Below are positions 1 to 64,000 of a DNA stretch of 64,000 bases, in pieces. The first letter of the stretch is position 1. The number at the start of each line of letters is the position of its first letter. Source of the DNA: Blautia glucerasea (GTDB lineage Bacteria > Bacillota > Clostridia > Lachnospirales > Lachnospiraceae); assembly GCF_013304385.1 (NCBI RefSeq), contig NZ_JAAITU010000001.1:124001-188000 (forward strand), given 5' to 3'. The notes below the pieces were generated by a model. It was not told the origin of the DNA and did no database searches. It saw only the letters and a list, made by a program, of their open reading frames with translations. A program made the position numbers and the translations under genes.

Positions 1-2
1 AG

Positions 3-671
3 GAGCGATACAGACAGAAAAGAGAGCTCGTCGACGAGGGTGTTGATGTAAAAGATCTCGAAGGGTTTAAATTAAAACCGGTTGATACTGTTAAGGTGGC
101 ATGGAAATGTTATATTCCAGCCGTAGTTTCTGGTTTCGCATCCACAGCTTGTCTGATAGGAGCAAATTCAGTACATACGAGACGGAATACAGCGTTGCTC
201 ACCGCTTATAATTTGGTTCAAACCACTTTCTCCGAATACAAAGATAAGGTAGTTGAAGAGATTGGCGAGAAAAAAGAGAAGACTGTCCGGAATAAAATCA
301 ATCAGGAACGAATCAAAAATGATCCACCGGTATCAAAGACTGTGATTGTATCCGGTAAAGGAGAACAGTTATGTAGGGATGGAGTGTCTGGAAGATACTT
401 CTATTCCGACATTGATACAATCAAACGAGCGATAAATGCTATCAATCGTGAGATGACTTACGAAATGTATGTGTCATTGAGTGATTTTTATGACCAGATT
501 AATCTACCGCATACGGACGTGAGTGATTATCTTGGATGGAATCTCGACGATGGTTTGGTGGATATTGATTTTGGGACATGCTTAGCTGATGATGAAGAGC
601 ATACAGGAGTACCATGCATCACTTTGGATTATTTAGTTGCGCCAAGGTACGATTATTCAAAGTTGATGTAA
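3..671 (+). CDS. Membrane-associated phage protein, 5' end outside window
   Basis: The reading frame is open from base 3, so the gene starts before the window; the first internal start-like codon (GTG at 96) is not the true start. A hydrophobic stretch (YIPAVVSGFASTACLIGANS) is followed by a charged region. It resembles the central part of the protein at 2215-3153: both have a YxPxV hydrophobic segment, then an RRN/RKRN-ALxxAY motif and an EYxxxVVExxG motif. The two are therefore diverged paralogs. That family is, as I recall, the DUF6353-type phage protein of unknown function. The C-terminal part ends with a DYLGWNLDDG...DIDFG segment that parallels IVGWIYDEKN...YIDFG in the paralog. Function unknown; probably membrane-anchored. 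Confidence 0.75.
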   Translation, partial: ERYRQKRELVDEGVDVKDLEGFKLKPVDTVKVAWKCYIPAVVSGFASTACLIGANSVHTRRNTALLTAYNLVQTTFSEYKDKVVEEIGEKKEKTVRNKINQERIKNDPPVSKTVIVSGKGEQLCRDGVSGRYFYSDIDTIKRAINAINREMTYEMYVSLSDFYDQINLPHTDVSDYLGWNLDDGLVDIDFGTCLADDEEHTGVPCITLDYLVAPRYDYSKLM

Positions 672-672
672 T

Positions 673-698
673 TCGCAAAAATTACATGGTGTTTAATG
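673..698 (+). promoter_or_regulatory. Phage promoter-like motif, copy 1
   Basis: TCGCAAAAATTACA followed by a TTTAATG box; the TCGC starts exactly 19 nt before the -10-like hexamer, as in the other copies. It lies between the stop of the first gene and the gene at 734. No ordinary -35 hexamer is seen at the usual distance. Promoter function is inferred. Confidence 0.6.
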
Positions 699-733
699 GG
701 AAATACTAAAACATTCCAAAGGAGGATGAAAAA

Positions 734-970
734 ATGGAAAACGAAAAGATTATTGACATGGTAGAAGATGGAGAAATCGTGGAAACAAAATTCTCAAAGG
801 TAAAGAGTTACATCAAAGGCAATTGGAAGAAGATCGCGGTAGCGGTCGGGGCAGTTGCAGTAGGTGCAATTGGATACACGTTTGGCAAGAATTCTGAAAC
901 GATTGTTTACGATCTTCCGCCAGTCGACGAATCCGATGACGTTGAAAATGCATCAACGCCTGAAGAATGA
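734..970 (+). CDS. Small single-pass membrane protein
   Basis: 78 aa. A charged N-terminus with lysines (about residues 20-33) is followed by a glycine/valine-rich membrane segment (IAVAVGAVAVGAIGYTFGKN, about 35-54) and an acidic tail (DESDDVENASTPEE). A strong ribosome site (AAAGGAGG) lies 8 nt before the ATG. It has its own promoter-like motif upstream and a terminator directly after it, so it may be a one-gene unit. No family recognised. It belongs to the group of membrane-anchored proteins that fill the left end of the window. Confidence 0.75.
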   Translation: MENEKIIDMVEDGEIVETKFSKVKSYIKGNWKKIAVAVGAVAVGAIGYTFGKNSETIVYDLPPVDESDDVENASTPEE

Positions 971-982
971 GATTATTTCTAA

Positions 983-1020
983 GAGAGGGATGCCTTTAAC
1001 AAGGTGTCTCTCTTTTTTCT
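983..1020 (+). terminator. Rho-independent terminator
   Basis: GAGAG...CCTT-TAAC-AAGG...TCTCTC hairpin followed by a run of six T. It follows the gene ending at 970. Confidence 0.8.
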
Positions 1021-1038
1021 TTTCTAAGGGGTGATTGG

Positions 1039-1230
1039 ATGACTAGATATGTATATGACGGACCGGTTATGGAGTTTGATACTTTACTTACCGACCGTTG
1101 GCATGGAGAGACAGTCGCAAAAACGAAAACCAAGGCAATGAGTAATTTAGCTTATCAGTTCAAGAAAAATCACGGTCGTCTTGCGACTGCAAAAATTACT
1201 TTGCCGGGGCAGATTAAAGAAGCATGTTAG
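1039..1230 (+). CDS. Hypothetical phage protein, 63 aa
   Basis: Basic 63-residue protein starting at an ATG preceded by AAGGGGTGATTGG. It contains a Trp-His pair (DRWHGET) and a lysine-rich middle (KTKTKAMSNLAYQFKKN). I recognise it as a type of small protein seen in Clostridia phages but know of no function. It leads a run of tightly packed genes: the next start lies 10 nt after its stop. Confidence 0.7.
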   Translation: MTRYVYDGPVMEFDTLLTDRWHGETVAKTKTKAMSNLAYQFKKNHGRLATAKITLPGQIKEAC

Positions 1231-1240
1231 GAGGAAGCTA

Positions 1241-1852
1241 ATGGACGATTATACGCCAAATTCAAATCGCTTTAAAGAGCAGCAGAAAGAAAACGCTACA
1301 CTTCCGGAGAAAAAAATCCAGCAGATCACTACTGGGAAAGTGCGAGTGAAAAAGAAATCAGAGATGAGTAAGTTTAAGGACGTTTTTATCTCTGAGGATG
1401 TATCTAACGTGAAGAGTTATATTTTCATGGATGTACTCGTACCAGCAGTGAAGAAAGCTATATCAGATATCGTGAGAGATGGTATCGATATGATTTTGTA
1501 CGGAGATACCAAACGAGGCAATCGTAGCTCAAACGCATCTTATGTATCATATCGTGATTACTCTCGTGATCGCAGAGATGATTGCCGTAGTGGCAGTCGG
1601 AATAGATCCGGATATAGTTACGACGATATTATTCTCGAGACTCGTGGAGAAGCCGAGGATGTACTCACTCGTATGGACGAACTGATTGAGACTTACGGTG
1701 TTGTCAGTGTGGCTGACATGTACGATCTGGTAGGCAAGACCTGTAATTATACGGACAATAAATACGGATGGAAGAATATTCGCACAGCAGAACCGATCAG
1801 AGTTCGTGACGGATATATGCTTAAACTTCCAAAAGCCGGGCCAATTGATTAA
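1241..1852 (+). CDS. Hypothetical phage protein, 203 aa
   Basis: The start is the ATG at 1241, which follows TAGGAGGAAGCTA; an in-frame ATG at 1181 has no ribosome site and would overlap the previous gene. The protein has a lysine-rich N-terminus, a hydrophobic helix near SYIFMDVLVPAVKKAISDIV (about residues 60-79), an Arg/Ser/Tyr-rich low-complexity stretch (about 95-125) and an ordered acidic C-terminus (EDVLTRMDELIETYGVVSVADMYDLVG). The last part, with GWKNI, is typical of small phage proteins of unknown function. The Arg/Ser-rich stretch suggests nucleic acid or membrane-surface contact; this is a guess. Confidence 0.7.
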   Translation: MDDYTPNSNRFKEQQKENATLPEKKIQQITTGKVRVKKKSEMSKFKDVFISEDVSNVKSYIFMDVLVPAVKKAISDIVRDGIDMILYGDTKRGNRSSNASYVSYRDYSRDRRDDCRSGSRNRSGYSYDDIILETRGEAEDVLTRMDELIETYGVVSVADMYDLVGKTCNYTDNKYGWKNIRTAEPIRVRDGYMLKLPKAGPID

Positions 1853-1861
1853 GGAGGCAAT

Positions 1862-2212
1862 ATGGAATCTGTAGATTCTTATGTAAGTAATATTTTAAAA
1901 ACTGAATATAGTGAAAAATTTGATGACATTAGGAGAAAGCTTGTCCTGCAGAGTTTCTTCAAGTATGGGAAAGCTTCTCAGAATTTTAAGGGCGGATACG
2001 TCGATGCAATCGGATCCTTAAAAAAATGTATCGCAAAATTTGAGGAAACTGGAAATCTCGAATATCTTGCCGATGCAGCAAATTACTGCATGTTTAGATA
2101 TATGTTTCCGCAGGGAACTGAATATTTCAAGCACACTGATTCCGACGGCTCAGCTGGGATCGTTGGAATGTCCGTAAAAGAAATCGAAGAATTTAAAAAG
2201 GAGAACAAATAA
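1862..2212 (+). CDS. Hypothetical phage protein, 116 aa
   Basis: Mostly helical, mildly acidic 116-residue protein. The segment GNLEYLADAANYCMFRYMFP is a motif I recognise from uncharacterised phage proteins. The ATG follows AAGGAGGCAAT and lies 9 nt after the previous stop. The next gene begins 2 nt after its stop, so it is probably translated together with the membrane protein at 2215. No function can be assigned. Confidence 0.7.
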   Translation: MESVDSYVSNILKTEYSEKFDDIRRKLVLQSFFKYGKASQNFKGGYVDAIGSLKKCIAKFEETGNLEYLADAANYCMFRYMFPQGTEYFKHTDSDGSAGIVGMSVKEIEEFKKENK

Positions 2213-2214
2213 TA

Positions 2215-3153
2215 ATGAAAAAATTTGATATTTTGACAAAGGCAAGCAGAAAACTTAACAAAACAACTTTCAGACTTCAGAAGCATAGCCCAGAGATCCT
2301 GGCTGTTGTTGGCGTAGTTGGAACAGTTGCAAGTATGATTATGGCTTGTAAGGCTACTACGAAGCTTAGCGAAATTCTCGATGAATCAAAAGATGCGGTC
2401 GATGCAATTCATAATGTTATCGAGCATCCGGATATTGTAAGCGATGAATATACCGAGGCTGACAGTAAAAATGATCTGGTTATTGTATACGCACAGACGG
2501 CAGTTAAGCTTGTTAAGCTGTATGCTCCATCTGTGATTCTTGGTGGCCTGAGTATTACTGCCATGCTCACATCTAATAATATTCTTAGAAAACGCAACAT
2601 TGCTCTGGCTGCAGCATATACGGCGGTTGACAAAAGCTTTAAAGAATATCGTGGACGAGTAGTAGAGCGATTCGGGAAAGATTTAGATCACGAACTTAGA
2701 TATAACGTAAAGGCGAAAGAAATCGAGGAGAAGATTACTGACGAAAAAGGCAAAGAAAAGACTGTGAAAAATACGGTTGATGTCATCGACGACGCTGGAT
2801 TATTGGGAAGCCCTTATGCGAAGTTTTATGATGATGGATGCCTTGGTTGGACAAAGGATCCAGAATTAAATTTGATGTTTCTTCGTCGTCAGCAGGATGC
2901 AGCAAACGAAATCCTTAAAGATAAGGGACATATGTTTCTAAATGAGGTTTATGACATGCTTGGAATCCATAGAACATCAGCAGGTCAAATTGTCGGTTGG
3001 ATCTACGATGAGAAAAATCCGATTGGTGATAACTATATTGACTTCGGTATTTATGATGTTAATAAGCCAAAGAATCGTGACTTTGTAAATGGAATTGAGA
3101 GGTCTATTCTTCTCGACTTCAATGTTGACGGAGTTATTTATAACTTGATATGA
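2215..3153 (+). CDS. DUF6353-type membrane protein
   Basis: 312 aa. Two hydrophobic segments are visible: PEILAVVGVVGTVASMIMAC (about residues 24-43) and a second near YAPSVILGGLSITAMLTSNN (about 105-124). They are followed by a long soluble C-terminal domain with FMFLRRQQDA-like and GQIVGWIYDEKNPIGDN motifs. This matches my memory of the DUF6353 phage family, function unknown. It is paralogous to the truncated gene at the left edge of the window. Topology suggests a hairpin in the membrane with the C-terminal domain in the cytoplasm. The ATG is preceded by AAAAAGGAGAAC. Confidence 0.75.
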   Translation: MKKFDILTKASRKLNKTTFRLQKHSPEILAVVGVVGTVASMIMACKATTKLSEILDESKDAVDAIHNVIEHPDIVSDEYTEADSKNDLVIVYAQTAVKLVKLYAPSVILGGLSITAMLTSNNILRKRNIALAAAYTAVDKSFKEYRGRVVERFGKDLDHELRYNVKAKEIEEKITDEKGKEKTVKNTVDVIDDAGLLGSPYAKFYDDGCLGWTKDPELNLMFLRRQQDAANEILKDKGHMFLNEVYDMLGIHRTSAGQIVGWIYDEKNPIGDNYIDFGIYDVNKPKNRDFVNGIERSILLDFNVDGVIYNLI

Positions 3154-3245
3154 GGAATGGACGGAATTGGTACAGGTAATCTGTATAGAGATATATATGA
3201 TTACCCTGAACTTTATTCATTATTAGAATTAGGAGGATATTTAGG

Positions 3246-3788
3246 ATGTCAAATGATTTGGTAGGAACAATCATCGGAATTATCGGAGCTGCAGTCGGCC
3301 TTATTGGAATCGGGTATGGAATGTCCAAACGTGATAAAATGAATGACATTGCGAAGAAAATCGATAAATCTATCGATGATATTTCCGATGACCTTGACGT
3401 TTCTATTCCGGACGCCATTATCAACAAAGCTGTTGAAAAAGCAGCCGATAGAGAAGTTGAACGGAGAGTTAAAATCGCTGTGGCTTCCATCGAAAAAGAC
3501 ATGGAAAACAAAGTGACAAATGCAGTTAAGTCTCAGTTCAATGACATTAACCATAAAGTTAGCAAGAAGATTGCCATTCAGGTATCTAATCTTGATATGG
3601 GTGATCTCGAAAGACAGATTAGAAAAGATGCCAAAAAGAAAATTGCTGAGAAGTTTGACGACAAACTTGATGATATTTTAGAGGAATTCAACGATAACTT
3701 AGAAAATATTTCTAAAATATATTCAAGCATTGGCAATCGGGTGACGTCGTCAAATAATGATCGAGATATTAAAATCCGATTAGTTTAA
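3246..3788 (+). CDS. Membrane-anchored coiled-coil protein
   Basis: 180 aa. A glycine-rich N-terminal membrane helix (VGTIIGIIGAAVGLIGIGYG) is followed by a long, highly charged helical region. That region carries heptad-like spacing of Ile/Val/Leu from about residue 30 to 170, so a coiled coil is likely. The ATG follows TTAGGAGGATATTTAGG. It lies between two other membrane proteins and may be part of a membrane-attached assembly. No homologous family recognised. Confidence 0.7.
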   Translation: MSNDLVGTIIGIIGAAVGLIGIGYGMSKRDKMNDIAKKIDKSIDDISDDLDVSIPDAIINKAVEKAADREVERRVKIAVASIEKDMENKVTNAVKSQFNDINHKVSKKIAIQVSNLDMGDLERQIRKDAKKKIAEKFDDKLDDILEEFNDNLENISKIYSSIGNRVTSSNNDRDIKIRLV

Positions 3789-3798
3789 GGAGGGTGCT

Positions 3799-4032
3799 AT
3801 GACTGGGCGAGAGTTAATTATATTTATTATGGAGAATCATCTGGAAGACACGATTATATTTGACAGTGACGTTCTCCCTTGTCTCATGACGATCGATGAA
3901 GCAGCCATTGCATTAAACACGGGACGAAACACAGTCAAAGCCTTGTATGAAATTGGTCGTCTTCCGGGAGTTAAGATCGGAGACGAAACGTATATCGTCA
4001 AGTGTGATAATAAAAAGGAGAAAACATGCTGA
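3799..4032 (+). CDS. Small helix-turn-helix (excisionase-type) protein
   Basis: 77 aa. Residues about 29-66 (LMTIDEAAIALNTGRNTVKA...GRLPGVKIGDETYI) have the layout of MerR/excisionase-type winged helix-turn-helix domains: a helix, a recognition helix containing NTVKAL, then a short basic wing. It may bind DNA as a small regulator or architectural protein. A separate excisionase gene sits next to the integrase, so this one is probably not the excisionase. Its end overlaps the start of the next gene by 7 nt. Confidence 0.65.
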   Translation: MTGRELIIFIMENHLEDTIIFDSDVLPCLMTIDEAAIALNTGRNTVKALYEIGRLPGVKIGDETYIVKCDNKKEKTC

Positions 4033-4559
4033 AAAATTTATTGATATTTGCTGCGGGGGCCGTTATTGGCTCCGTGGCAACATGGAAACTTACGAAGGAT
4101 AAATACAAAGCAATTGCTGATGAAGAAATCGAGTCAGTTAAAGAAACGTTTGCAAAGCGGAAGAAAAAAGAAGATATTGAAACTCCGGAACCAAAGTTTT
4201 CAGACGCAGATCTGAAAAAACTAAAGCAAACGATAACAACGAATGGATATAGAAATTATTCAAATATTGCAAAGGAGGAAGAACCTATTATGGCAAAACC
4301 TTATGTTATTTCACCAGAAGAATTCGGTGAGGCAGATTACCCAACCGAGAGCTTAACTTATTATGCTGATGGCATACTTACAGACGATCGCAACAATATT
4401 ATTGAAGACGTAGAGCGAATGGTTGGTATGGAATCTTTAAATCATTTCGGAGAATATGAGGATGATTCTGTATTTGTAAGAAATGATGAACTTAGAACCG
4501 ATTACGAAATTCTTTTAGATAATCAGCGGTTTTATGATACCGACGGAACGGAGGATTAA
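4026..4559 (+). CDS. N-terminally membrane-anchored phage protein
   Basis: 177 aa. One membrane helix at the very N-terminus (LLIFAAGAVIGSVATWKLTK) is followed by a Lys/Glu-rich linker and an acidic C-terminal domain. The start of the mature-looking part (DKYKAIADEEIESVKE) resembles other phage membrane proteins with a YtxH-like layout. The ribosome site AAAAGGAG lies inside the end of the preceding gene. The C-terminal domain has no family I recognise. It ends in TAATG, which is shared with the next start. Confidence 0.7.
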   Translation: MLKNLLIFAAGAVIGSVATWKLTKDKYKAIADEEIESVKETFAKRKKKEDIETPEPKFSDADLKKLKQTITTNGYRNYSNIAKEEEPIMAKPYVISPEEFGEADYPTESLTYYADGILTDDRNNIIEDVERMVGMESLNHFGEYEDDSVFVRNDELRTDYEILLDNQRFYDTDGTED

Positions 4560-5122
4560 TGAATGATCGTGATTTAATTGAAAATGATTATTTCAATTGG
4601 TTGAAAAACAAAGTGGCAAAAGATAAATTCTCATCCAAGATTTCATTCGACAAATTATTATTTCGCCTGCATTGTGTTCCATTCAAATGGACAATCGAAC
4701 GTGATGAAAATCGAGCTAATGATGGAATTGCTTTACGATGGCGGTATGCGTGCGATGATGAAAATCGAAGTTACAAGGAAAGAATGCGTATAGACGATTT
4801 ACTTTCCAGCAATCCATGTTCAATTCTCGAAATGATGATCGCTTTAGCAATCAGATGCGAAGAGCAAATTATGGACAACCCGAAATATGGAGATAGGACC
4901 GGACAATGGTTTTGGGGAATGATCATAAGTCTCGGACTTGGAAATATGGATAATCGTAACTTCGACATCAAGTATGTGAATGATATTCTGGAGAATTTTA
5001 TTCATCACAGATATGATCCAACAGGTAAGGGCGGTTTATTTACCGTCCGAGACACTCGTTATGATATGCGTAGAATGGAAATTTGGAGGCAGCTTTGTTT
5101 ATATTTGGACAACATAGGCTGA
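4559..5122 (+). CDS. Hypothetical phage protein, 187 aa
   Basis: The start codon overlaps the stop of the previous gene (TAATG) and is preceded by GGAACGGAGG. The protein is rich in Asp, Arg and Trp and has a segment IDDLLSSNPCSILEMMIALAIRCEE followed by a glycine/aspartate region (DRTGQWFWGMI, GLGNMDNRNFD). I recognise the layout from conserved hypothetical proteins next to phage replication genes, but no activity is known. It lies directly before the polymerase gene. Confidence 0.7.
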   Translation: MNDRDLIENDYFNWLKNKVAKDKFSSKISFDKLLFRLHCVPFKWTIERDENRANDGIALRWRYACDDENRSYKERMRIDDLLSSNPCSILEMMIALAIRCEEQIMDNPKYGDRTGQWFWGMIISLGLGNMDNRNFDIKYVNDILENFIHHRYDPTGKGGLFTVRDTRYDMRRMEIWRQLCLYLDNIG

Positions 5123-5124
5123 TG

Positions 5125-5146
5125 AAAGGAGAATCAAAATGTAATG
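5125..5146 (+). promoter_or_regulatory. Start-stop element before the polymerase gene
   Basis: AAAGGAG (5125-5131) is followed 7 nt later by ATG TAA (5139-5144), and the polymerase ATG overlaps the stop (ATGTAATG, start at 5144). The best-placed start for this ribosome site is therefore the one-codon frame; the polymerase start is 12 nt away. This could make translation depend on re-initiation. Confidence 0.5.
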
Positions 5147-8100
5147 ATTGATTTTATGAGGATCTCGACGCGGTCAAAGAAACAGGGCGTTGTCGAAATC
5201 TATCCAAATTTCATAATGACCAGATCATCAGATCTTATGATCAGAGGTGGTGATTTCTATGCGATTTGGATTGAAGAACGTGGGTTATGGTCAACCGACG
5301 AACAAGACGTTATCGACATGATTGACCGCGAGCTTCATGATTTTACAGATAACTATGCGAAAACACACATGGATACGTCATTTCATACTTTATATATGTG
5401 GGATGCCACGTCTGGTATGATTGACGATTGGCACAAATACTGTCAAAAGCAGTTGCGTGACAATTATCATCCACTTGATGAGGAATTGATATTTTCCAAT
5501 GTGGTGACAAAGAAGACAGATTACGCTAGCAAAAAACTGTCATATCCTTTGGAGAAAGGAGACATATCATCATACGATAAGCTTCTTTCAACTTTATATT
5601 CTCCAGAAGAGAGACATAAGATCGAATGGGCTATTGGGGCTGTTGTGACTGGCGATTCAAAAAACATTCAAAAGTTCATGGTCCTTTATGGTGCTGCTGG
5701 AACAGGCAAATCAACGGTCTTAAATATTATACAAGCATTATTTGAGGGTTACTATGCGACTTTCGATGCCAAAGGGCTGGGTCAAAGTAGTAACTCTTTT
5801 GCGTTGGAATCTTTTAAGACTAATCCACTTGTCGCCATTCAGCATGATGGAGATTTATCAAGGATTGATGATAATACAAGATTAAACAGCTTGGTTTCTC
5901 ACGAGCTTATGACAGTAAATGAGAAATTCAAATCGGCATATTCGACCAGATTTAATGCTTTCTTATTTGTCGGAACGAATAAACCAGTGAAGATTACGGA
6001 CGGTAAGTCGGGTCTGATACGAAGGCTTATTGATGTATCTCCATCCGGAAATAAACTCACTCAGCGAGAATACAAAAACGCTATCGAACACATAAAATTT
6101 GAGCTTGGAGCTATTGCGTATCATTGTAGGGAAGTATATTTAGACGATCCTGGTAGGTACGACAATTACGTTCCGGTTATCATGCTTGGAGCATCTAACG
6201 ATTTTTACAATTTTGTGATCGATAGTTTCAGCGTATTCAAGACAAATGATGGTACAAGTCTGAAGGCAGCCTGGGAAATGTACAAAGTTTATTGCGAAGA
6301 AGCCAAAGTCCTTTATCCATTTTCTCAACGCACATTTAAGGAAGAATTAAAAAACTACTTCCGTGAATTCGTTGAGAAGATAGATGGAGATTCGAGGATA
6401 AAGAATGAATACAAAGGTTTTCGCATTGATATTTTTGAAAAAGATATGAAAGGGATGAAAAACGAAAGTGATAAAACCAAGAATCAATGGCTTGTACTTG
6501 GAGAGTATGAATCGATATTCGACAAAGAGTCCGGGGAGTGTCCTGCACAATACGCAAAAGCAGACGAAACTCCGTCCAAACCCTGGGACAAAGTCACAAC
6601 CAAACTCAAAGACATTGATACATCGAAACTTCATTATGTCAAGGTTCCAGAGAATCATATAGTCATTGATTTTGACTTAAAAGATGAATCTGGTAACAAA
6701 TCACTTGAAAGAAATCTTGAGGCGGCGAGTAAATGGCCTCCAACTTATGCCGAGGTGAGCAAAGGTGGAGCCGGAATACATCTTCATTATTTATATTCTG
6801 GAGATTCATCAAAGCTTAGCAGAGTATATGAGGACGGTATTGAGATCAAAGTCTTTTCAGGCAAAAGCTCTCTGAGGAGAAAATTGACTTTGTGCACCGC
6901 CTTAGCAATCGCTACCCTCAGTTCTGGATTACCTTTGAAAGGAGAAAAAATGATAAGTTCGGATATTGTCCAAACCGAGAAGGGTATAAGGACAACGATC
7001 AAGAAATGTATCAGTAAGGATGTGCATCCTGGAACAAAACCCAACGTGGATTTCATATACAAGATATTGAATGATGCGTATGAATCCGGGATACACTATG
7101 ATGTTTCGGACATGAAGAATGCAATATACGCATTTGCGGCAAGCAGCACCAACCAGGCTGATTATTGTATCAAATTGGTTGGAAAAATGAAATTCAAATC
7201 AGAAGAGAATATATCATCAATAGAAAGTTCGGAGAGTCCTTTAGTCTTCTTTGACTGTGAGGTTTTTCCGAACTTATTTCTTGTAAACTGGAAAGTTCAA
7301 GGTGAAGGAAATCCTATTGTCAGGATGATTAATCCAAGACCACAGGACATTGAAGAGCTTATTCGCTTCCGATTAGTCGGATTCAACTGTAGACGATATG
7401 ATAACCATATGCTTTACGCATGTCTTATGGGATATAACAACGAACAGTTGTACAACCTATCTCAGAAGATTGTAAACACTAAAAAAGGAGACAGTCTCAA
7501 AGTTTTATTTGGAGAGGCTTACAATCTTTCTTATACGGATGTTTACGATTTTGCGTCTGCTGGAAACAAAAAGAGTTTGAAAAAACTTGAGATTGAAATG
7601 TCGTCAAAAGCGAATGATCCTACATCCAAGATGGATGACAGTCTCAGGAGAATGCTGAAATCCATAAAACACCATGAGCTTGGTCTGCCGTGGGATCAAC
7701 CAGTTCCAAAAGAATTGTGGCAGAAAGTAGCTGAGTATTGTGACGATGACGTTATCGCAACTGAGGCGGCGTTCAATTACCTTGAATCCGATTGGATAGC
7801 CAGACAGATTCTTGCCGACCTTGCGGGTTTAACAGTCAACGACACCACTAACACACTTACTACCAAATTTATATTTGGTAACAACAAAAAGCCACAAGAT
7901 CAGTTTCATTATCGGAATCTGGCTGCACCTGTCACTGAGATGGACGAGGATACGTACCAATTCTTATCTGAGGCATGTCCAGTAATGATGAGTCAGACCC
8001 ATGGTGATGCTGGTTCATATCTTCCATATTTTCCAGGATACAAATATGAAAATGGCATATCTATCTATCGAGGCGAAGAAGTTGGAGAGGGTGGTTATGT

Positions 8101-9337
8101 ATATGCCGAACCCGGTATGTATGGAAATGTGGCTCTTCTTGATGTTTCTTCAATGCACCCACACAGCACAATTGCAGAATGCTTGTTCGGGATAAAGTAC
8201 ACGAGAGCATATCGAGATATTGTTGAGGGACGAGTGTCAATCAAGCATGAGGCTTGGGACGAAGTAAATCATATGCTTGATGGTAAACTCACACCTTATA
8301 TTCAGAAAGTAATTGATGGAGAAATGAGTTCTAAGGATCTTGCAAATGCATTGAAAACAGCCATTAACTCAGTATATGGTCTTACGTCAGCTAACTTCGA
8401 TAATCCATTCCGTGATATTCGGAACAAGGATAATATCGTTGCGAAACGTGGTGCATTATTCATGATCGATCTGAAATATGAGGTACAGAAGAGAGGGTTT
8501 AAAGTTGCCCACATCAAGACAGACTCGATTAAAATTCCAGATGCGACGCCTGAGATTATCAAGTTCGTTATGGATTTTGGACAGAAGTATGGATATACAT
8601 TTGAACATGAGGCTACATACGATCGTATGTGCTTAGTGAACAACGCTGTTTATATTGCAAAGTATAAAGATCCAGCTGGATGTGAAGCACTGTATGGTTA
8701 TATTCCAGGTGATAACAAAAAGCATTCTGACGATCCATGGACAGCTACTGGTAAACAGTTTGCGGTTCCGTATGTATTCAAGACCCTTTTCAGCAGAGAG
8801 CCCGTTAGCATCAATGATATGAAAGAGACATTCTCTGTAAAATCCGCTTTATATTTAGACATGAATGAAACATTGCCAGATGTAAGCGCGTATGAAAAGG
8901 AAATGGATAAGTTAGAGAGCGATTACAAGAAAGGAAAGATATCCGATACGATATTTGAACCAAAAGCACTGGAATTGAGGAATAAGATTGTAGAGGGGCA
9001 TGATTACAAATTCGTAGGAAAGGTCGGTGAATTTTGCCCAATCAAACCTGGCAATGGTGGAGGTATTCTGGTTCGAGAGCAGAACGGAAAATATTATGCT
9101 GCCACTGGTACGACTGGATTCAGGTGGCTTGAGTCTGAAATCGCAGCAACGTCAGGAAACGAAGAGTTTATTGATCGGTCATATTACGACAAGCTTGTGG
9201 ACGATGCTGTTGATGCAATCTCTCAATATGGAGATTTTGAATGGTTTGTTTCAGATGACCCGTATGTATCACCACCACGGTTTGACGATTTTATGAATAT
9301 CCCGGAGGGGTACGATGAAGAAATGCCGTTTATGTAA
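5144..9337 (+). CDS. Fused SF3 helicase / primase-like / exonuclease / family B DNA polymerase
   Basis: 1397 aa, a replication enzyme with several domains. (1) SF3/D5-type helicase: Walker A GAAGTGKST (K189), a motif-C-like FLFVGTNKP and LIRRLI. (2) A region near residues 498-590 with D509xD511 (VIDFDLKD), KGGAGIHLHYLY (H546, H548) and EIKVFSGKSS, matching the three-motif layout of archaeo-eukaryotic primases and PrimPol. (3) DnaQ-like 3'-5' exonuclease: D704/E706 (FFDCEVFP), VGFNCRRYDNHM and an ExoIII-type YCDDD near 866-870. (4) Family B polymerase: motif A LLDVSSMHPH (D1000), motif B K1071xxxNSVYG and motif C HIKTDSIKI (D1127). Motif C has Lys where most relatives have the first Asp of DTD, but the second Asp is kept. 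Domain 2 is the least certain; the polymerase call is firm. Confidence 0.88.
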   Translation: MIDFMRISTRSKKQGVVEIYPNFIMTRSSDLMIRGGDFYAIWIEERGLWSTDEQDVIDMIDRELHDFTDNYAKTHMDTSFHTLYMWDATSGMIDDWHKYCQKQLRDNYHPLDEELIFSNVVTKKTDYASKKLSYPLEKGDISSYDKLLSTLYSPEERHKIEWAIGAVVTGDSKNIQKFMVLYGAAGTGKSTVLNIIQALFEGYYATFDAKGLGQSSNSFALESFKTNPLVAIQHDGDLSRIDDNTRLNSLVSHELMTVNEKFKSAYSTRFNAFLFVGTNKPVKITDGKSGLIRRLIDVSPSGNKLTQREYKNAIEHIKFELGAIAYHCREVYLDDPGRYDNYVPVIMLGASNDFYNFVIDSFSVFKTNDGTSLKAAWEMYKVYCEEAKVLYPFSQRTFKEELKNYFREFVEKIDGDSRIKNEYKGFRIDIFEKDMKGMKNESDKTKNQWLVLGEYESIFDKESGECPAQYAKADETPSKPWDKVTTKLKDIDTSKLHYVKVPENHIVIDFDLKDESGNKSLERNLEAASKWPPTYAEVSKGGAGIHLHYLYSGDSSKLSRVYEDGIEIKVFSGKSSLRRKLTLCTALAIATLSSGLPLKGEKMISSDIVQTEKGIRTTIKKCISKDVHPGTKPNVDFIYKILNDAYESGIHYDVSDMKNAIYAFAASSTNQADYCIKLVGKMKFKSEENISSIESSESPLVFFDCEVFPNLFLVNWKVQGEGNPIVRMINPRPQDIEELIRFRLVGFNCRRYDNHMLYACLMGYNNEQLYNLSQKIVNTKKGDSLKVLFGEAYNLSYTDVYDFASAGNKKSLKKLEIEMSSKANDPTSKMDDSLRRMLKSIKHHELGLPWDQPVPKELWQKVAEYCDDDVIATEAAFNYLESDWIARQILADLAGLTVNDTTNTLTTKFIFGNNKKPQDQFHYRNLAAPVTEMDEDTYQFLSEACPVMMSQTHGDAGSYLPYFPGYKYENGISIYRGEEVGEGGYVYAEPGMYGNVALLDVSSMHPHSTIAECLFGIKYTRAYRDIVEGRVSIKHEAWDEVNHMLDGKLTPYIQKVIDGEMSSKDLANALKTAINSVYGLTSANFDNPFRDIRNKDNIVAKRGALFMIDLKYEVQKRGFKVAHIKTDSIKIPDATPEIIKFVMDFGQKYGYTFEHEATYDRMCLVNNAVYIAKYKDPAGCEALYGYIPGDNKKHSDDPWTATGKQFAVPYVFKTLFSREPVSINDMKETFSVKSALYLDMNETLPDVSAYEKEMDKLESDYKKGKISDTIFEPKALELRNKIVEGHDYKFVGKVGEFCPIKPGNGGGILVREQNGKYYAATGTTGFRWLESEIAATSGNEEFIDRSYYDKLVDDAVDAISQYGDFEWFVSDDPYVSPPRFDDFMNIPEGYDEEMPFM

Positions 9338-9377
9338 TGGCAATTAATTTATATTTTAATGAAAAGGAGATAACATT

Positions 9378-9857
9378 ATGAAACTTACATTTGCACCAAA
9401 AGGAATTTTACAGATTGACGACGCTAGAATCGCATATAGAAACTTTAGAGGAGAGGCAGGAAAGTATAATCGGGAGGGGGATCGCAACTTCTCTCTCATT
9501 ATTCCAAATGAAGAAATGGCTGATGCTCTTGCTGAGAAAGGGTGGAATGTTAAAATCAAACCACCGAGAGATGAAGAGGATAGTGCGTTTATCACTCTTC
9601 CAATAAAAGTTAATTTTAATGACAAAGGTCCTCGTGTATATTTAAAAACCGGCGATCGTGTGAACAGACTGGATGAGGAATCGGTCGGTATGCTTGACGA
9701 TATTGATATTTCCAGCGTAAGTATGGATGTAAGTCCGTATCACTGGGAGGTAAATGGGAAGACAGGAACCACAGCATATTTGCGGTCTATCGAGGTTGTT
9801 CAGGAGATTGATCGCTTTGCGGAGAGATATGCAGAAGAAGAGATTCCGGAGGAGTAA
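9378..9857 (+). CDS. Possible single-stranded DNA-binding protein
   Basis: 159 aa with alternating beta-like segments and an acidic C-terminus (AERYAEEEIPEE). The N-terminal part MKLTFAPKGILQIDDARIAYRNF and the aromatic/basic content fit an OB-fold. The acidic tail and the position directly after the polymerase are typical for phage ssDNA-binding proteins. No diagnostic motif is visible, so the function rests mainly on context. The ATG follows AAAAGGAGATAACATT. Confidence 0.5.
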   Translation: MKLTFAPKGILQIDDARIAYRNFRGEAGKYNREGDRNFSLIIPNEEMADALAEKGWNVKIKPPRDEEDSAFITLPIKVNFNDKGPRVYLKTGDRVNRLDEESVGMLDDIDISSVSMDVSPYHWEVNGKTGTTAYLRSIEVVQEIDRFAERYAEEEIPEE

Positions 9858-9859
9858 AC

Positions 9860-10129
9860 ATGGTGACAATGACAATAGAACACGAATTAAGACCGTGCTA
9901 TGTGGTCGTTAAAAGAAATAAAAAAGAAAAAGGATTATTTCATGGATGGAATTTTGTAAGTAATGTTGTTGGACCTTCATTAATGATCGGTGGACATCCA
10001 GGCGGAGTCATTTCATATTGTACAGGACTTGTTGAACTTGAAGATGGTAGAGTTGTCGAGGTATTACCAACAAATTTAATTTTTGTAAAAGGGAGGTTTA
10101 ATGATTACATTTGGGATGATGAGGAGTAA
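9860..10129 (+). CDS. Conserved hypothetical phage protein, 89 aa
   Basis: Small, beta-rich protein starting 2 nt after the previous stop, with its ribosome site (GGAGG) inside that gene's end. It contains GGHPGGVISYCTGLVELEDG and a GRVVEVLPTNLIFV segment, which look like an SH3-like barrel. I recall relatives in Clostridia phages without known function. It probably belongs to the replication transcript. Confidence 0.65.
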   Translation: MVTMTIEHELRPCYVVVKRNKKEKGLFHGWNFVSNVVGPSLMIGGHPGGVISYCTGLVELEDGRVVEVLPTNLIFVKGRFNDYIWDDEE

Positions 10130-10155
10130 TCGCATAAATTACAGCTCCTTTAATG
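10130..10155 (+). promoter_or_regulatory. Phage promoter-like motif, copy 2
   Basis: TCGCATAAATTACA and TTTAATG with the fixed 19-nt offset. CTCCTTTAA (10145-10153), which overlaps the -10, is a perfect 9-bp complement of TTAAAGGAG (10178-10186), the ribosome site of the next gene. Confidence 0.6.
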
Positions 10156-10193
10156 GTACAAACCAATTATTTATATTTTAAAGGAGGAATAAG

Positions 10194-10478
10194 ATGAATA
10201 ATCAAATGGTGGTTTATACGGCAACAAAAGTGTTTAGAACAGCATTTAAAGGAGCTTTTGCAGCGGGCATGGGGTTTACTATCGGTAAAACTTTTGGCGG
10301 TTTTTGTACTGCCATCCTGGATGAAGGAGTATATAAAAGCGTCTTAAAGTTTTTGGCAGAAAAAGGTAATAAGCACGCACAAAACATCTGTAATGAGACA
10401 AAGATAAAGTATGCTAGTAAACAACCAGATGTTTCATCAGAAACAAGTAACAAAATTGGATTTACTGTAAATAATTAG
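10194..10478 (+). CDS. Small hydrophobic phage protein
   Basis: 94 aa. The N-terminal half is hydrophobic and glycine-rich (KGAFAAGMGFTIGKTFGGFC), consistent with a membrane or membrane-surface segment; the rest is polar and basic. The ATG follows AAAGGAGGAATAAG. It stands as a single-gene unit between a promoter-like motif and a terminator. No family recognised. Confidence 0.65.
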   Translation: MNNQMVVYTATKVFRTAFKGAFAAGMGFTIGKTFGGFCTAILDEGVYKSVLKFLAEKGNKHAQNICNETKIKYASKQPDVSSETSNKIGFTVNN

Positions 10479-10484
10479 TAGAAG

Positions 10485-10520
10485 GAGGGCTTCGAGGAAA
10501 CTCGTTGCTCTCTTTCTTTT
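10485..10520 (+). terminator. Rho-independent terminator
   Basis: GAGGGC-TT-CGAG hairpin with GAAA loop, then CTCG-TT-GCTCTC and a T-rich tail (TTTCTTTT). Confidence 0.75.
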
Positions 10521-10547
10521 ATGTTTATGAAAGTGGGTGCGATTGGT

Positions 10548-10694
10548 ATGACGAATTGTGAAGCAGCTGATATTCTTAAATTTATGTTAAATCAATTTGT
10601 TTTTCCCAGGGGATGCGGTAAAACCCTGACACTTGCAATGTATCACGAAGCTATATTAAAGGCTATTTCTGTTTTGGAGGAAAAGAAGAGATGA
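10548..10694 (+). CDS. Small phage protein, 48 aa
   Basis: Read directly from the sequence: MTNCEAADILKFMLNQFVFP..., ending in ISVLEEKKR. It includes PRGCGKT, a P-loop-like piece too short to be an NTPase. The stop overlaps the next start (ATGA). The upstream ribosome site is weak (AAAGTGGGTG). Confidence 0.5.
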   Translation: MTNCEAADILKFMLNQFVFPRGCGKTLTLAMYHEAILKAISVLEEKKR

Positions 10695-10936
10695 GGCAGT
10701 TAGTTATATTTACCGATGAAGATTTGGACAATATGTTGAATCATCACGGAGTGATTCATATGAAAGCCAACAATGGGGAGGATTTTGAATTTATGTCTGA
10801 AAAACAGTATGAACGAATGCATCCTAAAGATCCAAAATGCCCATATAGCGATGTATTAAGGAAAAATAGTGATATTTGTGGGCTCATGGAATTCTGCAAC
10901 GGTTGCGAATGGTGGAAAGATTTTATACAAAGATAA
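10691..10936 (+). CDS. Small cysteine-containing phage protein, 81 aa
   Basis: The protein has four Cys in its second half (CPYSD, ICGLMEFCNGCEWW). These could bind a metal ion, but the spacing is not that of a known zinc finger. It overlaps the previous gene by 4 nt, which suggests coupled translation. Function unknown. Confidence 0.6.
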   Translation: MRQLVIFTDEDLDNMLNHHGVIHMKANNGEDFEFMSEKQYERMHPKDPKCPYSDVLRKNSDICGLMEFCNGCEWWKDFIQR

Positions 10937-10988
10937 AAGAAGTTGTTAATCATGGAAGAGTTAGGTGTGATTTGAAAAAGGAGGGCAT

Positions 10989-11501
10989 ATGGATTTTAAA
11001 AGCTGGCTATATAAACGGGCAGTTGCTTATATTGGAAAATGCAATAAGAGATGGGAAGGCGAGGATGTTAGTTCCCATCTAAAAAACCTTAGGAGATTGA
11101 CGTATCGGGATTACGACGGAAAGGCATATCTGAGTTATGGTGCTGATGCAGAATGGCAAAACTTTTCAAGGCATGAGGTACTCGATTACGCTATACAGAA
11201 ATTAGCTATGTATGAAGATCGAAAGGAATTAATGCCCACTAAAAGGAGACGATTAACAATGGAAGACTGGTCTAAGAAAGAACCGAAATTCCGTTATATG
11301 TTATTGGACAGATTAAGACAAGATTGTGATTTCTACTTGCGAGTTGGAGGGTCAGCTAATTGCCTTTGGGCGGATAGTGAGAAAGAGCAGATTCAAACCA
11401 TGATTTATATTTGGAATAGTTTCCCAGATGGCGATAAACCTGAATGGCTAACTATGGAACAGATTAAAGAGTTCGCTCAGAAGATGGGCGTTGATATTTG
11501 A
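10989..11501 (+). CDS. LPD11-like domain protein, apparently fused
   Basis: 170 aa. The N-terminal half (YRDYDGKAYLSYGAD, VLDYAIQKLAMYED) is a motif common in small phage proteins. The C-terminal half (FRYMLLDRLRQDCDFYLRVG...LWADSEKEQIQTM) matches my memory of the large polyvalent protein associated domain LPD11. A strong internal ribosome site (AAAAGGAGACGATTAACA) precedes an in-frame ATG at 11259, exactly at the domain border, so the C-terminal domain may also be made alone. Function unknown. Confidence 0.65.
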   Translation: MDFKSWLYKRAVAYIGKCNKRWEGEDVSSHLKNLRRLTYRDYDGKAYLSYGADAEWQNFSRHEVLDYAIQKLAMYEDRKELMPTKRRRLTMEDWSKKEPKFRYMLLDRLRQDCDFYLRVGGSANCLWADSEKEQIQTMIYIWNSFPDGDKPEWLTMEQIKEFAQKMGVDI

Positions 11502-11512
11502 AAGGAGAAAAT

Positions 11513-11791
11513 ATGAAGTATAAAACAAAACCAGTAGAAATTGAAGCTATTCAGTGGACTGGGTTAAATCTCGAAGAGATAAAGGCTTTTGTTGGAGAGT
11601 CGTTAATCTATAATATCATCGATACAGCATGGGAAGTTGGAAAAGGTAGACCTCATGTGCTTATGAAGATAAAAACATTAGAGGGCGACATGACTGCATC
11701 TGACGGAGATTATATCATCAAAGGCCTCAGAGGCGAATTCTATCCATGCAAGCCAGATGTCTTTGAAAAGAAATATGAATTAATAAACTAA
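11513..11791 (+). CDS. Conserved phage protein, PGDYG-like, 92 aa
   Basis: The start is the ATG at 11513 after AAAGGAGAAAAT. The protein MKYKTKPVEIEAIQW...DGDYIIKGLRGEFYPCKPD has the form of a family very common in phages (PGDYG-like C-terminus: a DGDYI turn then GEFYPCKPDVFEKKY). Its role is unknown. It starts 11 nt after the previous stop. Confidence 0.7.
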   Translation: MKYKTKPVEIEAIQWTGLNLEEIKAFVGESLIYNIIDTAWEVGKGRPHVLMKIKTLEGDMTASDGDYIIKGLRGEFYPCKPDVFEKKYELIN

Positions 11792-11845
11792 ACAACTAAT
11801 GGATTGAAATATCCGTAGAGGAATATGAAAAAAGGAGAGCTGCTA

Positions 11846-12040
11846 GTGAGAGCTGACATTCACACATCAGTAAAACACGAAGAGTATACTCGACGTGATC
11901 CTAAAATTCAATGGCGTTTTGATATTCGGACAGCCAAAGAACTTTGTTATCCAAAAGAAGTAATCAAACGACTTGAGAATGAGCCGAGCCAATACAAACG
12001 ACAAAATATTTTAACGGACGCTAGAAGAAGATTGCGTTGA
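11846..12040 (+). CDS. Small basic phage protein, 64 aa
   Basis: I prefer the GTG at 11846: AAAAAAGGAG lies about 9 nt before it. The alternative in-frame ATG at 11825 has only GAGGAAT directly in front. The protein is Arg/Lys/Glu-rich (KRLENEPSQYKRQNILTDARRRLR) with no recognised family. The stop is followed at once by the ribosome site of the next gene. Confidence 0.55.
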   Translation: MRADIHTSVKHEEYTRRDPKIQWRFDIRTAKELCYPKEVIKRLENEPSQYKRQNILTDARRRLR

Positions 12041-12053
12041 GGAGGAATTGAAT

Positions 12054-12266
12054 ATGTCACAGCATGATGAATACGATAGAAACATTTTAAGAGCTCTACA
12101 GAAAATCGGAAAGCACCTTGAGAGCATTGATAAAAAACTTTCCATTCCAATTCTAAGAACTCTACAGAAAATCGAAAAACACTCTGAGAGCATGGATAAA
12201 GAACTTTCCATTTCACCAGAAAAGGTAGATTACGATGACAAAGAAAAATGCGTTGAGGAGGAATAA
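12054..12266 (+). CDS. Short coiled-coil protein with an internal tandem duplication
   Basis: 70 aa starting at the ATG after GAGGAGGAATTGAAT. Two 22-residue copies are visible: ILRALQKIGKHLESIDKKLS and ILRTLQKIEKHSESMDKELS, encoded by a 66-bp DNA repeat starting at 12084 and 12150. Each has a leucine/isoleucine heptad pattern, so it probably forms a coiled coil. The C-terminus is acidic. No known family. Confidence 0.6.
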   Translation: MSQHDEYDRNILRALQKIGKHLESIDKKLSIPILRTLQKIEKHSESMDKELSISPEKVDYDDKEKCVEEE

Positions 12267-12272
12267 AAATAT

Positions 12273-12545
12273 ATGGATTTTGGACAGGCACTTAAAAAAG
12301 TAAAAAATGGAGAAAAAATTTTCCGTCATGGATGGAACGGTAAAGGAATGTTTGTAGTGTATCAGAAAGGATATCCGTCCGGCATTCCATGTAATCAGCA
12401 AACAGCTAAAGCTTGGGGACTTAATGAAGGAGATCTGTTTAAATGCGAACCATATCTGCAGATCAAAATGACTAATGGTAGCCATGCAATGTGGGTACCG
12501 AGTATCAATGATATTCTCGCTGAGGATTGGGAATATATTCACTGA
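12273..12545 (+). CDS. DUF2829 protein, Tad2-like (candidate anti-Thoeris)
   Basis: 90 aa covering one complete DUF2829-like domain: DFGQALKKVKNGEKIFRHGW, NGKGMFVVYQKG, a middle with LFKCEPYLQIKM, and the terminal MWVPSINDILAEDWE. Conserved Trp-Asn-Gly-Lys-Gly and VPS...LAEDW patterns are characteristic of this family. Phage DUF2829 proteins include Tad2, which blocks the Thoeris defence system by binding its cyclic ADP-ribose-type signal. Not every DUF2829 protein has been tested, so the function is by family. It sits among small accessory genes, where counter-defence genes are often found. Confidence 0.75.
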   Translation: MDFGQALKKVKNGEKIFRHGWNGKGMFVVYQKGYPSGIPCNQQTAKAWGLNEGDLFKCEPYLQIKMTNGSHAMWVPSINDILAEDWEYIH

Positions 12546-12562
12546 TTAGAGGAGTGATATTT

Positions 12563-12706
12563 ATGAGTGACGGAACAAAAATTGTTATAGCCGGAATCAT
12601 GGCTTATACGATATATAGAGTCGCGGGAAAGTGTACGGACGCTAGGATTGCAATTGCTGCAATGAAATGCGGAGTCACTATGAAATTGGAAGAAAAGGAG
12701 AAATGA
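12563..12706 (+). CDS. Small phage protein, 47 aa
   Basis: Read directly: MSDGTKIVIAGIMAYTIYRV..., ending in MKLEEKEK. The N-terminal half is hydrophobic (IVIAGIMAYTIY) and may be a membrane helix. The ATG follows AGAGGAGTGATATTT. The stop overlaps a possible start of the next gene. Confidence 0.5.
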   Translation: MSDGTKIVIAGIMAYTIYRVAGKCTDARIAIAAMKCGVTMKLEEKEK

Positions 12707-12708
12707 TT

Positions 12709-13191
12709 ATGAAAGTTTATTGTTATTCATGTGCAAATAAAGACTGTAAGGAAACGTGCAGAACTTGTGTTAATGGTATCATTCACATGACAACAGACGG
12801 AGCTGAATATAGTTTGCCTTCGAATTACTCATGCGTTTATAAGCCTGTGCCAAAAGAATTACGGCAGAAGGTAGCGGAGTATTGTGACAACGATGTCCTG
12901 GCAACTAAAGTTGCGTTCAACAAATTATTCGGAACGGGCCTTACGGTATCACCACACCAGAAGGTCATGTCCAAAATCAAAAACGTTATCTTCAATGATC
13001 CGGCTACAATTGTATTTTGGAATGATGGCACTAAGACCGTTGTAAAATGCGGTAAGGATGACACATTTGATCCGGAGAAAGGTCTGGCTATGGCGATTTC
13101 TAAATACTTCTTTGATAATGCCGGATATTTCAATGATGTATTTAAGAAATGGATTCCAAAGAAAGGAGAAAGCGATGGAAAAGACCAGTGA
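12709..13191 (+). CDS. Phage protein carrying a copy of the polymerase ExoIII segment
   Basis: 160 aa; the ATG at 12709 is 8 nt from AAGGAG. Three parts are visible. A Cys-rich N-terminus (YCYSCANKDCKETCRTC) could bind a metal. A middle (PVPKELRQKVAEYCDNDVLA, then TKVAFN) is nearly identical to residues around the ExoIII motif of the DNA polymerase (PVPKELWQKVAEYCDDDVIA). The C-terminus (IVFWNDGTKTVVKCG...GLAMAISKYFF) is a common small phage protein of unknown function. The gene looks like a fusion in which a polymerase fragment joined two other pieces. Confidence 0.65.
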   Translation: MKVYCYSCANKDCKETCRTCVNGIIHMTTDGAEYSLPSNYSCVYKPVPKELRQKVAEYCDNDVLATKVAFNKLFGTGLTVSPHQKVMSKIKNVIFNDPATIVFWNDGTKTVVKCGKDDTFDPEKGLAMAISKYFFDNAGYFNDVFKKWIPKKGESDGKDQ

Positions 13192-13357
13192 TTCATTAAT
13201 TATAGGTTTTGATTCATCGGCGGGTAAGGACGGCACAGTTTTAATCGTGGGGCGTAAAAAACCCCGCGAAGCCGTCTATATTATAAATGCTTTCGATGGA
13301 GAAGAAGCTATTGAACTTTATAAAAAGTTGATTACACCAAAGGCGAAAAATGAGTAA
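13175..13357 (+). CDS. Small phage protein, 60 aa
   Basis: The ATG at 13175 follows AAAGGAGAAAGCG and overlaps the previous gene by 17 nt. The sequence SLIIGFDSSAGKDGTVLIVG resembles the first strand of an RNase H-like fold, but the protein is too short to be an enzyme. It ends inside the helicase start (8-nt overlap). Function unknown. Confidence 0.6.
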   Translation: MEKTSDSLIIGFDSSAGKDGTVLIVGRKKPREAVYIINAFDGEEAIELYKKLITPKAKNE

Positions 13358-14582
13358 AGATTTTCTCAGGGATTATCAGATGGACGCTGTGGATAAAATG
13401 TGTAATGGCTGTATCTTAAACGGAGGGGTCGGCTCTGGTAAATCCAGGACCGGCCTTTATTACTACTTCAAAGAGAATGGCGGTAGTTTTGTCAATCAGG
13501 ATTTTGTGCCGATGAAGAATCCTAAAGACCTTTATATTATCACCACGGCTATGAAACGAGACTCTCACGAATGGGATGGTGAGCTTGCTAATTACCGCAT
13601 GTCCACAGATCCTAATAAGAATGAATTATATCCTAGACAGACGGTCGTAATAGATTCCTGGAATAACATAAAGAAGTATGCCGACGTGACGGGTGCTTTC
13701 TTTATATTTGATGAGGATAGAGTCTGTGGCTCGGGAGCATGGGTAAAAGCATTCTTAAAAATTGCTCGGGGGAATAATTGGATAATTCTTTCCGCTACTC
13801 CTGGCGATTGTTGGGCTGATTATATTCCGGTGTTTGTGGCAAATGGTTTCTACAAAAACAAGACTGAGTTTTGTAGGGAGCACGTTGTATATTCTCGTTT
13901 CACGAAATGGCCACAAATTGAGAAGTATCTTAATACCGGTAGACTGATCCGATTACGGAATAAGATACTTATCGACATGGATTTTGTCAGGCATACGGTA
14001 GCACATCACATGGATGTATATACGAAATATGATATTTCAAAATATAAGGAAATTATCAGAAATCGTTGGAATCCATATATGAATGAACCAATCCAGCAGG
14101 CTTCACAGCTTTGTTATATTTTGAGGCGTGTGGTGAACGAGGATGAATCCAGAATCGTAGCACTGATGGAGATACTGGAGAATACACCTCGGGCTATTAT
14201 ATTTTACAACTTCGACTATGAACGAGAAATGCTTCTACATCTGTTTAGCGATGATGAGTATGTTGGATATGAGATTGCAGAATGGTCTGGACACGCACAT
14301 ATGCCTGTGCCGGATACAAAACGTTGGATTTACTTAGTTCAATATACGGCTGGTTGCGAGGGATGGAATTGCATCAAGACCGATACAATTATATTCTTCT
14401 CACAGAATTACAGCTATAAAGTTACTGAGCAGGCTTGTGGCAGAATAGACAGACTTAATAGTCCGTTTAAAGATTTATATTACTACCACCTCAAATCCAG
14501 GAGTGGAATTGACCTGGCTATAAGTAAGGCACTTGATAAAAAGAAGAAATTCAATGAAAGGAAGTTTGTAGGATGGACATGA
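13350..14582 (+). CDS. SF2 (SNF2/DEAD-like) helicase
   Basis: 410 aa with both helicase lobes. The Q-like start LRDYQMDAVDKM is followed by Walker A (GGVGSGKSR), a Walker B variant (FIFDEDR instead of DEAD/DEAH), motif III (ILSATP), and the C-terminal lobe with TAGCEGWNC and QACGRIDRLNSPFKD (motif VI). This compact form is common in phages next to replication genes and probably unwinds or translocates on DNA during replication or recombination. Start ATG 13350 overlaps the previous gene. Confidence 0.88.
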   Translation: MSKDFLRDYQMDAVDKMCNGCILNGGVGSGKSRTGLYYYFKENGGSFVNQDFVPMKNPKDLYIITTAMKRDSHEWDGELANYRMSTDPNKNELYPRQTVVIDSWNNIKKYADVTGAFFIFDEDRVCGSGAWVKAFLKIARGNNWIILSATPGDCWADYIPVFVANGFYKNKTEFCREHVVYSRFTKWPQIEKYLNTGRLIRLRNKILIDMDFVRHTVAHHMDVYTKYDISKYKEIIRNRWNPYMNEPIQQASQLCYILRRVVNEDESRIVALMEILENTPRAIIFYNFDYEREMLLHLFSDDEYVGYEIAEWSGHAHMPVPDTKRWIYLVQYTAGCEGWNCIKTDTIIFFSQNYSYKVTEQACGRIDRLNSPFKDLYYYHLKSRSGIDLAISKALDKKKKFNERKFVGWT

Positions 14583-14659
14583 TGACAACACCTATGCTTG
14601 TGATTCTGGGATGGGCTTTAGGAATGATTGCTATGATATATTTTAAATCGCATAAATAA
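14573..14659 (+). CDS. 28-aa membrane micro-protein
   Basis: Read directly: MDMMTTPMLVILGWALGMIA then MIYFKSHK. It is one hydrophobic helix with a basic end. It overlaps the helicase end by 10 nt and has a plausible ribosome site (AAAGGAAG). Its end overlaps promoter-like motif copy 3. Confidence 0.45.
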   Translation: MDMMTTPMLVILGWALGMIAMIYFKSHK

Positions 14660-14673
14660 CATCCACTATTATG
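14648..14673 (+). promoter_or_regulatory. Phage promoter-like motif, copy 3
   Basis: TCGCATAAATAACA with TATTATG at the fixed 19-nt offset. A perfect TTATGA-GAAAA-TCATAA hairpin (about 14669-14685) begins in the -10 and ends just before GGAGG of the next gene. Confidence 0.6.
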
Positions 14674-14697
14674 AGAAAATCATAAGGAGGATGAAAC

Positions 14698-14952
14698 ATG
14701 TTAGACTATGAATATCTATTCTCCACCAATTTGCATACAAAATTAAAGGAGCGGATCCAAGGAGGAATTTTCGTTAAAGTTAATTGGGACGATGTTCTGG
14801 TTGTTAAGATCAAAAGACATGATGAAAACAACTTTGAATATTCGTTTCCAAACTTTAGCAGTAAAATCCTTAATGGGTTCACTACCGATTACGCAGCGTA
14901 TGAGGTGGAAAGTGAATATCGGAGATTTGTTTTAAAACAATTCTTCAGATGA
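14698..14952 (+). CDS. Hypothetical phage protein, 84 aa
   Basis: Starts after ATAAGGAGGATGAAAC, directly downstream of promoter-like copy 3, and is followed by a terminator, so it forms a one-gene unit. The sequence has alternating polar and aromatic residues (IFVKVNWDDVLVVKI, FEYSFPNFSS) suggestive of a small beta fold, and an amphipathic C-terminal helix. No family recognised. Confidence 0.65.
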   Translation: MLDYEYLFSTNLHTKLKERIQGGIFVKVNWDDVLVVKIKRHDENNFEYSFPNFSSKILNGFTTDYAAYEVESEYRRFVLKQFFR

Positions 14953-14966
14953 TATTTTCGAGCAAG

Positions 14967-15009
14967 AGACTTAGCGAACAATACGTTGAGTCTTTTGCTT
15001 TTTCTTTTG
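14967..15009 (+). terminator. Rho-independent terminator
   Basis: AGACTTAGCG / CGTTGAGTCT, ten pairs with a 7-nt loop, followed by a T-rich tract. The same stem sequence type recurs at 16824. Confidence 0.75.
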
Positions 15010-15026
15010 ATAAGGAGAAAAAACTT

Positions 15027-15182
15027 ATGGAATACGAATACAAAGAGGTTTACTTTCACGAGTATTGTAAGACTTGTAAATATAGAGATGTACCGGACGT
15101 AAAGGATCCATGTAACGAATGTTTGGATCATCCGGCAAATCTGCACTCACACAAACCTGTTATGTGGGAAGAAGCGGATTGA
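15027..15182 (+). CDS. Small zinc-ribbon-like protein, 51 aa
   Basis: The start is the ATG at 15027 after TAAGGAGAAAAAACTT; a longer in-frame reading from 14949 would run through the terminator and lacks a ribosome site. CKTCKYRDVPDVKDPCNEC has two CxxC pairs 13 residues apart and probably binds zinc. Such small Cys4 proteins are frequent in phages; partner unknown. Confidence 0.65.
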   Translation: MEYEYKEVYFHEYCKTCKYRDVPDVKDPCNECLDHPANLHSHKPVMWEEAD

Positions 15183-15224
15183 TATTTTAATTTGTTGGTA
15201 AGTGGTGGCACACTTTCCATATAT

Positions 15225-15238
15225 GTAAAAGCTACTGT
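15225..15238 (+). repeat. Left arm of a 14-bp perfect inverted repeat
   Basis: GTAAAAGCTACTGT. Its exact reverse complement lies at 15503-15516. The two arms bracket the only accepted minus-strand gene of the prophage. Confidence 0.8.
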
Positions 15239-15249
15239 GTTCGCTGAGT

Positions 15250-15477
15250 TTAAACATTGATTATGGATGTATTATTGTTCCTCGGACTGTTTGACCTATA
15301 TGCTAGAGAACCGCACTGGAATGTGGTATCTCTATCATATTTGGCACTGATGTAATGCATAAAGCAATAACAGACTCCGGCAACAATGATAGAAAGATTT
15401 AATGTTTTGGACGATGGTATATAAGGAATAAAACGATTCTGAGTGACGACGGGGTCGTTGGTTAAATTATTATTCAT
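15250..15477 (-). CDS. Lone minus-strand membrane protein, 75 aa
   Basis: On the minus strand the ATG at 15477 is preceded by a perfect AAAGGAGG with 9-nt spacing and by a sigma-70-type promoter. The product has one hydrophobic segment (LNLSIIVAGVCYCFMHYI) and polar, Asn-rich ends. The upstream in-frame TTG (15483) is less likely. A correct ribosome site and promoter on this strand argue for a real gene. Function unknown; opposite orientation to all neighbours suggests a regulatory or lysogenic role, or an inverted segment. Confidence 0.6.
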   Translation of the reverse strand: MNNNLTNDPVVTQNRFIPYIPSSKTLNLSIIVAGVCYCFMHYISAKYDRDTTFQCGSLAYRSNSPRNNNTSIINV

Positions 15478-15502
15478 GGGCAAATACCTCCTTTGAAATA
15501 AT

Positions 15503-15516
15503 ACAGTAGCTTTTAC
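15503..15516 (-). repeat. Right arm of the 14-bp inverted repeat
   Basis: ACAGTAGCTTTTAC, the exact reverse complement of 15225-15238. It lies at about +2 to +15 of the predicted minus-strand transcript, the place of an operator. Confidence 0.8.
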
Positions 15517-15522
15517 GTTTGA

Positions 15523-15551
15523 ATATTATCGCAATGCGTGTGAAAATGCAA
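15523..15551 (-). promoter_or_regulatory. Sigma-70-type promoter of the minus-strand gene
   Basis: On the minus strand: TTGCAT (15551-15546), 17-nt spacer, TAATAT (15528-15523). It directs transcription into the gene at 15477-15250. Confidence 0.6.
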
Positions 15552-15573
15552 CACTTTTTCAGGAGGAAAACAT

Positions 15574-15909
15574 ATGAAACGCAAAACCTTTGAGGATGGA
15601 CTTCAGAGTAATTTGAAACTCGATCCCGCTAAGCGATACGAGATTATTCATCAATCAGTTAAAAGTGATCCATGGAAATTGAAATGTATGATTTGCGTGG
15701 AAGAGCTTGCTGAATTGCAGCAGCGTATTAGCAAACAGGTTAGAGAATTTGACGATAAGGTTGGTCTTATGGAAGAAATGGCGGATGTTTATATTTGCCT
15801 GAGCTTCCTTGAGCAGATATTCAACATCAAACCTGATGAAATGCAGAAAGCAATTGACGTGAAATTATTAAGAGAAAAAGGGAGATTGGAAGATGAGTTT
15901 TCAGTATGA
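15574..15909 (+). CDS. MazG-like nucleotide pyrophosphohydrolase
   Basis: 111 aa, the size of single-domain phage MazG-like proteins. The helical motif EELAELQQRISKQVRE followed by GLMEEMADVYICLSFLEQIF has the EExxE...ExxD arrangement that binds Mg2+ in this all-alpha superfamily. It probably hydrolyses a nucleotide or alarmone to the monophosphate. The ATG follows CAGGAGGAAAACAT. It overlaps the next gene by 17 nt. Confidence 0.75.
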   Translation: MKRKTFEDGLQSNLKLDPAKRYEIIHQSVKSDPWKLKCMICVEELAELQQRISKQVREFDDKVGLMEEMADVYICLSFLEQIFNIKPDEMQKAIDVKLLREKGRLEDEFSV

Positions 15910-16417
15910 TCAGTATTTAGAGCAGCACAGAGGGAATGTTCGTAGAGCATACGAATGGATATGCGAAAATTTACCCGAACTTTCGAATGGTGATTTATCA
16001 GCAAATTTCCAAATTCAATTCGAGCACGACGCATCGAAAAATAATTCTGATGAATACGACGCTTACGATGCATATTTTTATGGAAACAATCGTTCTTATC
16101 GGGTCATGAAGGATTACCAGGTAGCTTGGTTGTTACATCTTCACCGTAATCCACATCATTGGCAGTATTGGGTATTGATCAATGATGATCCTAAAGAAGG
16201 CGAAGTCATTCTTGAAATGCCATACTATTATATTCTTGAGATGATTTGTGATTGGTGGTCATTCAGTTGGTCACAGGGAAAATTAGACGAGATATTTAAC
16301 TGGTACGATGAGCATTCTAAGTATATGAAGCTGGCGCCTAAAACGAGAAAGACTGTTGAGAATATATTATCGCGTATCAAAGAAAAATTGGACGAGATCG
16401 AGCATGAAACTAGATAA
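15893..16417 (+). CDS. DUF5662 family protein
   Basis: 174 aa. His/Trp-rich motifs FEHDASKNNSDEYDAYD, LLHLHRNPHHWQYWVL and EMICDWWSFSW are those of DUF5662, an uncharacterised helical family in phages and Firmicutes with likely metal-binding His/Asp residues. This resembles HD-type hydrolases in general layout, but no activity is established. The start lies inside the MazG-like gene, so the two may act together in nucleotide handling; that is inference. Confidence 0.8.
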   Translation: MSFQYDQYLEQHRGNVRRAYEWICENLPELSNGDLSANFQIQFEHDASKNNSDEYDAYDAYFYGNNRSYRVMKDYQVAWLLHLHRNPHHWQYWVLINDDPKEGEVILEMPYYYILEMICDWWSFSWSQGKLDEIFNWYDEHSKYMKLAPKTRKTVENILSRIKEKLDEIEHETR

Positions 16418-16423
16418 TTATAC

Positions 16424-16449
16424 TCGCTATTTTCACAAACCCTTTAATG
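16424..16449 (+). promoter_or_regulatory. Phage promoter-like motif, copy 4
   Basis: TCGCTATTTTCACA with TTTAATG at the fixed offset. It lies 41 nt before the ATG of the next gene. Confidence 0.55.
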
Positions 16450-16489
16450 AAACCTAATGACAAAGTCCAAAAATGAAAGGAGAATAATT

Positions 16490-16816
16490 ATGGGCTATTT
16501 GGAGGAAAAAAGTAAATTGAAACAACGTATAAAAGAAACCGAGAAACAGCTTAACGAGCTTCACGAACTTGAAATGTGGATGGAGTATAAAAGCGATATC
16601 CCGTTTTACTTGTTGAGCGAAAATGCTGAATACATGAGAATCATGGAAGAGCAGAAAAAACTTAACAATGAAATATCGGGATACAAGAAAACTCTGTCCG
16701 ATCTTGAAGAGAAGCGGAAGGCTGAGCATTCGGTTGATCCGTATGTTCCAATGGATTTGGTTGACCTTGAAATAACTATAAAGGTCAAAGGAAATATTGG
16801 CGGTCATTTGATTTAG
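16490..16816 (+). CDS. Coiled-coil protein, 108 aa
   Basis: The start is the ATG at 16490 after AAAGGAGAATAATT. Residues about 3-33 and 50-85 are strongly charged helices with heptad leucines/isoleucines (KLKQRIKETEKQLNELHELE), consistent with an antiparallel coiled coil. The C-terminal tail is short and beta-like. A terminator follows. No known family. Confidence 0.65.
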   Translation: MGYLEEKSKLKQRIKETEKQLNELHELEMWMEYKSDIPFYLLSENAEYMRIMEEQKKLNNEISGYKKTLSDLEEKRKAEHSVDPYVPMDLVDLEITIKVKGNIGGHLI

Positions 16817-16823
16817 GAGCAGA

Positions 16824-16857
16824 AGACTCAGCGTAGAAATTACGTTGGGTCTTTTTG
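16824..16857 (+). terminator. Rho-independent terminator
   Basis: AGACTCAGCGTA-GAAAT-TACGTTGGGTCT followed by TTTTTG. The stem is close in sequence to the one at 14967. Confidence 0.8.
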
Positions 16858-16884
16858 TTTTTATATTTAAGGAGGATATTTTAA

Positions 16885-17079
16885 ATGTTCAAAATCGTAG
16901 ATGACACTATGTTAAGATGTCAGATGTGTCCAAACTTTATTCCCATAATGGACACGACAGTTTGTTATACCGATGACAAAGCATTAAAGACTTACGTTAA
17001 GGTAAGGTGTGAGCATCATGAATTGTGTAGGAGTATTGAAAAATATTTACTGGAGGACTGTAAATATGGAAGAGAATAA
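16885..17079 (+). CDS. Small Cys-rich protein, 64 aa
   Basis: Starts after AAGGAGGATATTTTAA. Contains CQMCPNF, VCYTD, RCEHHELC and a last Cys near the end, so it probably binds zinc. The end overlaps the next gene by 14 nt. Function unknown. Confidence 0.6.
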   Translation: MFKIVDDTMLRCQMCPNFIPIMDTTVCYTDDKALKTYVKVRCEHHELCRSIEKYLLEDCKYGRE

Positions 17080-17383
17080 GCTTGATACTCTCGATGAGAT
17101 GATCGGTAAAATATACTCGGATGTTGTGGAGACATATGAAGAATTTATATTTCAGACTGTGAATAACTGGCTGTCAAAAAATTACATGACGGTTGTCAGC
17201 AAGAAAGAATTAATAGGTGCTGTAACCTTATACAGGACTATTAATGAATACGGTCTTGATATTGATCAATTAATGATCTCTGCCAACGCATATGTCGATG
17301 GTTATTCGGCAGGTCGTAAAATTGGACGTCAAGAAGTTATTAAAAAAATGACTGATATATTTAAGGAGGATACCTGCAAATGA
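17066..17383 (+). CDS. Hypothetical helical phage protein, 105 aa
   Basis: The ATG at 17066 follows TGGAGGACTGTAAAT inside the previous gene; an in-frame upstream ATG at 17009 lacks a ribosome site. The protein is helical and acidic with one longer hydrophobic helix (KKELIGAVTLYRTINEYGLD) and a basic C-terminus. No family recognised. Its stop overlaps the next start (ATGA), so translation is coupled. Confidence 0.6.
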   Translation: MEENKLDTLDEMIGKIYSDVVETYEEFIFQTVNNWLSKNYMTVVSKKELIGAVTLYRTINEYGLDIDQLMISANAYVDGYSAGRKIGRQEVIKKMTDIFKEDTCK

Positions 17384-17631
17384 TCTTATACGTAGTTCAT
17401 GGAAATACCTATTACGACGGATACGGATATATTGAAAATATATTCGGTATCTATACGAAAAAGGATGAGGCGGAATCCGCTAAAGATCTAATAATCAAAG
17501 AACTTTATGAAAAAGAAATTGCAAGGGGCTGGATGTCCGTCGTTGAGGATGTATCTGATATTGAAGTGGAAATCCGGGAGATCGAAGCTAACAAAATTGT
17601 AAATATCGAATTGGGAGGGTATTGCGAATGA
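17380..17631 (+). CDS. Small phage protein, DUF7336-like, 83 aa
   Basis: Begins with MILYVVHGNTYYDGYGYIEN and continues FGIYTKKDEAE...KDLI. This layout (a beta strand, then a residue-saving loop and helix with a KxxAE pattern) recurs in small proteins that report or sense parameters, as I remember from the DUF7336 group. Function unknown. It overlaps its neighbours by 4 nt on both sides. Confidence 0.55.
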   Translation: MILYVVHGNTYYDGYGYIENIFGIYTKKDEAESAKDLIIKELYEKEIARGWMSVVEDVSDIEVEIREIEANKIVNIELGGYCE

Positions 17632-17928
17632 TTAAATTAGAAAATGTGGTTCTGGCGAGCCCGGAGCAGATGGAGTTTATTATTCAAGGTATGAGAAATC
17701 CGATGAATAGCTGGGAGAAGAGTGATAGTGAAACTTGGATTGATGCTTTTAATAATGGTGGATATTCTATGCCAACGGCAACTGCAGTAGATGAAAACAT
17801 TCCAATGTTTAAATTAGGTTCAAATGACCACTCTCTCATGCAGCGGCTCTCCAACGCAGGTACGGAACATCGAAAGTATATGAGAATGATGCCGGTGTAT
17901 GTGAGAATTACGGCACCATTGTATTGGT
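17628..17928 (+). CDS. Exon 1 of an intron-split gene (possible ThyX-like protein)
   Basis: Codes for 100 residues, from MIKLENVVLASPEQ through HRKYMRMMPVYVRITAPLYW, plus the first base of codon 101. Read on, the frame stops at once in TAG (17928-17930). If bases 17929-18863 are removed, it continues in frame with WKEFDTYKVGTVANSC in exon 2 (18864-19417), giving 284 aa. The continuous form PLYWWKEFDTYKVG is one I recall from related intact phage proteins. The overall layout (N-terminal AIRG/MRNP part, central helix-rich part, LLPSSYNQ) is loosely like flavin-dependent thymidylate synthase, but RHRxxS is not visible, so this is tentative. Confidence 0.75.
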
Positions 17929-18039
17929 AGTTCTTTCTGCCAATGAAACACTTTGCCTAGTTATCGCTAGGGGTCACATTTTGTGGCTAACGGGGAACCA
18001 CCCATTGGAATCCCGTGGGAAACATTTCAAAAATATATT

Positions 18040-18065
18040 TAGCGAAAAAAGCATCTCCTATAATG
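18040..18065 (+). promoter_or_regulatory. Phage promoter-like motif, copy 5 (inside the intron)
   Basis: TAGCGAAAAAAGCA with TATAATG at the fixed offset. CTCCT (18055-18059) can pair with AGGAG (18068-18072), the ribosome site of the gene at 18081. Confidence 0.6.
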
Positions 18066-18080
18066 AAAGGAGTGATTTAT

Positions 18081-18260
18081 ATGAGTAACAAACCAATATA
18101 CGACACTTTGGATTGTATGAGACTTATAAAAAAGAAATATCCGTGGATACCTATATGTATTATACGAAGAGTTCTTTTTGCAGAGGAATTATACATGCAC
18201 AAGATCGGAATAATTGATTGGTTGCCAGATTTAAATGCTTGGCATTATAAGAAGAAATAA
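18081..18260 (+). CDS. Intron-borne small protein, 59 aa
   Basis: Starts after AAAGGAGTGATTTAT. The product is basic with MRLIKKKYPWIPICIIRRVL and a Trp-rich end (IDWLPDLNAWHYKKK). It is too small to be an intact homing endonuclease, and no LAGLIDADG, GIY-YIG or HNH motif is seen. It has its own promoter-like motif and terminator, all within the intron. Function unknown. Confidence 0.55.
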   Translation: MSNKPIYDTLDCMRLIKKKYPWIPICIIRRVLFAEELYMHKIGIIDWLPDLNAWHYKKK

Positions 18261-18268
18261 AGATTAAA

Positions 18269-18300
18269 GGCTCAGAGTAAAATCTGAGTCTTTCTCTTTT
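18269..18300 (+). terminator. Terminator inside the intron
   Basis: GGCTCAGA-GTAAAA-TCTGAGTC followed by TTTCTCTTTT. If active it would cut transcripts of the split gene before exon 2. Confidence 0.7.
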
Positions 18301-18442
18301 ATATTTTTGAAATGAACCTGTAGAGGCTATCCCCTATGCCTTCTGGGCGGGGGAGTAGGGCTACTATTGATACGTAGCTGGGTTTTAGGAAACGAAGCCC
18401 ATGAAAATCGAAATGGTGTCCTATTGTTTTATATTTGTGTGT

Positions 18443-18468
18443 TAGCGAAAAATGCATATCCTTTAATG
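18443..18468 (+). promoter_or_regulatory. Phage promoter-like motif, copy 6 (inside the intron)
   Basis: TAGCGAAAAATGCA with TTTAATG at the fixed offset. ATCCTTT-AATG-AAAGGAT (18458-18475) is a perfect 7-bp hairpin that would hide the ribosome site of the gene at 18486. Confidence 0.6.
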
Positions 18469-18485
18469 AAAGGATGGTGATATTT

Positions 18486-18674
18486 ATGGCAAGAAAATAT
18501 ATTGTTAAAGCGACTAAGTACGGAAGAGACTGGAAGAAAATAGGAGAGGGCATTGAATTTTTAGAAGATAATAAAAAATATCGACTAGAATTTCATGCTG
18601 ATGGATTAATCCAGGCTATCCGAGCAAAAATAGCGTTTAAACAAAATAAAAGATTTAAATATTACACTTATTGA
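18486..18674 (+). CDS. Intron-borne small basic protein, 62 aa
   Basis: Starts after AAAGGATGGTGATATTT. Strongly basic, from MARKYIVKATKYGRDWKKIG to a lysine/tyrosine-rich end. The middle FHADGLIQAIRAKIAFKQNK is helical. Charge suggests RNA or DNA binding, for example as an intron splicing helper, but this is only a guess from position. A terminator follows. Confidence 0.55.
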   Translation: MARKYIVKATKYGRDWKKIGEGIEFLEDNKKYRLEFHADGLIQAIRAKIAFKQNKRFKYYTY

Positions 18675-18686
18675 GAGAGAGAGGGG

Positions 18687-18719
18687 GGCTCAGCATTATT
18701 GCTGAGTCTTTTCTCTTTT
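18687..18719 (+). terminator. Second terminator inside the intron
   Basis: GGCTCAGCA-TTAT-TGCTGAGTC followed by TTTTCTCTTTT; nearly the same stem as at 18269. Confidence 0.75.
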
Positions 18720-18727
18720 ATATTTGT

Positions 18728-18753
18728 GTGCGAAAAATATGGTGGATTTATAT
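18728..18753 (+). promoter_or_regulatory. Phage promoter-like motif, copy 7 (degenerate, inside the intron)
   Basis: GTGCGAAAAATATG with TTTATAT at the fixed offset. It precedes GGGAGTG and an ATG at 18776 that opens only a 10-codon frame (18776-18808), perhaps the remnant of a third intron gene. Confidence 0.4.
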
Positions 18754-18863
18754 TTTACAGAAAGGGAGTGATAAGATGGTTAATGCATATTTAAGGGCAG
18801 ACCTTTAAATAACTGTTTAAAACACACAAAAAAAAAACAATAGTAAAAGATAGTCCATTAATG

Positions 18864-19417
18864 GGAAAGAATTTGATACTTACAAAGTTGGTACTGTTGC
18901 AAACTCTTGCAGTACGATGCACAAGATTGCGGAGAAAGAATTTACGCTGGAGGATTTTAGTTGTGAGCATTTAACTAAAGAAAACGATGTACACCATATT
19001 GATATGGTAGCCTGGCTCCAGAAACAAATTGATTTTTTGAATGTATGGAGAAGAACCTATCTTGACGTAAAAGACTCTAAAGTTAGTGCATCCTCTGCTA
19101 AAAAATACTGGTGGCAGATGATTCAGCTTCTCCCGAGCAGTTATAACCAGACCCGTAATGTTATGATGAATTATGAGGTGCTGGCGAATATTTACAAACA
19201 GCGGCATAGTCATAAGCTGGACGAGTGGAGAGAGTTCTGTAAATGGATTGAGAGTCTTCCGTATAGTGAGGTGATTATTGGATTCAAAGAATACGACACT
19301 GTTGAGTATGCTAAGGAGCATCCGGATTTTGCAGATCGCATTAAAGATGCTGTGGACAAAATGACAAAAAGTGTCCATTGCGAAAACAAATCAGAAGAGG
19401 ACGAAAATAATGTTTGA
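18864..19417 (+). CDS. Exon 2 of the intron-split gene
   Basis: Begins GGAAAGAATTTGATAC, which with the last base of exon 1 gives Trp-Lys-Glu-Phe-Asp. It codes for 184 residues including TYKVGTVANSCSTMHKIAEK, KYWWQMIQLLPSSYNQTRNV and EWREFCKWIESLPYSEVI. An ATG at 18917 inside the exon has no ribosome site, so this part is not expected to be made alone. The LLPSSYNQ...NYEVLANIY region resembles the C-terminal helices of flavin-dependent thymidylate synthases in order of features; identity is tentative. Confidence 0.72.
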
Positions 19418-19571
19418 GTTGATAATGAGATGGGTATTGATATTTGGTTTTTGTATGGAATTTCTAAATGCATATGGTTATGCCAAATCGAAAGACCATG
19501 ACCGTGTAATCATAGCCTGCACTCTTATGATAGTCATTGTGCTTGGTATTATACGGATGGATTTATTGTAA
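19410..19571 (+). CDS. Small two-helix membrane protein, 53 aa
   Basis: The ATG at 19410 overlaps the end of exon 2; GAAGAGGACG in front is a moderate ribosome site. Two hydrophobic helices (WVLIFGFCMEFLNAYGY and VIIACTLMIVIVLGIIRM) are separated by a charged KSKDHDR turn, so it is probably a membrane hairpin. Function unknown. Confidence 0.6.
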   Translation: MFELIMRWVLIFGFCMEFLNAYGYAKSKDHDRVIIACTLMIVIVLGIIRMDLL

Positions 19572-19584
19572 GATATTTAATTAA

Positions 19585-19610
19585 TCGCGAAATAAACTTG
19601 GCCTATAATG
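19585..19610 (+). promoter_or_regulatory. Phage promoter-like motif, copy 8
   Basis: TCGCGAAATAAACT with TATAATG at the fixed 19-nt offset, 76 nt before the next ATG. Confidence 0.6.
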
Positions 19611-19685
19611 AAAGAGTAGTGTATAATGTTTATATATTAGCTCTTATCATAAAAGAAAGGGCTTGCTCGAAAAGGAGGCAGGTAA

Positions 19686-19841
19686 ATGGAAAGTGACATG
19701 AGAGAATTTGTTGCATTCAGTAGGAAACTTTTAAGGAGTCTTAAAGAGATTCGTGAGTTGCTGAGTAAAGGAGATAAAGAAACTGCTTTACGAAAACTCG
19801 ATGAATTGATTGATGACACTCAGAAGGATATTGAAGCGTAA
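19686..19841 (+). CDS. Small helical protein, 51 aa
   Basis: Read directly: MESDMREFVAFSRKLLRSLK and on to LRKLDELIDDTQKDIEA. Entirely helical with leucine heptads, probably a coiled coil. The ribosome site AAAAGGAGG is strong. It sits between promoter-like copy 8 and a terminator. Function unknown. Confidence 0.6.
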   Translation: MESDMREFVAFSRKLLRSLKEIRELLSKGDKETALRKLDELIDDTQKDIEA

Positions 19842-19866
19842 CGGAAACCTATTTCACCGGAAAGGA

Positions 19867-19903
19867 CCTGTGGTCTAAAGACTGCAGGCTCTTTCTTTTT
19901 TTT
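19867..19903 (+). terminator. Rho-independent terminator
   Basis: CCTGTGGTC-TAAA-GACTGCAGG hairpin followed by a long T tract. Confidence 0.75.
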
Positions 19904-19923
19904 TATGAAAAGGAGGATTAACG

Positions 19924-20493
19924 ATGAAAAACGTATTCGACAATTACGAAGCTGCTAGACCGTATATAAGAAGATTTATATTTGACCCTGATTTACGACC
20001 GGAATTTTTGAAGAATAGACTGGCGATATCCAGACATGGTAAATTGTGTGCGATCTATATAATTTATATTCCGCATCCAGAAGATGATACCACTTCATTG
20101 CAATGCATCAGTGAACGTATGTTGAAGAGATGGGATATTTCTTTAGACACATTAATTAAGGACGTATGCGATTCCGAACTTGAACAGGTTCATATTTTCA
20201 ACGGAATTTCTTTTGGTGAAAATTTATATTACTACAGTAAAAAGTTTGACGATTGGGATATACTGTGCCTGACAAATACGGATAAGCAGTTTGGAGCGAG
20301 CTTGATATTAAATAAAGCGATTCGCCAGGGAATTGGGGAGATTGTTGGTGGACATTTTATTGTGCTTCCGTCATCGGTCCACGAGGTAATGATCATAAGA
20401 GATGCAAATGAAGATCTTGATTATTTTTATGACATGCTTGCGGAGTTCAATGCAAACCCAATGATTGTTAAGCCCGAAAGATGTTTTATGTAA
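19924..20493 (+). CDS. DUF5688 family protein
   Basis: 189 aa. LCLTNTDKQFGASLILNKAI and the later FIVLPSSVHEVMII are the DUF5688 signature as I remember it: a tract with Asn-x-x-x-x-x-GA, then LPSS(V/I)HE. The family is found in Lachnospiraceae genomes and phages and has no known function; the conserved SSVHE could be part of an active site. The gene starts after AAAAGGAGGATTAACG, directly behind a terminator. Confidence 0.75.
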   Translation: MKNVFDNYEAARPYIRRFIFDPDLRPEFLKNRLAISRHGKLCAIYIIYIPHPEDDTTSLQCISERMLKRWDISLDTLIKDVCDSELEQVHIFNGISFGENLYYYSKKFDDWDILCLTNTDKQFGASLILNKAIRQGIGEIVGGHFIVLPSSVHEVMIIRDANEDLDYFYDMLAEFNANPMIVKPERCFM

Positions 20494-20574
20494 TACACCT
20501 TTTTGGTGTAGTAAAGATGGTGAAATGATGATGGATTTAAAACTTGCAAAAGAAGATATTGAGGAGGATTAATT

Positions 20575-20781
20575 ATGGATTTTTCAGATTTCTGTTTATA
20601 TGCAGCATTGTGTGTATTGAGATTTATTCTTGTATACGGTTTTGCGATGAGTATTCTAAATCGTATCTGCGAATGTGTAGAGCATTGTGCGGACGCCAAA
20701 GCGTTTGGTGCAGCCGTAATAAAAGATAAAATCAATAAAATCGAAGCATCCGGCGGAACTGTAATTAAAGAGGATTGTTGA
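20575..20781 (+). CDS. Small membrane-associated protein, 68 aa
   Basis: The N-terminal half is hydrophobic (CLYAALCVLRFILVYGFAMS); the rest is polar with Cys residues (ICECVEHCAD). The ribosome site GAGGAGG lies within a 15-codon frame (20525-20572, MMMDLKLAKEDIEED) that may be a leader peptide or chance. A TACACC/GGTGTA hairpin lies just upstream at about 20493-20509. Function unknown. Confidence 0.55.
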   Translation: MDFSDFCLYAALCVLRFILVYGFAMSILNRICECVEHCADAKAFGAAVIKDKINKIEASGGTVIKEDC

Positions 20782-20794
20782 TATTTTTACTTGT

Positions 20795-20830
20795 GGGTCA
20801 TGGCATTATGCTGTGGCCCCTTTTATTTTT
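20795..20830 (+). terminator. Rho-independent terminator
   Basis: GGGTCATGGCA-TTA-TGCTGTGGCCC hairpin followed by a T-rich tail. Confidence 0.8.
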
Positions 20831-20857
20831 GTTTTATCTTGATCGGAGGTATTGGCG

Positions 20858-21229
20858 ATGGGACGGGCAGAATTACGCAGGGCTGAAAGAGAGAAGAGAA
20901 AATCTGAGACAGTTACATATAACTTAACAAGGGCACAATTAGACGCTTTTGTCCAGGAACAGATTGGATATAGGATAAAAGAAGCTAAAGAAGAGGCTAC
21001 GTCTGAAGCTATTAATCAAGCAATAGCTTTGCTACTTACATTGCCATTGGAAGTATTGATGGATCATTATTGGCCGAAATCGTATGCGAAACGATTGCCG
21101 GGGTTTGTGGATAAGGTGATTGAGTATTATGAGATGTGGCAGGACGGAAAACTTGATATGGATAAAATGAAAGAAGATTTATGGCAGTACGGCGGAGTAC
21201 GTTTAGAGCCGGAGAAAGTGGAGGGTTGA
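20858..21229 (+). CDS. Hypothetical phage protein, 123 aa
   Basis: The ATG at 20858 has GGAGG 9 nt upstream. A highly basic N-terminus (MGRAELRRAEREKRKSE) is followed by helical segments (NLTRAQLDAFVQEQIGYRIKEAKEEA; AINQAIALLLTLPLEVLMDHYW). The form is typical of a family of phage proteins starting MGRAxxRRxER, perhaps nucleic-acid binding; no function known. It opens a four-gene run (to 21908) of closely spaced genes. Confidence 0.65.
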   Translation: MGRAELRRAEREKRKSETVTYNLTRAQLDAFVQEQIGYRIKEAKEEATSEAINQAIALLLTLPLEVLMDHYWPKSYAKRLPGFVDKVIEYYEMWQDGKLDMDKMKEDLWQYGGVRLEPEKVEG

Positions 21230-21232
21230 GAT

Positions 21233-21433
21233 ATGGCAGCAGCAATGAAGTGCGATAGATGTGGAAAATATTATGACGATAATGAGGCAACAAGGCAGGG
21301 AATAACAAATATCAGTGATAGTACAATAATCGCAATAAAGTATGTATATCGTAATATATCTGTTAGACGATTTGATTTATGCGATGATTGCGTACGAAAA
21401 CTGAAGGATTTCATGATGATGAAAGAGGGTTGA
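21233..21433 (+). CDS. Small zinc-ribbon protein, 66 aa
   Basis: CDRCGKYYDD at the start and CDDCVRKLKDF near the end make two CxxC pairs, a classical zinc ribbon. It starts 3 nt after the previous stop with GGAGGG inside the preceding gene. Probably a structural or DNA/RNA-binding accessory protein; target unknown. Confidence 0.7.
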   Translation: MAAAMKCDRCGKYYDDNEATRQGITNISDSTIIAIKYVYRNISVRRFDLCDDCVRKLKDFMMMKEG

Positions 21434-21436
21434 GAT

Positions 21437-21640
21437 ATGGGTAAGCATAGAAATAAGAATAAAGAAGGATACGATGATCCGACCGCAAACTTTGCTGTAT
21501 ACAGAGCAGATAAAGATATTGCTTATAAAAGATTCAAGAAGACAATGAAGGATCTTCGTGATATTTGTGCGATGAACGGATTTGCGTTGGAGGGACGAGT
21601 GGTTCTCCGGGATAAAACCAACGGTCGTGTTTGGAGATAA
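21437..21640 (+). CDS. Hypothetical basic protein, 67 aa
   Basis: Basic N-terminus (MGKHRNKNKEGYDD) and an amphipathic helix (AYKRFKKTMKDLRDICAMNG). The end (ALEGRVVLRDKTNGRVWR) is a short beta hairpin. It starts 3 nt after the previous stop. No family recognised. Confidence 0.6.
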   Translation: MGKHRNKNKEGYDDPTANFAVYRADKDIAYKRFKKTMKDLRDICAMNGFALEGRVVLRDKTNGRVWR

Positions 21641-21641
21641 C

Positions 21642-21908
21642 ATGCAGAAAAAGAGAGGTAGACCGAAGAAGATTGATAGTAAAACTGATGGATATCGGCT
21701 GAGAATGAGTAAAGAAGAACGCTATTTGCTTGAGAAAATATGCCAAAATGAGGGCTTATCGAAAGCAGATGTGTTCCGAGCACTCATAAAAATTGGGTAC
21801 GATATGTCAAAAAATGGGTCATTTATTGGATATCCAGAAAATCGAAATGACGATTATGGAATTATTGGATATCCAGAAAATAGGGACGATTTTGAAGATG
21901 ACCTTTAA
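21642..21908 (+). CDS. Ribbon-helix-helix DNA-binding protein
   Basis: 88 aa; the ATG at 21642 overlaps the previous stop. YRLRMSKEERYLLEKICQNE followed by GLSKADVFRALIKIGYDM is a CopG/Arc-type ribbon-helix-helix. The basic N-terminus (MQKKRGRPKK) is AT-hook-like. The acidic tail contains IGYPENR twice because the DNA there carries two copies of the TTGGATATCCA palindrome; two more lie just after the gene. The protein may bind these sites itself, as in autorepression or partition. Confidence 0.7.
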   Translation: MQKKRGRPKKIDSKTDGYRLRMSKEERYLLEKICQNEGLSKADVFRALIKIGYDMSKNGSFIGYPENRNDDYGIIGYPENRDDFEDDL

Positions 21909-21953
21909 TTATTGGATATCCAAAAATAAAAGTGTGAATTATTGGATATCCAA
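21826..21953 (+). repeat. Four copies of a TTGGATATCCA palindrome
   Basis: TTGGATATCCAG at 21826-21837 and 21865-21876 inside the gene end, then the full palindrome TTGGATATCCAA at 21912-21923 and 21942-21953. The flanks are also shared (TATTGGATATCC, then A-rich). Candidate operator, centromere or origin iterons. Confidence 0.85.
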
Positions 21954-21963
21954 AAAATCGGGT

Positions 21964-21988
21964 AAAAACGCCTATTTTGGCGATTTTT
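21964..21988 (+). terminator. Bidirectional terminator-like hairpin
   Basis: AAAAACGCC-TATTTT-GGCGATTTTT directly after the palindromic repeats; T tracts on both strands. Confidence 0.55.
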
Positions 21989-22019
21989 GGGCTATTTTGA
22001 GGTAAAAATTGATATTTTG

Positions 22020-22111
22020 TGTGATACGGATGTACACCCCCTTATTGTTAATACGCGAAAAAATATATAATTATATATATTAATAATGGTAGGGTGTACA
22101 CCTGTGTCACA
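22020..22111. promoter_or_regulatory. AT-rich control region between inverted arms
   Basis: TGTGATACGGATGTACACCC (22020-22039) and GGGTGTACACCTGTGTCACA (22092-22111) are inverted copies (17 of 20 match). Between them lies a very AT-rich stretch (TATATAATTATATATATTAA). It may be the operator region of the Xre gene or part of a replication origin. Confidence 0.55.
22053..22078 (+). promoter_or_regulatory. Phage promoter-like motif, copy 9
   Basis: ACGCGAAAAAATAT with TATATA at the fixed offset, inside the AT-rich region before the Xre-type gene. Confidence 0.45.
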
Positions 22112-22131
22112 TCTACAAGAACGGAGATAAA

Positions 22132-22380
22132 ATGCAAATGAAAGATGTTATAAGCGAAGTTGAGTTTATTGATATTTTTGCGGATAATTTAAGAGACATT
22201 ATGAAAGATGCAAAAATTGGTCAAAGAGAGTTGGCAGAAGAAGCACATCTTACAAGAGAAACAATTAACCGATATTTAAACAAGAAAACGATGCCGTCAT
22301 TACGAGCACTGATAAATATCTGTTATGTTCTCAATTGCGATTTGTACGATATTTTACCAGCTTGCAACATGATTAAGTAG
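22132..22380 (+). CDS. Xre/Cro-type helix-turn-helix regulator
   Basis: 82 aa. RDIMKDAKIGQRELAEEAHL, followed by TRETINRYLNKKTMPS and LRALINICYVLNC, is a complete Xre DNA-binding domain. The ATG follows AACGGAGATAAA. It lacks a repressor C-terminal domain, so it is Cro-sized; it probably binds the inverted TGTACAC sites just upstream. A terminator follows. No larger repressor is seen in the window; one may lie to the left. Confidence 0.85.
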   Translation: MQMKDVISEVEFIDIFADNLRDIMKDAKIGQRELAEEAHLTRETINRYLNKKTMPSLRALINICYVLNCDLYDILPACNMIK

Positions 22381-22405
22381 ATGTTTATATTTTCAAAAAT
22401 TATGT

Positions 22406-22437
22406 GGGCGCTTGGTTTACAGGCGCTCTTTCTTTTG
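22406..22437 (+). terminator. Rho-independent terminator
   Basis: GGGCGC-TTGGTTTACAG-GCGCTC followed by TTTCTTTT. Confidence 0.75.
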
Positions 22438-22453
22438 TGGAGGAATAGCAAAT

Positions 22454-22834
22454 ATGTCCAATAATTTTTGTACAAAAAGAAATGGGGTTCCAGTTGTGAT
22501 ATTTGAAACGGGAGAAGAATTTAATTCCATACAGGCATGTGCTGATTATATTAATGCTGATCCAAAATGGGTCGGTAAAGTGGCAAGAGGTGAACCAGGT
22601 TACAATACATGTCATGGATACCATATAGTTGCGATCGATAGACTTCCAGAGTTTCGAGCATCTATTGATATTTTAGGACGACCGGGAACATCTGTAAAAA
22701 TTTTAGAATCTGGAGAAGAGTTCCGATCAGCAAGAGAGTGTGCGAGGTCTATAAATGGAGATCATAAAAGTGTGTTGAATGCCGCACGAAAAAAGAGACG
22801 GTATAAAGAAAGACATTTCAGGATTATTTCATGA
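22454..22834 (+). CDS. NUMOD1-like repeat protein without a nuclease domain
   Basis: 126 aa; ATG at 22454 after GGAGGAATAGCAAAT. Two similar ~50-residue repeats: VIFETGEEFNSIQACADYIN...VGKVARGE and VKILESGEEFRSARECARSI...VLNAARKK. This is the pattern of NUMOD1-type DNA-binding modules that are usually attached to homing endonucleases, but no GIY-YIG or HNH domain is present. It may be a DNA-binding regulator, or a homing endonuclease remnant; the group I intron is 3.6 kb upstream. Confidence 0.65.
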   Translation: MSNNFCTKRNGVPVVIFETGEEFNSIQACADYINADPKWVGKVARGEPGYNTCHGYHIVAIDRLPEFRASIDILGRPGTSVKILESGEEFRSARECARSINGDHKSVLNAARKKRRYKERHFRIIS

Positions 22835-22861
22835 TATTTTTAGAATTCCCCAAAAGATTAC

Positions 22862-22887
22862 GGGCGAAAATTACATAGACTGTTATA
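22862..22887 (+). promoter_or_regulatory. Phage promoter-like motif, copy 10
   Basis: GGGCGAAAATTACA with TGTTATA at the fixed offset, close to copy 1 in sequence. It lies upstream of a terminator and the tRNA. Confidence 0.45.
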
Positions 22888-22890
22888 GGG

Positions 22891-22933
22891 GAAGAGACAG
22901 AACGGTTTTAAAAACTGATTCTGTCTTCTTTTT
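22891..22933 (+). terminator. Rho-independent terminator
   Basis: GAAGAGACAGAA and TTCTGTCTTC arms followed by TTTTT. Confidence 0.7.
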
Positions 22934-22978
22934 ATATTTGGAACGTACCAGAATGCTTTTCGAACTTCTGGCTTTCTC

Positions 22979-23052
22979 GGATCTTTAGCTCAGTTGGTTA
23001 GAGCGACCGGCTCATAACCGGTAGGTCGTTGGATCGTACCCAACAGGATCCA
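22979..23052 (+). tRNA. tRNA with CAU anticodon (Met, or Ile2 if modified)
   Basis: 74 nt without an encoded CCA. Acceptor GGATCTT pairs with AGGATCC (one T-G pair), D-arm GCTC/GAGC, anticodon stem ACCGG/CCGGT with loop CTCATAA, T-stem GTTGG/CCAAC. The T loop is ATCGTAC rather than the standard TTCRANY: bases 54 and 58 are A and T instead of T and A. Otherwise a normal cloverleaf. Phage-borne; it stands between a terminator and the nuclease genes. Confidence 0.88.
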
Positions 23053-23073
23053 TCTCTATGACAGGAGGATGTT

Positions 23074-23364
23074 ATGAAAGAGAACAAGTTTCAGTCTGAT
23101 CTGAAAAAAGAAATCAAGAAGAGGTTTCCTGGATGCATAGTTACCAAACTTGACTCCTCTGATATTCAGGGGATTCCAGATCTACTGGTATTATACAAAA
23201 ACAAATGGGCAGCACTCGAAGTTAAAAAAGATGCAAGTGCCAGTAAAAGACCAAACCAGGAATATTATGTTGCACGCATGAATGAAATGTCATTTTCAAA
23301 ATTTATATTTCCAGAGAATAAGGAGGATGTGTTAAATGAACTTCAACAAGCATTCGATACTTGA
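23074..23364 (+). CDS. VRR-NUC-type nuclease
   Basis: 96 aa, the size of standalone phage VRR-NUC proteins. GCIVTKLDSSDIQGIPDLLV followed by WAALEVKKDA gives the PD-(D/E)XK core (D in PDLL, ExK in EVKK). These small enzymes are structure-specific nucleases that act on branched DNA or Holliday junctions. The ATG follows ACAGGAGGATGTT. It overlaps the next gene by 29 nt, so the two nucleases are probably made together. Confidence 0.85.
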   Translation: MKENKFQSDLKKEIKKRFPGCIVTKLDSSDIQGIPDLLVLYKNKWAALEVKKDASASKRPNQEYYVARMNEMSFSKFIFPENKEDVLNELQQAFDT

Positions 23365-23890
23365 AGGAACTCACGCCCCATTCGGAGCGAGTCAGTCAAG
23401 TTGGCTGAGGTATTCAGATGACAAGGCTTTGGATGTATACAAGAATCTGCAGGCAAAGATGATGGGAACGAGACTTCATGCTTGGGCTAAAGAAACTATT
23501 GATTTAGGTATAAAGCAACCTAGATCAAAGAAAACGTTGTATGCATATGTGAATGATGCAATCGGGTTCAAGATGGACACCGAGGTTGTTTTATATTATT
23601 CAGACAACTTCTTCGGAACTGCTGATAGTATTTCATTCCGAGATAACTTTTTAAGAATACATGATTTGAAAACTGGGAAGACGCCAGTCCACATGGAGCA
23701 GCTTGAAATATATGCTGCTCTTTTTTGTTTGGAGTATAAAGTTCGTCCAGGCGATATTGATATGGAATTGAGAATTTATCAAAACGACGAAGTGATTGTT
23801 TTTAATCCTACTGCCGAAGACATTTTACCGATCATGGATAAGATTGTTCATTTAGATAAACTGTTGAAATCGTTGAATGAGGAGGTATAA
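23336..23890 (+). CDS. PD-(D/E)XK (RecB/Cas4-like) nuclease
   Basis: 184 aa. Conserved pieces in order: MGTRLHAWAKE (the His-containing start of the fold), NFFGTADSISFRDN (the catalytic Asp), LRIHDLKTGKTPVHMEQLEI (DLKTG, the (D/E)xK part, then Q..E). This matches PDDEXK_1-like exonucleases of the RecB/Cas4 type in phages, which work with recombination or replication. The start ATG follows AAGGAGGATGTGTTA. It directly precedes the RNA polymerase-like gene. Confidence 0.8.
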   Translation: MNFNKHSILEGTHAPFGASQSSWLRYSDDKALDVYKNLQAKMMGTRLHAWAKETIDLGIKQPRSKKTLYAYVNDAIGFKMDTEVVLYYSDNFFGTADSISFRDNFLRIHDLKTGKTPVHMEQLEIYAALFCLEYKVRPGDIDMELRIYQNDEVIVFNPTAEDILPIMDKIVHLDKLLKSLNEEV

Positions 23891-23892
23891 AA

Positions 23893-26805
23893 ATGAGTTC
23901 AATAATCGAAGAAATGGAATCGTACTTAGGCTGTGGCGAAGACGAATACTTAGCTCATTATGGAATGCCTCGTCGAAGTGGGAGATATCCATGGGGTTCT
24001 GGAAAAGAACCGTTTCAATCGAGTCTTGATTTTCTTGGTCGTGTAGAGGAAATGCGTAAGAAAGGTTTCAAATACACTGATGAAGATGGAAAGACATGGA
24101 CAGGAGATAATGCTATTGCAAAATCTTTAGGATACAATTCTACAGATTTTAGAACAGTATATGCAATCGCCAAAGATGAGCGTCGATCATACGATGTGGC
24201 AAGAGCTCAGTCTTTAAAGAAAGACGGATTGAATACCAGCCAGATTGGTAGAAAGATGGGGATCAACGAGTCGACTGTTAGATCTTATCTGAATCCAAAT
24301 TCAGAATCTAGGATGAAGCAGGCCAGAGGTACCGCTAATTATTTAAAAGAGCAGGTCGACAAAAAGAAAATGGTCGACGTTGGTGTTGGTGTCGAGAGAG
24401 AGTTAAACATTTCAAAAGAAAAACTTGATCAGGCGTTATTTATATTGCAGGCAGAAGGTGGATATAAAGTTTACGGTGGTAGATTTTCTCAGGCGACGAA
24501 CAAGGGGCAAATGACAACGCAGCGTGTATTATGCGTTCCCGGCACTCAGCATAATGAGATATATGACCTCGATAGAGTCAAAACGCTAAAAGATTATATT
24601 TCGAGAGATGATGGAGCAACTTTCGAGAAAAAATTTCATTATCCAGAAAGTTTGGATTCCAAAAGACTTCAGATTCGATATGCAGAGGATGGCGGTATAA
24701 ACAAGGATGGTCTTGTTGAATTGAGGAGAAATGTTCCAGATCTTTCTCTTGGAGAATCGTCCTATTCTCAGGTTCGTATCATGGTTGATGGAAAGCGATA
24801 CATCAAAGGTATGGCTGTTTATTCGGATAATATGCCTGATGGTGTCGATGTTATATTTAACACCAACAAAAGCAAAGATGTTTCTAAGATGGATGTTCTC
24901 AAGAAAATTAAAGACGATCCAAACAATCCATTTGGCTCAGCCATTAAAGATTCTGAGCAGGGTGGACAATATTGGTATAACGACCCTAAGACTGGTCAGA
25001 AAAAGCTTGGTTTAATAAACAAACGTGCCGATGAGGGTGATTGGTCTGATTGGAAAGATGCTCTTCCGTCACAGTTCTTATCAAAGCAATCCGTATCTAT
25101 GGCCCAAAAGCAACTTAATATCGCAAAAGCGGATAAGCAGTTGGAATTTGATGAGATCATGGCTTTAACCAACCCCACTGTTAAGAAATACTACCTGAAC
25201 AAGTTCGCTGAGAGTTGTGATTCGGCGGCTGTACATTTACAGGCAGCTGCGTTACCTGGGCAGAAATACCACGTTATCATACCAATGAACTCGTTGAGCG
25301 ATAAGGAAGTGTATGCACCGAACTATGAGAACGGAACAAAGCTGGCGTTAATCAGGTATCCACATGGCGGAACTTTTGAGATACCAATACTTACAGTTAA
25401 TAATAAAAACCGAGAAGGACATGAAATCTTGGGCAATATTCCAAGAGATGCTGTCGGTATAAATCATAAAGTTGCCGAAAGATTATCGGGTGCCGATTTC
25501 GATGGAGACACTGTAATGTGTATTCCTACCCACGATAAAGAAGGTAAAGTCAAGATCACTTCTACCCCACCACTTAAAGGTCTGGAGGGATTTGATCCCA
25601 AGATGGAATATGGTGGAACAGTCAAGATAGGACGAGACGGCAAAGAACATTACTATCGTAACGGAAGAGAGTATCAGTTAATGAAAAAGACTGATACGGA
25701 AATGGGTAAAATTTCAAATCTGATTACAGATATGACGCTTCTTGGAGCTGACGAGAATGAATTAGCTCGTGCTGTTAGGCACAGTATGGTGGTTATTGAT
25801 GCTGAAAAGCATAAATTGGATTACAAAGACAGTGAAAAGGTAAACAACATTGCTGCTCTGAAAGTTAAGTATCAGGGTAAAAAAACAGGCGGAGCATCGA
25901 CCATTATTTCCAGAGCAAAGGGGCAATACGAGGTAGATAAACGACAGGGATCCCCACGGATAAATCTAAAAGGGCGCCCAGATTACGATCCGTCTCGACC
26001 AGAGGGAGCGTTACTGTGGAAGACCGCCGATAAGTTGGAATACGTAAAGAAAATACGCAATCCAGAAACTGGTAAATGGGAAGAACAAACAAAGCTTAAC
26101 AAAAAAACTGGCGAATTGGAACCAGTGATTGGATATAGAACGCAGAAGAGTACAAAAATGGCCGAAACTGACGACGCCTATAAACTTGTATCCAAACAAA
26201 GACATCCCATGGAACTGGTATATGCAGACTATGCAAACTCAATGAAAGCTATGGCTAACCGGGCTAGAGTCGAATTATCCAAAGCAGGAAAGATCGCATA
26301 TGACAAGAATGCAAAACAGATCTACAAAGATGAAGTAGATAGCCTGGAGAAAAAGCTTAATAAAGCTGAGATTAATGCGGTTAGAGAGAGAGCTGCACAG
26401 AGAATGGCTAATGTATCAACGAAGAAAAAGATCGAAGCAGCAGAGGCTAACGGTGAAACTCTTAAAAAGAAAGATGTTAAGAAAGCTAGTCAGCAGGCTC
26501 TAACCAGAGCACGTGAGGAAGTTGGGTCTTCATCAAGAAGAGAAAGAAACATTCCTATTACTGACAAAGAATGGGCTGCCATCCAGGCCGGAGCAATCAG
26601 TGAGGCCAAGCTTATTAGGATACTGAACAACAGTGATCCAGACATTCTTAGAGAGAAAGCAATGCCGAAGACTACGAAAGAACTTTCGAGTTCAAAGCAG
26701 AGCAGAATCAAAGCAATGTCTAGCACATACACAATGCAACAGATTGCAGACAAACTTGGCGTATCAACATCTACAGTTTCTAAGTATTTGAAAGGAGGAA
26801 AATGA
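23893..26805 (+). CDS. Single-chain RNA polymerase-like protein (double-psi barrel, DFDGD)
   Basis: 970 aa. Residues 534-539 are ADFDGD, the Mg-binding motif of the beta-prime-type double-psi beta-barrel of RNA polymerases. Upstream, LIRYPHGGTFEIPIL has the place of the conserved R-x-P segment. Downstream, EMGKISNLITDMTLLGADEN and LARAVRHSMVVIDAEKH closely resemble the G-x-IxN...H-S-x-x-VD-x-x-K helices of the QDE-1/YonO single-chain polymerases. The N-terminus has a tag-like DEYLAHYGMPRRSGRYPWGS. Helix-turn-helix segments are at about 112-137 (TSQIGRKMGINESTVRSYL) and at the C-terminus (MQQIADKLGVSTSTVSKYL). It may transcribe phage genes. Activity is not proven by sequence alone. Confidence 0.78.
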   Translation: MSSIIEEMESYLGCGEDEYLAHYGMPRRSGRYPWGSGKEPFQSSLDFLGRVEEMRKKGFKYTDEDGKTWTGDNAIAKSLGYNSTDFRTVYAIAKDERRSYDVARAQSLKKDGLNTSQIGRKMGINESTVRSYLNPNSESRMKQARGTANYLKEQVDKKKMVDVGVGVERELNISKEKLDQALFILQAEGGYKVYGGRFSQATNKGQMTTQRVLCVPGTQHNEIYDLDRVKTLKDYISRDDGATFEKKFHYPESLDSKRLQIRYAEDGGINKDGLVELRRNVPDLSLGESSYSQVRIMVDGKRYIKGMAVYSDNMPDGVDVIFNTNKSKDVSKMDVLKKIKDDPNNPFGSAIKDSEQGGQYWYNDPKTGQKKLGLINKRADEGDWSDWKDALPSQFLSKQSVSMAQKQLNIAKADKQLEFDEIMALTNPTVKKYYLNKFAESCDSAAVHLQAAALPGQKYHVIIPMNSLSDKEVYAPNYENGTKLALIRYPHGGTFEIPILTVNNKNREGHEILGNIPRDAVGINHKVAERLSGADFDGDTVMCIPTHDKEGKVKITSTPPLKGLEGFDPKMEYGGTVKIGRDGKEHYYRNGREYQLMKKTDTEMGKISNLITDMTLLGADENELARAVRHSMVVIDAEKHKLDYKDSEKVNNIAALKVKYQGKKTGGASTIISRAKGQYEVDKRQGSPRINLKGRPDYDPSRPEGALLWKTADKLEYVKKIRNPETGKWEEQTKLNKKTGELEPVIGYRTQKSTKMAETDDAYKLVSKQRHPMELVYADYANSMKAMANRARVELSKAGKIAYDKNAKQIYKDEVDSLEKKLNKAEINAVRERAAQRMANVSTKKKIEAAEANGETLKKKDVKKASQQALTRAREEVGSSSRRERNIPITDKEWAAIQAGAISEAKLIRILNNSDPDILREKAMPKTTKELSSSKQSRIKAMSSTYTMQQIADKLGVSTSTVSKYLKGGK

Positions 26806-26807
26806 TT

Positions 26808-27077
26808 ATGGCATCAGACTGCAGACTAACAACTATCGACAATCCATATGATCCTTTTGATCAGTTTCCTCAATGGTTTCTATTTGATGTAGAAAACGGA
26901 TACAACACGTGTTCCAGACTTGACAGAGTATCTCACTATACTGACGACATGAGCGAGAAAGAAGTTGACGAAGAACATGAAAGAGCTGTTGATGCAATGA
27001 TTCGATATGATTTTCTCAATATTTATAAAAAAGTATACAGAAAAGATAAAGAATCAAAAGAAAGAGCCCACTCGTAG
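26808..27077 (+). CDS. Hypothetical phage protein, 89 aa
   Basis: Starts at 26808 (10 nt from AAAGGAGG) or 26802 (4 nt); I prefer the former. The sequence MASDCRLTTIDNPYDPFDQF followed by a WFLFDVENGYNTCSRL region is one I know from Clostridia phages, always without function. Acidic and helical toward the end. It sits directly behind the polymerase-like gene and before the cos-like region. Confidence 0.7.
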   Translation: MASDCRLTTIDNPYDPFDQFPQWFLFDVENGYNTCSRLDRVSHYTDDMSEKEVDEEHERAVDAMIRYDFLNIYKKVYRKDKESKERAHS

Positions 27078-27388
27078 GGTATAGAAATGTTTAAAACATA
27101 GGGGGGGGTCGTGAAAAATACACCCCCTCCTTGCATCGCGGCGGTCTTTATATTTTCCCCGGAGGGAATTTTCTGAAAAACATTTCGACTTGTATTTTCC
27201 CCCAACGTATTCTTTCCACACTTACACGAGTTCACGAGACTGGATGGCGAAATGAAATCCTCCTTTTCGCGTGCATATATAGAATGTAAGTCACTTCATT
27301 TTACTGCCCTCCTGTCAGAATATCCGGTTTCGTGAATTCTTTTAAGTGTGGAAACTACGTCTAAACATAATCAAAAGGAGATGAGAAC
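27078..27388. other. Structured non-coding region, candidate cos/terminase site
   Basis: 311 bp without a gene. It holds GGGGGGGG and ACACCCCC tracts (27103-27127) and a long imperfect inverted repeat: 27213-27245 against 27322-27354 (28 of 33 match; the outer 12, TTTCCACACTTA, are perfect). A GCGAAA...TTTCGC pair and a small palindrome (AATGTAAGTCACTTCATT) lie in between. Directly before the terminase gene, this is where cos sites of such phages lie. Confidence 0.55.
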
Positions 27389-27712
27389 ATGGCTAAAAGT
27401 AAGACGACGGAGCCCACAACGAAACGGCGTCCGGCGTTGACGCCAGAAGCAAGGGAAAAACAATTAATTGCATTGGCGGTGGATTTAGCCGAAAAGCAAC
27501 TTATCGAGGGAACTGCCTCATCGCAAGTAATATCTCATTTTCTGAAGCTTGGTTCATCAAAAGAGACACTTGAAAAAGAAAAACTTGAAGAAGAAAACAA
27601 ACTTCTCCGTGCCAAAACCAAGGCTCTTGAATCGGGTGATGAAAAGAAGCAGTTATACAAAGATGCGATTAATGCAATGTTGAGATATGCAGGGGTTGAC
27701 CGAGATGAATGA
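27389..27712 (+). CDS. Candidate terminase small subunit
   Basis: 107 aa with a basic N-terminus (MAKSKTTEPTTKRRPALTPE), a helix-turn-helix-compatible region (KQLIALAVDLAEKQLIEGTA...SQVISHFLKLGSS) and a charged coiled coil. I recall this family as a short protein before terminase and HNH genes; it fits the oligomeric DNA-binding small subunit by position and layout. No signature motif. The ATG follows AAAAGGAGATGAGAAC. Confidence 0.55.
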   Translation: MAKSKTTEPTTKRRPALTPEAREKQLIALAVDLAEKQLIEGTASSQVISHFLKLGSSKETLEKEKLEEENKLLRAKTKALESGDEKKQLYKDAINAMLRYAGVDRDE

Positions 27713-28127
27713 AATAATTAGGACATATTCAGAATTAATTCGTCTTCCAACATTTCTTGAAAGATACGAGTATTTGAAACTTGACGGTTTGGTTGGGAAG
27801 GATACCTTCGGTTTCGATCGGTATCTCAATCAGATATTTTACAAATCTAAAGAATGGCTGTCGATTCGTGATCATGTAATCGTCAGAGATAACGGATGCG
27901 ATCTTGGAATTCGTGATCGTGAAATTCACGGGCGAATTCTAATCCATCATATAAATCCTCTGTCTAAAGAAGATATTCTATCCAGAAGCGATCTGCTACT
28001 AAATCCAGAGTATTTAATTTCTACTACAAAATCCACACATGATGCAATACATTACGGAAAAATTTCAAAAGAAGATGTTGAGTTAATCGTGAGAACTAAG
28101 GGGGATACATGCCCTTGGAAAAAATAG
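27705..28127 (+). CDS. HNH endonuclease
   Basis: 140 aa. RDNGCDLGIRDREIHGRILI, HHINPLSKEDI and STTKSTHDAIHYG are the beta-beta-alpha metal motif: H-H-x-N, then a later H in HDAIHYG. Two Cys are reduced to one, so the zinc knuckle is partial. HNH proteins next to terminase genes are needed for cos cleavage in HK97-type phages, which suits the region upstream. The ATG at 27705 overlaps the previous gene by 8 nt. Confidence 0.85.
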   Translation: MNEIIRTYSELIRLPTFLERYEYLKLDGLVGKDTFGFDRYLNQIFYKSKEWLSIRDHVIVRDNGCDLGIRDREIHGRILIHHINPLSKEDILSRSDLLLNPEYLISTTKSTHDAIHYGKISKEDVELIVRTKGDTCPWKK

Positions 28128-28147
28128 CACGATGAAAGGAATTTATT

Positions 28148-28483
28148 ATGACAAGCATATTGAATTCAATCAAAAAGATGATCGGTATTCCAGAAGATTA
28201 TCAGCATTTCGATGCCGACATTATTATGCACATAAATTCTGTTCTGATGATACTTACTCAACTTGGCGTTGGACCGGATGACGGTTTTGTGATAACCGGG
28301 GCTAATGAACAATGGTCCGATTACATTACTGATTCCAAAAAACTTGAGGCTGTGAAATCTTACATATACTTGAAAGTCAGGTTACTGTTCGATCCACCTA
28401 CGAGTTCAACCATAGTTGACAGTTTCAACAGACAGATTAACGAACTTGAATGGCGCCTTAACGTGCAGGCGGAATCCAAATAA
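28148..28483 (+). CDS. Phage head-tail connector (gp6-like)
   Basis: 111 aa, all-helical, with the family pattern: a short N-terminal helix, DADIIMHINSVLMILTQLGV, ITDSKKLEAVKSYIYLKVRL and a final FNRQINELEWRLN. Such proteins form the ring under the portal. The position is unusual: before the terminase large subunit rather than after the capsid gene. Confidence 0.75.
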   Translation: MTSILNSIKKMIGIPEDYQHFDADIIMHINSVLMILTQLGVGPDDGFVITGANEQWSDYITDSKKLEAVKSYIYLKVRLLFDPPTSSTIVDSFNRQINELEWRLNVQAESK

Positions 28484-28496
28484 AGGTGGTGAGAAT

Positions 28497-29417
28497 ATGG
28501 TAAACAGTTTGTATCTAAGCCATCATGGTGTAAAAGGTCAAAAATGGGGAATTCGACGATTCCAGTATAAAGACGGTAGCTTAACGCCTGCTGGACAAAG
28601 AAGAGCGGCGAAGATGCGTACAGCATACACTCAATTGACCGGGAAGAAATTACGAAGTCATCCGGAAAGTTTAAAGAAAAGCAGCGACAAAAGTAAGTCA
28701 GGCGGAAAAACAAGTGACGCCGATGATCAGATCACGAAACTGAAGAAACAGAAAGAACTCCTTACAGCAAAGAAAGACGTTCTGGAGTTACAGAATAAAA
28801 TTAGCGAACTTACCCCAAAGAAAGTTTCAGCCGGAAAGAAATTTATTGAGAAGTTCGGCCCGACCATAGCCAAAAATGTATGGGAGGGAGCTCTCAAGAA
28901 TAATGTCAACAAATGGATTGAGAATAAATTGGGGTTGAAAGTTCCTGAGTCGGAATCAAATAAACTTGCCAATAAAGCAAAGGATATGCAGAATCGTTAT
29001 AATTCACTAAAGTATGAAAACCTGATCAAAGAAGAATTAAATAAACGAAAGAAAAATCAGGGAAACACCAGTGACAAGACGAACAGTGACAAGACGAACG
29101 GTGAAAAATCTCCCAATAGCGGATCAAACAAATCCAGCAAACAAAATGAACAGAAATCGGAATCGAGAGGCGGTCAATCGTCTAAGACATCTGACGGCAC
29201 TAAGTCTTCAAAAACGGAGGAGTCAAAGACTGAAAGATACACCGGAACGGTTGAAGGTAAAGGTACGTCTCATGTCGATCCACGTAAATATTATACGGTG
29301 GATGCCGATTATCGTGATGTGAAATCTTCCAATACTAGCAGCGGCGAGAGATTCATAAGCGGATTACTCGAAAGCGGAGCCGGTATACTTAGACTGGAAG
29401 ATAAAAGGATGGGTTAA
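28497..29417 (+). CDS. Tag-motif late protein with Lys/Ser-rich linker
   Basis: 306 aa; ATG 28497 after AAAGGTGGTGAGAAT. The N-terminus YLSHHGVKGQKWGIRRFQYK is the HG(V/I)xGxKWGxRR motif widespread at the N-termini of Firmicutes phage late proteins. A helical part with coiled-coil character follows, then a long low-complexity Ser/Lys/Thr/Asn region (about 190-260) and an ordered C-terminus (YYTVDADYRDV). Probably a virion-internal or scaffold-like protein; the role of the tag is unknown. Confidence 0.7.
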   Translation: MVNSLYLSHHGVKGQKWGIRRFQYKDGSLTPAGQRRAAKMRTAYTQLTGKKLRSHPESLKKSSDKSKSGGKTSDADDQITKLKKQKELLTAKKDVLELQNKISELTPKKVSAGKKFIEKFGPTIAKNVWEGALKNNVNKWIENKLGLKVPESESNKLANKAKDMQNRYNSLKYENLIKEELNKRKKNQGNTSDKTNSDKTNGEKSPNSGSNKSSKQNEQKSESRGGQSSKTSDGTKSSKTEESKTERYTGTVEGKGTSHVDPRKYYTVDADYRDVKSSNTSSGERFISGLLESGAGILRLEDKRMG

Positions 29418-29419
29418 TC

Positions 29420-31183
29420 ATGGCATTATCGAACACGGCCACCCCGATATATTATGGTCGTTTTAGGGAGGCTGTACTTCGTGGAGAAATACCCGTATGC
29501 GAAGAAATATCTTTGGAAATGAATCGAATAGATGCACTAATTGCAAATCCTGGTGTTTGGTATGACGATCAAGCAATCCAGGGTTTTATTGATTATTGCG
29601 AAAATGAACTTACTTTAACCAATGGTGAAGATCTTCATTTATTAGATTCGTTTAAGCTTTGGGCTGAGCAGATCTTCGGTTGGTATTATTTCGTCGAACG
29701 AAGTATTTATGAACCATCCGCCGATGGTAGGGGTGGGCATTACGTTAAGAAAACCATCAAGAAACGACTAATTCACAAACAGTATCTAATAGTTGCTCGA
29801 GGAGCAGCTAAGTCAATGTATGCTTCCTGTATACAAAATTACTTTCTAAATGTTGACACATCTACAACTAATCAAGTTACAACGGCGCCGACTATGGCTC
29901 AGGCAGAAGAAGTTATGTCACCTATACGTACTTCCATAACCAGAGCGAGAGGACCGTTATTTCAATTTCTCACAGAAGGATCTTTACAAAACACCACAGG
30001 TTCAGAAGCAAACAGAGTAAAACTCGCATCCACGAAGAAAGGCATTCAGAACTTTCTCACTGGATCATTACTTGAAGTTCGTCCGATGACAATCGATAAG
30101 CTCCAGGGATTGCGAGTTAAAGTAGCCACAGTAGACGAATGGCTTTCTGGAGACATCCGGGAAGATGTTATCGGTGCTCTGGAGCAGGGTGCTGCCAAAG
30201 AACAAGGATCCGGAACCGATAACGATTATCTGATCGTGGCGATTAGCTCTGAAGGAACTGTGCGAAATGGAAGTGGCGATACAATCAAAATGGAGTTGAT
30301 GAAAATCTTAAAAGGCGAGTATAGCGCCCCGCATACTTCCATTTTTTGGTATCGTCTGGATTCAATCGATGAAGTCGGAAAGCCGGAGATGTGGTTAAAG
30401 GCTAATCCGAATCTTGATAAAACTGTCACGTATGAGACTTACCAAGATTCTGTAGAAAGAGCCGAGCAGGCTCCAGCAGCAAGGAATGATATTCTTGCAA
30501 AACGATTTGGAATTCCAATGGAGGGCTATACCTATTACTTCACATACGAAGAAACACTACCTCATAAAAAAAGAGAATATTGGCAGTTGCCATGCTCAAT
30601 GGGCGGGGATTTATCTCAAGGAGATGATTTCTGCTCATTTGTATTTTTATTCCCTTTATCCGGAGGTGCTTTTGGTATAAAGACCCGAAATTACATCACT
30701 GAACTTACCCTTAACAAACTTCCAACTGCTATGCGGATGAAGTATGAAGATTTTTTGAAAGAGGGAAGTCTCATTGTTATGCCGGGTACGGTGCTCGACA
30801 TGATGGAGGTTTATGAAGACCTTGACAATTTCATTTCTGAAGTTGGATACGACGTGCGTTCTTTTGGTTTCGACCCTTATAACGCCAGAGAATTTGTTGA
30901 GCGATGGGAACGAGAGAATGGGCCATTTGGAGTCGAAAAAGTAATACAGGGAGCTAAGACAGAGTCAGTTCCATTAGGAGAGTTGAAGAAGTTATCCGAA
31001 GAAAGAATGCTTCTGTTTGATGAAGAGCTTATGACTTTTACGATGGGAAACTGCATCGTCATGGAAGATACAAATGGTAATAGGAAACTTTTAAAGAAGC
31101 GATATGAAGCAAAGATCGATGCTGTTGCGGCTATGATGGATGCTTTTATAGCGTTCAAGCTTAATCGAGAAGCTTTTGAGTAA
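29420..31183 (+). CDS. terL: Terminase large subunit
   Basis: 587 aa with ATPase and nuclease domains. The Walker A is a variant (ARGAAKS, residues 126-132), Walker B is VATVDE (D239, E240), and the nuclease begins MGGDLSQGDDFCSF (D397 first catalytic Asp) with FGFDPYNAREFVERWE and KKRYEAKIDAVAAMMDAFIA toward the end. This is the Terminase_1 / HK97-like form. It cuts and pumps the DNA into the head. It starts 3 nt after the preceding stop. Confidence 0.92.
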   Translation: MALSNTATPIYYGRFREAVLRGEIPVCEEISLEMNRIDALIANPGVWYDDQAIQGFIDYCENELTLTNGEDLHLLDSFKLWAEQIFGWYYFVERSIYEPSADGRGGHYVKKTIKKRLIHKQYLIVARGAAKSMYASCIQNYFLNVDTSTTNQVTTAPTMAQAEEVMSPIRTSITRARGPLFQFLTEGSLQNTTGSEANRVKLASTKKGIQNFLTGSLLEVRPMTIDKLQGLRVKVATVDEWLSGDIREDVIGALEQGAAKEQGSGTDNDYLIVAISSEGTVRNGSGDTIKMELMKILKGEYSAPHTSIFWYRLDSIDEVGKPEMWLKANPNLDKTVTYETYQDSVERAEQAPAARNDILAKRFGIPMEGYTYYFTYEETLPHKKREYWQLPCSMGGDLSQGDDFCSFVFLFPLSGGAFGIKTRNYITELTLNKLPTAMRMKYEDFLKEGSLIVMPGTVLDMMEVYEDLDNFISEVGYDVRSFGFDPYNAREFVERWERENGPFGVEKVIQGAKTESVPLGELKKLSEERMLLFDEELMTFTMGNCIVMEDTNGNRKLLKKRYEAKIDAVAAMMDAFIAFKLNREAFE

Positions 31184-31201
31184 GCAGAAAGGTGAACGAA
31201 C

Positions 31202-31708
31202 ATGAATCAAAATGAACTCATGCATTATGGCGTTCTAGGTATGAAATGGGGTGTACATAGAGCAAGTAAAGCCGCGCTAAAAGCCAAAACACCCGAACGA
31301 TATGCTTCAGCGATAAGATCGTTGGATAACCATAGAACAAAAAGTGTTAAAAAACTTAACAGACTTGAGAAAAAAGCTCCAAAGTTGGATCGAAAATACA
31401 ACAAAGCTATCGAAAAGACAGATGTAAAAAGTGCACGGTTAAATGCAAAGTCTGCCAAATATGAGCGAAAAGCCAATAAGAGGTTTTTCACAACAGATAG
31501 TGCTATAGCACGTAATTCGTCAAAAGCTGCTAAGTATTACAGTAAAGCGGCATCATTAGAATCGAAGAGTGCCAAAGCTAAATCTAAATACGCCAAGAAT
31601 AAAAGATTGCGTGAAGTATATAGCCAAGGTATTAGTGACATAGATACTGCCAAATTAAATGCCGGAAAAAGATATGTTGAATTATTTGCGAAAGAGGCGA
31701 TTGCTTAA
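31202..31708 (+). CDS. Second tag-motif late protein
   Basis: 168 aa. ELMHYGVLGMKWGVHRASKA at the N-terminus is again the HGxxGxKWGxRR-type tag. The rest is a lysine/alanine-rich helix with repeats of the form K-x-x-x-A/S-K (KSARLNAKSAKYERKANKRF), strongly basic. It may bind the packaged DNA inside the head. It lies between terminase and portal, with a start after AAGGTGAACGAAC. Confidence 0.65.
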   Translation: MNQNELMHYGVLGMKWGVHRASKAALKAKTPERYASAIRSLDNHRTKSVKKLNRLEKKAPKLDRKYNKAIEKTDVKSARLNAKSAKYERKANKRFFTTDSAIARNSSKAAKYYSKAASLESKSAKAKSKYAKNKRLREVYSQGISDIDTAKLNAGKRYVELFAKEAIA

Positions 31709-31743
31709 ATGATTAAACGACATGTCGGAGAGGAAAACAGAAA

Positions 31744-33006
31744 ATGGGATTAAACCTAGGAGCCAGGCTGAAACATGCCTATAACGCATTTACAAACCGT
31801 GATCCGACAGGATATTACATATCGATCGGACCTGGATATAGTTCTAGGCCTGACCGCCCAAGGATGAGTCATGGGAATGAAAAATCTATAGTAACGTCAA
31901 TTGTCAATCGTATTGCATTGGATGTGGCAAGTGTTGAAATCCGTCACTGCCGACTGGATGACGACGGACGTTATATTGAAGAAATCAATTCGGGTCTGAA
32001 TAAATGCCTAAAGCTGGAAGCCAATATTGATCAGACATCCAGGGCGTTTATCCAGGACCTTGTTATTTCTGCCTTCGATGAAGGGGCAGTGGCAATCGTA
32101 CCAGTGGACACGACCCTGAATCCAGAAGTAACAGATTCCTGGGATGTACAGTCTATGAGGGCTGGAAAGATATTGGAGTGGTATCCGGAGAAAGTTCTTA
32201 TCCGGGTGTACAACGATCGAACCGGGGAGAAGGAAGACATCTTACTGCCAAAGAAGCAGGTTGGTATTTTTGAGAATCCTTTGTATACAGTATTCAACGA
32301 GCCTAACTCCACCATGAAAAGACTGGTGAGGAAATTGAGTTTGCTGGAGGTGACAGACGAACGAACGGCATCCGGAAAATTGGATTTGATCATTCAGCTT
32401 CCATATGTGGTGAAAACGCAAACTCGCAGGGAGCAGGCGGAGAATCGAAGAAAAGACCTGGAAGACCAGCTTGCGGGAAGTAAGTATGGAGTCGCCTATA
32501 TCGACGGAACTGAGCGAGTCACACAGCTAAACCGTTCAGTAGAAAACAACCTGATGAAACAGATCGAATATCTGACCAACATGCTTTACAGCCAGTTGGG
32601 CATCACCCAGTCAGTGCTTGATGGCACGGCTGATGAGAAAACGATGCTTAATTACACCAACCGCACGGTTGAGGCCTTTGTCTCAGCGATTGTCGATGAA
32701 ATGAAGCGGAAGTTTCTTTCCAAAACGGCAAGATCCCAGGGACAGTCAATTGAGTATTTCAGGGATCCGTTCAGGCTAGTTCCGATTGATAACATTGCGG
32801 AGATAGCGGACAAGCTTACCCGAAATGAGATTATGACCTCAAATGAGATAAGACAAAAGATTGGAATGAAACCATCTAAAGATCCGAAGGCAGACGAGTT
32901 GCGTAACAGAAACATCAGTCAGTCGAAGGAAGAAGTGAAGGTGGATGAAGAGATGATCAAAAACAAAGAAGGAGGAAACGGTCAAAATGGAAAAATCCAA
33001 ATTTGA
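31744..33006 (+). CDS. Portal protein (HK97 family)
   Basis: 420 aa, normal for HK97-type portals. Typical parts: VTSIVNRIALDVASVEIRHC near the N-terminus, the wing and stem regions, SQLGITQSVLDGTADEKTML, and LTRNEIMTSNEIRQKIGM near the end. The 12-mer ring forms the DNA entry channel and docks terminase and connector. The 3' end overlaps the next gene by 20 nt. One TCAAAATGG copy lies in this overlap. Confidence 0.9.
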   Translation: MGLNLGARLKHAYNAFTNRDPTGYYISIGPGYSSRPDRPRMSHGNEKSIVTSIVNRIALDVASVEIRHCRLDDDGRYIEEINSGLNKCLKLEANIDQTSRAFIQDLVISAFDEGAVAIVPVDTTLNPEVTDSWDVQSMRAGKILEWYPEKVLIRVYNDRTGEKEDILLPKKQVGIFENPLYTVFNEPNSTMKRLVRKLSLLEVTDERTASGKLDLIIQLPYVVKTQTRREQAENRRKDLEDQLAGSKYGVAYIDGTERVTQLNRSVENNLMKQIEYLTNMLYSQLGITQSVLDGTADEKTMLNYTNRTVEAFVSAIVDEMKRKFLSKTARSQGQSIEYFRDPFRLVPIDNIAEIADKLTRNEIMTSNEIRQKIGMKPSKDPKADELRNRNISQSKEEVKVDEEMIKNKEGGNGQNGKIQI

Positions 33007-34795
33007 TTTTGGAGGCTATGCCACGAGAAACGACCTGCTGTGTACCGATGGCAGGACTATCCGGCAGAATGCTTTCAAAGGTAATGACGGTGCCGAAGTT
33101 CCGATTGTATGGAACCACGAGCATAACGATGTGAATGCCGTCCTGGGACATGCGATCTTAGAAAACCGGGATGACGGTGTGTATGCCTACGGAGTATTCA
33201 ATGATGCACCGCAGGGTATAACCGCAAAGAAATTAGTAGACAACGGAGATGTGCGTGCTTTATCGATTTGGGCTAATGACCTCAAACAGATTGGTAACGA
33301 TGTGATCCACGGAAGCATCAAGGAATTAAGCCTTGTTCTTGCAGGGGCAAATCCTGGTGCTTACGTGGATTTTGTTATGGCACACGGTGACGGGGAAGAG
33401 GATACCCTCTATGCGTCATATGACGAAAACCTCACAATTTTCCACTCAGCTGATCAGGCTGAAGAAAAAAAACAGGAGGAGAAAAAGATGGAAGATAATG
33501 ACAAAAAAGATGGTGAAAAAACTATTCAGGACGTCCTCGACACATTTAACGAGGATCAGACGAAAGTTCTTAACTATATCGTTTCTAAGGCATTGGCCGA
33601 AAACGGTGAAGAAGATGATGAAAGTGAAAAGAAGGGAGATAACGAAGATATGAAGCACAACGTATTTGAAAGAGACGACGCTCAGCAGGGTAACATCCTT
33701 TCTCATTCTGATGAGATGGGGATTATCGAACTTGCAAAACAGGGAAGTGTTGGAAGCCTGCAGCAGGCTATGAGACTGTATGCAGAAGAACAGTCAGGCA
33801 CATTAGCACATGGCGTATTCGACAATGAGGTCGAAGCTCTGTTCCCAGAGTACGAGCTTCTCGAGAAAGGCGAACCGAATACTCTCGAGAGAGATCAGTC
33901 TTGGATCGACGCTGCAATCGCAAAAGCTCACAAAGCACCGTATTCCAGATTACGTACAAGGAATGCAGACGCACGTATTGCAGAGCTCAAGGCGAAGGGC
34001 TATCAGTCAAAAGGCGATTACAAAAAAGAGGGAGCACAGATCAAGCTGCTTAGCAGAACAACTGATCCACAGACCGTCTATATCAAAGACACGATGCATC
34101 GGGATGACATTACTGATATCACCGACTTCGATGTAGTGGCTTATCAGTGGAGAATGATGCGTCACGTTCTTAATGAAGAACTTGCTATGGCAATGATGGT
34201 CGGTGATGGACGTGAGGACGGAGATCCAGACAAAATCCACGAAGAGCATATCAGACCTATCTGGACTGACGATGAGCTTTACACAATTCATGCCGACGTG
34301 GATATTGAAGCAGCTAAGACAAAGTTACAGGGCACAAATACCGGGGCTAACTTCGGCGATTCTTATATATATGCGGAAGCTATTATCGAATCCGCACTGT
34401 ATGCAAGAGAGCAGTTCAAAGGTTCTGGAGTTCCGGACATGTACTGCACACCACATCTTCTCAATGTGATGCTTCTTGCAAGAGATCTCAATGGTCGCCG
34501 TATTTACACTTCCAAAGCAGATCTTGCTGCCGCCCTTAATGTTGGTGAAATCCATACTGCAGAGCAGTTTGAGGGACTGGTTAGAACCGATAAAGCAGGA
34601 AAGAAACATAAGCTTCTCGCACTGTTTGTAAATCTTAACGATTATACAATTGGTGCTACTCGTGGCGGTGAGATCACTAAATTTGAGGATTTCGATATGG
34701 ACTTCAACAGATACAAATATATGCTGGAGACTCGTCTGTCCGGAACCCTTACTAAAGTATATTCTGCGATTGCTCTGGAAGAGCCGCAGGCGTGA
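32987..34795 (+). CDS. Fused prohead protease and major capsid protein
   Basis: 602 aa. Residues 1-~150 are an S78-type prohead protease (GYATRNDLLCTDGR, WNHEHND with the His, GSIKELSLVLAGANPGAYVD with the Ser). A Glu/Lys-rich delta/scaffold region follows (about 155-220), then the HK97-fold capsid protein (from about residue 222, MKHNVFERDD). Two in-frame internal starts have ribosome sites: ATG 33488 after AGGAGGAGAAAAAG and ATG 33650 after AAGGGAGATAACGAAGAT. Most capsid protein could thus be made without the protease. The real junction of processing is unknown. Confidence 0.88.
   Translation: MEKSKFDFGGYATRNDLLCTDGRTIRQNAFKGNDGAEVPIVWNHEHNDVNAVLGHAILENRDDGVYAYGVFNDAPQGITAKKLVDNGDVRALSIWANDLKQIGNDVIHGSIKELSLVLAGANPGAYVDFVMAHGDGEEDTLYASYDENLTIFHSADQAEEKKQEEKKMEDNDKKDGEKTIQDVLDTFNEDQTKVLNYIVSKALAENGEEDDESEKKGDNEDMKHNVFERDDAQQGNILSHSDEMGIIELAKQGSVGSLQQAMRLYAEEQSGTLAHGVFDNEVEALFPEYELLEKGEPNTLERDQSWIDAAIAKAHKAPYSRLRTRNADARIAELKAKGYQSKGDYKKEGAQIKLLSRTTDPQTVYIKDTMHRDDITDITDFDVVAYQWRMMRHVLNEELAMAMMVGDGREDGDPDKIHEEHIRPIWTDDELYTIHADVDIEAAKTKLQGTNTGANFGDSYIYAEAIIESALYAREQFKGSGVPDMYCTPHLLNVMLLARDLNGRRIYTSKADLAAALNVGEIHTAEQFEGLVRTDKAGKKHKLLALFVNLNDYTIGATRGGEITKFEDFDMDFNRYKYMLETRLSGTLTKVYSAIALEEPQA
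33474..33490 (+). promoter_or_regulatory. Internal ribosome site in the protease-capsid gene
   Basis: AGGAGGAGAAAAAG followed by an in-frame ATG (33488, codon 168). It would give a scaffold-capsid product without the protease. Confidence 0.65.
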
Positions 34796-34814
34796 TTGAA
34801 GGAGGTTGAACAAT

Positions 34815-35120
34815 ATGGATAAAATTTTTATGAGAGCTGACGACACAAATGTGGCAGCAAGAAAAATCTATGTGAAAAGCGGAGATGCTTATGCCTATGC
34901 CGATAAGGCATGTAAGACAAAGATTAAAGCAGATGTCTTGATGGATGTTTTCGTAAAGGGAGCAATCATCATCGATGGAACTTCCCAGTATAAACCAGTA
35001 AGTGCAGATCTCACATCCGCCGGTGTAGCATCTGTTACATACATTAAATCAGTAAAAGGATCCGGAAGCACTGCTACTGCAACTCCGACTGTACTTCAGT
35101 CCGAGGAGTATACTGCCTAA
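34815..35120 (+). CDS. Small head protein, possible decoration protein
   Basis: 101 aa; ATG 34815 after GGAGGTTGAACAAT. Small, beta-rich, ending in a Ser/Thr-rich stretch (GSGSTATATPTV). Located right after the major capsid gene, the place of head-decoration or head-fibre proteins. No family motif recognised. Confidence 0.5.
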   Translation: MDKIFMRADDTNVAARKIYVKSGDAYAYADKACKTKIKADVLMDVFVKGAIIIDGTSQYKPVSADLTSAGVASVTYIKSVKGSGSTATATPTVLQSEEYTA

Positions 35121-35135
35121 TAAGGATGATGAAAC

Positions 35136-35474
35136 ATGAGTAAATGGTTCGGAAAGATTGGTTACAATAGTAGTCATGAAGAAGAAGCCGGCGTATGGGT
35201 CGATTCCATCACCGAGCGAGAATATTATGGCGACGTGATCAGCGACAGATGGAGGAGACAAAATTCCGGAGAGGTTAATGATAACATAAATCTCTCAAAC
35301 ACCATCAGTATTGTAGCCGATCTGTACGCCTACCAAAATTGCAAGGACATGGTTTACGTCGAAATAAGGGGTACTAAGTGGAAAGTCTCGGACATTGATA
35401 TGAGTCAATATCCGAGGCTTATTTTGTCTATAGGAGGGGTTTGGAATGAAAACACGTCTGGAACTTCAGAGTAA
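35136..35474 (+). CDS. Head closure/adaptor protein
   Basis: 112 aa. WVDSITEREYYGDVISDRWR and YVEIRGTKWKVSDIDMSQYP give the layout of small beta-rich head-closure proteins (gp16-type) that seal the connector. The position after the capsid genes supports it; there is no catalytic or binding motif. The end overlaps the next gene by 29 nt. Confidence 0.6.
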   Translation: MSKWFGKIGYNSSHEEEAGVWVDSITEREYYGDVISDRWRRQNSGEVNDNINLSNTISIVADLYAYQNCKDMVYVEIRGTKWKVSDIDMSQYPRLILSIGGVWNENTSGTSE

Positions 35475-35751
35475 GCTGGAAGAACTGCTTGGTTTCAGGC
35501 ATGTTTACTACCAGCCTCCTGAATCGGTCAAAATGGAATATCCGGCAATACGATATTCCAAATCTATGATCAGGAGTCAAGAAGCTAACAACGGTACCTA
35601 TATCGAAAACGAACGGTATGAAATTACCGTGATCGACAAAAAACCAGACAACCCGGTTATTAAAAAGTTACTGGCGCTCCCACATTGTGGATATGAGCGT
35701 CAATACCGGGCTGATAATTTAAACCACGATGTATTAACAATTTATTTGTAA
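35446..35751 (+). CDS. Tail-completion/terminator-like protein
   Basis: 101 aa; starts after AGGAGGGGTTTGGA inside the preceding gene. KMEYPAIRYSK, NERYEITVIDKKPDNPVIKK and a final beta strand follow the pattern of small tail terminator proteins between head closure and major tail protein. The HK97 gp10-type protein that usually lies beside it is displaced (39141). Confidence 0.6.
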   Translation: MKTRLELQSKLEELLGFRHVYYQPPESVKMEYPAIRYSKSMIRSQEANNGTYIENERYEITVIDKKPDNPVIKKLLALPHCGYERQYRADNLNHDVLTIYL

Positions 35752-35764
35752 GGAGGAATTCCAT

Positions 35765-36463
35765 ATGGGCGAAGACAATAAGAAGAAAATTAAATGGGAT
35801 CAGGTTGGAGAAAAATTATATGAGATTGGTGTTGACAGGGGCGTATTATACACCCAGGAAGGTGGCGTATATGGCGCAGGTGTTCCGTGGAATGGTTTAA
35901 CTCAGGTGACTGAGAGTCCATCCGGAGCAGAAGCTACAAAATTGTATGCTAACAACAATCCTTACCTTACACTGCTTTCAAAAGAAGAGTGGGGCGGAAC
36001 TATTGAAGCGTATACATATCCGGACGAATTTGTTGCATGTGACGGATCTGCTGAGATCATAAAAGGTGTTTCCATCGGCCAGCAGAAACGTAAGAGTTTC
36101 GGATTTACTTATCGTTCATTAATTGGAAACGATACAGACGGAGAATCTCACGGATATAAAATTCACCTCGTATACGGATGTATGGCGTCTCCTAGTGAGA
36201 AAACACGTGCGACTATCAATAATGATGTAGGTGTAGATCCGATGAGTTGGGAGATTTCCACAACGCCGGTAGCTGTTACAGATCATGATCCAACATCTAC
36301 GATGGAGATCGATTCTACAAAAGTAACGGCCAAGCAGCTGGCTAAGATCGAAGAGATTCTTTATGGTAAAGACCCATCCAGCGAATCAGCAAATGATGGC
36401 GTTGCTCCGAGAATGCCATTACCGGATGAACTCATCACAATTCTCAACACAGTTACAGAATAA
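35765..36463 (+). CDS. Major tail protein
   Basis: 232 aa, beta-rich. GVYGAGVPWNGLTQVTESPS, TKLYANNNPYLTLLSKEEWG and KSFGFTYRSLIGNDTDGESH are typical of Firmicutes siphophage tail-tube proteins. It has a strong ribosome site (AAGGAGGAATTCCAT) and is followed by a strong terminator, consistent with high expression. Confidence 0.85.
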   Translation: MGEDNKKKIKWDQVGEKLYEIGVDRGVLYTQEGGVYGAGVPWNGLTQVTESPSGAEATKLYANNNPYLTLLSKEEWGGTIEAYTYPDEFVACDGSAEIIKGVSIGQQKRKSFGFTYRSLIGNDTDGESHGYKIHLVYGCMASPSEKTRATINNDVGVDPMSWEISTTPVAVTDHDPTSTMEIDSTKVTAKQLAKIEEILYGKDPSSESANDGVAPRMPLPDELITILNTVTE

Positions 36464-36485
36464 TTACGCAGTCAAAAAAATATGC

Positions 36486-36522
36486 AGAAAGCCCATTCCT
36501 TAACTGGTTTGGGCTTTCTTTA
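36486..36522 (+). terminator. Rho-independent terminator
   Basis: AGAAAGCCCA and TGGGCTTTCT, ten perfect pairs, then TT. It may set the ratio of tube protein to the following tail genes. Confidence 0.8.
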
Positions 36523-36543
36523 AAGTGAAAAGGAGAAAAAATT

Positions 36544-36984
36544 ATGTTAAAGAAAACAATTAATTACACAGATTACGATGGAAATCCACGTACAGAAGAT
36601 CATTATTTCAATATTTCAAAAGCCGAACTTACCGATATGGCGATGACTTATCCGGATGGATTGGAAAACACTTTAAAAAGTATTATTAAAACGAACGATA
36701 CAAAACGTATGTATTTATTCTTCAAAGATTTGATTCTGAAAGCCTACGGTGTGAAGTCACCAGACGGAAGAAGATTCATTAAGTCAGATGAAATTACAAA
36801 AGAATTCACACAGACAGAAGCTTTCAGTGTACTGATTGATGAGCTGATCAATGGGCAGCTTTACAACGATTTTATTTACGGAATTCTTCCTACAAATGGA
36901 ATCGACAAAGAGGCAGCAATTAAAGAGGCTGAGAAGATTGTTGGAATTCCAATCGCCAATGATGCTGTCACTCCACAAAACTGA
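36544..36984 (+). CDS. Tail assembly chaperone (G-like)
   Basis: 146 aa. KKTINYTDYDGNPRTEDHYF followed by ISKAELTDMAM and a helical part (TKRMYLFFKDLILKAYGVKS) is the usual form of the first tail chaperone before the tape measure gene. I saw no slippery heptamer near its end. The -1/+1 frame is closed by a TAG at 36987, so it is probably not frameshifted into the next gene. Confidence 0.75.
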   Translation: MLKKTINYTDYDGNPRTEDHYFNISKAELTDMAMTYPDGLENTLKSIIKTNDTKRMYLFFKDLILKAYGVKSPDGRRFIKSDEITKEFTQTEAFSVLIDELINGQLYNDFIYGILPTNGIDKEAAIKEAEKIVGIPIANDAVTPQN

Positions 36985-37010
36985 TTTAGAAAAGATCGGA
37001 GGATACAGCG

Positions 37011-37568
37011 ATGTTGCAATTAGTTATCCCAGCTGTCGTTGACAACTATTGGGATGAAGATAAAGAGGAGTTTATCGATGTAACTAAGGCAAAAGCGGCA
37101 ACCATTCATCTTGAACATTCGCTAGTATCTTTGTCAAAATGGGAATCCATATGGCATAAATCATTTTTCTCGAAAGAAGAAAAGACGCCGGAAGAGATCA
37201 TGAGCTACATAAAGTGCATGACACTCGATAAAAACGTGGATTCCCAAATATATGATCGCATCACCAAGGAAAACATTACGGAAATCATGGATTATATTAA
37301 CAACCCCATGACAGCTACTACGTTTCCAAAAGAAAAGAAACAGAGCATAAACAATGAGCGAATCACAAATGAGCTGATTTATTACTGGATGGTTTCCTTA
37401 AACATACCGGTTGAGTTCGAGAAGTGGCATATCAATAGACTGCTTACTTTAATAAGAGTATGCGAAGTGAAAAATGCGCCATCGAAGAAGAGAAGTAAAG
37501 CCGATATTATGCGTAGCAATGCGGCAACGAACGCTGCCAGAAGAAAGATGTGGAATACGAGAGGGTAA
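37011..37568 (+). CDS. Second tail assembly chaperone (GT-like), separate gene
   Basis: 185 aa; starts with its own ribosome site (CGGAGGATACAGCG). Helical with a hydrophobic/Trp-rich centre (HSLVSLSKWESIWHKSFFSK) and a basic C-terminal tail (KKRSKADIMRSNAATNAARR). The position between chaperone G and the tape measure fits the GT role, here expressed as an independent gene. It also resembles Gp14-like tail proteins of Firmicutes phages. Confidence 0.65.
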   Translation: MLQLVIPAVVDNYWDEDKEEFIDVTKAKAATIHLEHSLVSLSKWESIWHKSFFSKEEKTPEEIMSYIKCMTLDKNVDSQIYDRITKENITEIMDYINNPMTATTFPKEKKQSINNERITNELIYYWMVSLNIPVEFEKWHINRLLTLIRVCEVKNAPSKKRSKADIMRSNAATNAARRKMWNTRG

Positions 37569-37572
37569 CGAG

Positions 37573-39129
37573 ATGCTTAAAGGAATTGATGTAAGTTACC
37601 ACCAGGGAAAGGTGGATTTCAAAAAAGTAAAACAATCGGGCATTGATTTTGTTGTTCTGAGATCCAGTTATCGCAAGACAGCGGATACAAAATTCTTTGA
37701 ATATGTTAAAGCCTGTCGTGAAGCTGGTCTTAAAATTTTAGGCGTATATCATTTTATCTACGCCTTAAATGAAGATCAGGCGTTGGAAGAGGCAAAGTTC
37801 TGTCTGGCGCAGATCCGTAAGGCTGGGCTATCCAGAGATGTAATGGTGTTCGCGGATTTTGAGTACGATTCCGTAGCTAAAGCTAAGAAAGCAGGCGTTG
37901 TGCTCAGAGCAGAGCAATGCAACAAATTCACAACAATTTTTTGTGAGTACATGAAAGAAAAAGGATACACTGCAGGGATCTATGCAAATATCGATTTCTA
38001 TAAGAACTGGTATGCGACGAATGTTATTAAACGGTGGCCAGTATGGCTGGCTGATTATTCAGGCGGTCCGGATTTCGATTGTATTATGCAGCAATTCACA
38101 AGTTCTGGAAAGGTGAATGGTATTTCCGGAAATGTGGATATGAACTATTACTATGGAAGGAGTCCGGAAACTGTGAGTAAAACAAGATCGAGACAGGCAG
38201 TTGTTGATTTAATCACTTCCTGGGAAGGAAGAAACGAAGCGGATGGAAGTCATAAGTACATTATAGACATTTACAATTCGTACACTGGCAAGTTACCTAG
38301 AGGCGTAAAGATGCAGTACGATTGGGCTTGGTGTGCATGTAGTTGGTCTGCAATAGCGATTAAGCTTGGATATACGGATATTATGCCAATTGAGATAAGT
38401 TGCAACGAATTGATTAAGGCTGCAAAAGAAATGGGATGTTGGGTTGAAAACGATGCCTACGTCGCAAATCCTGGAGATGGCATTGTATATGATTGGCAAG
38501 ACAGTGGCATTGGCGATAACACCGGAGTGCCCGATCACATTGGAACCATCATCGAAGTATACAAAGATGCCGGATATTACGTTGTGATGGAAGGAAACTA
38601 TAAAGATTCTGTCAAGAAACGGACCATTTCCTTCAATGGTAAGTATATTAGAGGTTTCATCACGCCTAAATACACCGATGACTCTATTGTTCAGCCACAG
38701 CAAACTTCCAAGAAAGACGTGAATACAATTGCTAGGGAAGTAATCTCTGGTAAGTGGGGCACTGGTTCTGCTCGTAGGACTGCTTTGGAAGCGGCTGGAT
38801 ATGATTACACCAAGGTTCAAAAACGTGTCAATGAAATTCTTAACAGTACCGCTTCTTCGACAAAGAAAGAAGTGACAGCTACCTGCTTAGCCAAGTGGTT
38901 TAATGCGGAAGTAGCTGGGACATACACAGTAAAGGCGTCTGGCGGTCTTTATTGCAGGAATGATGCCGGAACAAACAAGAAAGCGCTAGTTCTTATACCA
39001 AACGGAACAAAGGTTCGGTGCTACGGATACTACAGCAAATTTAATGGGGTTCGGTGGTTATATGTGCAGTTTACATTAAACGGTATTAAATACACTGGAT
39101 TCTGTTCAAATGTGTATCTGAAAAAATAG
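37573..39129 (+). CDS. Endolysin: GH25 muramidase, CHAP-like, Cpl-7-like and SH3 domains
   Basis: 518 aa; ATG 37573 after GAGAGGGTAACGAG. (1) GH25 lysozyme, about 1-190: GIDVSYHQGKVDF and MVFADFEYD with the acidic catalytic residues. (2) CHAP-like amidase/endopeptidase, about 205-365: DWAWCACSWSAIAIKLG (Cys) and PDHIGTIIEV (His). (3) A Cpl-7-like cell-wall repeat (TIAREVISGKWGTGSARRTA). (4) A C-terminal SH3-type domain (GGLYCRNDAGTNKKALVLIP). It cuts both glycan and peptide bonds of the wall. It lies among tail genes, far from the holin. Confidence 0.88.
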   Translation: MLKGIDVSYHQGKVDFKKVKQSGIDFVVLRSSYRKTADTKFFEYVKACREAGLKILGVYHFIYALNEDQALEEAKFCLAQIRKAGLSRDVMVFADFEYDSVAKAKKAGVVLRAEQCNKFTTIFCEYMKEKGYTAGIYANIDFYKNWYATNVIKRWPVWLADYSGGPDFDCIMQQFTSSGKVNGISGNVDMNYYYGRSPETVSKTRSRQAVVDLITSWEGRNEADGSHKYIIDIYNSYTGKLPRGVKMQYDWAWCACSWSAIAIKLGYTDIMPIEISCNELIKAAKEMGCWVENDAYVANPGDGIVYDWQDSGIGDNTGVPDHIGTIIEVYKDAGYYVVMEGNYKDSVKKRTISFNGKYIRGFITPKYTDDSIVQPQQTSKKDVNTIAREVISGKWGTGSARRTALEAAGYDYTKVQKRVNEILNSTASSTKKEVTATCLAKWFNAEVAGTYTVKASGGLYCRNDAGTNKKALVLIPNGTKVRCYGYYSKFNGVRWLYVQFTLNGIKYTGFCSNVYLKK

Positions 39130-39140
39130 GAGAAAAGCTT

Positions 39141-39518
39141 ATGATAAGTTTCAGACAAAAGGGCGATTTCTCGAAGCTTTCCCGATACATCGAAAAAGCT
39201 AGAGAGGCCGCAAAGATCGGCATACTTGATAAGTACGGCCGTGAAGGAGTGGCAGCCCTGGCGTCTGCTACTCCTGTCAAGACTGGTAAAACAGCTAGTT
39301 CTTGGGTGTATGAGATAAAACGTCAAAATGGATCCGTTTCAATAGTATTCAAGAATACAAACATAGTGAACGGTGTTCCAATCGCCATCATATTACAGTA
39401 TGGACATGGAACAGGAACCGGAGGCTGGGTCGAAGGAAGAGATTACATCAATCCTGCGATTCAGCCTATTTTTGACGAAATTGCAAATAAGGCTTGGCGG
39501 GAGGTGACTAAAGCATGA
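39141..39518 (+). CDS. HK97 gp10-like tail completion protein
   Basis: 125 aa. REGVAALASATPVKTGKTAS, SWVYEIKRQNGSVSIVFKNT and the late YGHGTGTGGWVEGRDYI are the HK97 gp10 signature: a small beta protein at the head-tail junction. Its place between endolysin and tape measure is unusual. It overlaps the tape measure start by 4 nt. Confidence 0.85.
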   Translation: MISFRQKGDFSKLSRYIEKAREAAKIGILDKYGREGVAALASATPVKTGKTASSWVYEIKRQNGSVSIVFKNTNIVNGVPIAIILQYGHGTGTGGWVEGRDYINPAIQPIFDEIANKAWREVTKA

Positions 39519-42500
39519 GTAATGTTGTCGACGAAAGAGTTGTGGAGATGCGGTTTGACAACCAGCAGTTTGAGAAGAACGCTAAGGAAAGTATGTCAAC
39601 CATCGACAAACTAAAAGACAAGCTCAAATTTGACAATGTCGCTAAAGGAATGGGAGCTGTTGATGATGCTATAAAAAAGGTCGACTTTTCCAAAATGTCA
39701 AACGGGGTTGAAACCGTTCAGGCTAAATTTTCGGCATTAGAAGTAATGGGCGTTACTGCTATAGCAAATATAACCAATGACGCCGTTAATGCTGGAAAAA
39801 GAATTGTATCGGCATTAACCATTGATCCGATTAGCTCTGGTTTCAAAGAATATGAAACACAGATTAATGCTGTACAAACAATTCTAGCCAATACATCAAA
39901 CAAAGGAACCACCCTTGATCAGGTTAATCAGGCATTGGATGAGTTGAATCATTATGCTGACTTGACTATTTACAATTTTACAGAGATGACCAGAAACATT
40001 GGTACGTTTACCGCAGCTGGCGTTGATTTGAACACATCTGTGTCAGCCATTCAGGGTATTGCTAACGTTGCAGCCATTTCAGGTTCAACGTCACAACAGG
40101 CATCCGTAGCGATGTATCAGCTTTCACAGGCATTGGCCGCTGGAAGTGTAAAGCTTCAAGACTGGAACTCAGTTGTAAATGCCGGTATGGGTGGTGAAAT
40201 CTTTCAGAACGCTTTGCGTGAAACGTCCGAATTACTTGGCACGGGTGCCGAAGAAGCAATTAAAGCCGAGGGATCATTCAGAGAGTCATTGTCAAAGGGA
40301 TGGCTTACCGCCGAAGTATTGACCGAAACGCTCAAGAAGTTTACCACATCCGGAGCAAATGAGTATGTGGCAAAATACACCGGTTTGTCTAAAGAAGCGG
40401 TCAGTGCAGCTCTTGATGAAGCGAAAGCACAGTATGGTGAAGCCGATGCTATTAATGAAGCATCGAAAGCTTTGGCTGAGAAAACCGGTAAGAATGAAGA
40501 AGAAATCAAATCCATCTTGAACATGGCGAAAACGTCAGAAGATGCTGCTACTAAAGTTAAGACATTCTCTCAGTTGTGGGATACCTTAAAAGAAGCGGCC
40601 CAATCAGGTTGGACACAGACTTGGGAAATTCTTATCGGAGACTTTGAAGAATCGAAAGAACTACTCACATCTATTTCTGATGCCGTAAGTAATGTTATCA
40701 ACAAGATGTCTGAGCGAAGGAATAATATACTCGAAAGTGCGATGACGTCTAGCTGGGACAAGCTTATTCATAAAATTAACGAAGCTGGGGCTACAACTGA
40801 AACTTTCGAGGATAAGTTAAAGCAGACGCTCGAAAAACATGGAAAAAATGTTGACGACTTAACGAAAGAATATGGTTCTCTTCAGAAAGCATTCCAGTCT
40901 GGCGCGGTATCTTCGGATTTGCTAAAAGAAGCGATTGATGGACTAAGCGGATCTTTAACTGATTTAAGTGGCATTAAGGATACTTTGAAATTTGGATCAA
41001 CAGGTGACGATGTTAAGAAAGCACAGCAGGCTTTGCTCGACCTGGGGTACACATTAGATAATTTTGGTGTTGATGGAATTATCGGAAGTGAGACAACAGC
41101 CGCGATTAAAGCATTCCAGGAAGCAAATGGATTAACCGTTGACGGAATCATCGGACCCGATACACTTTCTGCATTACAAGGAGCATCCTCATCTTCGTTT
41201 GAACTGAAGGAAAATGTTGACGACCTAATAGCAGGTGTGGATAAGCTTGGTGGAAGAGAAGCATTAATCGAATCGTTCAAAAACATTATCAAAGCAATTG
41301 GTGAAATTCTTGCACCGATAAAGGGTGCGTGGGAAGAGATATTTCCACCGAAAACAACCGAAGAGGCTGCTAATCAGCTTAAATCACTAATCGACAAGTT
41401 TCATGATTTTACTGAGACTTTACATATAAGTGATGAAACTGCCGGAGAAATTAAAGATACCTTTAAAGGATTATTTGCCATTTTGGATATTATTCGGTCA
41501 ATTATTTCCGGAGGAGTTAAAGCAGCATTCAGTGGGCTGAAGACAGTTTCTGGAGCACTCAAAATTGATATACTGGGGATCACTGCAAGTGTCGGAAGAG
41601 CAATTTCAGCATTCCGGGACTTTTTATTTAGCAATAATCTGATAACCTCCGGTTTTAAATTGTTGGGTGAGGGCATTAAAACTGTCGTAAAAGCGTTCCA
41701 GGATCTATATAACTGGTTCATACAGATACCGCAGGTACAGAGCTTCTTTGAGAATTTAAAGAATATAGATTTAACGGAAGTCGGCACAAACATCATCGCA
41801 GGATTAAAAAATGGTCTTAGCGGAGGAATCTCTGCTATTCCAGGAATGATGATCAATCTCGGCACGAGTATAATTAATGCGATAAAAGATGTATTAGGTA
41901 TACACTCGCCAAGTACCGAAATGGAGAGCGTTGGAGAGTTCATTATCGAGGGTTTGGTGAACGGACTTCATAATGGATTTTCGAAAGTTGTCGAAGTCAT
42001 CAAGGATTTAGCGACTAAAGTAAAAAAGACTTTCAATGATGTTGACTTTGAAAAAGTATTTGAAGTCGGTATGAGCATAGGCTCAATGACCATCATCAAC
42101 AAAATAGCCAAAGCAATTAAGAATTTTTCAGAGCCATTTGAGGGGTTAAACGATATTTTTTCAGGTACTGGAGATGTTCTGGAATCTGTCAGCAAAACTA
42201 TCAAGAAATCCACAAAATCTGTGAATAAAATTCTTAAATCGGTTAGTGGGCTGATTAAAGATCTTGGTAAGTCATTAACCAGACTTTCAAAGAGCTTTTC
42301 AAAAGTTCTAAAGGCTTCTGCATTTGAGAAGAAAGCTAACGGTATAAAGAAATTGGCCGTATCTTTACTGATTCTCGTTGGAGCATTGTATATTCTTGCT
42401 CAAATCGACACTGACACATTGTGGAATTCCGTCCTCGTATTAGGCGCATTGGCAGGCATTCTCGTTGGTTTAGCGTTGGCGATGAATAAGGTTGAGGGTG

Positions 42501-45500
42501 CGTCAGCATCATTGAGCCTTAAAGACAAAGGAATAAATATAGAAGGTCTTAAAGCTGGATTAGTCGGAATTGGTATGGCGCTGCTTTTGGTGGCTGCAAC
42601 GGTTAAGCTAATGGGCTCTATGGATCCTGAAGAAGCGATACGTGGATTCATCGGACTTGCCGGTATTATTGCAGCAATTTCAGCAGTGTTTATAGCGTAC
42701 GGCTTAGCTGTGCGTGGGAAAGCCGCAAAGAATATTGACAAAGCCGGAAAAATGATCAAGAAGATGGCATGGACAATGTTACTTATCATTGGCGTGATAA
42801 AGTTGGTGGGCTTTCTTAAAGCTGAAGAAATCATTAAAGGTGCTGCTTTCATGGCCGGCTTCATCGTTTTCGTCGGTCTTTTAAGCCTTGTTACGAGAAA
42901 GTCCGGGAAACATATCGATAAGTTAGGTGGCATGTTGGTCAAAATGGTTATCGCAATGGCCTTATTAGTTGGTGTTGTAAAACTAATTGGCAAGCTAAGC
43001 TTAGGCGAGATGGGGAAAGGTGCACTTTTCGCAGCTGGTTTTCTCCTGTTTGTCGTAGCCTTGAAGAAAGCTGTGACTACCACGAATAGTGGAGAAATGG
43101 CCAAGCTTGGCGGCTTACTTCTCTCCATGTCCGTAGCTATGGCATTGATGGTTGGCGTTGTAGCACTCGTCAATCTCATGTCTGTAGGCGAGCTTATCAA
43201 GGGCGCAGCCGCGATTGTCGTGTTCGGTGCACTGATGATCGCAATGGTCAAATCGGTAAAAGATATAGGTCCGGACGCTCCGAAGATGGCGGCAACACTG
43301 ATCGCAATGTCTACTGCAATCGGAATTATGGCAGGTATAGCCGTACTCCTCAGCATGGTAAAAACAGAGGATTTAATTAAGGGTATCGCTGCCGTTGGTG
43401 CGTTGAGTGCTATTCTTGCGCTGATGATAGTTGCCACGAGGGGAGCGCAGAAATGCGTTGGTAATATCGTAGCGATGACTGTCGCTATCGGCGTCATGGT
43501 CGGTGCTCTGGCAATATTGTCGCTTATTGAGCCAACTCGTCTGGCTGGAGCAGTAGCAGCCCTTGGAATCATGATGGGTATGTTTGCTCTCATGACAAAA
43601 GCATCCGGTTCTACGAATGGCTCCATTAAATCGGTTGCGAGTATGCTTCTTGTGGTAGTTGGACTCGCAGCTGTCATTTATGCGCTTGATAAGCTGGATT
43701 GTAAAACTACTTTAAAGACTGTTGTTTCATTATCAGTCTTAATGCTGGCGTTGGCCAAAGTTACAAAGATTGTAGCAAAAGCCGGAAACGTAAGCAAATC
43801 AGCGATGGTGTCAATGGCCGTCATGGCAGGCATCATGCTTGGCGTTGGAGTTGTTCTTGGGATACTCAATAAGTTTGACCTCAACACTTCTCTTGAAACT
43901 GCGATTGCGTTATCTACAGTGATGATTGCTCTGTCTACAGCAGCACTTATCGCAAGTAAGATAGGGGCAATTGGATCTGCTTCGGTGACTGGTGCGGGGA
44001 AGATGATTCTCATGATTGCGGGAATAGGTACGCTTCTCACAGCTGTCGCTGGATTGATTGGACTTATTCCAGGAGCGGAGGAGTTCTTGGATAAGGGAGT
44101 CACAATTTTAGCAAAAATCGGAACCGGCCTTGGCGAGTTCTTCGGCAGTATCATCAGTGGTTTTGCAACCGGTCTTACGAACGATCTTCCGAAGTTAAGT
44201 GAAAATCTTACTAAGTTCGTCAACGGTTTCAAAGACATAGACAGCTCCGCTTTAGCTGGAGTGAAGACTTTAGCAGACGTTATTCTTGAGGTCGCTGGTG
44301 CTGAGATTTTAGGAGGCATCTCAAGATTCCTTAATTTTGGCATGAGTCCAATGGAGTCTTTTGCTAATGAGATTGGCATATTTGTGGATGCTATGAGTGA
44401 AGTTTCCGATAAACTTAGCGGAAATAATATTAATGTTGCTGCTTTAACCGGCATTGCAATGATTGGTCAAATATTCGCTAGTTTGCAGAAAAATATCGAT
44501 CCGAGCGGTGGGCTGAAACAGCTAATCACTGGGTCAAGAGATTTGGGCGACTTCGGCGAACAGATTAAGAAATACGCGAGACAGATCAATATTGCAGCAA
44601 AAGCTGTATCTAAAATTTCTGCTGACGGACTTACTAACCTTGGTGCCATTGCTACCATAGGTACTGCATTTGCGGATTTACAGGGTAGTATACAGTACAC
44701 CGATGGGTTAGTTACCAAATTAGCGGAAAAAGATCTTGGTTCTTTTGGTGTGCAGATAGCAAAATATGCGTTGAATATGACTATCGCAGCCGCAGCTACA
44801 TCTATTATTTCTGCTGACGGACTTACTAACCTTGAGGCCATTGCTACTATAGGTACTGCGTTTTCGGATTTGCAAGGGAGTATACAGTACACGGATGGAT
44901 TAGTTACAAAATTAGCGGAAAAAGATCTTGGTTCTTTTGGCGGACAAATTTCTAAATATGCTTTTAATATGGCAGCAGCTGCTTTGGGTGTTGCTCTCAT
45001 ACCTGACAACGGATTAAATAATTTAACAACCATCGCCGATCTTGGTACAGCATTCTCGGATTTGCAAGGGAGTATACAGTACACGGATGGGTTAGTTACT
45101 GCACTTAAAGAGAAGAAGGATCTTGGTTCGTTCGGTAAACAGGTTGCTGAATATGCTAAAAGCATAAAAGACGCTTCGGATGAACTTGGTAAAGAAAAGA
45201 TCAACGAAGATGCTATACAGTCAGCAGCTAACGCGGGAACATTTCTCTCAGACCTTCAAAAAGCTCTTCCAAAGGAAGACTGGTTCGATGGATCTATTGA
45301 TCTGGGTACGTTTGGTAATCGTATAGAATCATTCGGTCAAGCCATCGGCACTCTCGATGATTTTTCAAAATCTGCCAACATGGAGAATATGCAAAAATCC
45401 GTGGAACTTGGCGAAAAGATGGCTAAGCTAGCACAGAGTTTAACTGGTATCACCGTAGCTGAAACGGATCAGTGGCAGTTTATCAGGGATTTTGGGCAGG

Positions 45501-46756
45501 CAATAAGTGACTATAATGATAAAATATCCGGAATAAATATCGGTGATTTATACACGTCATCTCAAACGGCTGTAAACCTAAAGACTATTCTGGATGGGCT
45601 TGGTAATTTCGACTCTGGCGCAGTGGACAATTTCAAAATCGACCCAATTGGTCAGAAGCTCAAAACATATTCGGAAAACGTTTCTGGTATTGATGCACAG
45701 AAAACGACAGCGTCAATCGCTATAGCGGTAAAGCTTGCAACATTCATCAATGGATTATCGTCCATCGATACAAGTGGGGTTGGTAGATTTACTGATTCCG
45801 TATCATCTCTTGGCGATGCTCAAGTGGATAAATTCACAAACGCCTTTAACGATAAAGGAAGCGAGGCAACCAAAGCCGGAAGCTCACTCGTGACTTCTCT
45901 CAGTAAAGGAATATCGTCCAAGTCCCCAAGTCTTACACGTTCTGCATCAAACATCATCACCGCAATTCTGCGAACTATCTCAGGCAAAACTCAGAATTTC
46001 AGAACAGTGGGAAGTACATTAATGAATACTTTCGCTAATGGTTTGACGGCTCGTAGACCACAGGCTGTGGATTCAATGTCAAGAAGTGCTAACGCTGCGA
46101 TGAAAGCGGTACGAGATAATTTTGATGGTTTTAAAAGCGCCGGTATTTATCTCGGCGATGGTTTCGTACAGGGAATCAATGCTAGACAGAAACTGGCGTA
46201 TGACGCAGGTTATGCTCTTGGTCTAAAAGCAAAACAGGGCGAAGCCAAAGCGACCGCAACCCATTCACCATCGAGAGAAATGATTAAAGCCGGTAAATAC
46301 TTTGGCGATGGTCTGGTTATTGGTATCAATTCGAGAGAAAACGCTGCCGAGAAAGCTGGCGGTTCACTTGGAACTGTCGCTACTAAAGGCGTTTCTAACG
46401 CTATTAGCAGAGTTAGTGAATTGATCAGTTCCGGTATGGATTCGACACCTACAATTCGTCCTGTTATGGATTTAGGTAATGTCCAGACCGGTATCGACGC
46501 AATTAGCGGAATGTTCAACAATACATCGTTTGATGCATCGGCAAACATTGGCGCCATCGGTTCAATGATGGATGACAGACGTCAAAATGGAGTAAACGAC
46601 GATGTTGTGAATGCAATCGAACGACTAAATAAAGGTCTTAGTGGTCTTAATAGACCATCTTATAACATCAATGGGGTTACGTATGATAACGGCAGCGAGA
46701 TTTCCGAAGCTGTCGAAACACTCGTACGTGCCGCACGGATAGAAAGGAGGCGATAG
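39515..46756 (+). CDS. Tape measure protein
   Basis: 2413 aa, giving a tail of some hundreds of nm by the usual length rule. N-terminal part: VVEMRFDNQQFEKNAKESMS and the minor tail domain with AGVDLNTSVSAIQGIANVAA. Residues about 490-557 form a peptidoglycan-binding type 1 domain (DVKKAQQALLDLGYTLDNFG; VDGIIGPDTLSALQ). A long series of hydrophobic segments lies at about 940-1550. Three near-identical 64-residue repeats are at 44618-45196, within a longer run of degenerate ones. The C-terminus has HSPSREM motifs. It sets tail length and helps DNA pass the envelope. Confidence 0.93.
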   Translation: MSNVVDERVVEMRFDNQQFEKNAKESMSTIDKLKDKLKFDNVAKGMGAVDDAIKKVDFSKMSNGVETVQAKFSALEVMGVTAIANITNDAVNAGKRIVSALTIDPISSGFKEYETQINAVQTILANTSNKGTTLDQVNQALDELNHYADLTIYNFTEMTRNIGTFTAAGVDLNTSVSAIQGIANVAAISGSTSQQASVAMYQLSQALAAGSVKLQDWNSVVNAGMGGEIFQNALRETSELLGTGAEEAIKAEGSFRESLSKGWLTAEVLTETLKKFTTSGANEYVAKYTGLSKEAVSAALDEAKAQYGEADAINEASKALAEKTGKNEEEIKSILNMAKTSEDAATKVKTFSQLWDTLKEAAQSGWTQTWEILIGDFEESKELLTSISDAVSNVINKMSERRNNILESAMTSSWDKLIHKINEAGATTETFEDKLKQTLEKHGKNVDDLTKEYGSLQKAFQSGAVSSDLLKEAIDGLSGSLTDLSGIKDTLKFGSTGDDVKKAQQALLDLGYTLDNFGVDGIIGSETTAAIKAFQEANGLTVDGIIGPDTLSALQGASSSSFELKENVDDLIAGVDKLGGREALIESFKNIIKAIGEILAPIKGAWEEIFPPKTTEEAANQLKSLIDKFHDFTETLHISDETAGEIKDTFKGLFAILDIIRSIISGGVKAAFSGLKTVSGALKIDILGITASVGRAISAFRDFLFSNNLITSGFKLLGEGIKTVVKAFQDLYNWFIQIPQVQSFFENLKNIDLTEVGTNIIAGLKNGLSGGISAIPGMMINLGTSIINAIKDVLGIHSPSTEMESVGEFIIEGLVNGLHNGFSKVVEVIKDLATKVKKTFNDVDFEKVFEVGMSIGSMTIINKIAKAIKNFSEPFEGLNDIFSGTGDVLESVSKTIKKSTKSVNKILKSVSGLIKDLGKSLTRLSKSFSKVLKASAFEKKANGIKKLAVSLLILVGALYILAQIDTDTLWNSVLVLGALAGILVGLALAMNKVEGASASLSLKDKGINIEGLKAGLVGIGMALLLVAATVKLMGSMDPEEAIRGFIGLAGIIAAISAVFIAYGLAVRGKAAKNIDKAGKMIKKMAWTMLLIIGVIKLVGFLKAEEIIKGAAFMAGFIVFVGLLSLVTRKSGKHIDKLGGMLVKMVIAMALLVGVVKLIGKLSLGEMGKGALFAAGFLLFVVALKKAVTTTNSGEMAKLGGLLLSMSVAMALMVGVVALVNLMSVGELIKGAAAIVVFGALMIAMVKSVKDIGPDAPKMAATLIAMSTAIGIMAGIAVLLSMVKTEDLIKGIAAVGALSAILALMIVATRGAQKCVGNIVAMTVAIGVMVGALAILSLIEPTRLAGAVAALGIMMGMFALMTKASGSTNGSIKSVASMLLVVVGLAAVIYALDKLDCKTTLKTVVSLSVLMLALAKVTKIVAKAGNVSKSAMVSMAVMAGIMLGVGVVLGILNKFDLNTSLETAIALSTVMIALSTAALIASKIGAIGSASVTGAGKMILMIAGIGTLLTAVAGLIGLIPGAEEFLDKGVTILAKIGTGLGEFFGSIISGFATGLTNDLPKLSENLTKFVNGFKDIDSSALAGVKTLADVILEVAGAEILGGISRFLNFGMSPMESFANEIGIFVDAMSEVSDKLSGNNINVAALTGIAMIGQIFASLQKNIDPSGGLKQLITGSRDLGDFGEQIKKYARQINIAAKAVSKISADGLTNLGAIATIGTAFADLQGSIQYTDGLVTKLAEKDLGSFGVQIAKYALNMTIAAAATSIISADGLTNLEAIATIGTAFSDLQGSIQYTDGLVTKLAEKDLGSFGGQISKYAFNMAAAALGVALIPDNGLNNLTTIADLGTAFSDLQGSIQYTDGLVTALKEKKDLGSFGKQVAEYAKSIKDASDELGKEKINEDAIQSAANAGTFLSDLQKALPKEDWFDGSIDLGTFGNRIESFGQAIGTLDDFSKSANMENMQKSVELGEKMAKLAQSLTGITVAETDQWQFIRDFGQAISDYNDKISGINIGDLYTSSQTAVNLKTILDGLGNFDSGAVDNFKIDPIGQKLKTYSENVSGIDAQKTTASIAIAVKLATFINGLSSIDTSGVGRFTDSVSSLGDAQVDKFTNAFNDKGSEATKAGSSLVTSLSKGISSKSPSLTRSASNIITAILRTISGKTQNFRTVGSTLMNTFANGLTARRPQAVDSMSRSANAAMKAVRDNFDGFKSAGIYLGDGFVQGINARQKLAYDAGYALGLKAKQGEAKATATHSPSREMIKAGKYFGDGLVIGINSRENAAEKAGGSLGTVATKGVSNAISRVSELISSGMDSTPTIRPVMDLGNVQTGIDAISGMFNNTSFDASANIGAIGSMMDDRRQNGVNDDVVNAIERLNKGLSGLNRPSYNINGVTYDNGSEISEAVETLVRAARIERRR
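44618..45196 (+). repeat. Tandem 192-bp repeats in the tape measure gene
   Basis: Units start at 44618, 44810 and 45002 and each code for 64 residues containing GTAFxDLQGSIQYTDGLVT. The third has one extra codon. Weaker copies lie on both sides. Confidence 0.85.
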
Positions 46757-46758
46757 GA

Positions 46759-49167
46759 TTGGCTAAAGCAGTACCAATAATAAAGACAATTGACATACAA
46801 GCGAATACCAGTAGGACTGTGTTCATTCAGTGGACTTGGGCGAAGAATAAAGATACGAAAGAGTATACCGTTACCTGGCAGTACGGCACCGGACAGAATG
46901 TGTGGTTCGACGGATCTTCAAGTACGGTTAAACCGGTTGGCAACAACAAAGCGGTTCAGGTCAATACCTACACTGCCCCAGATAATGCATTGTATGTCCG
47001 GGTACGGGTAAAGGCCACGGCAAATACCACAAAGAAGACTGTGTCGACCGGAACCAAAGGTAAGACAAAAACAACCACGGTACCCAAATTTACAGCGGTT
47101 TCCTCAGGATGGAAAACCCTGTCTTTTAACACCGTTAAGCCAGAGCAGGCTGATATACCAACTGTAACGGTAAACGAATTTAACAAATGTCAGTTGGACA
47201 TCACCCTTACCAACCTGGACCCATTGTGGACTGCCCAATACGTACAGTTCAAGGTTGTAATCGACGATTCACCTCTAGCTGATAACAAGGAATCAAATAC
47301 AATACCGATCACATGGGTTAATGGGAAAGGTAACGTAACTTGGACTTATACAATGAGTCCTGGGCATCGATATAAAGTTTGCTGTCGTGGTAAACGGAAA
47401 GCTCAGAGTAACGATGATTCCGACTATGGTTATTGGTCGGATTACACAGACAATTTCTATGCGCCTCCAGAAGTTCCGCTACAGATGCCTTTACTGGTTG
47501 CAAAATCAAAGACGTCGTTACAAATCCAATGGACCGGCGTATCTAATTGCACCGGGTATGACATTCAGTATGCTACAAAGAGGGAGTATCTGGAAAACAA
47601 TTCAAACGAAGTGCAAAGTGTATCGTCCGAAGGGACTGACACAACATATATCTTAACTGGTTTGGAATCTGGTCAGGAATATTTTGTAAGGGTTCGGGCG
47701 AAGAATAGCGCTGGCGAATCCGGTTGGTCTTACATTGCGTCGAGGATTCTTGGAAGAGATCCTGCCGCTCCAACAACATGGTCCTCCTCAACTACCGGTA
47801 TGGTTGGGGAGGATATTTTATTGTATTGGGTGCACAACGCTCAGGATGGATCAAGTCAAACGAAAGCCGAACTCGAATTGACTATTAATGGAGCGGTGCA
47901 GCCGACAATAACTGTACCGAACAATCGTGGCGAAGATGACAAAGATAAGACAAGTGTTTACACGCTTTCCACTAACACATATAGCGAGGGTGTTAAGATC
48001 AATTGGCGAGTTAGAACTGCCGGTATTACTAATGAATATGGCGAGTGGTCAGTATCGAGAGAAATCAACATATATGCAAAGCCAACGATGATCTTAACAT
48101 TGTATGACAGTCAAAATACCGGAATTAACACGATTACGGAATTGCCTTTCCACGTAAAAGCAGTGACAGGTCCTAATACACAAGCTCCGATTGGATATTA
48201 CATTTCCATCAAGGCAAAGACATCTTACGTTATCTCAGACTATGCTGGAAACGATAAGATTGTTTCCGAGGGTGATGAAGTTTATGGGAAATATTTCGAC
48301 ATAACATCTGTTCTCGACGTTTTGATCTCTGCAGGAGATGTGAATCTGGAAAACGGAGAAGAGTATACGCTATCAGTCACTGCTTCTTTAAATTCTGGGC
48401 TGACTGTTGAATCGTCAGTGTCTATAACAATAAATTGGTCTGATAACGGTGAGTATATTCCAGAAGCTAGTGAATTGACATATCTTCAGGATGAGTATGC
48501 AATGCTTATCCATGCGTATTGCACGAACGAAGACGATACTCCGGTGGAAGGGGTTATGTTATCGGTATACCGAGTTGAACCTAACGGGAATTTGATTGAA
48601 ATAGGCTCGAACCTTCAAAATGGAACAACAGTTCTCGATCCTCATCCGTCTTTGAATTATGCAAGTTATCGTATAGTGGCAATTAATTCAACAACAGGTA
48701 TTGTTGGTTATGTTGACATGTTTCCGTACGAAATAGGAGAAGATGCTGCAATTATTCAATGGAATGAGAAGTGGCCCGTATCAGTGGAATACGACGAGCA
48801 GGGAGATTTGACGATTTATGAAGATTTTCAGCAAGCGGACACATTGGTGCTTCCGTATAACCTGGATGTTTCGGAAAAGTCAAGCCCGGATGTTTCCTTG
48901 GTGAAGTACATTGGACGTAAGTACCCCGTTAGTTATTACGGTACTCAGCTTGGAGATTCTCAGTCCTGGAAACTGGATATTGTGCGAGATGACATCAACA
49001 CGTTGAACATGCTTAGAAGATTGAAAGATTATCAGGGTGATGTATATGTTCGAGAACCATCCGGAAGCGGGTGCTGGGCAAACATCACCGTTTCATTTAG
49101 TCAGACCCATTGCGAAACAACAATTCCGGTAACAATCGAAATCACACGAGTAGAAGGAGGTAAGTAA
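46759..49167 (+). CDS. Distal tail protein with fibronectin type III domains
   Basis: 802 aa; start is TTG at 46759 after AAAGGAGGCGATAGGA. FnIII-like parts: SLQIQWTGVSNCTGYDIQYA...YILTGLESGQEYFVRVRAKN, and others before and after. The C-terminus (GRKYPVSYYGTQLGDSQSWK...VYVREPSGSGCWANITVSFS) resembles the second half of distal tail proteins, which form the ring at the tail tip. FnIII domains add carbohydrate or surface binding. Confidence 0.75.
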   Translation: MAKAVPIIKTIDIQANTSRTVFIQWTWAKNKDTKEYTVTWQYGTGQNVWFDGSSSTVKPVGNNKAVQVNTYTAPDNALYVRVRVKATANTTKKTVSTGTKGKTKTTTVPKFTAVSSGWKTLSFNTVKPEQADIPTVTVNEFNKCQLDITLTNLDPLWTAQYVQFKVVIDDSPLADNKESNTIPITWVNGKGNVTWTYTMSPGHRYKVCCRGKRKAQSNDDSDYGYWSDYTDNFYAPPEVPLQMPLLVAKSKTSLQIQWTGVSNCTGYDIQYATKREYLENNSNEVQSVSSEGTDTTYILTGLESGQEYFVRVRAKNSAGESGWSYIASRILGRDPAAPTTWSSSTTGMVGEDILLYWVHNAQDGSSQTKAELELTINGAVQPTITVPNNRGEDDKDKTSVYTLSTNTYSEGVKINWRVRTAGITNEYGEWSVSREINIYAKPTMILTLYDSQNTGINTITELPFHVKAVTGPNTQAPIGYYISIKAKTSYVISDYAGNDKIVSEGDEVYGKYFDITSVLDVLISAGDVNLENGEEYTLSVTASLNSGLTVESSVSITINWSDNGEYIPEASELTYLQDEYAMLIHAYCTNEDDTPVEGVMLSVYRVEPNGNLIEIGSNLQNGTTVLDPHPSLNYASYRIVAINSTTGIVGYVDMFPYEIGEDAAIIQWNEKWPVSVEYDEQGDLTIYEDFQQADTLVLPYNLDVSEKSSPDVSLVKYIGRKYPVSYYGTQLGDSQSWKLDIVRDDINTLNMLRRLKDYQGDVYVREPSGSGCWANITVSFSQTHCETTIPVTIEITRVEGGK

Positions 49168-49168
49168 T

Positions 49169-50257
49169 ATGCCTGATTGGACAAAACCAATGTCGCAAAC
49201 CTTTGAATACTACGTGGTCGATCCCGGAACTTGGAAAGATAAGACACGTCTAACAACCATCAAGACTTGTACGATCGAAAGAGACTCAAGTGCTGACACG
49301 CTCGGGTCTGCAAGCATCGAACTAACGGACAATAACAATGAGTTTTCAAACATCGTTGGAAGGAATCGGGAATGTTATGTCCGGGTATACCTTGTGACCG
49401 GTCAAAATGGAATTTCTGAGAAGTTCCCGTTAGGGACATTTCTCATCCAAAGCACCTCTACAAGCTTTGATGGGATGGTTAAAACGACACCTATCGAAGC
49501 GTATACGCCATTGCTCGAGATGAAAGATGTACCACCACCAATCGGATATTCAATTCTGAAAGGCGCAAACATCATGACAAATGCTTACCGCATTGTGAGA
49601 GAGCAGACTCGAGCACCGGTGGTGGAGCCGACATGTTCCGAAACGTTGTATTCGGATTTCGTTGCCGAGGAGAGTGATACGTGGCTTTCCTATACAAAAG
49701 ATCTCGTCGCAAATGCAAAATATGAATTAGGTCTTGATGAATTGAGCCGTATCTTGTTCTTACCAGTTCAGGATACGGCTTCTTTACAGCCTGTCACAAC
49801 ATTCGATGATGATAATAGCTCAATTCTATATCCTGAAATCAGTACAAGTCATGATTTATATGGAATCCCGAATGTGGTGGAAGTTGTGTACTCGAAACAC
49901 AACGAGAACTTCTCAGCTCGTGTAGTAAACGATGATCCCAATAGCCCGATATCTGTCCAGAACCGTGGCCGGGAAATTGTTTATCGAGAGACAAATACAG
50001 ATTTCGCAGGAACGCCTACCAATCTTCAGATACAAAAATATGCAGAAGGACTTTTGAAGAGTAAATCATCTGTGGAATTTACGGTTTCATATTCGCATGG
50101 TTATTGTCCTGTGAGGGTTGGCGATTGTGTCCGATTGAACTATGAACGGGCTGGCATCGTTAATGTGAAAGCCAAGGTTATAAGCCAATCTATATCATGT
50201 ACCCCTGGATGCAAAGTAACGGAAAAAGCAGTTTATACGGAACGATTTTGGGGGTGA
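49169..50257 (+). CDS. Tail hub/baseplate protein (gp27-like)
   Basis: 362 aa. TIKTCTIERDSSADTLGSAS, LGTFLIQSTSTSFDGMVKTT and YTPLLEMKDVPPPIGYSILK, then NVVEVVYSKHNENFSARVVN, follow the order of phage hub proteins (gp27/Tal N-terminal fold). It should sit below the distal tail ring and carry the fibres or spike. Begins 1 nt after the previous stop. Confidence 0.75.
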   Translation: MPDWTKPMSQTFEYYVVDPGTWKDKTRLTTIKTCTIERDSSADTLGSASIELTDNNNEFSNIVGRNRECYVRVYLVTGQNGISEKFPLGTFLIQSTSTSFDGMVKTTPIEAYTPLLEMKDVPPPIGYSILKGANIMTNAYRIVREQTRAPVVEPTCSETLYSDFVAEESDTWLSYTKDLVANAKYELGLDELSRILFLPVQDTASLQPVTTFDDDNSSILYPEISTSHDLYGIPNVVEVVYSKHNENFSARVVNDDPNSPISVQNRGREIVYRETNTDFAGTPTNLQIQKYAEGLLKSKSSVEFTVSYSHGYCPVRVGDCVRLNYERAGIVNVKAKVISQSISCTPGCKVTEKAVYTERFWG

Positions 50258-50263
50258 TGAGAT

Positions 50264-52132
50264 ATGGGCTTACCAGTGGATTTAATATCCGAATTTGTTA
50301 AGATAACAAACGATAAAACCGAAAAGAGGCAGGAAAGTACATTATATGGCACCGTCAAAATTGTAGGAGATCAGGTCTTCGTTAAGTTTGATGGTGCCGA
50401 TGTTCTTACTCCGGCTGTCACAACGGTTACAGCAAAAGACGGAGAAAGAGTCTCCATCCTTTTAAAGAATCATACGGCTTTAATCACTGGCAATATGACA
50501 GCACCCTCAGCGAGAAATGAGGACGTTGTTGAACTTACTGCAGCGATTGGTGTTTTTGACGTTTTGATAGCGAACAAAGCAAGTATCAGTGATCTTGAAG
50601 TAGAGAGAGGTCGCATTGATACTTTGGTTTCAGAAAATGTCACGATTAAAAATCAGCTGACGGCAAACGCTGCTAGTATTGGCGAACTCAAGGCTGATAA
50701 CGCCACCATTAAAGAAACCTTAACGGCTCAAAATGGTGATATTGAAAATCTGAAAACCAAAAAACTGGATGCTGAAACTGCTGAAATTACATATGCAAAA
50801 GCGGAAGATTTTAAAGCTTCAAATGCTGAGCTATACAATTTAAAAACAGCATATGGTAATTTTGAAAATTTGACATCTGAAAAGTTTACGGCATACGACG
50901 CTAGCATATCGAAATTGAATACCAATGTTGCTGAGATAATCGAACTTCAGGCCGGATACGCAACCATCGGTACAGTGAATGCGCTCGAGGGTAGGATTAA
51001 AACGATAGAATCGAATTATCTGAAGACCGGCGATTTAGAGGCAGGATACGCTAAGATTGATTTTTCAAACGTTAGCGTGGAATGGATTGAAGACGGTAAG
51101 ATTAAAAAAGGTGCTATCGGGTCAGCTGCGATACATGACGGTGCGATAACAAACGCAAAAATTGCTGATGCAACAATCGAAGCGGCGAAGATTAATTCAG
51201 TTAATGCCGACAACATTACAGTTGGTACGCTCAAAACTGAACGTCTTCTCATTGCTGACGGAGATGGCGGATATTCTATCGTTAAAGCAATCAACATGGC
51301 AAATGGTGTAGCAGAGGCAGATGCGAACGGCACGAAGTTCGAAGCTGCGTCCATCGAAGTGGTTGACTTGTCAGCTTTCCGGGCAAAAATAGCAGGGTTT
51401 GAAATGAGTAATTCTGCTATTTATATCGGGAAAGAATCCATCAATGACGCACATAGCGGAATTTATATTTCAACGACTGGGTTTGGTATGGGCGACGCCT
51501 CACTAACCGGTTCTAACGAATCGCCATTGCAGGCATACCCCGACGGAAGCTTTAAACTTGTTGGAAAAAATGGAAGTTTTGACTTTAATGGTGTTCTTGG
51601 AAACTTGGAGATTAATGCATCAAAGATTTTACTTAAATCTAAAGCCGTGGCTACAGAAGATTCAGTTACAGATGTAAGTAATAGGGTGAAAACCGCAGAG
51701 AGCCAGATTGAGCAGAATGCAAACGAGATCGTACTTCGGGTGAAAAGATCTGAGTTCGACGATTTGTCTAGTTCGATTGAGCAAATTAACTCGTTTATTT
51801 CAGACATTCAAGGATGGCAGTACCGATGGGATAAAATCCTTAACCGTTCAAGCGCATCTCCTGAAACTCACACGGATTATATTTCATTCGTGAACGGCGA
51901 TATTATTCTTGGTGAATCGTCAAGTAAGCTGAAACTCAAATTGTCAAATGATTCAATCCAGTTTAAAGGTGGTGACAGCAATTTTGAGATAACGCCGGAT
52001 GCAGACACCACGGCATGGATTACCGGGAGAAAACTCAATATTGGAGCCGGCGAGATACATAAGTTATTGAAAATAGGACGTTTGCAGTTCGTTCCGAGAC
52101 GAAATGGGAATATGTCATTAATTTTGGCTTGA
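50264..52132 (+). CDS. Baseplate/fibre protein with coiled coil
   Basis: 622 aa. The N-terminal ~80 residues are an OB-like spike base (STLYGTVKIVGDQVFVKFDG). Residues about 100-230 form a coiled coil (ISDLEVERGRIDTLVSENVT and similar). A beta-rich trunk follows with AIHDGAITNAKIADATIEAA and a C-terminal part FVNGDIILGESSSKLKLKLS. Probably a trimeric attachment or spike protein linked to the hub. Follows the hub gene by 6 nt. Confidence 0.7.
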   Translation: MGLPVDLISEFVKITNDKTEKRQESTLYGTVKIVGDQVFVKFDGADVLTPAVTTVTAKDGERVSILLKNHTALITGNMTAPSARNEDVVELTAAIGVFDVLIANKASISDLEVERGRIDTLVSENVTIKNQLTANAASIGELKADNATIKETLTAQNGDIENLKTKKLDAETAEITYAKAEDFKASNAELYNLKTAYGNFENLTSEKFTAYDASISKLNTNVAEIIELQAGYATIGTVNALEGRIKTIESNYLKTGDLEAGYAKIDFSNVSVEWIEDGKIKKGAIGSAAIHDGAITNAKIADATIEAAKINSVNADNITVGTLKTERLLIADGDGGYSIVKAINMANGVAEADANGTKFEAASIEVVDLSAFRAKIAGFEMSNSAIYIGKESINDAHSGIYISTTGFGMGDASLTGSNESPLQAYPDGSFKLVGKNGSFDFNGVLGNLEINASKILLKSKAVATEDSVTDVSNRVKTAESQIEQNANEIVLRVKRSEFDDLSSSIEQINSFISDIQGWQYRWDKILNRSSASPETHTDYISFVNGDIILGESSSKLKLKLSNDSIQFKGGDSNFEITPDADTTAWITGRKLNIGAGEIHKLLKIGRLQFVPRRNGNMSLILA

Positions 52133-52148
52133 AAGGAGGGGTGATAAC

Positions 52149-54662
52149 ATGGCGTATAAATTGGTGTTTGATAATAATAGAAGCTATGAAACAGATAAAT
52201 CGTATACCTTTGAAGTTGAATCGTTCGGCGACGTAACGGGACTTACATATACGATTACCTGTATGATTCCTTCTTCAGTTAATCATGGAGTTTTTCAATT
52301 TAAGAAAACTATTGTGGAAAATTCAACCACAACAGGTGTTATAAAATGGACATTATCCAGTGACGATTTCGGTCCATTTATAACAAATTCGTTCACGTGT
52401 TCCGCATGCTTTGGAATAGTTACACGTGATGTAAAAGGTGCGATCATCGAACCTAAATTGTCATATTTCACACTTAAAATGAATCCGAAAATATACCCAA
52501 AGATTTCGAACGTCAAAATGGAATTGACAGATGCATTTCAAGGCAAAAGCTTATCAAATGTTACAGAACATGTGATTTCGTTTGACGTTGCCGGAACATA
52601 TGGGGCATCACAAAACATAACCGTAGAAGTTGACAGAAAAGTATATTCTAAAAGAATTGAGTCATCGTTATGTGGAGGTAATGAGACAGTTTCATTCGAC
52701 CTTGGAACGCTAACGTCCTCACAGAATAATGGAGAATTGAAATCCATAAGTGTAAAGGCTGTTGATTCGCGAGGAAATACACATGAGGCCAATGAAACAG
52801 TTACGGTGTACAAATACGAGTATCCTATTCCGGCATCTGACTGCCACGTGGCATGGGGTGAGGGTGACGATATTGATAAACCATATTTGACTTTCGGATG
52901 TACCTTTCAGGAAAATGTAGCTGGCGTGGCAAATAGCATGGTGTCGATCAATGTATATTTGAATGATTTGACTACCGTGTTGGTTGACGTGTTTGGACAC
53001 ACATCACCGAACGTTATTCCAGGGACTTATGATATAGGGGAATCATATGTTTTCCGTGTCGAATTTACTGATAAGGTGGGGACGACAGTCGGTTATTACG
53101 ATTTGATGCGGCAACTTGTGGTCATGGATACGTCCGCTGACGGAAACATGGTTAGCTTTTTTCAAGCAGCATCAAATTCAGCTAATGGTACGAAATTTGG
53201 TATATTTGCGGATAAAACACAGATCGGGGATAATGACAAAAGACATGTCATTTTAGATTCAGATGGCGTAAAATTTTATGCCAATACTGATACCGATTCG
53301 AGATTAGCTGCAAGTATTAGCGTTGGGTACAATGACGACGGTACCGCAAAAACACCTCTATTATCGGCGTATACTTTCGGAAAACGAAAAACAAACACCG
53401 TCGAAAGAAGTTTCTCTTTTGTTGAGGGAGATGGGAATGAAGCTAGCGGGTACGCATCTCATGCCGGAGGACAAGGGTCTATTGCTCATGGTATGCTTTC
53501 GTACGCCTTTGGTGATGGAGTTGTATCATATCAAAATGGTCATTTCGCAGTCGGAAGTTATAATGTAAGCGATAAAAATGACACAACCGGAGCTAAGAAA
53601 ATATTTTCAGTTGGCAACGGCGCAAACAATGATACTCGAAGTGATGCTTTTGTAGTGAAGAATAGCGGTGATGTTGTTGTTCAAAAGGATTTGTCCGCAG
53701 CAACAGCGTCAATTAGTGGTGCCATAACTGCGAATACCGTATATACCGACAATTGGTTTCGATCAAAAGGATCTACTGGATGGTATAGTGAAGACCATGG
53801 CGGCGGTTGGTACATGATAGACGACCAGTGGATTCGAGCTTATAATAATAAAAATATTGTCACCGGCGGAATTATTCAGTCAGGGTTCGAATTTAGCGCG
53901 TGCAGAACTACTGATTGGAGATTCGGATGTGGAACCGGAACGGGGGATACAAATCAATTCGGATTTTATGATACAACAAATGGATTGCATTGTACGATTG
54001 TCAGTTCCGATCATTCATTCAGACTTAATGGCGAATATTGGTGCAATCGTGGCGGGGCTAGTTGGGCATTTGGAAGTATAACGGGAACAGGTGATGCACA
54101 TCTATTCAGCTTTTATGATGTCAATACAAACCTAGTTCCATTATCGATAGCTGGTGCTACAGGAGATATATATGTTGGACAAAATAGGAGTGGTGCCAAT
54201 GTTGGTATTGTAATCGGACCAATGGCTGCCGGAAATAGAGCATATCTCTATAGCAGCGCCGATTATCCCGGGGCTCTTTGGATCCAGACAAGGTATAACG
54301 GAAACTGGGTGTGGTATAGCTTGGCGCAAGCATGTTCTAAAGCGTTGTCTGATATTCGTTTGAAAACTGACATAAAAGAACCAGAAGTTGCTAACGCCAT
54401 GGATGTGATAAACACTATGCAGCTCCACTCTTTTACAAGAAAAGATTCTCATGAAAAATATAGAATTGGTTTCATCGCCGATGAATTGGAGCAGATTGAT
54501 CCCACGCTTACCGATGGCGGAGGAGAGGTTGACGGACATCCATACTACAAATCAGTAAATGAATTACAAGTGACTGCATACGTAGTAAAAGCATTGCAAG
54601 AATTAAACGAGGAATTAAATAAGGTCAAAATGGAACTTTCAAGTATAAGGAGGGCTAAATAA
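52149..54662 (+). CDS. Tail fibre with DUF859-like N-terminus and S74 chaperone
   Basis: 837 aa. The first ~330 residues are DUF859-like: beta-rich, YKLVFDNNRSYETDKSYTFE and a WGEGDDIDKPYLTFG stretch. A trimeric-autotransporter-like region (ASGYASHAGGQGSIAHGMLS) and beta repeats (DWRFGCGTGTGDTNQFGFYD) follow. The C-terminal ~110 residues are a peptidase S74 intramolecular chaperone (SDIRLKTDI with the cleavage Ser, IGFIADELEQIDP). It folds the trimer and cuts itself off. This is the likely receptor-binding protein. Confidence 0.85.
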   Translation: MAYKLVFDNNRSYETDKSYTFEVESFGDVTGLTYTITCMIPSSVNHGVFQFKKTIVENSTTTGVIKWTLSSDDFGPFITNSFTCSACFGIVTRDVKGAIIEPKLSYFTLKMNPKIYPKISNVKMELTDAFQGKSLSNVTEHVISFDVAGTYGASQNITVEVDRKVYSKRIESSLCGGNETVSFDLGTLTSSQNNGELKSISVKAVDSRGNTHEANETVTVYKYEYPIPASDCHVAWGEGDDIDKPYLTFGCTFQENVAGVANSMVSINVYLNDLTTVLVDVFGHTSPNVIPGTYDIGESYVFRVEFTDKVGTTVGYYDLMRQLVVMDTSADGNMVSFFQAASNSANGTKFGIFADKTQIGDNDKRHVILDSDGVKFYANTDTDSRLAASISVGYNDDGTAKTPLLSAYTFGKRKTNTVERSFSFVEGDGNEASGYASHAGGQGSIAHGMLSYAFGDGVVSYQNGHFAVGSYNVSDKNDTTGAKKIFSVGNGANNDTRSDAFVVKNSGDVVVQKDLSAATASISGAITANTVYTDNWFRSKGSTGWYSEDHGGGWYMIDDQWIRAYNNKNIVTGGIIQSGFEFSACRTTDWRFGCGTGTGDTNQFGFYDTTNGLHCTIVSSDHSFRLNGEYWCNRGGASWAFGSITGTGDAHLFSFYDVNTNLVPLSIAGATGDIYVGQNRSGANVGIVIGPMAAGNRAYLYSSADYPGALWIQTRYNGNWVWYSLAQACSKALSDIRLKTDIKEPEVANAMDVINTMQLHSFTRKDSHEKYRIGFIADELEQIDPTLTDGGGEVDGHPYYKSVNELQVTAYVVKALQELNEELNKVKMELSSIRRAK

Positions 54663-54664
54663 AG

Positions 54665-54928
54665 ATGAAAAAAGTAGTTGCTAAAAAACCAGTAACAGTT
54701 GCTAAACCAACTCTTGTTGCGAGAAAAGAATTTGCAGATAATCTCATTAAACTTATTAATGATTCAGGTCTACCATTGGTTGTCATACAGCCAATCATGG
54801 ACGACGTAGCCGAAAATGTTCGTAACACATTAACTCAGCAGTATCTGAATGAAAAAGCTACATATGAAAAAGCACTTGAAGAATCTAAAAAAGAGGCGGA
54901 TGCTGAATCCGCAGAAAGCGAGGCGTAA
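54665..54928 (+). CDS. Small late protein, 87 aa
   Basis: Basic N-terminus (MKKVVAKKPVTVAKPTLVAR) and acidic, Ala/Glu-rich helical C-terminus. Directly follows the tail fibre (2 nt) and precedes the holin. May be a fibre-assembly helper or a lysis accessory; nothing in the sequence decides. Confidence 0.6.
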   Translation: MKKVVAKKPVTVAKPTLVARKEFADNLIKLINDSGLPLVVIQPIMDDVAENVRNTLTQQYLNEKATYEKALEESKKEADAESAESEA

Positions 54929-54930
54929 AT

Positions 54931-55236
54931 ATGGATTTCACTAAAATTTTAACAGATCATTATGCAGTTGTGGTTGTGTTGGCTTGTCTTATTTTGGGAT
55001 ATTTGATCAAGCACACCACTTTCTTGAAAAAGATCCCGAACAATGATATTCCGGCGATCTTGGCTGTTGTCGGAGCAGTCCTCAATTGTGTGGTTAATGG
55101 ACCGGGCATTGAGATGGTTGTCTATGGAGCATTTATGGGACTGGCTTCAACTGGTTTACACCAGGCATTTAAATCATTTATAGAAGGAAAATCCACCGAG
55201 GAGGATGCTGCCGATGGGGTTCACGATATCGAGTGA
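54931..55236 (+). CDS. Holin (A118/Hol118-like)
   Basis: 101 aa. Hydrophobic segments at VVVVLACLILGYLIKHTTF and NDIPAILAVVGAVLNCVVNG, with a third around VVYGAFMGLASTGLHQAF, and a charged C-terminus (EGKSTEEDAADG). The A-S-T-G-L-H-Q-A-F pattern is characteristic of the A118-like holin family. It makes the membrane holes that release the endolysin, coded 16 kb upstream. It overlaps the next gene by 23 nt. Confidence 0.8.
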   Translation: MDFTKILTDHYAVVVVLACLILGYLIKHTTFLKKIPNNDIPAILAVVGAVLNCVVNGPGIEMVVYGAFMGLASTGLHQAFKSFIEGKSTEEDAADGVHDIE

Positions 55237-55513
55237 TCAGCTGATTTGGTTTTGTACACTTGTTGCGGGGCTATGGGGCTTATGGAAAATCATAAAAGAG
55301 GTCCGAAAACCGAATCAGGATTTGAAAGATGTTGTCGCAAAGCATGAACGATTGTTAGCAAATGATGATCAACGCATGAAAGAGTTCGAGAACTCAAACC
55401 GGATGATTTTACAATGCTTGCTAGTGATTATTAATCATGATATTACCGGCAACGGAATTGATCGTATGAAAGAGGCTCGAGACGAGCTTCAGGATTATTT
55501 AATAAATAAATAG
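55214..55513 (+). CDS. Holin partner (possible antiholin), single-pass membrane protein
   Basis: 99 aa; the ATG at 55214 is about 9 nt from GAGGAGG, better placed than the in-frame ATG at 55205. One membrane helix (LIWFCTLVAGLWGLWKII) followed by a coiled-coil-like soluble part (KDVVAKHERLLANDDQRMKE). Such XhlA-like proteins are common beside holins and modulate lysis. A terminator follows. Confidence 0.65.
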   Translation: MGFTISSDQLIWFCTLVAGLWGLWKIIKEVRKPNQDLKDVVAKHERLLANDDQRMKEFENSNRMILQCLLVIINHDITGNGIDRMKEARDELQDYLINK

Positions 55514-55518
55514 AAAGA

Positions 55519-55555
55519 TGTGCCCGGGGTATTCAAATACGAGTGCTCCGGGTAT
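55519..55555 (+). terminator. Late terminator
   Basis: CCCGG...CCGGG hairpin followed by TATTTT, directly after the lysis genes. Confidence 0.6.
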
Positions 55556-55556
55556 T

Positions 55557-55577
55557 TTCTGCGATACAAACATCGCC
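55557..55577 (+). terminator. Second late terminator
   Basis: GCGAT-ACAAAC-ATCGC followed by CTTTTTG. Confidence 0.65.
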
Positions 55578-55645
55578 TTTTTGTTTTCCGTATCCAGGTT
55601 ACAGAAATATTCCTTATTATGAACCTCAGAATGGAGGTGTATTAA

Positions 55646-55828
55646 ATGCAGGATAAAGTATTGTTATCTATATCTGAGGCTTCGGAACTTTTCGGGATTG
55701 GTCAACATCGATTACGAAAAATAGTCGTTGATGATTATAACTGCGTGTATCATTTGACTGTTGGGCGAGTCATTAAAATCAAGAGAAAGCCTTTTGAAGA
55801 GTTTATAAATAACGCTGAGCAGGTATAA
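55646..55828 (+). CDS. xis: Excisionase (Tn916 Xis-like)
   Basis: 60 aa. VLLSISEASELFGIGQHRLR and a wing ending VGRVIKIKRKPFEEFINNAE form the winged helix of Tn916-type Xis proteins. It bends DNA to drive excision by the adjacent integrase. The ATG follows ATGGAGGTGTATTAA. It lies 79 nt before the integrase start, the usual order in Firmicutes elements. Confidence 0.85.
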   Translation: MQDKVLLSISEASELFGIGQHRLRKIVVDDYNCVYHLTVGRVIKIKRKPFEEFINNAEQV

Positions 55829-55907
55829 TATCGACAAAGTTTTCCGAGTGTGTTATTATATTTATGCATTCGGAGTCACTTATTGTTTAATAAGGAGGAT
55901 TTCGATA

Positions 55908-57143
55908 ATGGCAAACAAAACTATGAGTGAGAAACACAAGCCCGCAAGAAAATCTCTTCGGGTGAATGAGTATTACAATCCTAAAACAAAACGGTATGAA
56001 TATCGGTATACAGATACTTTCGGAAAGAAGAGAGTGATTAGTTCATATCGTTTGGAGGCGATGGACCAAGTACCAAAAGGAAAGAGGGTGGGGAAGAGTT
56101 TAAGAGAAAAAGAGGCCGAGATACAATCGTTATTAGAGAACGATATTAATATAGATGGTTCTAAGTTGACTCTTATTGAGCTTCTGAATGAGTATCTCGA
56201 AACTCTATATAATAGAAAAGAACTGAGATATAATACAAAACGATCCTACGATCACGTAGTCAAATCATTAGAACAGCATAAACTTGGTCATATGGAGATT
56301 GGAAGCGTAAAGCCAGTTCATTGCGAAAAATGGCTAACCGATATGAAGAAAAAATATCGAGGATCAACCTTGCATATACAAATAACTCTAATAAAACGAG
56401 CGTTCGAGTATGCCGTTGATTATGACTATGTGGTTAAAAATCCTTTTAGACGAATTTATACAGATACAAGCGATAGCAAAGTAATGGGAGCACTGTCCAT
56501 AGAAGATATGAATCGTTTTCTCGATTTTTGCAAAAACGATCCTCGCAGCGCACATTGTTACGAGATACTTTATATTTTGTTTTGGACTGGGCTCAGAGTA
56601 TCCGAATTGTGTGGATTAACTTTAGATAATATAGACATGGAGAGGCACTTGATAAGAGTGGAGAAACAGCTTCAGTTCATTAATCGTGTACATGTGGTTT
56701 TAAACACTAAAACTACGAATGGGATACGTACTATTCCAATGACTGATGGTGTCTACGAATGTTTTAAAAAAGTGCTTGATAAGCGATATGTGAATGGTGG
56801 TATTGAGCCGGTTTGTTACGATCAAAATGGCAATGCTTACGATGGGTTTGTTTTTCTTGGTGCGAGGAAGCATAACACTATTGTTCGTTCATCCGTTTCA
56901 GAATATTTAGAAAATTGCATTAGACGATACAATGCTGCAAACCCAGACAAACCAATTCGTAAATTTGAAGCACATACGTGTAGGCACACTTTTGCGACTA
57001 ACATGCAAGATTTGCCTCCGAAAACTTTACAATCTATTTTGGGACATAGTGATATTCGTATGACAATGAATCGTTATGTGAGTGCAAAAAACGAAGAACA
57101 GCAATTAATCGAGGTTAATGCGATTGCGAATAGCTTGGCGTAA
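55908..57143 (+). CDS. int: Tyrosine integrase
   Basis: 411 aa; ATG 55908 after AAGGAGGATTTCGATA. N-terminal arm-binding domain (KRYEYRYTDTFGKKRVISSY), core-binding domain, then the catalytic domain with R230 (TGLRVSEL), H356-x-x-R359 (HTCRHTFAT), LGHSDI and Y390 (NRYVS). A complete Tn916/phi-type integrase, so the prophage should be able to move. It is the last phage gene. The upstream in-frame start at 55848 has no ribosome site. Confidence 0.92.
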   Translation: MANKTMSEKHKPARKSLRVNEYYNPKTKRYEYRYTDTFGKKRVISSYRLEAMDQVPKGKRVGKSLREKEAEIQSLLENDINIDGSKLTLIELLNEYLETLYNRKELRYNTKRSYDHVVKSLEQHKLGHMEIGSVKPVHCEKWLTDMKKKYRGSTLHIQITLIKRAFEYAVDYDYVVKNPFRRIYTDTSDSKVMGALSIEDMNRFLDFCKNDPRSAHCYEILYILFWTGLRVSELCGLTLDNIDMERHLIRVEKQLQFINRVHVVLNTKTTNGIRTIPMTDGVYECFKKVLDKRYVNGGIEPVCYDQNGNAYDGFVFLGARKHNTIVRSSVSEYLENCIRRYNAANPDKPIRKFEAHTCRHTFATNMQDLPPKTLQSILGHSDIRMTMNRYVSAKNEEQQLIEVNAIANSLA

Positions 57144-57185
57144 TGAGAGCTGTTTTACGAATTAAATACGAATTATCGGCAAAAC

Positions 57186-57225
57186 GAGAAGTAATGAGAA
57201 GTAATAAAAAGTAATGAAAAGTAAT
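57186..57225 (+). repeat. Four tandem 10-bp repeats after the integrase
   Basis: Units (G/A)(A)(G/A)AAGTAAT: GAGAAGTAAT twice, AAAAAGTAAT, GAAAAGTAAT. Position and size fit arm-type or directly repeated integrase/excisionase sites near the right attachment site. The core of attR could not be fixed because attL is not in the window. The rest of 57144-57384 is AT-rich without a gene; a pyr promoter is expected here but not clear. Confidence 0.6.
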
Positions 57226-57384
57226 TTCAAAACGATCAAATAATTGTACATATTGCATGAAAATATTGAGTTTTATGAAGAAAAAAGACCAAATGGACAT
57301 TTTCGTGTATTATGTAACTTAGAGTATTTTGGAATAACTCTGTGAATGGAATGAAAACAGGCAACTCAGAAGGGAGAGATCTGA

Positions 57385-58680
57385 ATGGGTGTTTTGATCC
57401 GTGGCGGTCGTGTGATCGACGCAGCGACAAATACCGATAAAGTGATGGATTTATACCTGGACGATGGTGTGATCCAGGAGATTGGCGAGAACTTGCAAAA
57501 AGCTGATGCAGGGGATCGGGTCATTGATGCGGATGGGCTGGTGGTAATGCCAGGTATAGTTGATCTTCATGTACATTTCCGGGATCCAGGCCAGGAGTAT
57601 AAAGAAACGATTGAGACAGGATCCAGGGCTGCAGCCAGAGGCGGAGTGACTACTGTGGTGACAATGCCCAATACCACACCGGTGATCGATGAGCCGGATC
57701 GAGTAAGGTATGTACAAAATAAAGCTGCACAGCTTTCACAGATCCATGTGCTGCAGGCTGGAGCCATGACCAGAGGAGAACAGGGCAAAGAGCTTTCTGA
57801 TATTAAAGGAATGGCAGATGCAGGAGTACCGGCTCTTTCCGAAGATGGTAAATCTGTAATGGATGCAAAGCTTTGCAAAGAAGCCATGACAATAGCAGCA
57901 AGATGTGACCTGCCGGTGCTGGATCACTGTGAAGATATTGACCTGCGTGGGAACGGGTGTATGAATGATGACGAGAATGCAAGAAGACTTCGGCTTCCAG
58001 GCATTAGCAATGCAGTAGAAGATGTGATCGCTGCAAGGGATATTATCTTGGCATGCGAGACAGGAGCCAGGCTGCATCTCTGCCACTGTTCCACCAAGGG
58101 GACAGCTTTTATGATGAAGGCACTGTCAGAGGCTGGGATCACCAATGTAACCGCAGAGGTGTGCCCTCATCATCTGATCCTGACATCTGATGATATTCCA
58201 TCTGATGATTCTAATTATAAGATGAATCCACCCCTTCGCAAGAAGGAGGATGTGGAGGCTTTACGTGAAGGATTGAAGGAAGGATATATCCAGGCCATCA
58301 GTACAGATCATGCACCTCACAGCCAGGAGGATAAGAATGGATCTATGAGAAGTGCGGCATTTGGCATTGTAGGTTTGGAGACAAGTCTGCCACTGATTTA
58401 TACACATCTTGTGGAAACAGGAGTGCTTACATTGGGCCAGCTTGTGGAAAAGATGTGCCTGAATCCGGCAAAAATCCTTGGTTTGGACTGTGGCACGATC
58501 CAGAAAGGACATCCTGCGGATGTGATCCTTGTGGATATAGAGCATCCTTATAAGATAGACAAAAATAAATTTGCTTCAAAAGGCAGGAATACACCTTTTG
58601 ATGGATGGGAAGTAAAGGGCAGGGTTCTTTACACCCTGTGTGATGGAAAGATTATTTACCAGGAGGAAGATCATGATTGA
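57385..58680 (+). CDS. pyrC: Dihydroorotase
   Basis: 431 aa, the usual length for class I bacterial dihydroorotase. DLHVHFRDPGQEYKETIETG (HxH zinc ligands), GGVTTVVTMPNT, DHCEDIDL, CPHHLIL and STDHAPH give the amidohydrolase zinc sites. It closes carbamoyl-aspartate to dihydroorotate. First gene of the pyr operon here. It starts 241 bp after the integrase and is clearly chromosomal by style. The stop overlaps the pyrF start region. Confidence 0.95.
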   Translation: MGVLIRGGRVIDAATNTDKVMDLYLDDGVIQEIGENLQKADAGDRVIDADGLVVMPGIVDLHVHFRDPGQEYKETIETGSRAAARGGVTTVVTMPNTTPVIDEPDRVRYVQNKAAQLSQIHVLQAGAMTRGEQGKELSDIKGMADAGVPALSEDGKSVMDAKLCKEAMTIAARCDLPVLDHCEDIDLRGNGCMNDDENARRLRLPGISNAVEDVIAARDIILACETGARLHLCHCSTKGTAFMMKALSEAGITNVTAEVCPHHLILTSDDIPSDDSNYKMNPPLRKKEDVEALREGLKEGYIQAISTDHAPHSQEDKNGSMRSAAFGIVGLETSLPLIYTHLVETGVLTLGQLVEKMCLNPAKILGLDCGTIQKGHPADVILVDIEHPYKIDKNKFASKGRNTPFDGWEVKGRVLYTLCDGKIIYQEEDHD

Positions 58681-59602
58681 CAAGCTGATTACCAAAATCA
58701 AGAAAACAGGAGCACCAATTGTAGTAGGACTGGATCCTATGCTGAATTATATTCCGGAGCAGATCAAAAAAGATGCTTACCAGGAATTCGGAGAGACTTT
58801 GGAAGGGGCTGCAGAGGCAATCTGGCAGTATAATAAAGGAATCGTAGATGAGGTTTATGATCTGATCCCTGCAGTGAAGCCACAGATCGCTATGTATGAG
58901 CAGTTTGGTATTCCGGGACTTGTAGCATACAAAAGAACCATTGATTATTGCAAATCTAAAGGGCTTGTGGTGATCGGCGATATTAAAAGAGGAGATATCG
59001 GATCCACATCTACTGCCTATGCAGTAGGACATCTGGGCAAAGTACAGGTTGGAAGAAAGTCCTATGCAGGTTTTGACGAAGATTTTGCTACTGTAAATCC
59101 ATATCTTGGAACAGATGGTGTAAAGCCTTTTGTGGATGTATGCAAGGAAGAGAAAAAAGGTATTTTTGTTCTTGTGAAAACATCCAATCCTTCCAGCGGA
59201 GAATTTCAGGACCGTCTCATTGATAAGCGCCCCTTGTACGAGTGGGTTGGCGAAAAGGTGGATCAGTGGGGCAAGGATGCTGTTGGTAAAGAGGGGTACA
59301 GCTATGTTGGAGCTGTCGTAGGAGCAACCTATCCGGAGATGGGCAAGGTTCTTAGGAAGCTGATGCCGAAAACTTTTATCCTGGTACCTGGATATGGTGC
59401 ACAAGGCGGTAAAGGCAAGGATCTGGTTCACTTCTTTAACAAAGACGGACTTGGCGCTATTGTGAACTCTTCCAGAGGAATCATTGCTGCTTACAAGCAG
59501 GAGAAATATGCATCTTTTGGTGAAGAGGGATATGCACAGGCTTCCCGTCAGGCTGTGAAGGATATGATCCTGGATATTAGTACAGCACTTGAGGGAAGAT
59601 AG
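58673..59602 (+). CDS. pyrF: Orotidine 5'-phosphate decarboxylase (type 2)
   Basis: 309 aa; ATG 58673 after CAGGAGGAAGATC, overlapping pyrC by 8 nt. GLVVIGDIKRGDIGSTSTAY is the catalytic DxKxxDI segment of OMP decarboxylase. The length of ~300 aa and PGYGAQGGKGKDL identify the group 2 form. It makes UMP from OMP. Coupled translation with pyrC and pyrK is likely. Confidence 0.95.
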   Translation: MIDKLITKIKKTGAPIVVGLDPMLNYIPEQIKKDAYQEFGETLEGAAEAIWQYNKGIVDEVYDLIPAVKPQIAMYEQFGIPGLVAYKRTIDYCKSKGLVVIGDIKRGDIGSTSTAYAVGHLGKVQVGRKSYAGFDEDFATVNPYLGTDGVKPFVDVCKEEKKGIFVLVKTSNPSSGEFQDRLIDKRPLYEWVGEKVDQWGKDAVGKEGYSYVGAVVGATYPEMGKVLRKLMPKTFILVPGYGAQGGKGKDLVHFFNKDGLGAIVNSSRGIIAAYKQEKYASFGEEGYAQASRQAVKDMILDISTALEGR

Positions 59603-59612
59603 GGGAAAGCAT

Positions 59613-60395
59613 ATGAGTAAAAAGACAAAAGAAATCTGTACAGTAGTCAGCCAGGAATGCATAGGCACAGATATATACAGCTTGTGGATCCAGACAGAAG
59701 AGATTGCTTCGGAAGCAGTACCAGGGCAGTTTGTATCCCTGTATTGTAAAGATCAGAGTAAGCTTCTGCCAAGACCGATCAGTCTGTGTCAGATCGACAG
59801 GGAAAAGGGCAGGCTAAGACTTGTTTACAGAGTAACAGGACAAGGTACTGGTACAGAAGAGTTTTCCAGATTACAGCCAGGAGATACCATTCCTGTACTT
59901 GGGCCTCTCGGTAATGGTTTTCCCCTTGGGGAAGCAAAAGGGAAAAAAGTTCTGCTTATGGGCGGTGGTATCGGGATCCCACCTATGCTTCAGACTGCAA
60001 AAGAGACAGAGGCAGATGTGACAGCTGTACTGGGATACAGGGATCAGCTGTTTCTTGATAAAGAGTTTCAAGATTATGGAAAGGTTTACGTGGCTACAGA
60101 GGATGGCTCTGCCGGTACCAAAGGAAATGTTCTGGATACTGTCAGAGAAGAGCAGCTTGCAGCAGATGTGATCTTTGCTTGTGGACCAAAGCCTATGCTT
60201 CGAGCTATTAAAGCGTACGCGCTGGAGCATCAGATTCCCTGCTGGATTTCCATGGAAGAACGTATGGCCTGTGGTGTAGGAGCATGTCTTGGCTGTGTAT
60301 GCCAGTCTACAGAAGTGGATGACCATTCCCATGTGCATAATAAGCGGGTATGCAAAGATGGACCTGTATTTCTCAGTACGGAGGTAGAATTATGA
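59613..60395 (+). CDS. pyrK: Dihydroorotate dehydrogenase electron-transfer subunit
   Basis: 260 aa. FAD-binding LLPRPISLCQID, nucleotide-binding GGGIGIPPMLQTAKE, CGPKPMLRAI and the [2Fe-2S] cluster CGVGACLGCVC with a fourth Cys further on. It passes electrons from PyrD to NAD+. It belongs to the class 1B dehydrogenase of Firmicutes. The 3' end overlaps pyrD by 4 nt. Confidence 0.95.
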   Translation: MSKKTKEICTVVSQECIGTDIYSLWIQTEEIASEAVPGQFVSLYCKDQSKLLPRPISLCQIDREKGRLRLVYRVTGQGTGTEEFSRLQPGDTIPVLGPLGNGFPLGEAKGKKVLLMGGGIGIPPMLQTAKETEADVTAVLGYRDQLFLDKEFQDYGKVYVATEDGSAGTKGNVLDTVREEQLAADVIFACGPKPMLRAIKAYALEHQIPCWISMEERMACGVGACLGCVCQSTEVDDHSHVHNKRVCKDGPVFLSTEVEL

Positions 60396-61297
60396 TCAAT
60401 ACAAAAGTGACTCTGGCTGGGGTGGAACTTAAAAATCCTGTAATGACTGCCTCCGGAACATTCGGATCCGGCAGTGAATACAGTGAGTTTGTGGATCTGA
60501 ACAAGCTTGGGGCAGTGGTGACCAAGGGAGTGGCAAATGTGCCCTGGCCAGGGAATCCGGTGCCGAGGGTAACAGAGACTTGTGGCGGCATGCTGAATGC
60601 CATAGGCCTTCAGAATCCGGGAATTGATGTTTTCTGTGAGCGGGATATCCCATTCCTTAAGAATTATGATACAAAGATTATTGTAAATGTATGTGGCAGG
60701 TCTGTGGAAGATTACTGCCAAGTAGTGGAACGGCTGGCCAGTGAGCCGGTGGATATGTTGGAAATCAATGTTTCCTGCCCCAATGTGAAGGAAGGCGGCA
60801 TTGCTTTCGGGCAGGATCCAAAGGCTTTGGAAGCTATTACAAAAGAAGTGAAGAAATATGCTGCCCAGCCTGTGATCATGAAGCTGAGTCCTAACGTAAC
60901 AGATATTACGGTAATGGCAAAAGCGGCAGAAGCAGGGGGCGCAGATGTAATATCCCTGATCAATACACTGACAGGCATGAAGATCGATATTAACCGGCGT
61001 ACATTTGCCCTGGCTAATAAGACCGGCGGTATGTCTGGCCCTGCAGTAAAGCCTGTGGCTGTACGTATGGTATATCAGGCAGCCCATGCAGTAAAGATCC
61101 CAGTGATCGGTATGGGAGGGATTGCCACAGCAGAGGATGCCATTGAGTTTCTGATGGCAGGTGCAACTGCCGTATCGGTAGGTACTGCTAATTTCTTTAA
61201 CCCTTATGCTACGATCCAGATCGCAGAAGGGATACAGGCATTTATGGAAAAACAGAAGATCCATGATCTTGGTGAGATCATTGGATGTGTGGAATAA
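60392..61297 (+). CDS. pyrD: Dihydroorotate dehydrogenase, catalytic subunit (class 1B)
   Basis: 301 aa; ATG 60392 after CGGAGGTAGAATT. MTASGTFGSGSEYSEFVDLN, EINVSCPNVKEGG (with the class 1 catalytic Cys nearby), IVNVCGRSVEDY and IGMGGIATAEDAIEFLMAGA show the FMN-binding barrel. It oxidises dihydroorotate to orotate together with PyrK. Confidence 0.95.
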   Translation: MINTKVTLAGVELKNPVMTASGTFGSGSEYSEFVDLNKLGAVVTKGVANVPWPGNPVPRVTETCGGMLNAIGLQNPGIDVFCERDIPFLKNYDTKIIVNVCGRSVEDYCQVVERLASEPVDMLEINVSCPNVKEGGIAFGQDPKALEAITKEVKKYAAQPVIMKLSPNVTDITVMAKAAEAGGADVISLINTLTGMKIDINRRTFALANKTGGMSGPAVKPVAVRMVYQAAHAVKIPVIGMGGIATAEDAIEFLMAGATAVSVGTANFFNPYATIQIAEGIQAFMEKQKIHDLGEIIGCVE

Positions 61298-61317
61298 TAT
61301 GGAGGAATCAGATTGCT

Positions 61318-61992
61318 ATGGAAAGATATAAACAGGAATTTATTGAATTTATGATTGATTGCAATGTGCTGAAATTCGGAGATTTTGTTACAAAATCAGG
61401 AAGAAAGACCCCTTTCTTTGTAAATACCGGATTTTATAGAACAGGCGCACAGCTTCGCAAGCTGGGAGAGTATTATGCAAAAGCCATCCATAACAAGTTC
61501 GGACTGGATTTTGATGTACTGTTCGGACCTGCTTATAAGGGGATTCCCCTTACAGTAGCAGCTACTATGGCTATTAGCGAAGAATACGGGAAGGATATCC
61601 GTTATTGTTCAAACCGTAAAGAGGTAAAGGATCATGGAGATAAAGGAATCCTTCTTGGCAGTCCGATCCAGGATGGGGACAAGGTGGTGATCATTGAGGA
61701 TGTTACTACTGCAGGCACATCTATCCAGGAAACACTTCCTATTATCAAGGCACAGGGCGATGTAAATCCCATCGGTCTGGTTGTATCTGTAGACCGCATG
61801 GAACGTGGTCAGGGAACAAAAAGCGCTTTAAAGGAGATCCAGGAGAAATATGGACTTGAAACAACTGCCATTGTTACCATGGCAGAGGTGGTAGAGCATC
61901 TGTACAATAAAGAATATAAAGGAAAAGTGATCATTGATGATACATTGAAAGCTTCCATTGACGCATATTATCAGCAGTATGGCGCAGAATAA
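61318..61992 (+). CDS. pyrE: Orotate phosphoribosyltransferase
   Basis: 224 aa; ATG 61318 after GGAGGAATCAGATTGCT. VLFGPAYKGIPLTVAATMAI and the PRPP motif VVIIEDVTTAGTS are diagnostic. It makes OMP from orotate and PRPP. Last pyr gene of the cluster; the next small gene follows after 15 nt. Confidence 0.95.
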   Translation: MERYKQEFIEFMIDCNVLKFGDFVTKSGRKTPFFVNTGFYRTGAQLRKLGEYYAKAIHNKFGLDFDVLFGPAYKGIPLTVAATMAISEEYGKDIRYCSNRKEVKDHGDKGILLGSPIQDGDKVVIIEDVTTAGTSIQETLPIIKAQGDVNPIGLVVSVDRMERGQGTKSALKEIQEKYGLETTAIVTMAEVVEHLYNKEYKGKVIIDDTLKASIDAYYQQYGAE

Positions 61993-62007
61993 AAGGAGGT
62001 TTTGACC

Positions 62008-62160
62008 ATGAATGAAAAAATATATAAGACTATGTCTGCTACAGGGGTTTCCAGTCTGATTCTTGGTATTATTACTGCAATAGCGGGGGTTGTTACCGGA
62101 GTTCTGATGATCATTAATGGCGCAAGGCTTCTGAAAAGAAAATCAGAAATCCTGCTGTAA
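62008..62160 (+). CDS. Small membrane protein, 50 aa
   Basis: Read directly: a start after AAAAGGAGGTTTTGACC, MNEKIYKTMSATGVSSLILG and one long glycine-containing membrane helix (IITAIAGVVTGVLMIINGAR) with a basic end. Probably co-transcribed with pyrE. Function unknown. Confidence 0.65.
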   Translation: MNEKIYKTMSATGVSSLILGIITAIAGVVTGVLMIINGARLLKRKSEILL

Positions 62161-62198
62161 TACAAATTTCAGGCAGGACTTTTAGGCAGGGGATAATA

Positions 62199-62672
62199 TT
62201 GAAAAATGAAACAAAGCGTATGATCAGACAAGGCGGGGTCATTTTATTTGGAGTATATGTGATCCTGCTGATATACTTCCTGTTCTTTTCTGAGTCTTAC
62301 GGCAGAGTTGCAGACGCAGAACGGATATACCGGTATAATCTTATACCGTTTGTGGAAATTCGCAGATTCTGGGTTTATCGCAGGCAACTGGGTACTTTTG
62401 CATTGTTTACCAATATATTTGGAAATGTGATCGGTTTTATCCCTTATGGATTTATCCTTCCTGTGATCACAAACCGTATGAGAAGCGGTTTTCTTATTAT
62501 TTTTTCGGGATTTTCCATAAGTCTGACAGTGGAACTGATCCAGCTGGTGACAAAAGTGGGCTGCTTTGATGTGGATGATCTTATTCTGAACACACTTGGA
62601 TCAGCGGTAGGCTATGGGTGCTTCCTGATCTGCAATCATATCAGGAGAAAATACTATGGCAAGAAGATATAG
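62199..62672 (+). CDS. VanZ-like family membrane protein
   Basis: 157 aa with a TTG start at 62199 (AGGCAGGGG upstream). Four membrane helices, and the VanZ-type motifs RYNLIPFVEIRRF, NIFGNVIGFIPYGFILP and VELIQLVTKVGCFDVDDLIL then NTLGSAVGY. VanZ proteins are linked to low-level teicoplanin resistance and wall biology. Overlaps the next gene by 17 nt. Confidence 0.85.
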   Translation: MKNETKRMIRQGGVILFGVYVILLIYFLFFSESYGRVADAERIYRYNLIPFVEIRRFWVYRRQLGTFALFTNIFGNVIGFIPYGFILPVITNRMRSGFLIIFSGFSISLTVELIQLVTKVGCFDVDDLILNTLGSAVGYGCFLICNHIRRKYYGKKI

Positions 62673-62970
62673 ATATTCATTTACAAAGAAAAAGGAAGCT
62701 GGAAAAGGGAAGGTCTCTGTTACTATGGCAGTGATCTCCCTGATCCTGTTTTGTGGGGCAGTGACTGCAGCTTTTCTTCTGGAAGGTCAGTATGGATTTG
62801 TAACTGGCGGAGTATGTTTATTTGCAGCACTTTTGTCTATTTATGGATTTATCATGGGACTGCTCAGCTTTTCAGAGGCTGGCAAAGGCCATAAGACAAG
62901 CATTATCGGATCCATCACAAACGGGATTATTATGATTCTCTGGCTTGGGATTTATCTGACAGGAGTATAA
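62656..62970 (+). CDS. Small membrane protein, DUF6142-like
   Basis: 104 aa. A basic N-terminus (MARRYRYSFTKKKEAGKGK) and three membrane helices. I recall a similar Lachnospiraceae family (DUF6142) but cannot confirm it. Its stop overlaps the next start. Confidence 0.6.
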   Translation: MARRYRYSFTKKKEAGKGKVSVTMAVISLILFCGAVTAAFLLEGQYGFVTGGVCLFAALLSIYGFIMGLLSFSEAGKGHKTSIIGSITNGIIMILWLGIYLTGV

Positions 62971-63575
62971 TGATCAGTATGGATGACAGATTAAAAGAAC
63001 AGATAGATTTTATTCTTGAGATTGATAAAATGAAGGAGATCCTGCGGCAGAATTATCTGGCAGACGGATCAGCAAGAGAGAATGACGCCGATCATTCCTG
63101 GCATCTGGCTATGATGGCGCTTATCCTCAGTGAATACTCCAATGAAAAAGTGGATGTGACACGAGTGGTGCCTATGGTTCTGACCCATGATCTGGTAGAG
63201 ATCGATGCAGGAGATACTTATGCATATGATGAGGCTGGGGCTCTTACCAAGGAAAAAAGAGAAAAAGCAGCAGCTGACCGGATCTTCGGTATTCTTCCTA
63301 AGGAACAGGGCACATGGATGAGAGGGCTGTGGGATGAATTTGAAGCCTGCAATACACCGGAATCCAAATTTGCCCATGTGCTGGATAACAGTCTGCCTTT
63401 ATTTTTAAATCATGCAGCCGGTGGGATCAGCTGGAAGGAACATAAAGTAAAAAGAAGCCAGATCTATAAAAGAAACCGTATTACAGGAGATGGATCAGCA
63501 AAGATCTGGGAATATATGCAGGAACTGATCCAGGAGAATATTAATAAAGGAAATATCATAGACGATAGGAGTTAA
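62970..63575 (+). CDS. HD-domain phosphohydrolase (YfbR-like)
   Basis: 201 aa. ENDADHSWHLAMMALILSEY and VLTHDLVEIDAGDTYAYDE form the H...HD...D metal site of YfbR-type 5'-nucleotidases and related HD_3 proteins. It probably dephosphorylates deoxynucleoside monophosphates. Start ATG 62970 shares bases with the previous stop. Confidence 0.85.
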   Translation: MISMDDRLKEQIDFILEIDKMKEILRQNYLADGSARENDADHSWHLAMMALILSEYSNEKVDVTRVVPMVLTHDLVEIDAGDTYAYDEAGALTKEKREKAAADRIFGILPKEQGTWMRGLWDEFEACNTPESKFAHVLDNSLPLFLNHAAGGISWKEHKVKRSQIYKRNRITGDGSAKIWEYMQELIQENINKGNIIDDRS

Positions 63576-63578
63576 AAG

Positions 63579-64000
63579 TTGGACGAGTGGATGATAGAAA
63601 GATATGAGTTGGCCAAAATGAGAGTTTCTCAGATACCGGGAGAACAGGCTGTGGCACAGCCATATCTGGATTTTTTTCAGAAGGCAGCAGATTTTCTTAT
63701 AAAGACCATACAGATCATGGATGATAAAGGAGATGGCCTTTCTTTTGAAGCATTAAAAGAAAGAAACCAGATGCTATATCAGGATATTTCAGGTGATAAT
63801 TATAATGTAAGCTATGGAAACCCGTCCTATGCAAAGAAAATGCTGGGAGAATATGGCAGGGATTTCACTTTTCTTTATGGAGAATTAAGAGGAGCTATTG
63901 TTTATGCCCATGAGAAGGATCTTTGGGAGATGACAGTGGCTCTGGAATTATTCCTGGAAGTATATTCCGCTTTTGACCAGGAAGAAATACCGGAAGAAAA
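63579..64000 (+). CDS. Chromosomal gene, cut by the window edge
   Basis: The frame is open to the window end. I prefer the TTG at 63579 (AGGAG 7 nt upstream) over the ATG at 63591. The visible ~140 residues are helical (AVAQPYLDFFQKAADFLIKT, YGELRGAIVYAHEKDLWEMT). It may be the N-terminus of a larger hydrolase, but no active-site motif falls inside the window. Confidence 0.5.
   Translation, partial: MDEWMIERYELAKMRVSQIPGEQAVAQPYLDFFQKAADFLIKTIQIMDDKGDGLSFEALKERNQMLYQDISGDNYNVSYGNPSYAKKMLGEYGRDFTFLYGELRGAIVYAHEKDLWEMTVALELFLEVYSAFDQEEIPEE

Follow-up and report, generated by a model that had tools for sequence, protein, structure and literature searches.

A Blautia glucerasea prophage encodes, within the 64,000-nucleotide stretch of DNA analysed here (the window), what is by profile, model and fold comparison a real gene for a single-chain two-barrel RNA polymerase. 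The gene is accompanied by a bipartite promoter-like motif upstream of early genes and by a short tag on the polymerase N-terminus. We regard it as somewhat probable that the enzyme is a DNA-dependent polymerase that would transcribe early genes from a phage-specific bipartite promoter, that it would be carried in the virion, and that the late operon may be served by read-through; promoter use and packaging are predictions of this reading. The polymerase itself is not new, as its family is already named and widespread, while the motif, the tag on the polymerase and the 'structural protein' label shared by both tagged proteins of phage 1706 seem to be undescribed.

The polymerase gene, its fold and its neighbours

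The reading frame runs for 970 codons without a stop (Table 1). The PHROG 4291 profile matches its product at 1201 bits, with residues 16-968 on profile positions 8-907 of 909, a score that, as a sequence match, lies far beyond anything attributable to chance. Relatives are encoded in 251 of 50,697 phage records, and 249 of them cover at least 80% of the query.

The first-pass annotation had placed an ADFDGD motif at residues 534-539, and the position is right: in an alignment of 95 homologues, A534, D535, D537, G538 and D539 are invariant and F536 is nearly so. The G-K-I-x-N...RHSMVVIDAEK region that it had described is present as M604-G-K-I-S-N609 and H630-S-M-V-V-I-D-A-E-K639, where the majority of positions are invariant or conserved at 90% or more. 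K305 and G306 are invariant as well and may correspond to the basic residues of the first barrel, by a possible resemblance to the HGNKG segment of RpoB. Only one DxDGD occurs across the prophage reading frames of at least 90 codons. Helix-turn-helix segments, also anticipated near both ends of the protein, were matched at the positions given in Table 1.

Searches of solved structures by sequence found two helix-turn-helix matches and no polymerase. A profile search likewise gave no polymerase; most of its 14 matches were to designed proteins or to proteins with a helix-turn-helix. The AlphaFold model (pLDDT 87) matches QDE-1 in Foldseek (E 2.4e-8), and QDE-1 is also its best match in the PDB (VIA-align Z 17.3, 355 residues across 247-796). 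Entries titled 'Phage P32 gp64' and 'P74 gp62' match at Z 11.7 and 11.6, and the stretch of about 448-667, which includes DxDGD, matches the RNA polymerase II large subunit. Two features of the two-barrel superfamily are found here: at the level of the whole alignment, the QDE-1 match places two barrels in one chain, and the DxDGD with its invariant D535, D537 and D539 sits in a barrel loop, between helix 525-530 and strand 540-546 of the model, which is where the first-pass annotation had proposed to look for it. Its proposal of a single-chain double-psi-barrel polymerase thus agrees with the matches to QDE-1 and to a Thermus phage polymerase (Z 11.7), and from this fold and conservation we infer polymerase activity.

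The element is roughly a 64-kb prophage of the 1706/Oengus/Rima type. Late genes were said to lie directly downstream of the polymerase, and we found there genes for a connector-like structural protein, the large terminase, the portal, a protease-capsid protein and the tail. In 137 loci the sequence extends 350 nt or more past the polymerase gene, and in 135 of these that gene is followed by a PHROG 4303 homologue. The gap after it is probably a cos region, since the annotated cos overhang of ReqiPoco6 comes after the same two genes.

Table 1. Features of the window, in order of position.
Feature	Position	Strand	Basis
Promoter-like motif, early region	672..701	+	
Promoter-like motif, early region	10129..10158	+	
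Promoter-like motif, early region	14647..14676	+	
Promoter-like motif, early region	16423..16452	+	
Promoter-like motif, early region	18039..18068	+	
Promoter-like motif, early region	18442..18471	+	
Promoter-like motif, early region	19584..19613	+	
Promoter-like motif ahead of the tRNA and of the endonuclease, exonuclease and polymerase genes (lowest score of the eight, 16.4)	22861..22890	+	
tRNA-Met, between promoter-like motif and endonuclease gene	22979..23052	+	
Endonuclease gene, PHROG 93, upstream of polymerase	23074..23364	+	
Exonuclease gene, PHROG 3953, upstream of polymerase	23336..23890	+	
Gene for the single-chain two-barrel RNA polymerase (PHROG 4291, 970 aa)	23893..26805	+	ORF, profile, model, fold matches
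N-terminal motif HYGMPRRSGRYPWGSG, residues 22-37; candidate virion-docking tag	23956..24003	+	Alignment, model
N-terminal helix-turn-helix, residues 111-133	24223..24291	+	Helix-turn-helix match
Catalytic-type ADFDGD, residues 534-539	25492..25509	+	Sequence and homologue alignment
C-terminal helix-turn-helix, residues 946-967	26728..26793	+	Helix-turn-helix match
Small gene, PHROG 4303, overlaps polymerase stop	26802..27077	+	
Gap after PHROG 4303 gene, with G-run and C-run; probable cos region	27078..27388	+	Inference
Gene before large terminase, N-terminal HHGVKGQKWGIRR tag, DUF7211-like	28497..29417	+	22.8 bits, under 27-bit cut-off
Gene between terminase and portal, N-terminal HYGVLGMKWGVHR tag, DUF7211	31202..31708	+	41.3 bits

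A promoter-like motif ahead of early genes

The motif is 30 nt long and reads TTCGCRAAAAAAACAT-N2-CCTWTWATGRRR. All eight of its sites in the window lie on the plus strand and upstream of the polymerase, with scores from 16.4 to 31.1, and the left flank of the window holds nine further sites, likewise all on the plus strand and upstream of the polymerase. A first matrix, built from the eight sites and applied at a threshold of 11.5, gave 446 plus-strand and 29 minus-strand matches in 178 family loci, 17 and 9 in loci of YonO phages, and two extra weak matches in the window (51380 on the plus strand, 42829 on the minus strand). The latter were lost with a second matrix built from 278 sites, which was applied at a threshold of 15 in loci and 8 in the window. 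Sigma-70-like sites around the polymerase gene are not clearly enriched (24 against 19.4 expected, sd 4.0). Across the 278 sites, the -10-like element has A as its second base in only 26%, and no conserved TTGACA-like block lies upstream of the motif.

Relatives from Clostridia and Actinobacteria carry the motif too, and Lactococcus phage 1706 has a divergent form of it. In 170 family loci the second matrix found 356 matches upstream of the polymerase, 20 downstream and none on the minus strand, a comparison that is not independent of the matrix, which was built from the same loci; the 20 downstream matches, all in loci other than that of the window, count against the reading that we prefer. 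The motif lies at most 1.5 kb upstream of the polymerase in 137 of 147 loci (median 941 nt). The 182 family locus records were taken as polymerase-encoding from genus names and counts, with 60 of the 182 listed, and some contigs occur twice among the loci. No match above 15 was found in 78 loci of YonO phages (778,540 bases).

Among records outside matrix training, all 42 motif matches are intergenic, and intergenic DNA makes up 6-16% of these records (4 records). Mudcat, Kenosha and Rima are independent of the matrix; Oengus is less so, because a Faecalibacterium prophage is in the training set. De novo searches of intergenic DNA from Gordonia, Streptomyces, Arthrobacter and Oengus recovered the motif or its 3' part, beating four shuffles each, where the input was upstream regions of hand-picked genes and the shuffles had fewer restarts (25 vs 60). 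The variant in phage 1706 keeps the layout of the window motif. One site there matches the matrix above 8 and the other variants score from 6.6 to -6.1; the de novo consensus for this phage is blurred by sequence resembling ribosome-binding sites. The early half of the Lactococcus phage CHPC971 has no matrix match above 10.

In host genomes, the motif was found in 10 of 10 distinct polymerase-positive genomes and 3 of 424 others when two samples were pooled. Taken separately, the samples gave 5/5 against 2/145 and 6/6 against 1/289, with one positive genome and 10 negatives in common. Genomes were called positive on a match over 1000 bits, and those with weaker matches of 17-27 bits (six in the family sample, five in the order sample) were counted as negative. 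One of the three negative genomes owes its motif to a contig that is a fragment of the window phage lineage, with five sites and the early genes of that lineage (54% identity to the window reading frame at 1181). The other two have a single unexplained site each.

A candidate N-terminal tag resembling DUF7211

Eleven of the 16 positions of the N-terminal motif are conserved at 90% or more in the 95 homologues, within a stretch predicted to be disordered (pLDDT below 50 at 15-32 and 34-37). Its form, HYG...SGRYPWGSG, resembles DUF7211 (PF23847), a tag found on variable proteins whose genes adjoin those for the terminase and portal; two such proteins are encoded in the window (Table 1). The polymerase tag itself falls below the Pfam cut-off of 27, as the window protein and one homologue gave no match and another homologue gave 12.7 bits, and this too speaks against the reading that we prefer.

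In the host-family sample of 150 genomes, DUF7211 occurs in exactly the five with a full-length polymerase, and we rejected the idea that the tag is common to all phages, since it tracks the polymerase in this way. In the order sample of 295 genomes, DUF7211 and the polymerase occur in six each, five of them in common, leaving one genome with the polymerase only and one with the tag only. Both tagged proteins of phage 1706, the polymerase orthologue orf75 and orf7, carry the record label 'structural protein', and an annotation note in ReqiPoco6 points to 1706 orf75. Within one open-access library, text searches for the tag strings, DUF7211 and the motif strings all came back without a paper, and the motif and tag go unmentioned in the feature tables examined for PHROG 4291 phages.

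Proposed role and comparison with known polymerases

In the reading that we prefer, the polymerase would recognise TTCGCRAAAAAAACAT-N2-CCTWTWATGRRR through its own helix-turn-helix ends. Motif promoters before the early clusters and the polymerase operon would then drive early and middle transcription and the synthesis of the enzyme itself, presumably on a DNA template. The disordered N-terminal motif would dock the enzyme in the virion, and infection would deliver enzyme and DNA to the cell together. Transcription that begins at the promoter ahead of the polymerase operon might read through into the late operon. We hold only tentatively, leaning slightly to doubt, the broader idea that a widespread siphophage lineage with Clostridia, Lactococcus and Actinobacteria hosts packages a one-chain two-barrel polymerase by a short tag that further injected proteins carry as well, papain-fold deamidases and 2H phosphoesterases among them, and begins infection from its own promoters, recognition being built into the polymerase chain.

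It is less probable that the enzyme is made early by host RNA polymerase, reads the motif promoters and is never packaged, with the N-terminal motif serving some other contact. Prophage induction would have to begin before any virion polymerase is present and therefore needs a start read by the host enzyme, which also counts against the reading that we prefer. The polymerase operon adjoins early and middle genes and has its own motif promoter. Against this, 1706 orf75 is deposited as a structural protein, and its tag type is shared with orf7, which carries the same label. That the enzyme serves the late genes, as had been proposed, seems improbable. The late operon does lie directly downstream, and read-through from the motif that precedes the polymerase by about 941 nt in 137 of 147 loci could serve it; in SPbeta the late genes form a single operon that YonO transcribes from one start (PMC5467207). 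But the motif sites stand ahead of early genes and of the polymerase operon, none was found in the late part of the window (best score -2.3 with the 278-site matrix), and no motif above 10 occurs in the first 25 kb, late genes included, of Mudcat, Rima, P078 and Kenosha; a late-gene role is therefore not supported.

The motif might also have nothing to do with the polymerase and act instead as a sigma-A promoter for the host enzyme or as the operator of a phage regulator, which we think rather unlikely. The actinophage form contains TATAAT, which might serve a host sigma factor, the matrix fits Lactococcus phages poorly despite their family polymerase, and motif, tag and polymerase may co-occur merely through descent of one phage lineage; all three points weigh against the reading that we prefer. 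Speaking for a link to the polymerase are the weak -10 and missing -35 of the 278 sites, the single layout across hosts of two phyla, and the near restriction of the motif to polymerase-positive genomes. A lysogeny operator is disfavoured by the motif's presence in phage 1706, called virulent in the title of its paper. Many deposits name solely a helix-turn-helix, which would fit a degenerate polymerase that acts as a DNA-binding regulator only, but we find this very hard to credit in view of the conservation of D535, D537, D539, K305, G306 and most of MGKISN and HSMVVIDAEK in 95 sequences.

If our preferred reading holds, a single-chain enzyme of another kind than YonO comes with a sharp candidate promoter common to phages of two bacterial phyla, so that a single protein and a single template would suffice to test promoter recognition by very simple two-barrel polymerases in vitro. 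The tag would propose a route for loading the polymerase and other proteins into the siphophage particle, and it offers a hypothesis for DUF7211, listed by Pfam as of unknown function.

The closest known counterparts are members of PHROG 4291 itself: Lactococcus phage 1706 orf75, Faecalibacterium phage Oengus gp55, Arthrobacter phage Mudcat gp94, Streptomyces phage Rima gp86 and Gordonia phage Kenosha gp89, all related over the full length and with an N-terminal motif of the same type where seen. They also have the promoter-like motif, in 1706 as a variant. Their records name the product RNA-dependent RNA polymerase, helix-turn-helix protein or structural protein. The neighbouring genes of the window (endonuclease, exonuclease and a PHROG 4303-like gene) are found again in Oengus, Mudcat, Rima and Kenosha. 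YonO of SPbeta is also a single chain of similar size, in which DxDGD, GxISNxIT and IDxxK segments follow one another as they do in the window polymerase, but sequence kinship is not significant by hhalign (probability 1.4%, E 0.038, 204 columns); 4 of 40 column shuffles score above the real pair, though their alignments span no more than 44 columns, compared with 215 for the real pair. The YonO promoter is stated as undetermined in PMC5467207. The crAss-like phage phi14:2 gp66, a catalytic RNA polymerase subunit annotated from MS/MS proteomics, differs in its length, which its coordinates put at about 2,180 residues, and in lying beside other large MS/MS-annotated proteins; crAss gp66 is not among the best 50 fold matches listed, an absence that carries no weight. 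QDE-1, an RNAi polymerase of Neurospora and Thielavia, has the two-barrel core in common with the window polymerase but is eukaryotic, with 17% identity in the structural alignment. The non-virion gp64 and virion gp96 of Thermus phage P23-45 are likewise single-chain two-barrel phage enzymes with promoters of their own, and a single-sequence comparison with gp64 aligned just 30 columns. The P23-45 virion polymerase is a fusion with the tape measure protein, according to PMC10770324, whereas the window polymerase is unfused and bears a short motif.

The polymerase, its predicted fold and its neighborhood

The first-pass annotation had described a prophage gene for a single-chain RNA polymerase of the YonO/QDE-1 type, and the reading frame is as claimed, open for 970 codons with ADFDGD at residues 534-539. 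In a profile search the product (here, the polymerase) matches PHROG 4291 ('RNA-dependent RNA polymerase') at 1201 bits over nearly its full length, and it carries a helix-turn-helix at each end. Its DxDGD motif is the only one among prophage ORFs of at least 90 codons, and the 3.99-Mb host genome, in which the window spans 124001-188000 of contig C87, holds a single copy of the gene. A tblastn search located relatives in 251 of 50,697 phage records, with at least 80% of the query covered in 249; the usual labels, among the matches listed, are helix-turn-helix protein, RNA-dependent RNA polymerase and hypothetical protein.

We modeled the polymerase with AlphaFold (mean pLDDT 87, pTM 0.79) from an alignment of 95 homologues drawn from the window and relatives' loci. 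Foldseek ranked QDE-1 first (E 2.4e-8) and plant RDR2 next. VIA-align gave Z 17.3 against QDE-1 (355 residues over 247-796), 11.7 and 11.6 against the Thermus phage entries 'Phage P32 gp64' and 'P74 gp62', and near 10.9, over about 448-667, against the large RNA polymerase II subunit. D535, D537 and D539 are invariant in the alignment and fall in a modeled loop between helix 525-530 and strand 540-546. The predicted model thus bears out a QDE-1-type fold. Close kinship to YonO is not supported: sequence and profile comparison found no significant relationship, although the DxDGD, GxISNxIT and IDxxK segments follow in the same order over 204 aligned columns.

A small gene of PHROG 4303 lies 3' of the polymerase in 135 of 137 loci, and its product may be a polymerase partner. 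Three polymerase phages carry tRNA-Met at the tabulated positions; a tRNA scan of 29 other loci found three with a tRNA, two of these tRNA-Met. A 15-base repeat at window position 57300 and 6.7 kb left of position 1 suggests a pair of candidate attachment sites, and hence a prophage of about 64 kb.

Features of the prophage and of compared loci (L, sequence records; G, sampled bacterial genomes)
Feature	Location	Strand	Remark
Polymerase ORF	23893-26805	+	
PHROG 4303 gene	26802-27077	+	overlaps polymerase stop
Motif sites (8)	672, 10129, 14647, 16423, 18039, 18442, 19584, 22861	+	matrix scan; all upstream of polymerase
tRNA-Met	22979-23052; L002:5015-5090; L021:5968-6046		
15-base repeat	57300; L273:13342		first copy just past integrase gene
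20-nt array	21809-21960		four copies near AATTATTGGATATCCARAAA, palindromic core TTGGATATCCAA, 30-47-nt spacing; upstream of repressor-like gene at 22132; possible operator or iteron array
ORF with DNA polymerase-like fragment	12667-13191		resembles DNA polymerase at 5144-9337; 82-nt stretch 78% identical to 7695-7776
192-nt tandem repeat	44530-45157		three copies and a partial fourth, inside tape measure gene
Tagged proteins	L145:9265-10788; L129:14594-15934; L024:19798-20919; L189:10210-11406		common uncharacterised C-terminal region (KGYDAI.D.ND...PLI.F), by eye
Tagged portal protein	L174:18157-19833		portal by eye; DUF7211-type tag after portal domain
Weak PHROG 4291 matches	G184:C2:461861; G235:C1:66559		25-27 bits, to its middle; open frames 1169 and 877 codons; possibly other single-chain polymerases
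Lone strong motif sites	G102:C1:2208892; G091:C53:10187		scores 34.1 and 35.3; genomes without polymerase; G091 site at contig end

A promoter-like motif that accompanies the polymerase

A repeat search of the prophage returned related 28-33-nt copies upstream of early genes, the basis of our first matrix. Across 278 distinct sites in the family loci the consensus is TTCGCRAAAAAAACAT-N2-CCTWTWATGRRR, two blocks at a fixed spacing. Nine sites in the left flank add to the eight of the window. The last window site is followed by the genes for tRNA-Met, endonuclease, exonuclease and polymerase; across the late region (27.4-57.4 kb) no score with the final matrix exceeds -2.3. In 170 family loci, 356 hits above 15 lie upstream of the polymerase (1,105,695 bases) versus 20 downstream (793,539 bases). 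The minus strand gave no hit, nor did 778,540 bases of YonO-phage loci. The motif stands within 1.5 kb upstream of the polymerase in 137 of the 147 loci with at least that much upstream sequence (median distance 941 nt). Fifteen of the 20 downstream hits fall 0.2-1.6 kb before a gene with the N-terminal tag described below, which carries little weight because such genes are frequent there.

The motif recurs in records not used for the matrix. At a threshold of 8, and on the plus strand only, we found 7 hits in Arthrobacter phage Mudcat, 10 in Gordonia phage Kenosha and 13 in Streptomyces phage Rima (in each case in the sequence from base 25,001 onward), and 12 in the first 12.6 kb of Faecalibacterium phage Oengus, a relative of which is in the training set. 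All 42 are intergenic, where intergenic DNA makes up 6-16%, and 29 lie 20-45 nt upstream of an annotated start; in Mudcat, Rima and Kenosha the opening 25 kb, which hold late genes, contain no hit above 10. De novo searches of intergenic regions recovered the motif, or for Rima the 3' part of it, at log-likelihoods of 109-231 versus 67-79 for shuffles. With one actinophage site as blastn query, 182 of 50,697 phage records matched (Arthrobacter 74, Gordonia 55, Streptomyces 43, Rhodococcus 4, Curtobacterium 4, Microbacterium 1, 'Caudovirus' 1), and all of these names recur among polymerase records. The fit of the matrix is poor in Lactococcus phages, with no hit above 10 in the early half of CHPC971. 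In phage 1706, 10 of the 12 best-scoring places read TTTACA-N5-CTATAGTR (scores 11.1 down to -6.1), nine of the 10 being intergenic, and from this shared layout and placement it appears to carry a variant of the motif.

We also searched whole bacterial genomes with an exact degenerate pattern and a backward control. The pattern occurred in 5/5 polymerase-positive genomes (match over 1000 bits) versus 2/145 others in the host-family sample, and in 6/6 versus 1/289 in the order sample, that one exception (G158) being a contig from the early end of a polymerase-type phage. The samples share the host's own genome and 10 negatives; among distinct genomes, all 10 positives and 3 of 424 negatives have the pattern. 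The control gave no hits.

What reads the motif? Its actinophage form contains TATAAT, which a host sigma factor might use, but across the 278 sites A fills the second position of the -10-like element only 26% of the time, and the sequence upstream shows no conserved TTGACA-like block, so that judged by sequence the motif does not look like a host sigma-70 promoter. Phages of both Clostridia and Actinobacteria carry the motif, and 1706, termed virulent in the title of its paper, has a variant of it; this distribution speaks against recognition by a host factor and against a lysogeny operator. As a conserved phage factor, the polymerase with its two helix-turn-helix ends would fit the motif, although their association could also stem from the shared descent of one phage lineage.

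A conserved tag-like N-terminal motif and its possible role in the virion

Among the 95 homologues, 11 of the 16 positions in residues 22-37 of the polymerase (HYGMPRRSGRYPWGSG) reach 90% conservation or more. Modeled pLDDT is nevertheless under 50 at residues 15-32 and 34-37, as expected of a candidate short docking motif. Of 170 polymerase ORFs, 149 show the strict tag pattern and 16 more a variant; among the last five, several are broken or start within the gene. Further proteins, whose genes neighbor terminase and portal, begin with a related motif, HYGVKGMKWG (Pfam DUF7211); the window encodes two of these. We counted 182 such tags in 2.66 Mb of locus DNA, all on the plus strand, whereas one residue-shuffled control gave none. 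Of 171 copies, 156 fall in the first 60 residues of the open frame, and 66 of the 70 loci with at least 8 kb downstream of the polymerase have one there. The polymerase-type form appears in three other proteins (two in L020, one in L149), and two further hits look like fragments of disrupted polymerase genes.

In a domain scan at E 0.001, 70 of 77 tagged proteins match DUF7211; the 77 also yield six matches to papain-fold glutamine deamidase, two to 2'-5' RNA ligase, and one each to GNAT acetyltransferases, a cell-wall repeat and the portal family. This mixture of domains looks like virion cargo. Among 150 host-family genomes, the five with DUF7211 are also the five with the full-length polymerase, a match that simple counting puts at 1 in about 6e8 by chance; in the order sample each occurs in 6 of 295, five shared.

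The original deposit of phage 1706 labels 11 of 76 ORFs (6, 7, 11, 12, 13, 17, 20, 21, 62, 71 and 75) 'structural protein' or 'major structural protein' without 'putative'. Because orf62, 71 and 75 lie outside the structural module, we suggest that these labels may rest on experiment. The tag patterns match only two 1706 proteins, orf75, which is the polymerase, and orf7, which has two tags, and both are in the labelled set (chance 0.019, counting pairs). RefSeq now names orf75 RNA-dependent RNA polymerase; the ReqiPoco6 orthologue is annotated as similar to the 1706 structural protein.

A proposed route and known systems

Most likely, the polymerase would enter the cell together with the DNA and read the motif promoters of the early genes and of its own operon, thereby amplifying itself; late genes may be reached by read-through from the last motif promoter. 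If even the polymerase operon needs a phage-type promoter, the first enzyme would have to come from the virion or from a host-read start. A purely virion-borne start would not be the whole story, since prophage induction needs a host-read start at least once.

A search of open-access article texts for the motif, tag and DUF7211 strings returned none; the PHROG 4291 family may be listed in the P23-45 supplement, whose two-barrel survey is mentioned in the Discussion of PMC10770324. According to that paper, Thermus phage P23-45 has two such enzymes: a virion polymerase that is fused to the tape measure protein, and another that uses different promoters. YonO transcribes SPbeta late genes from one start, whose promoter PMC5467207 left undetermined. 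The family described here differs from both: its one enzyme is free-standing and bears a tag-like motif, and its candidate promoters stand before early genes.
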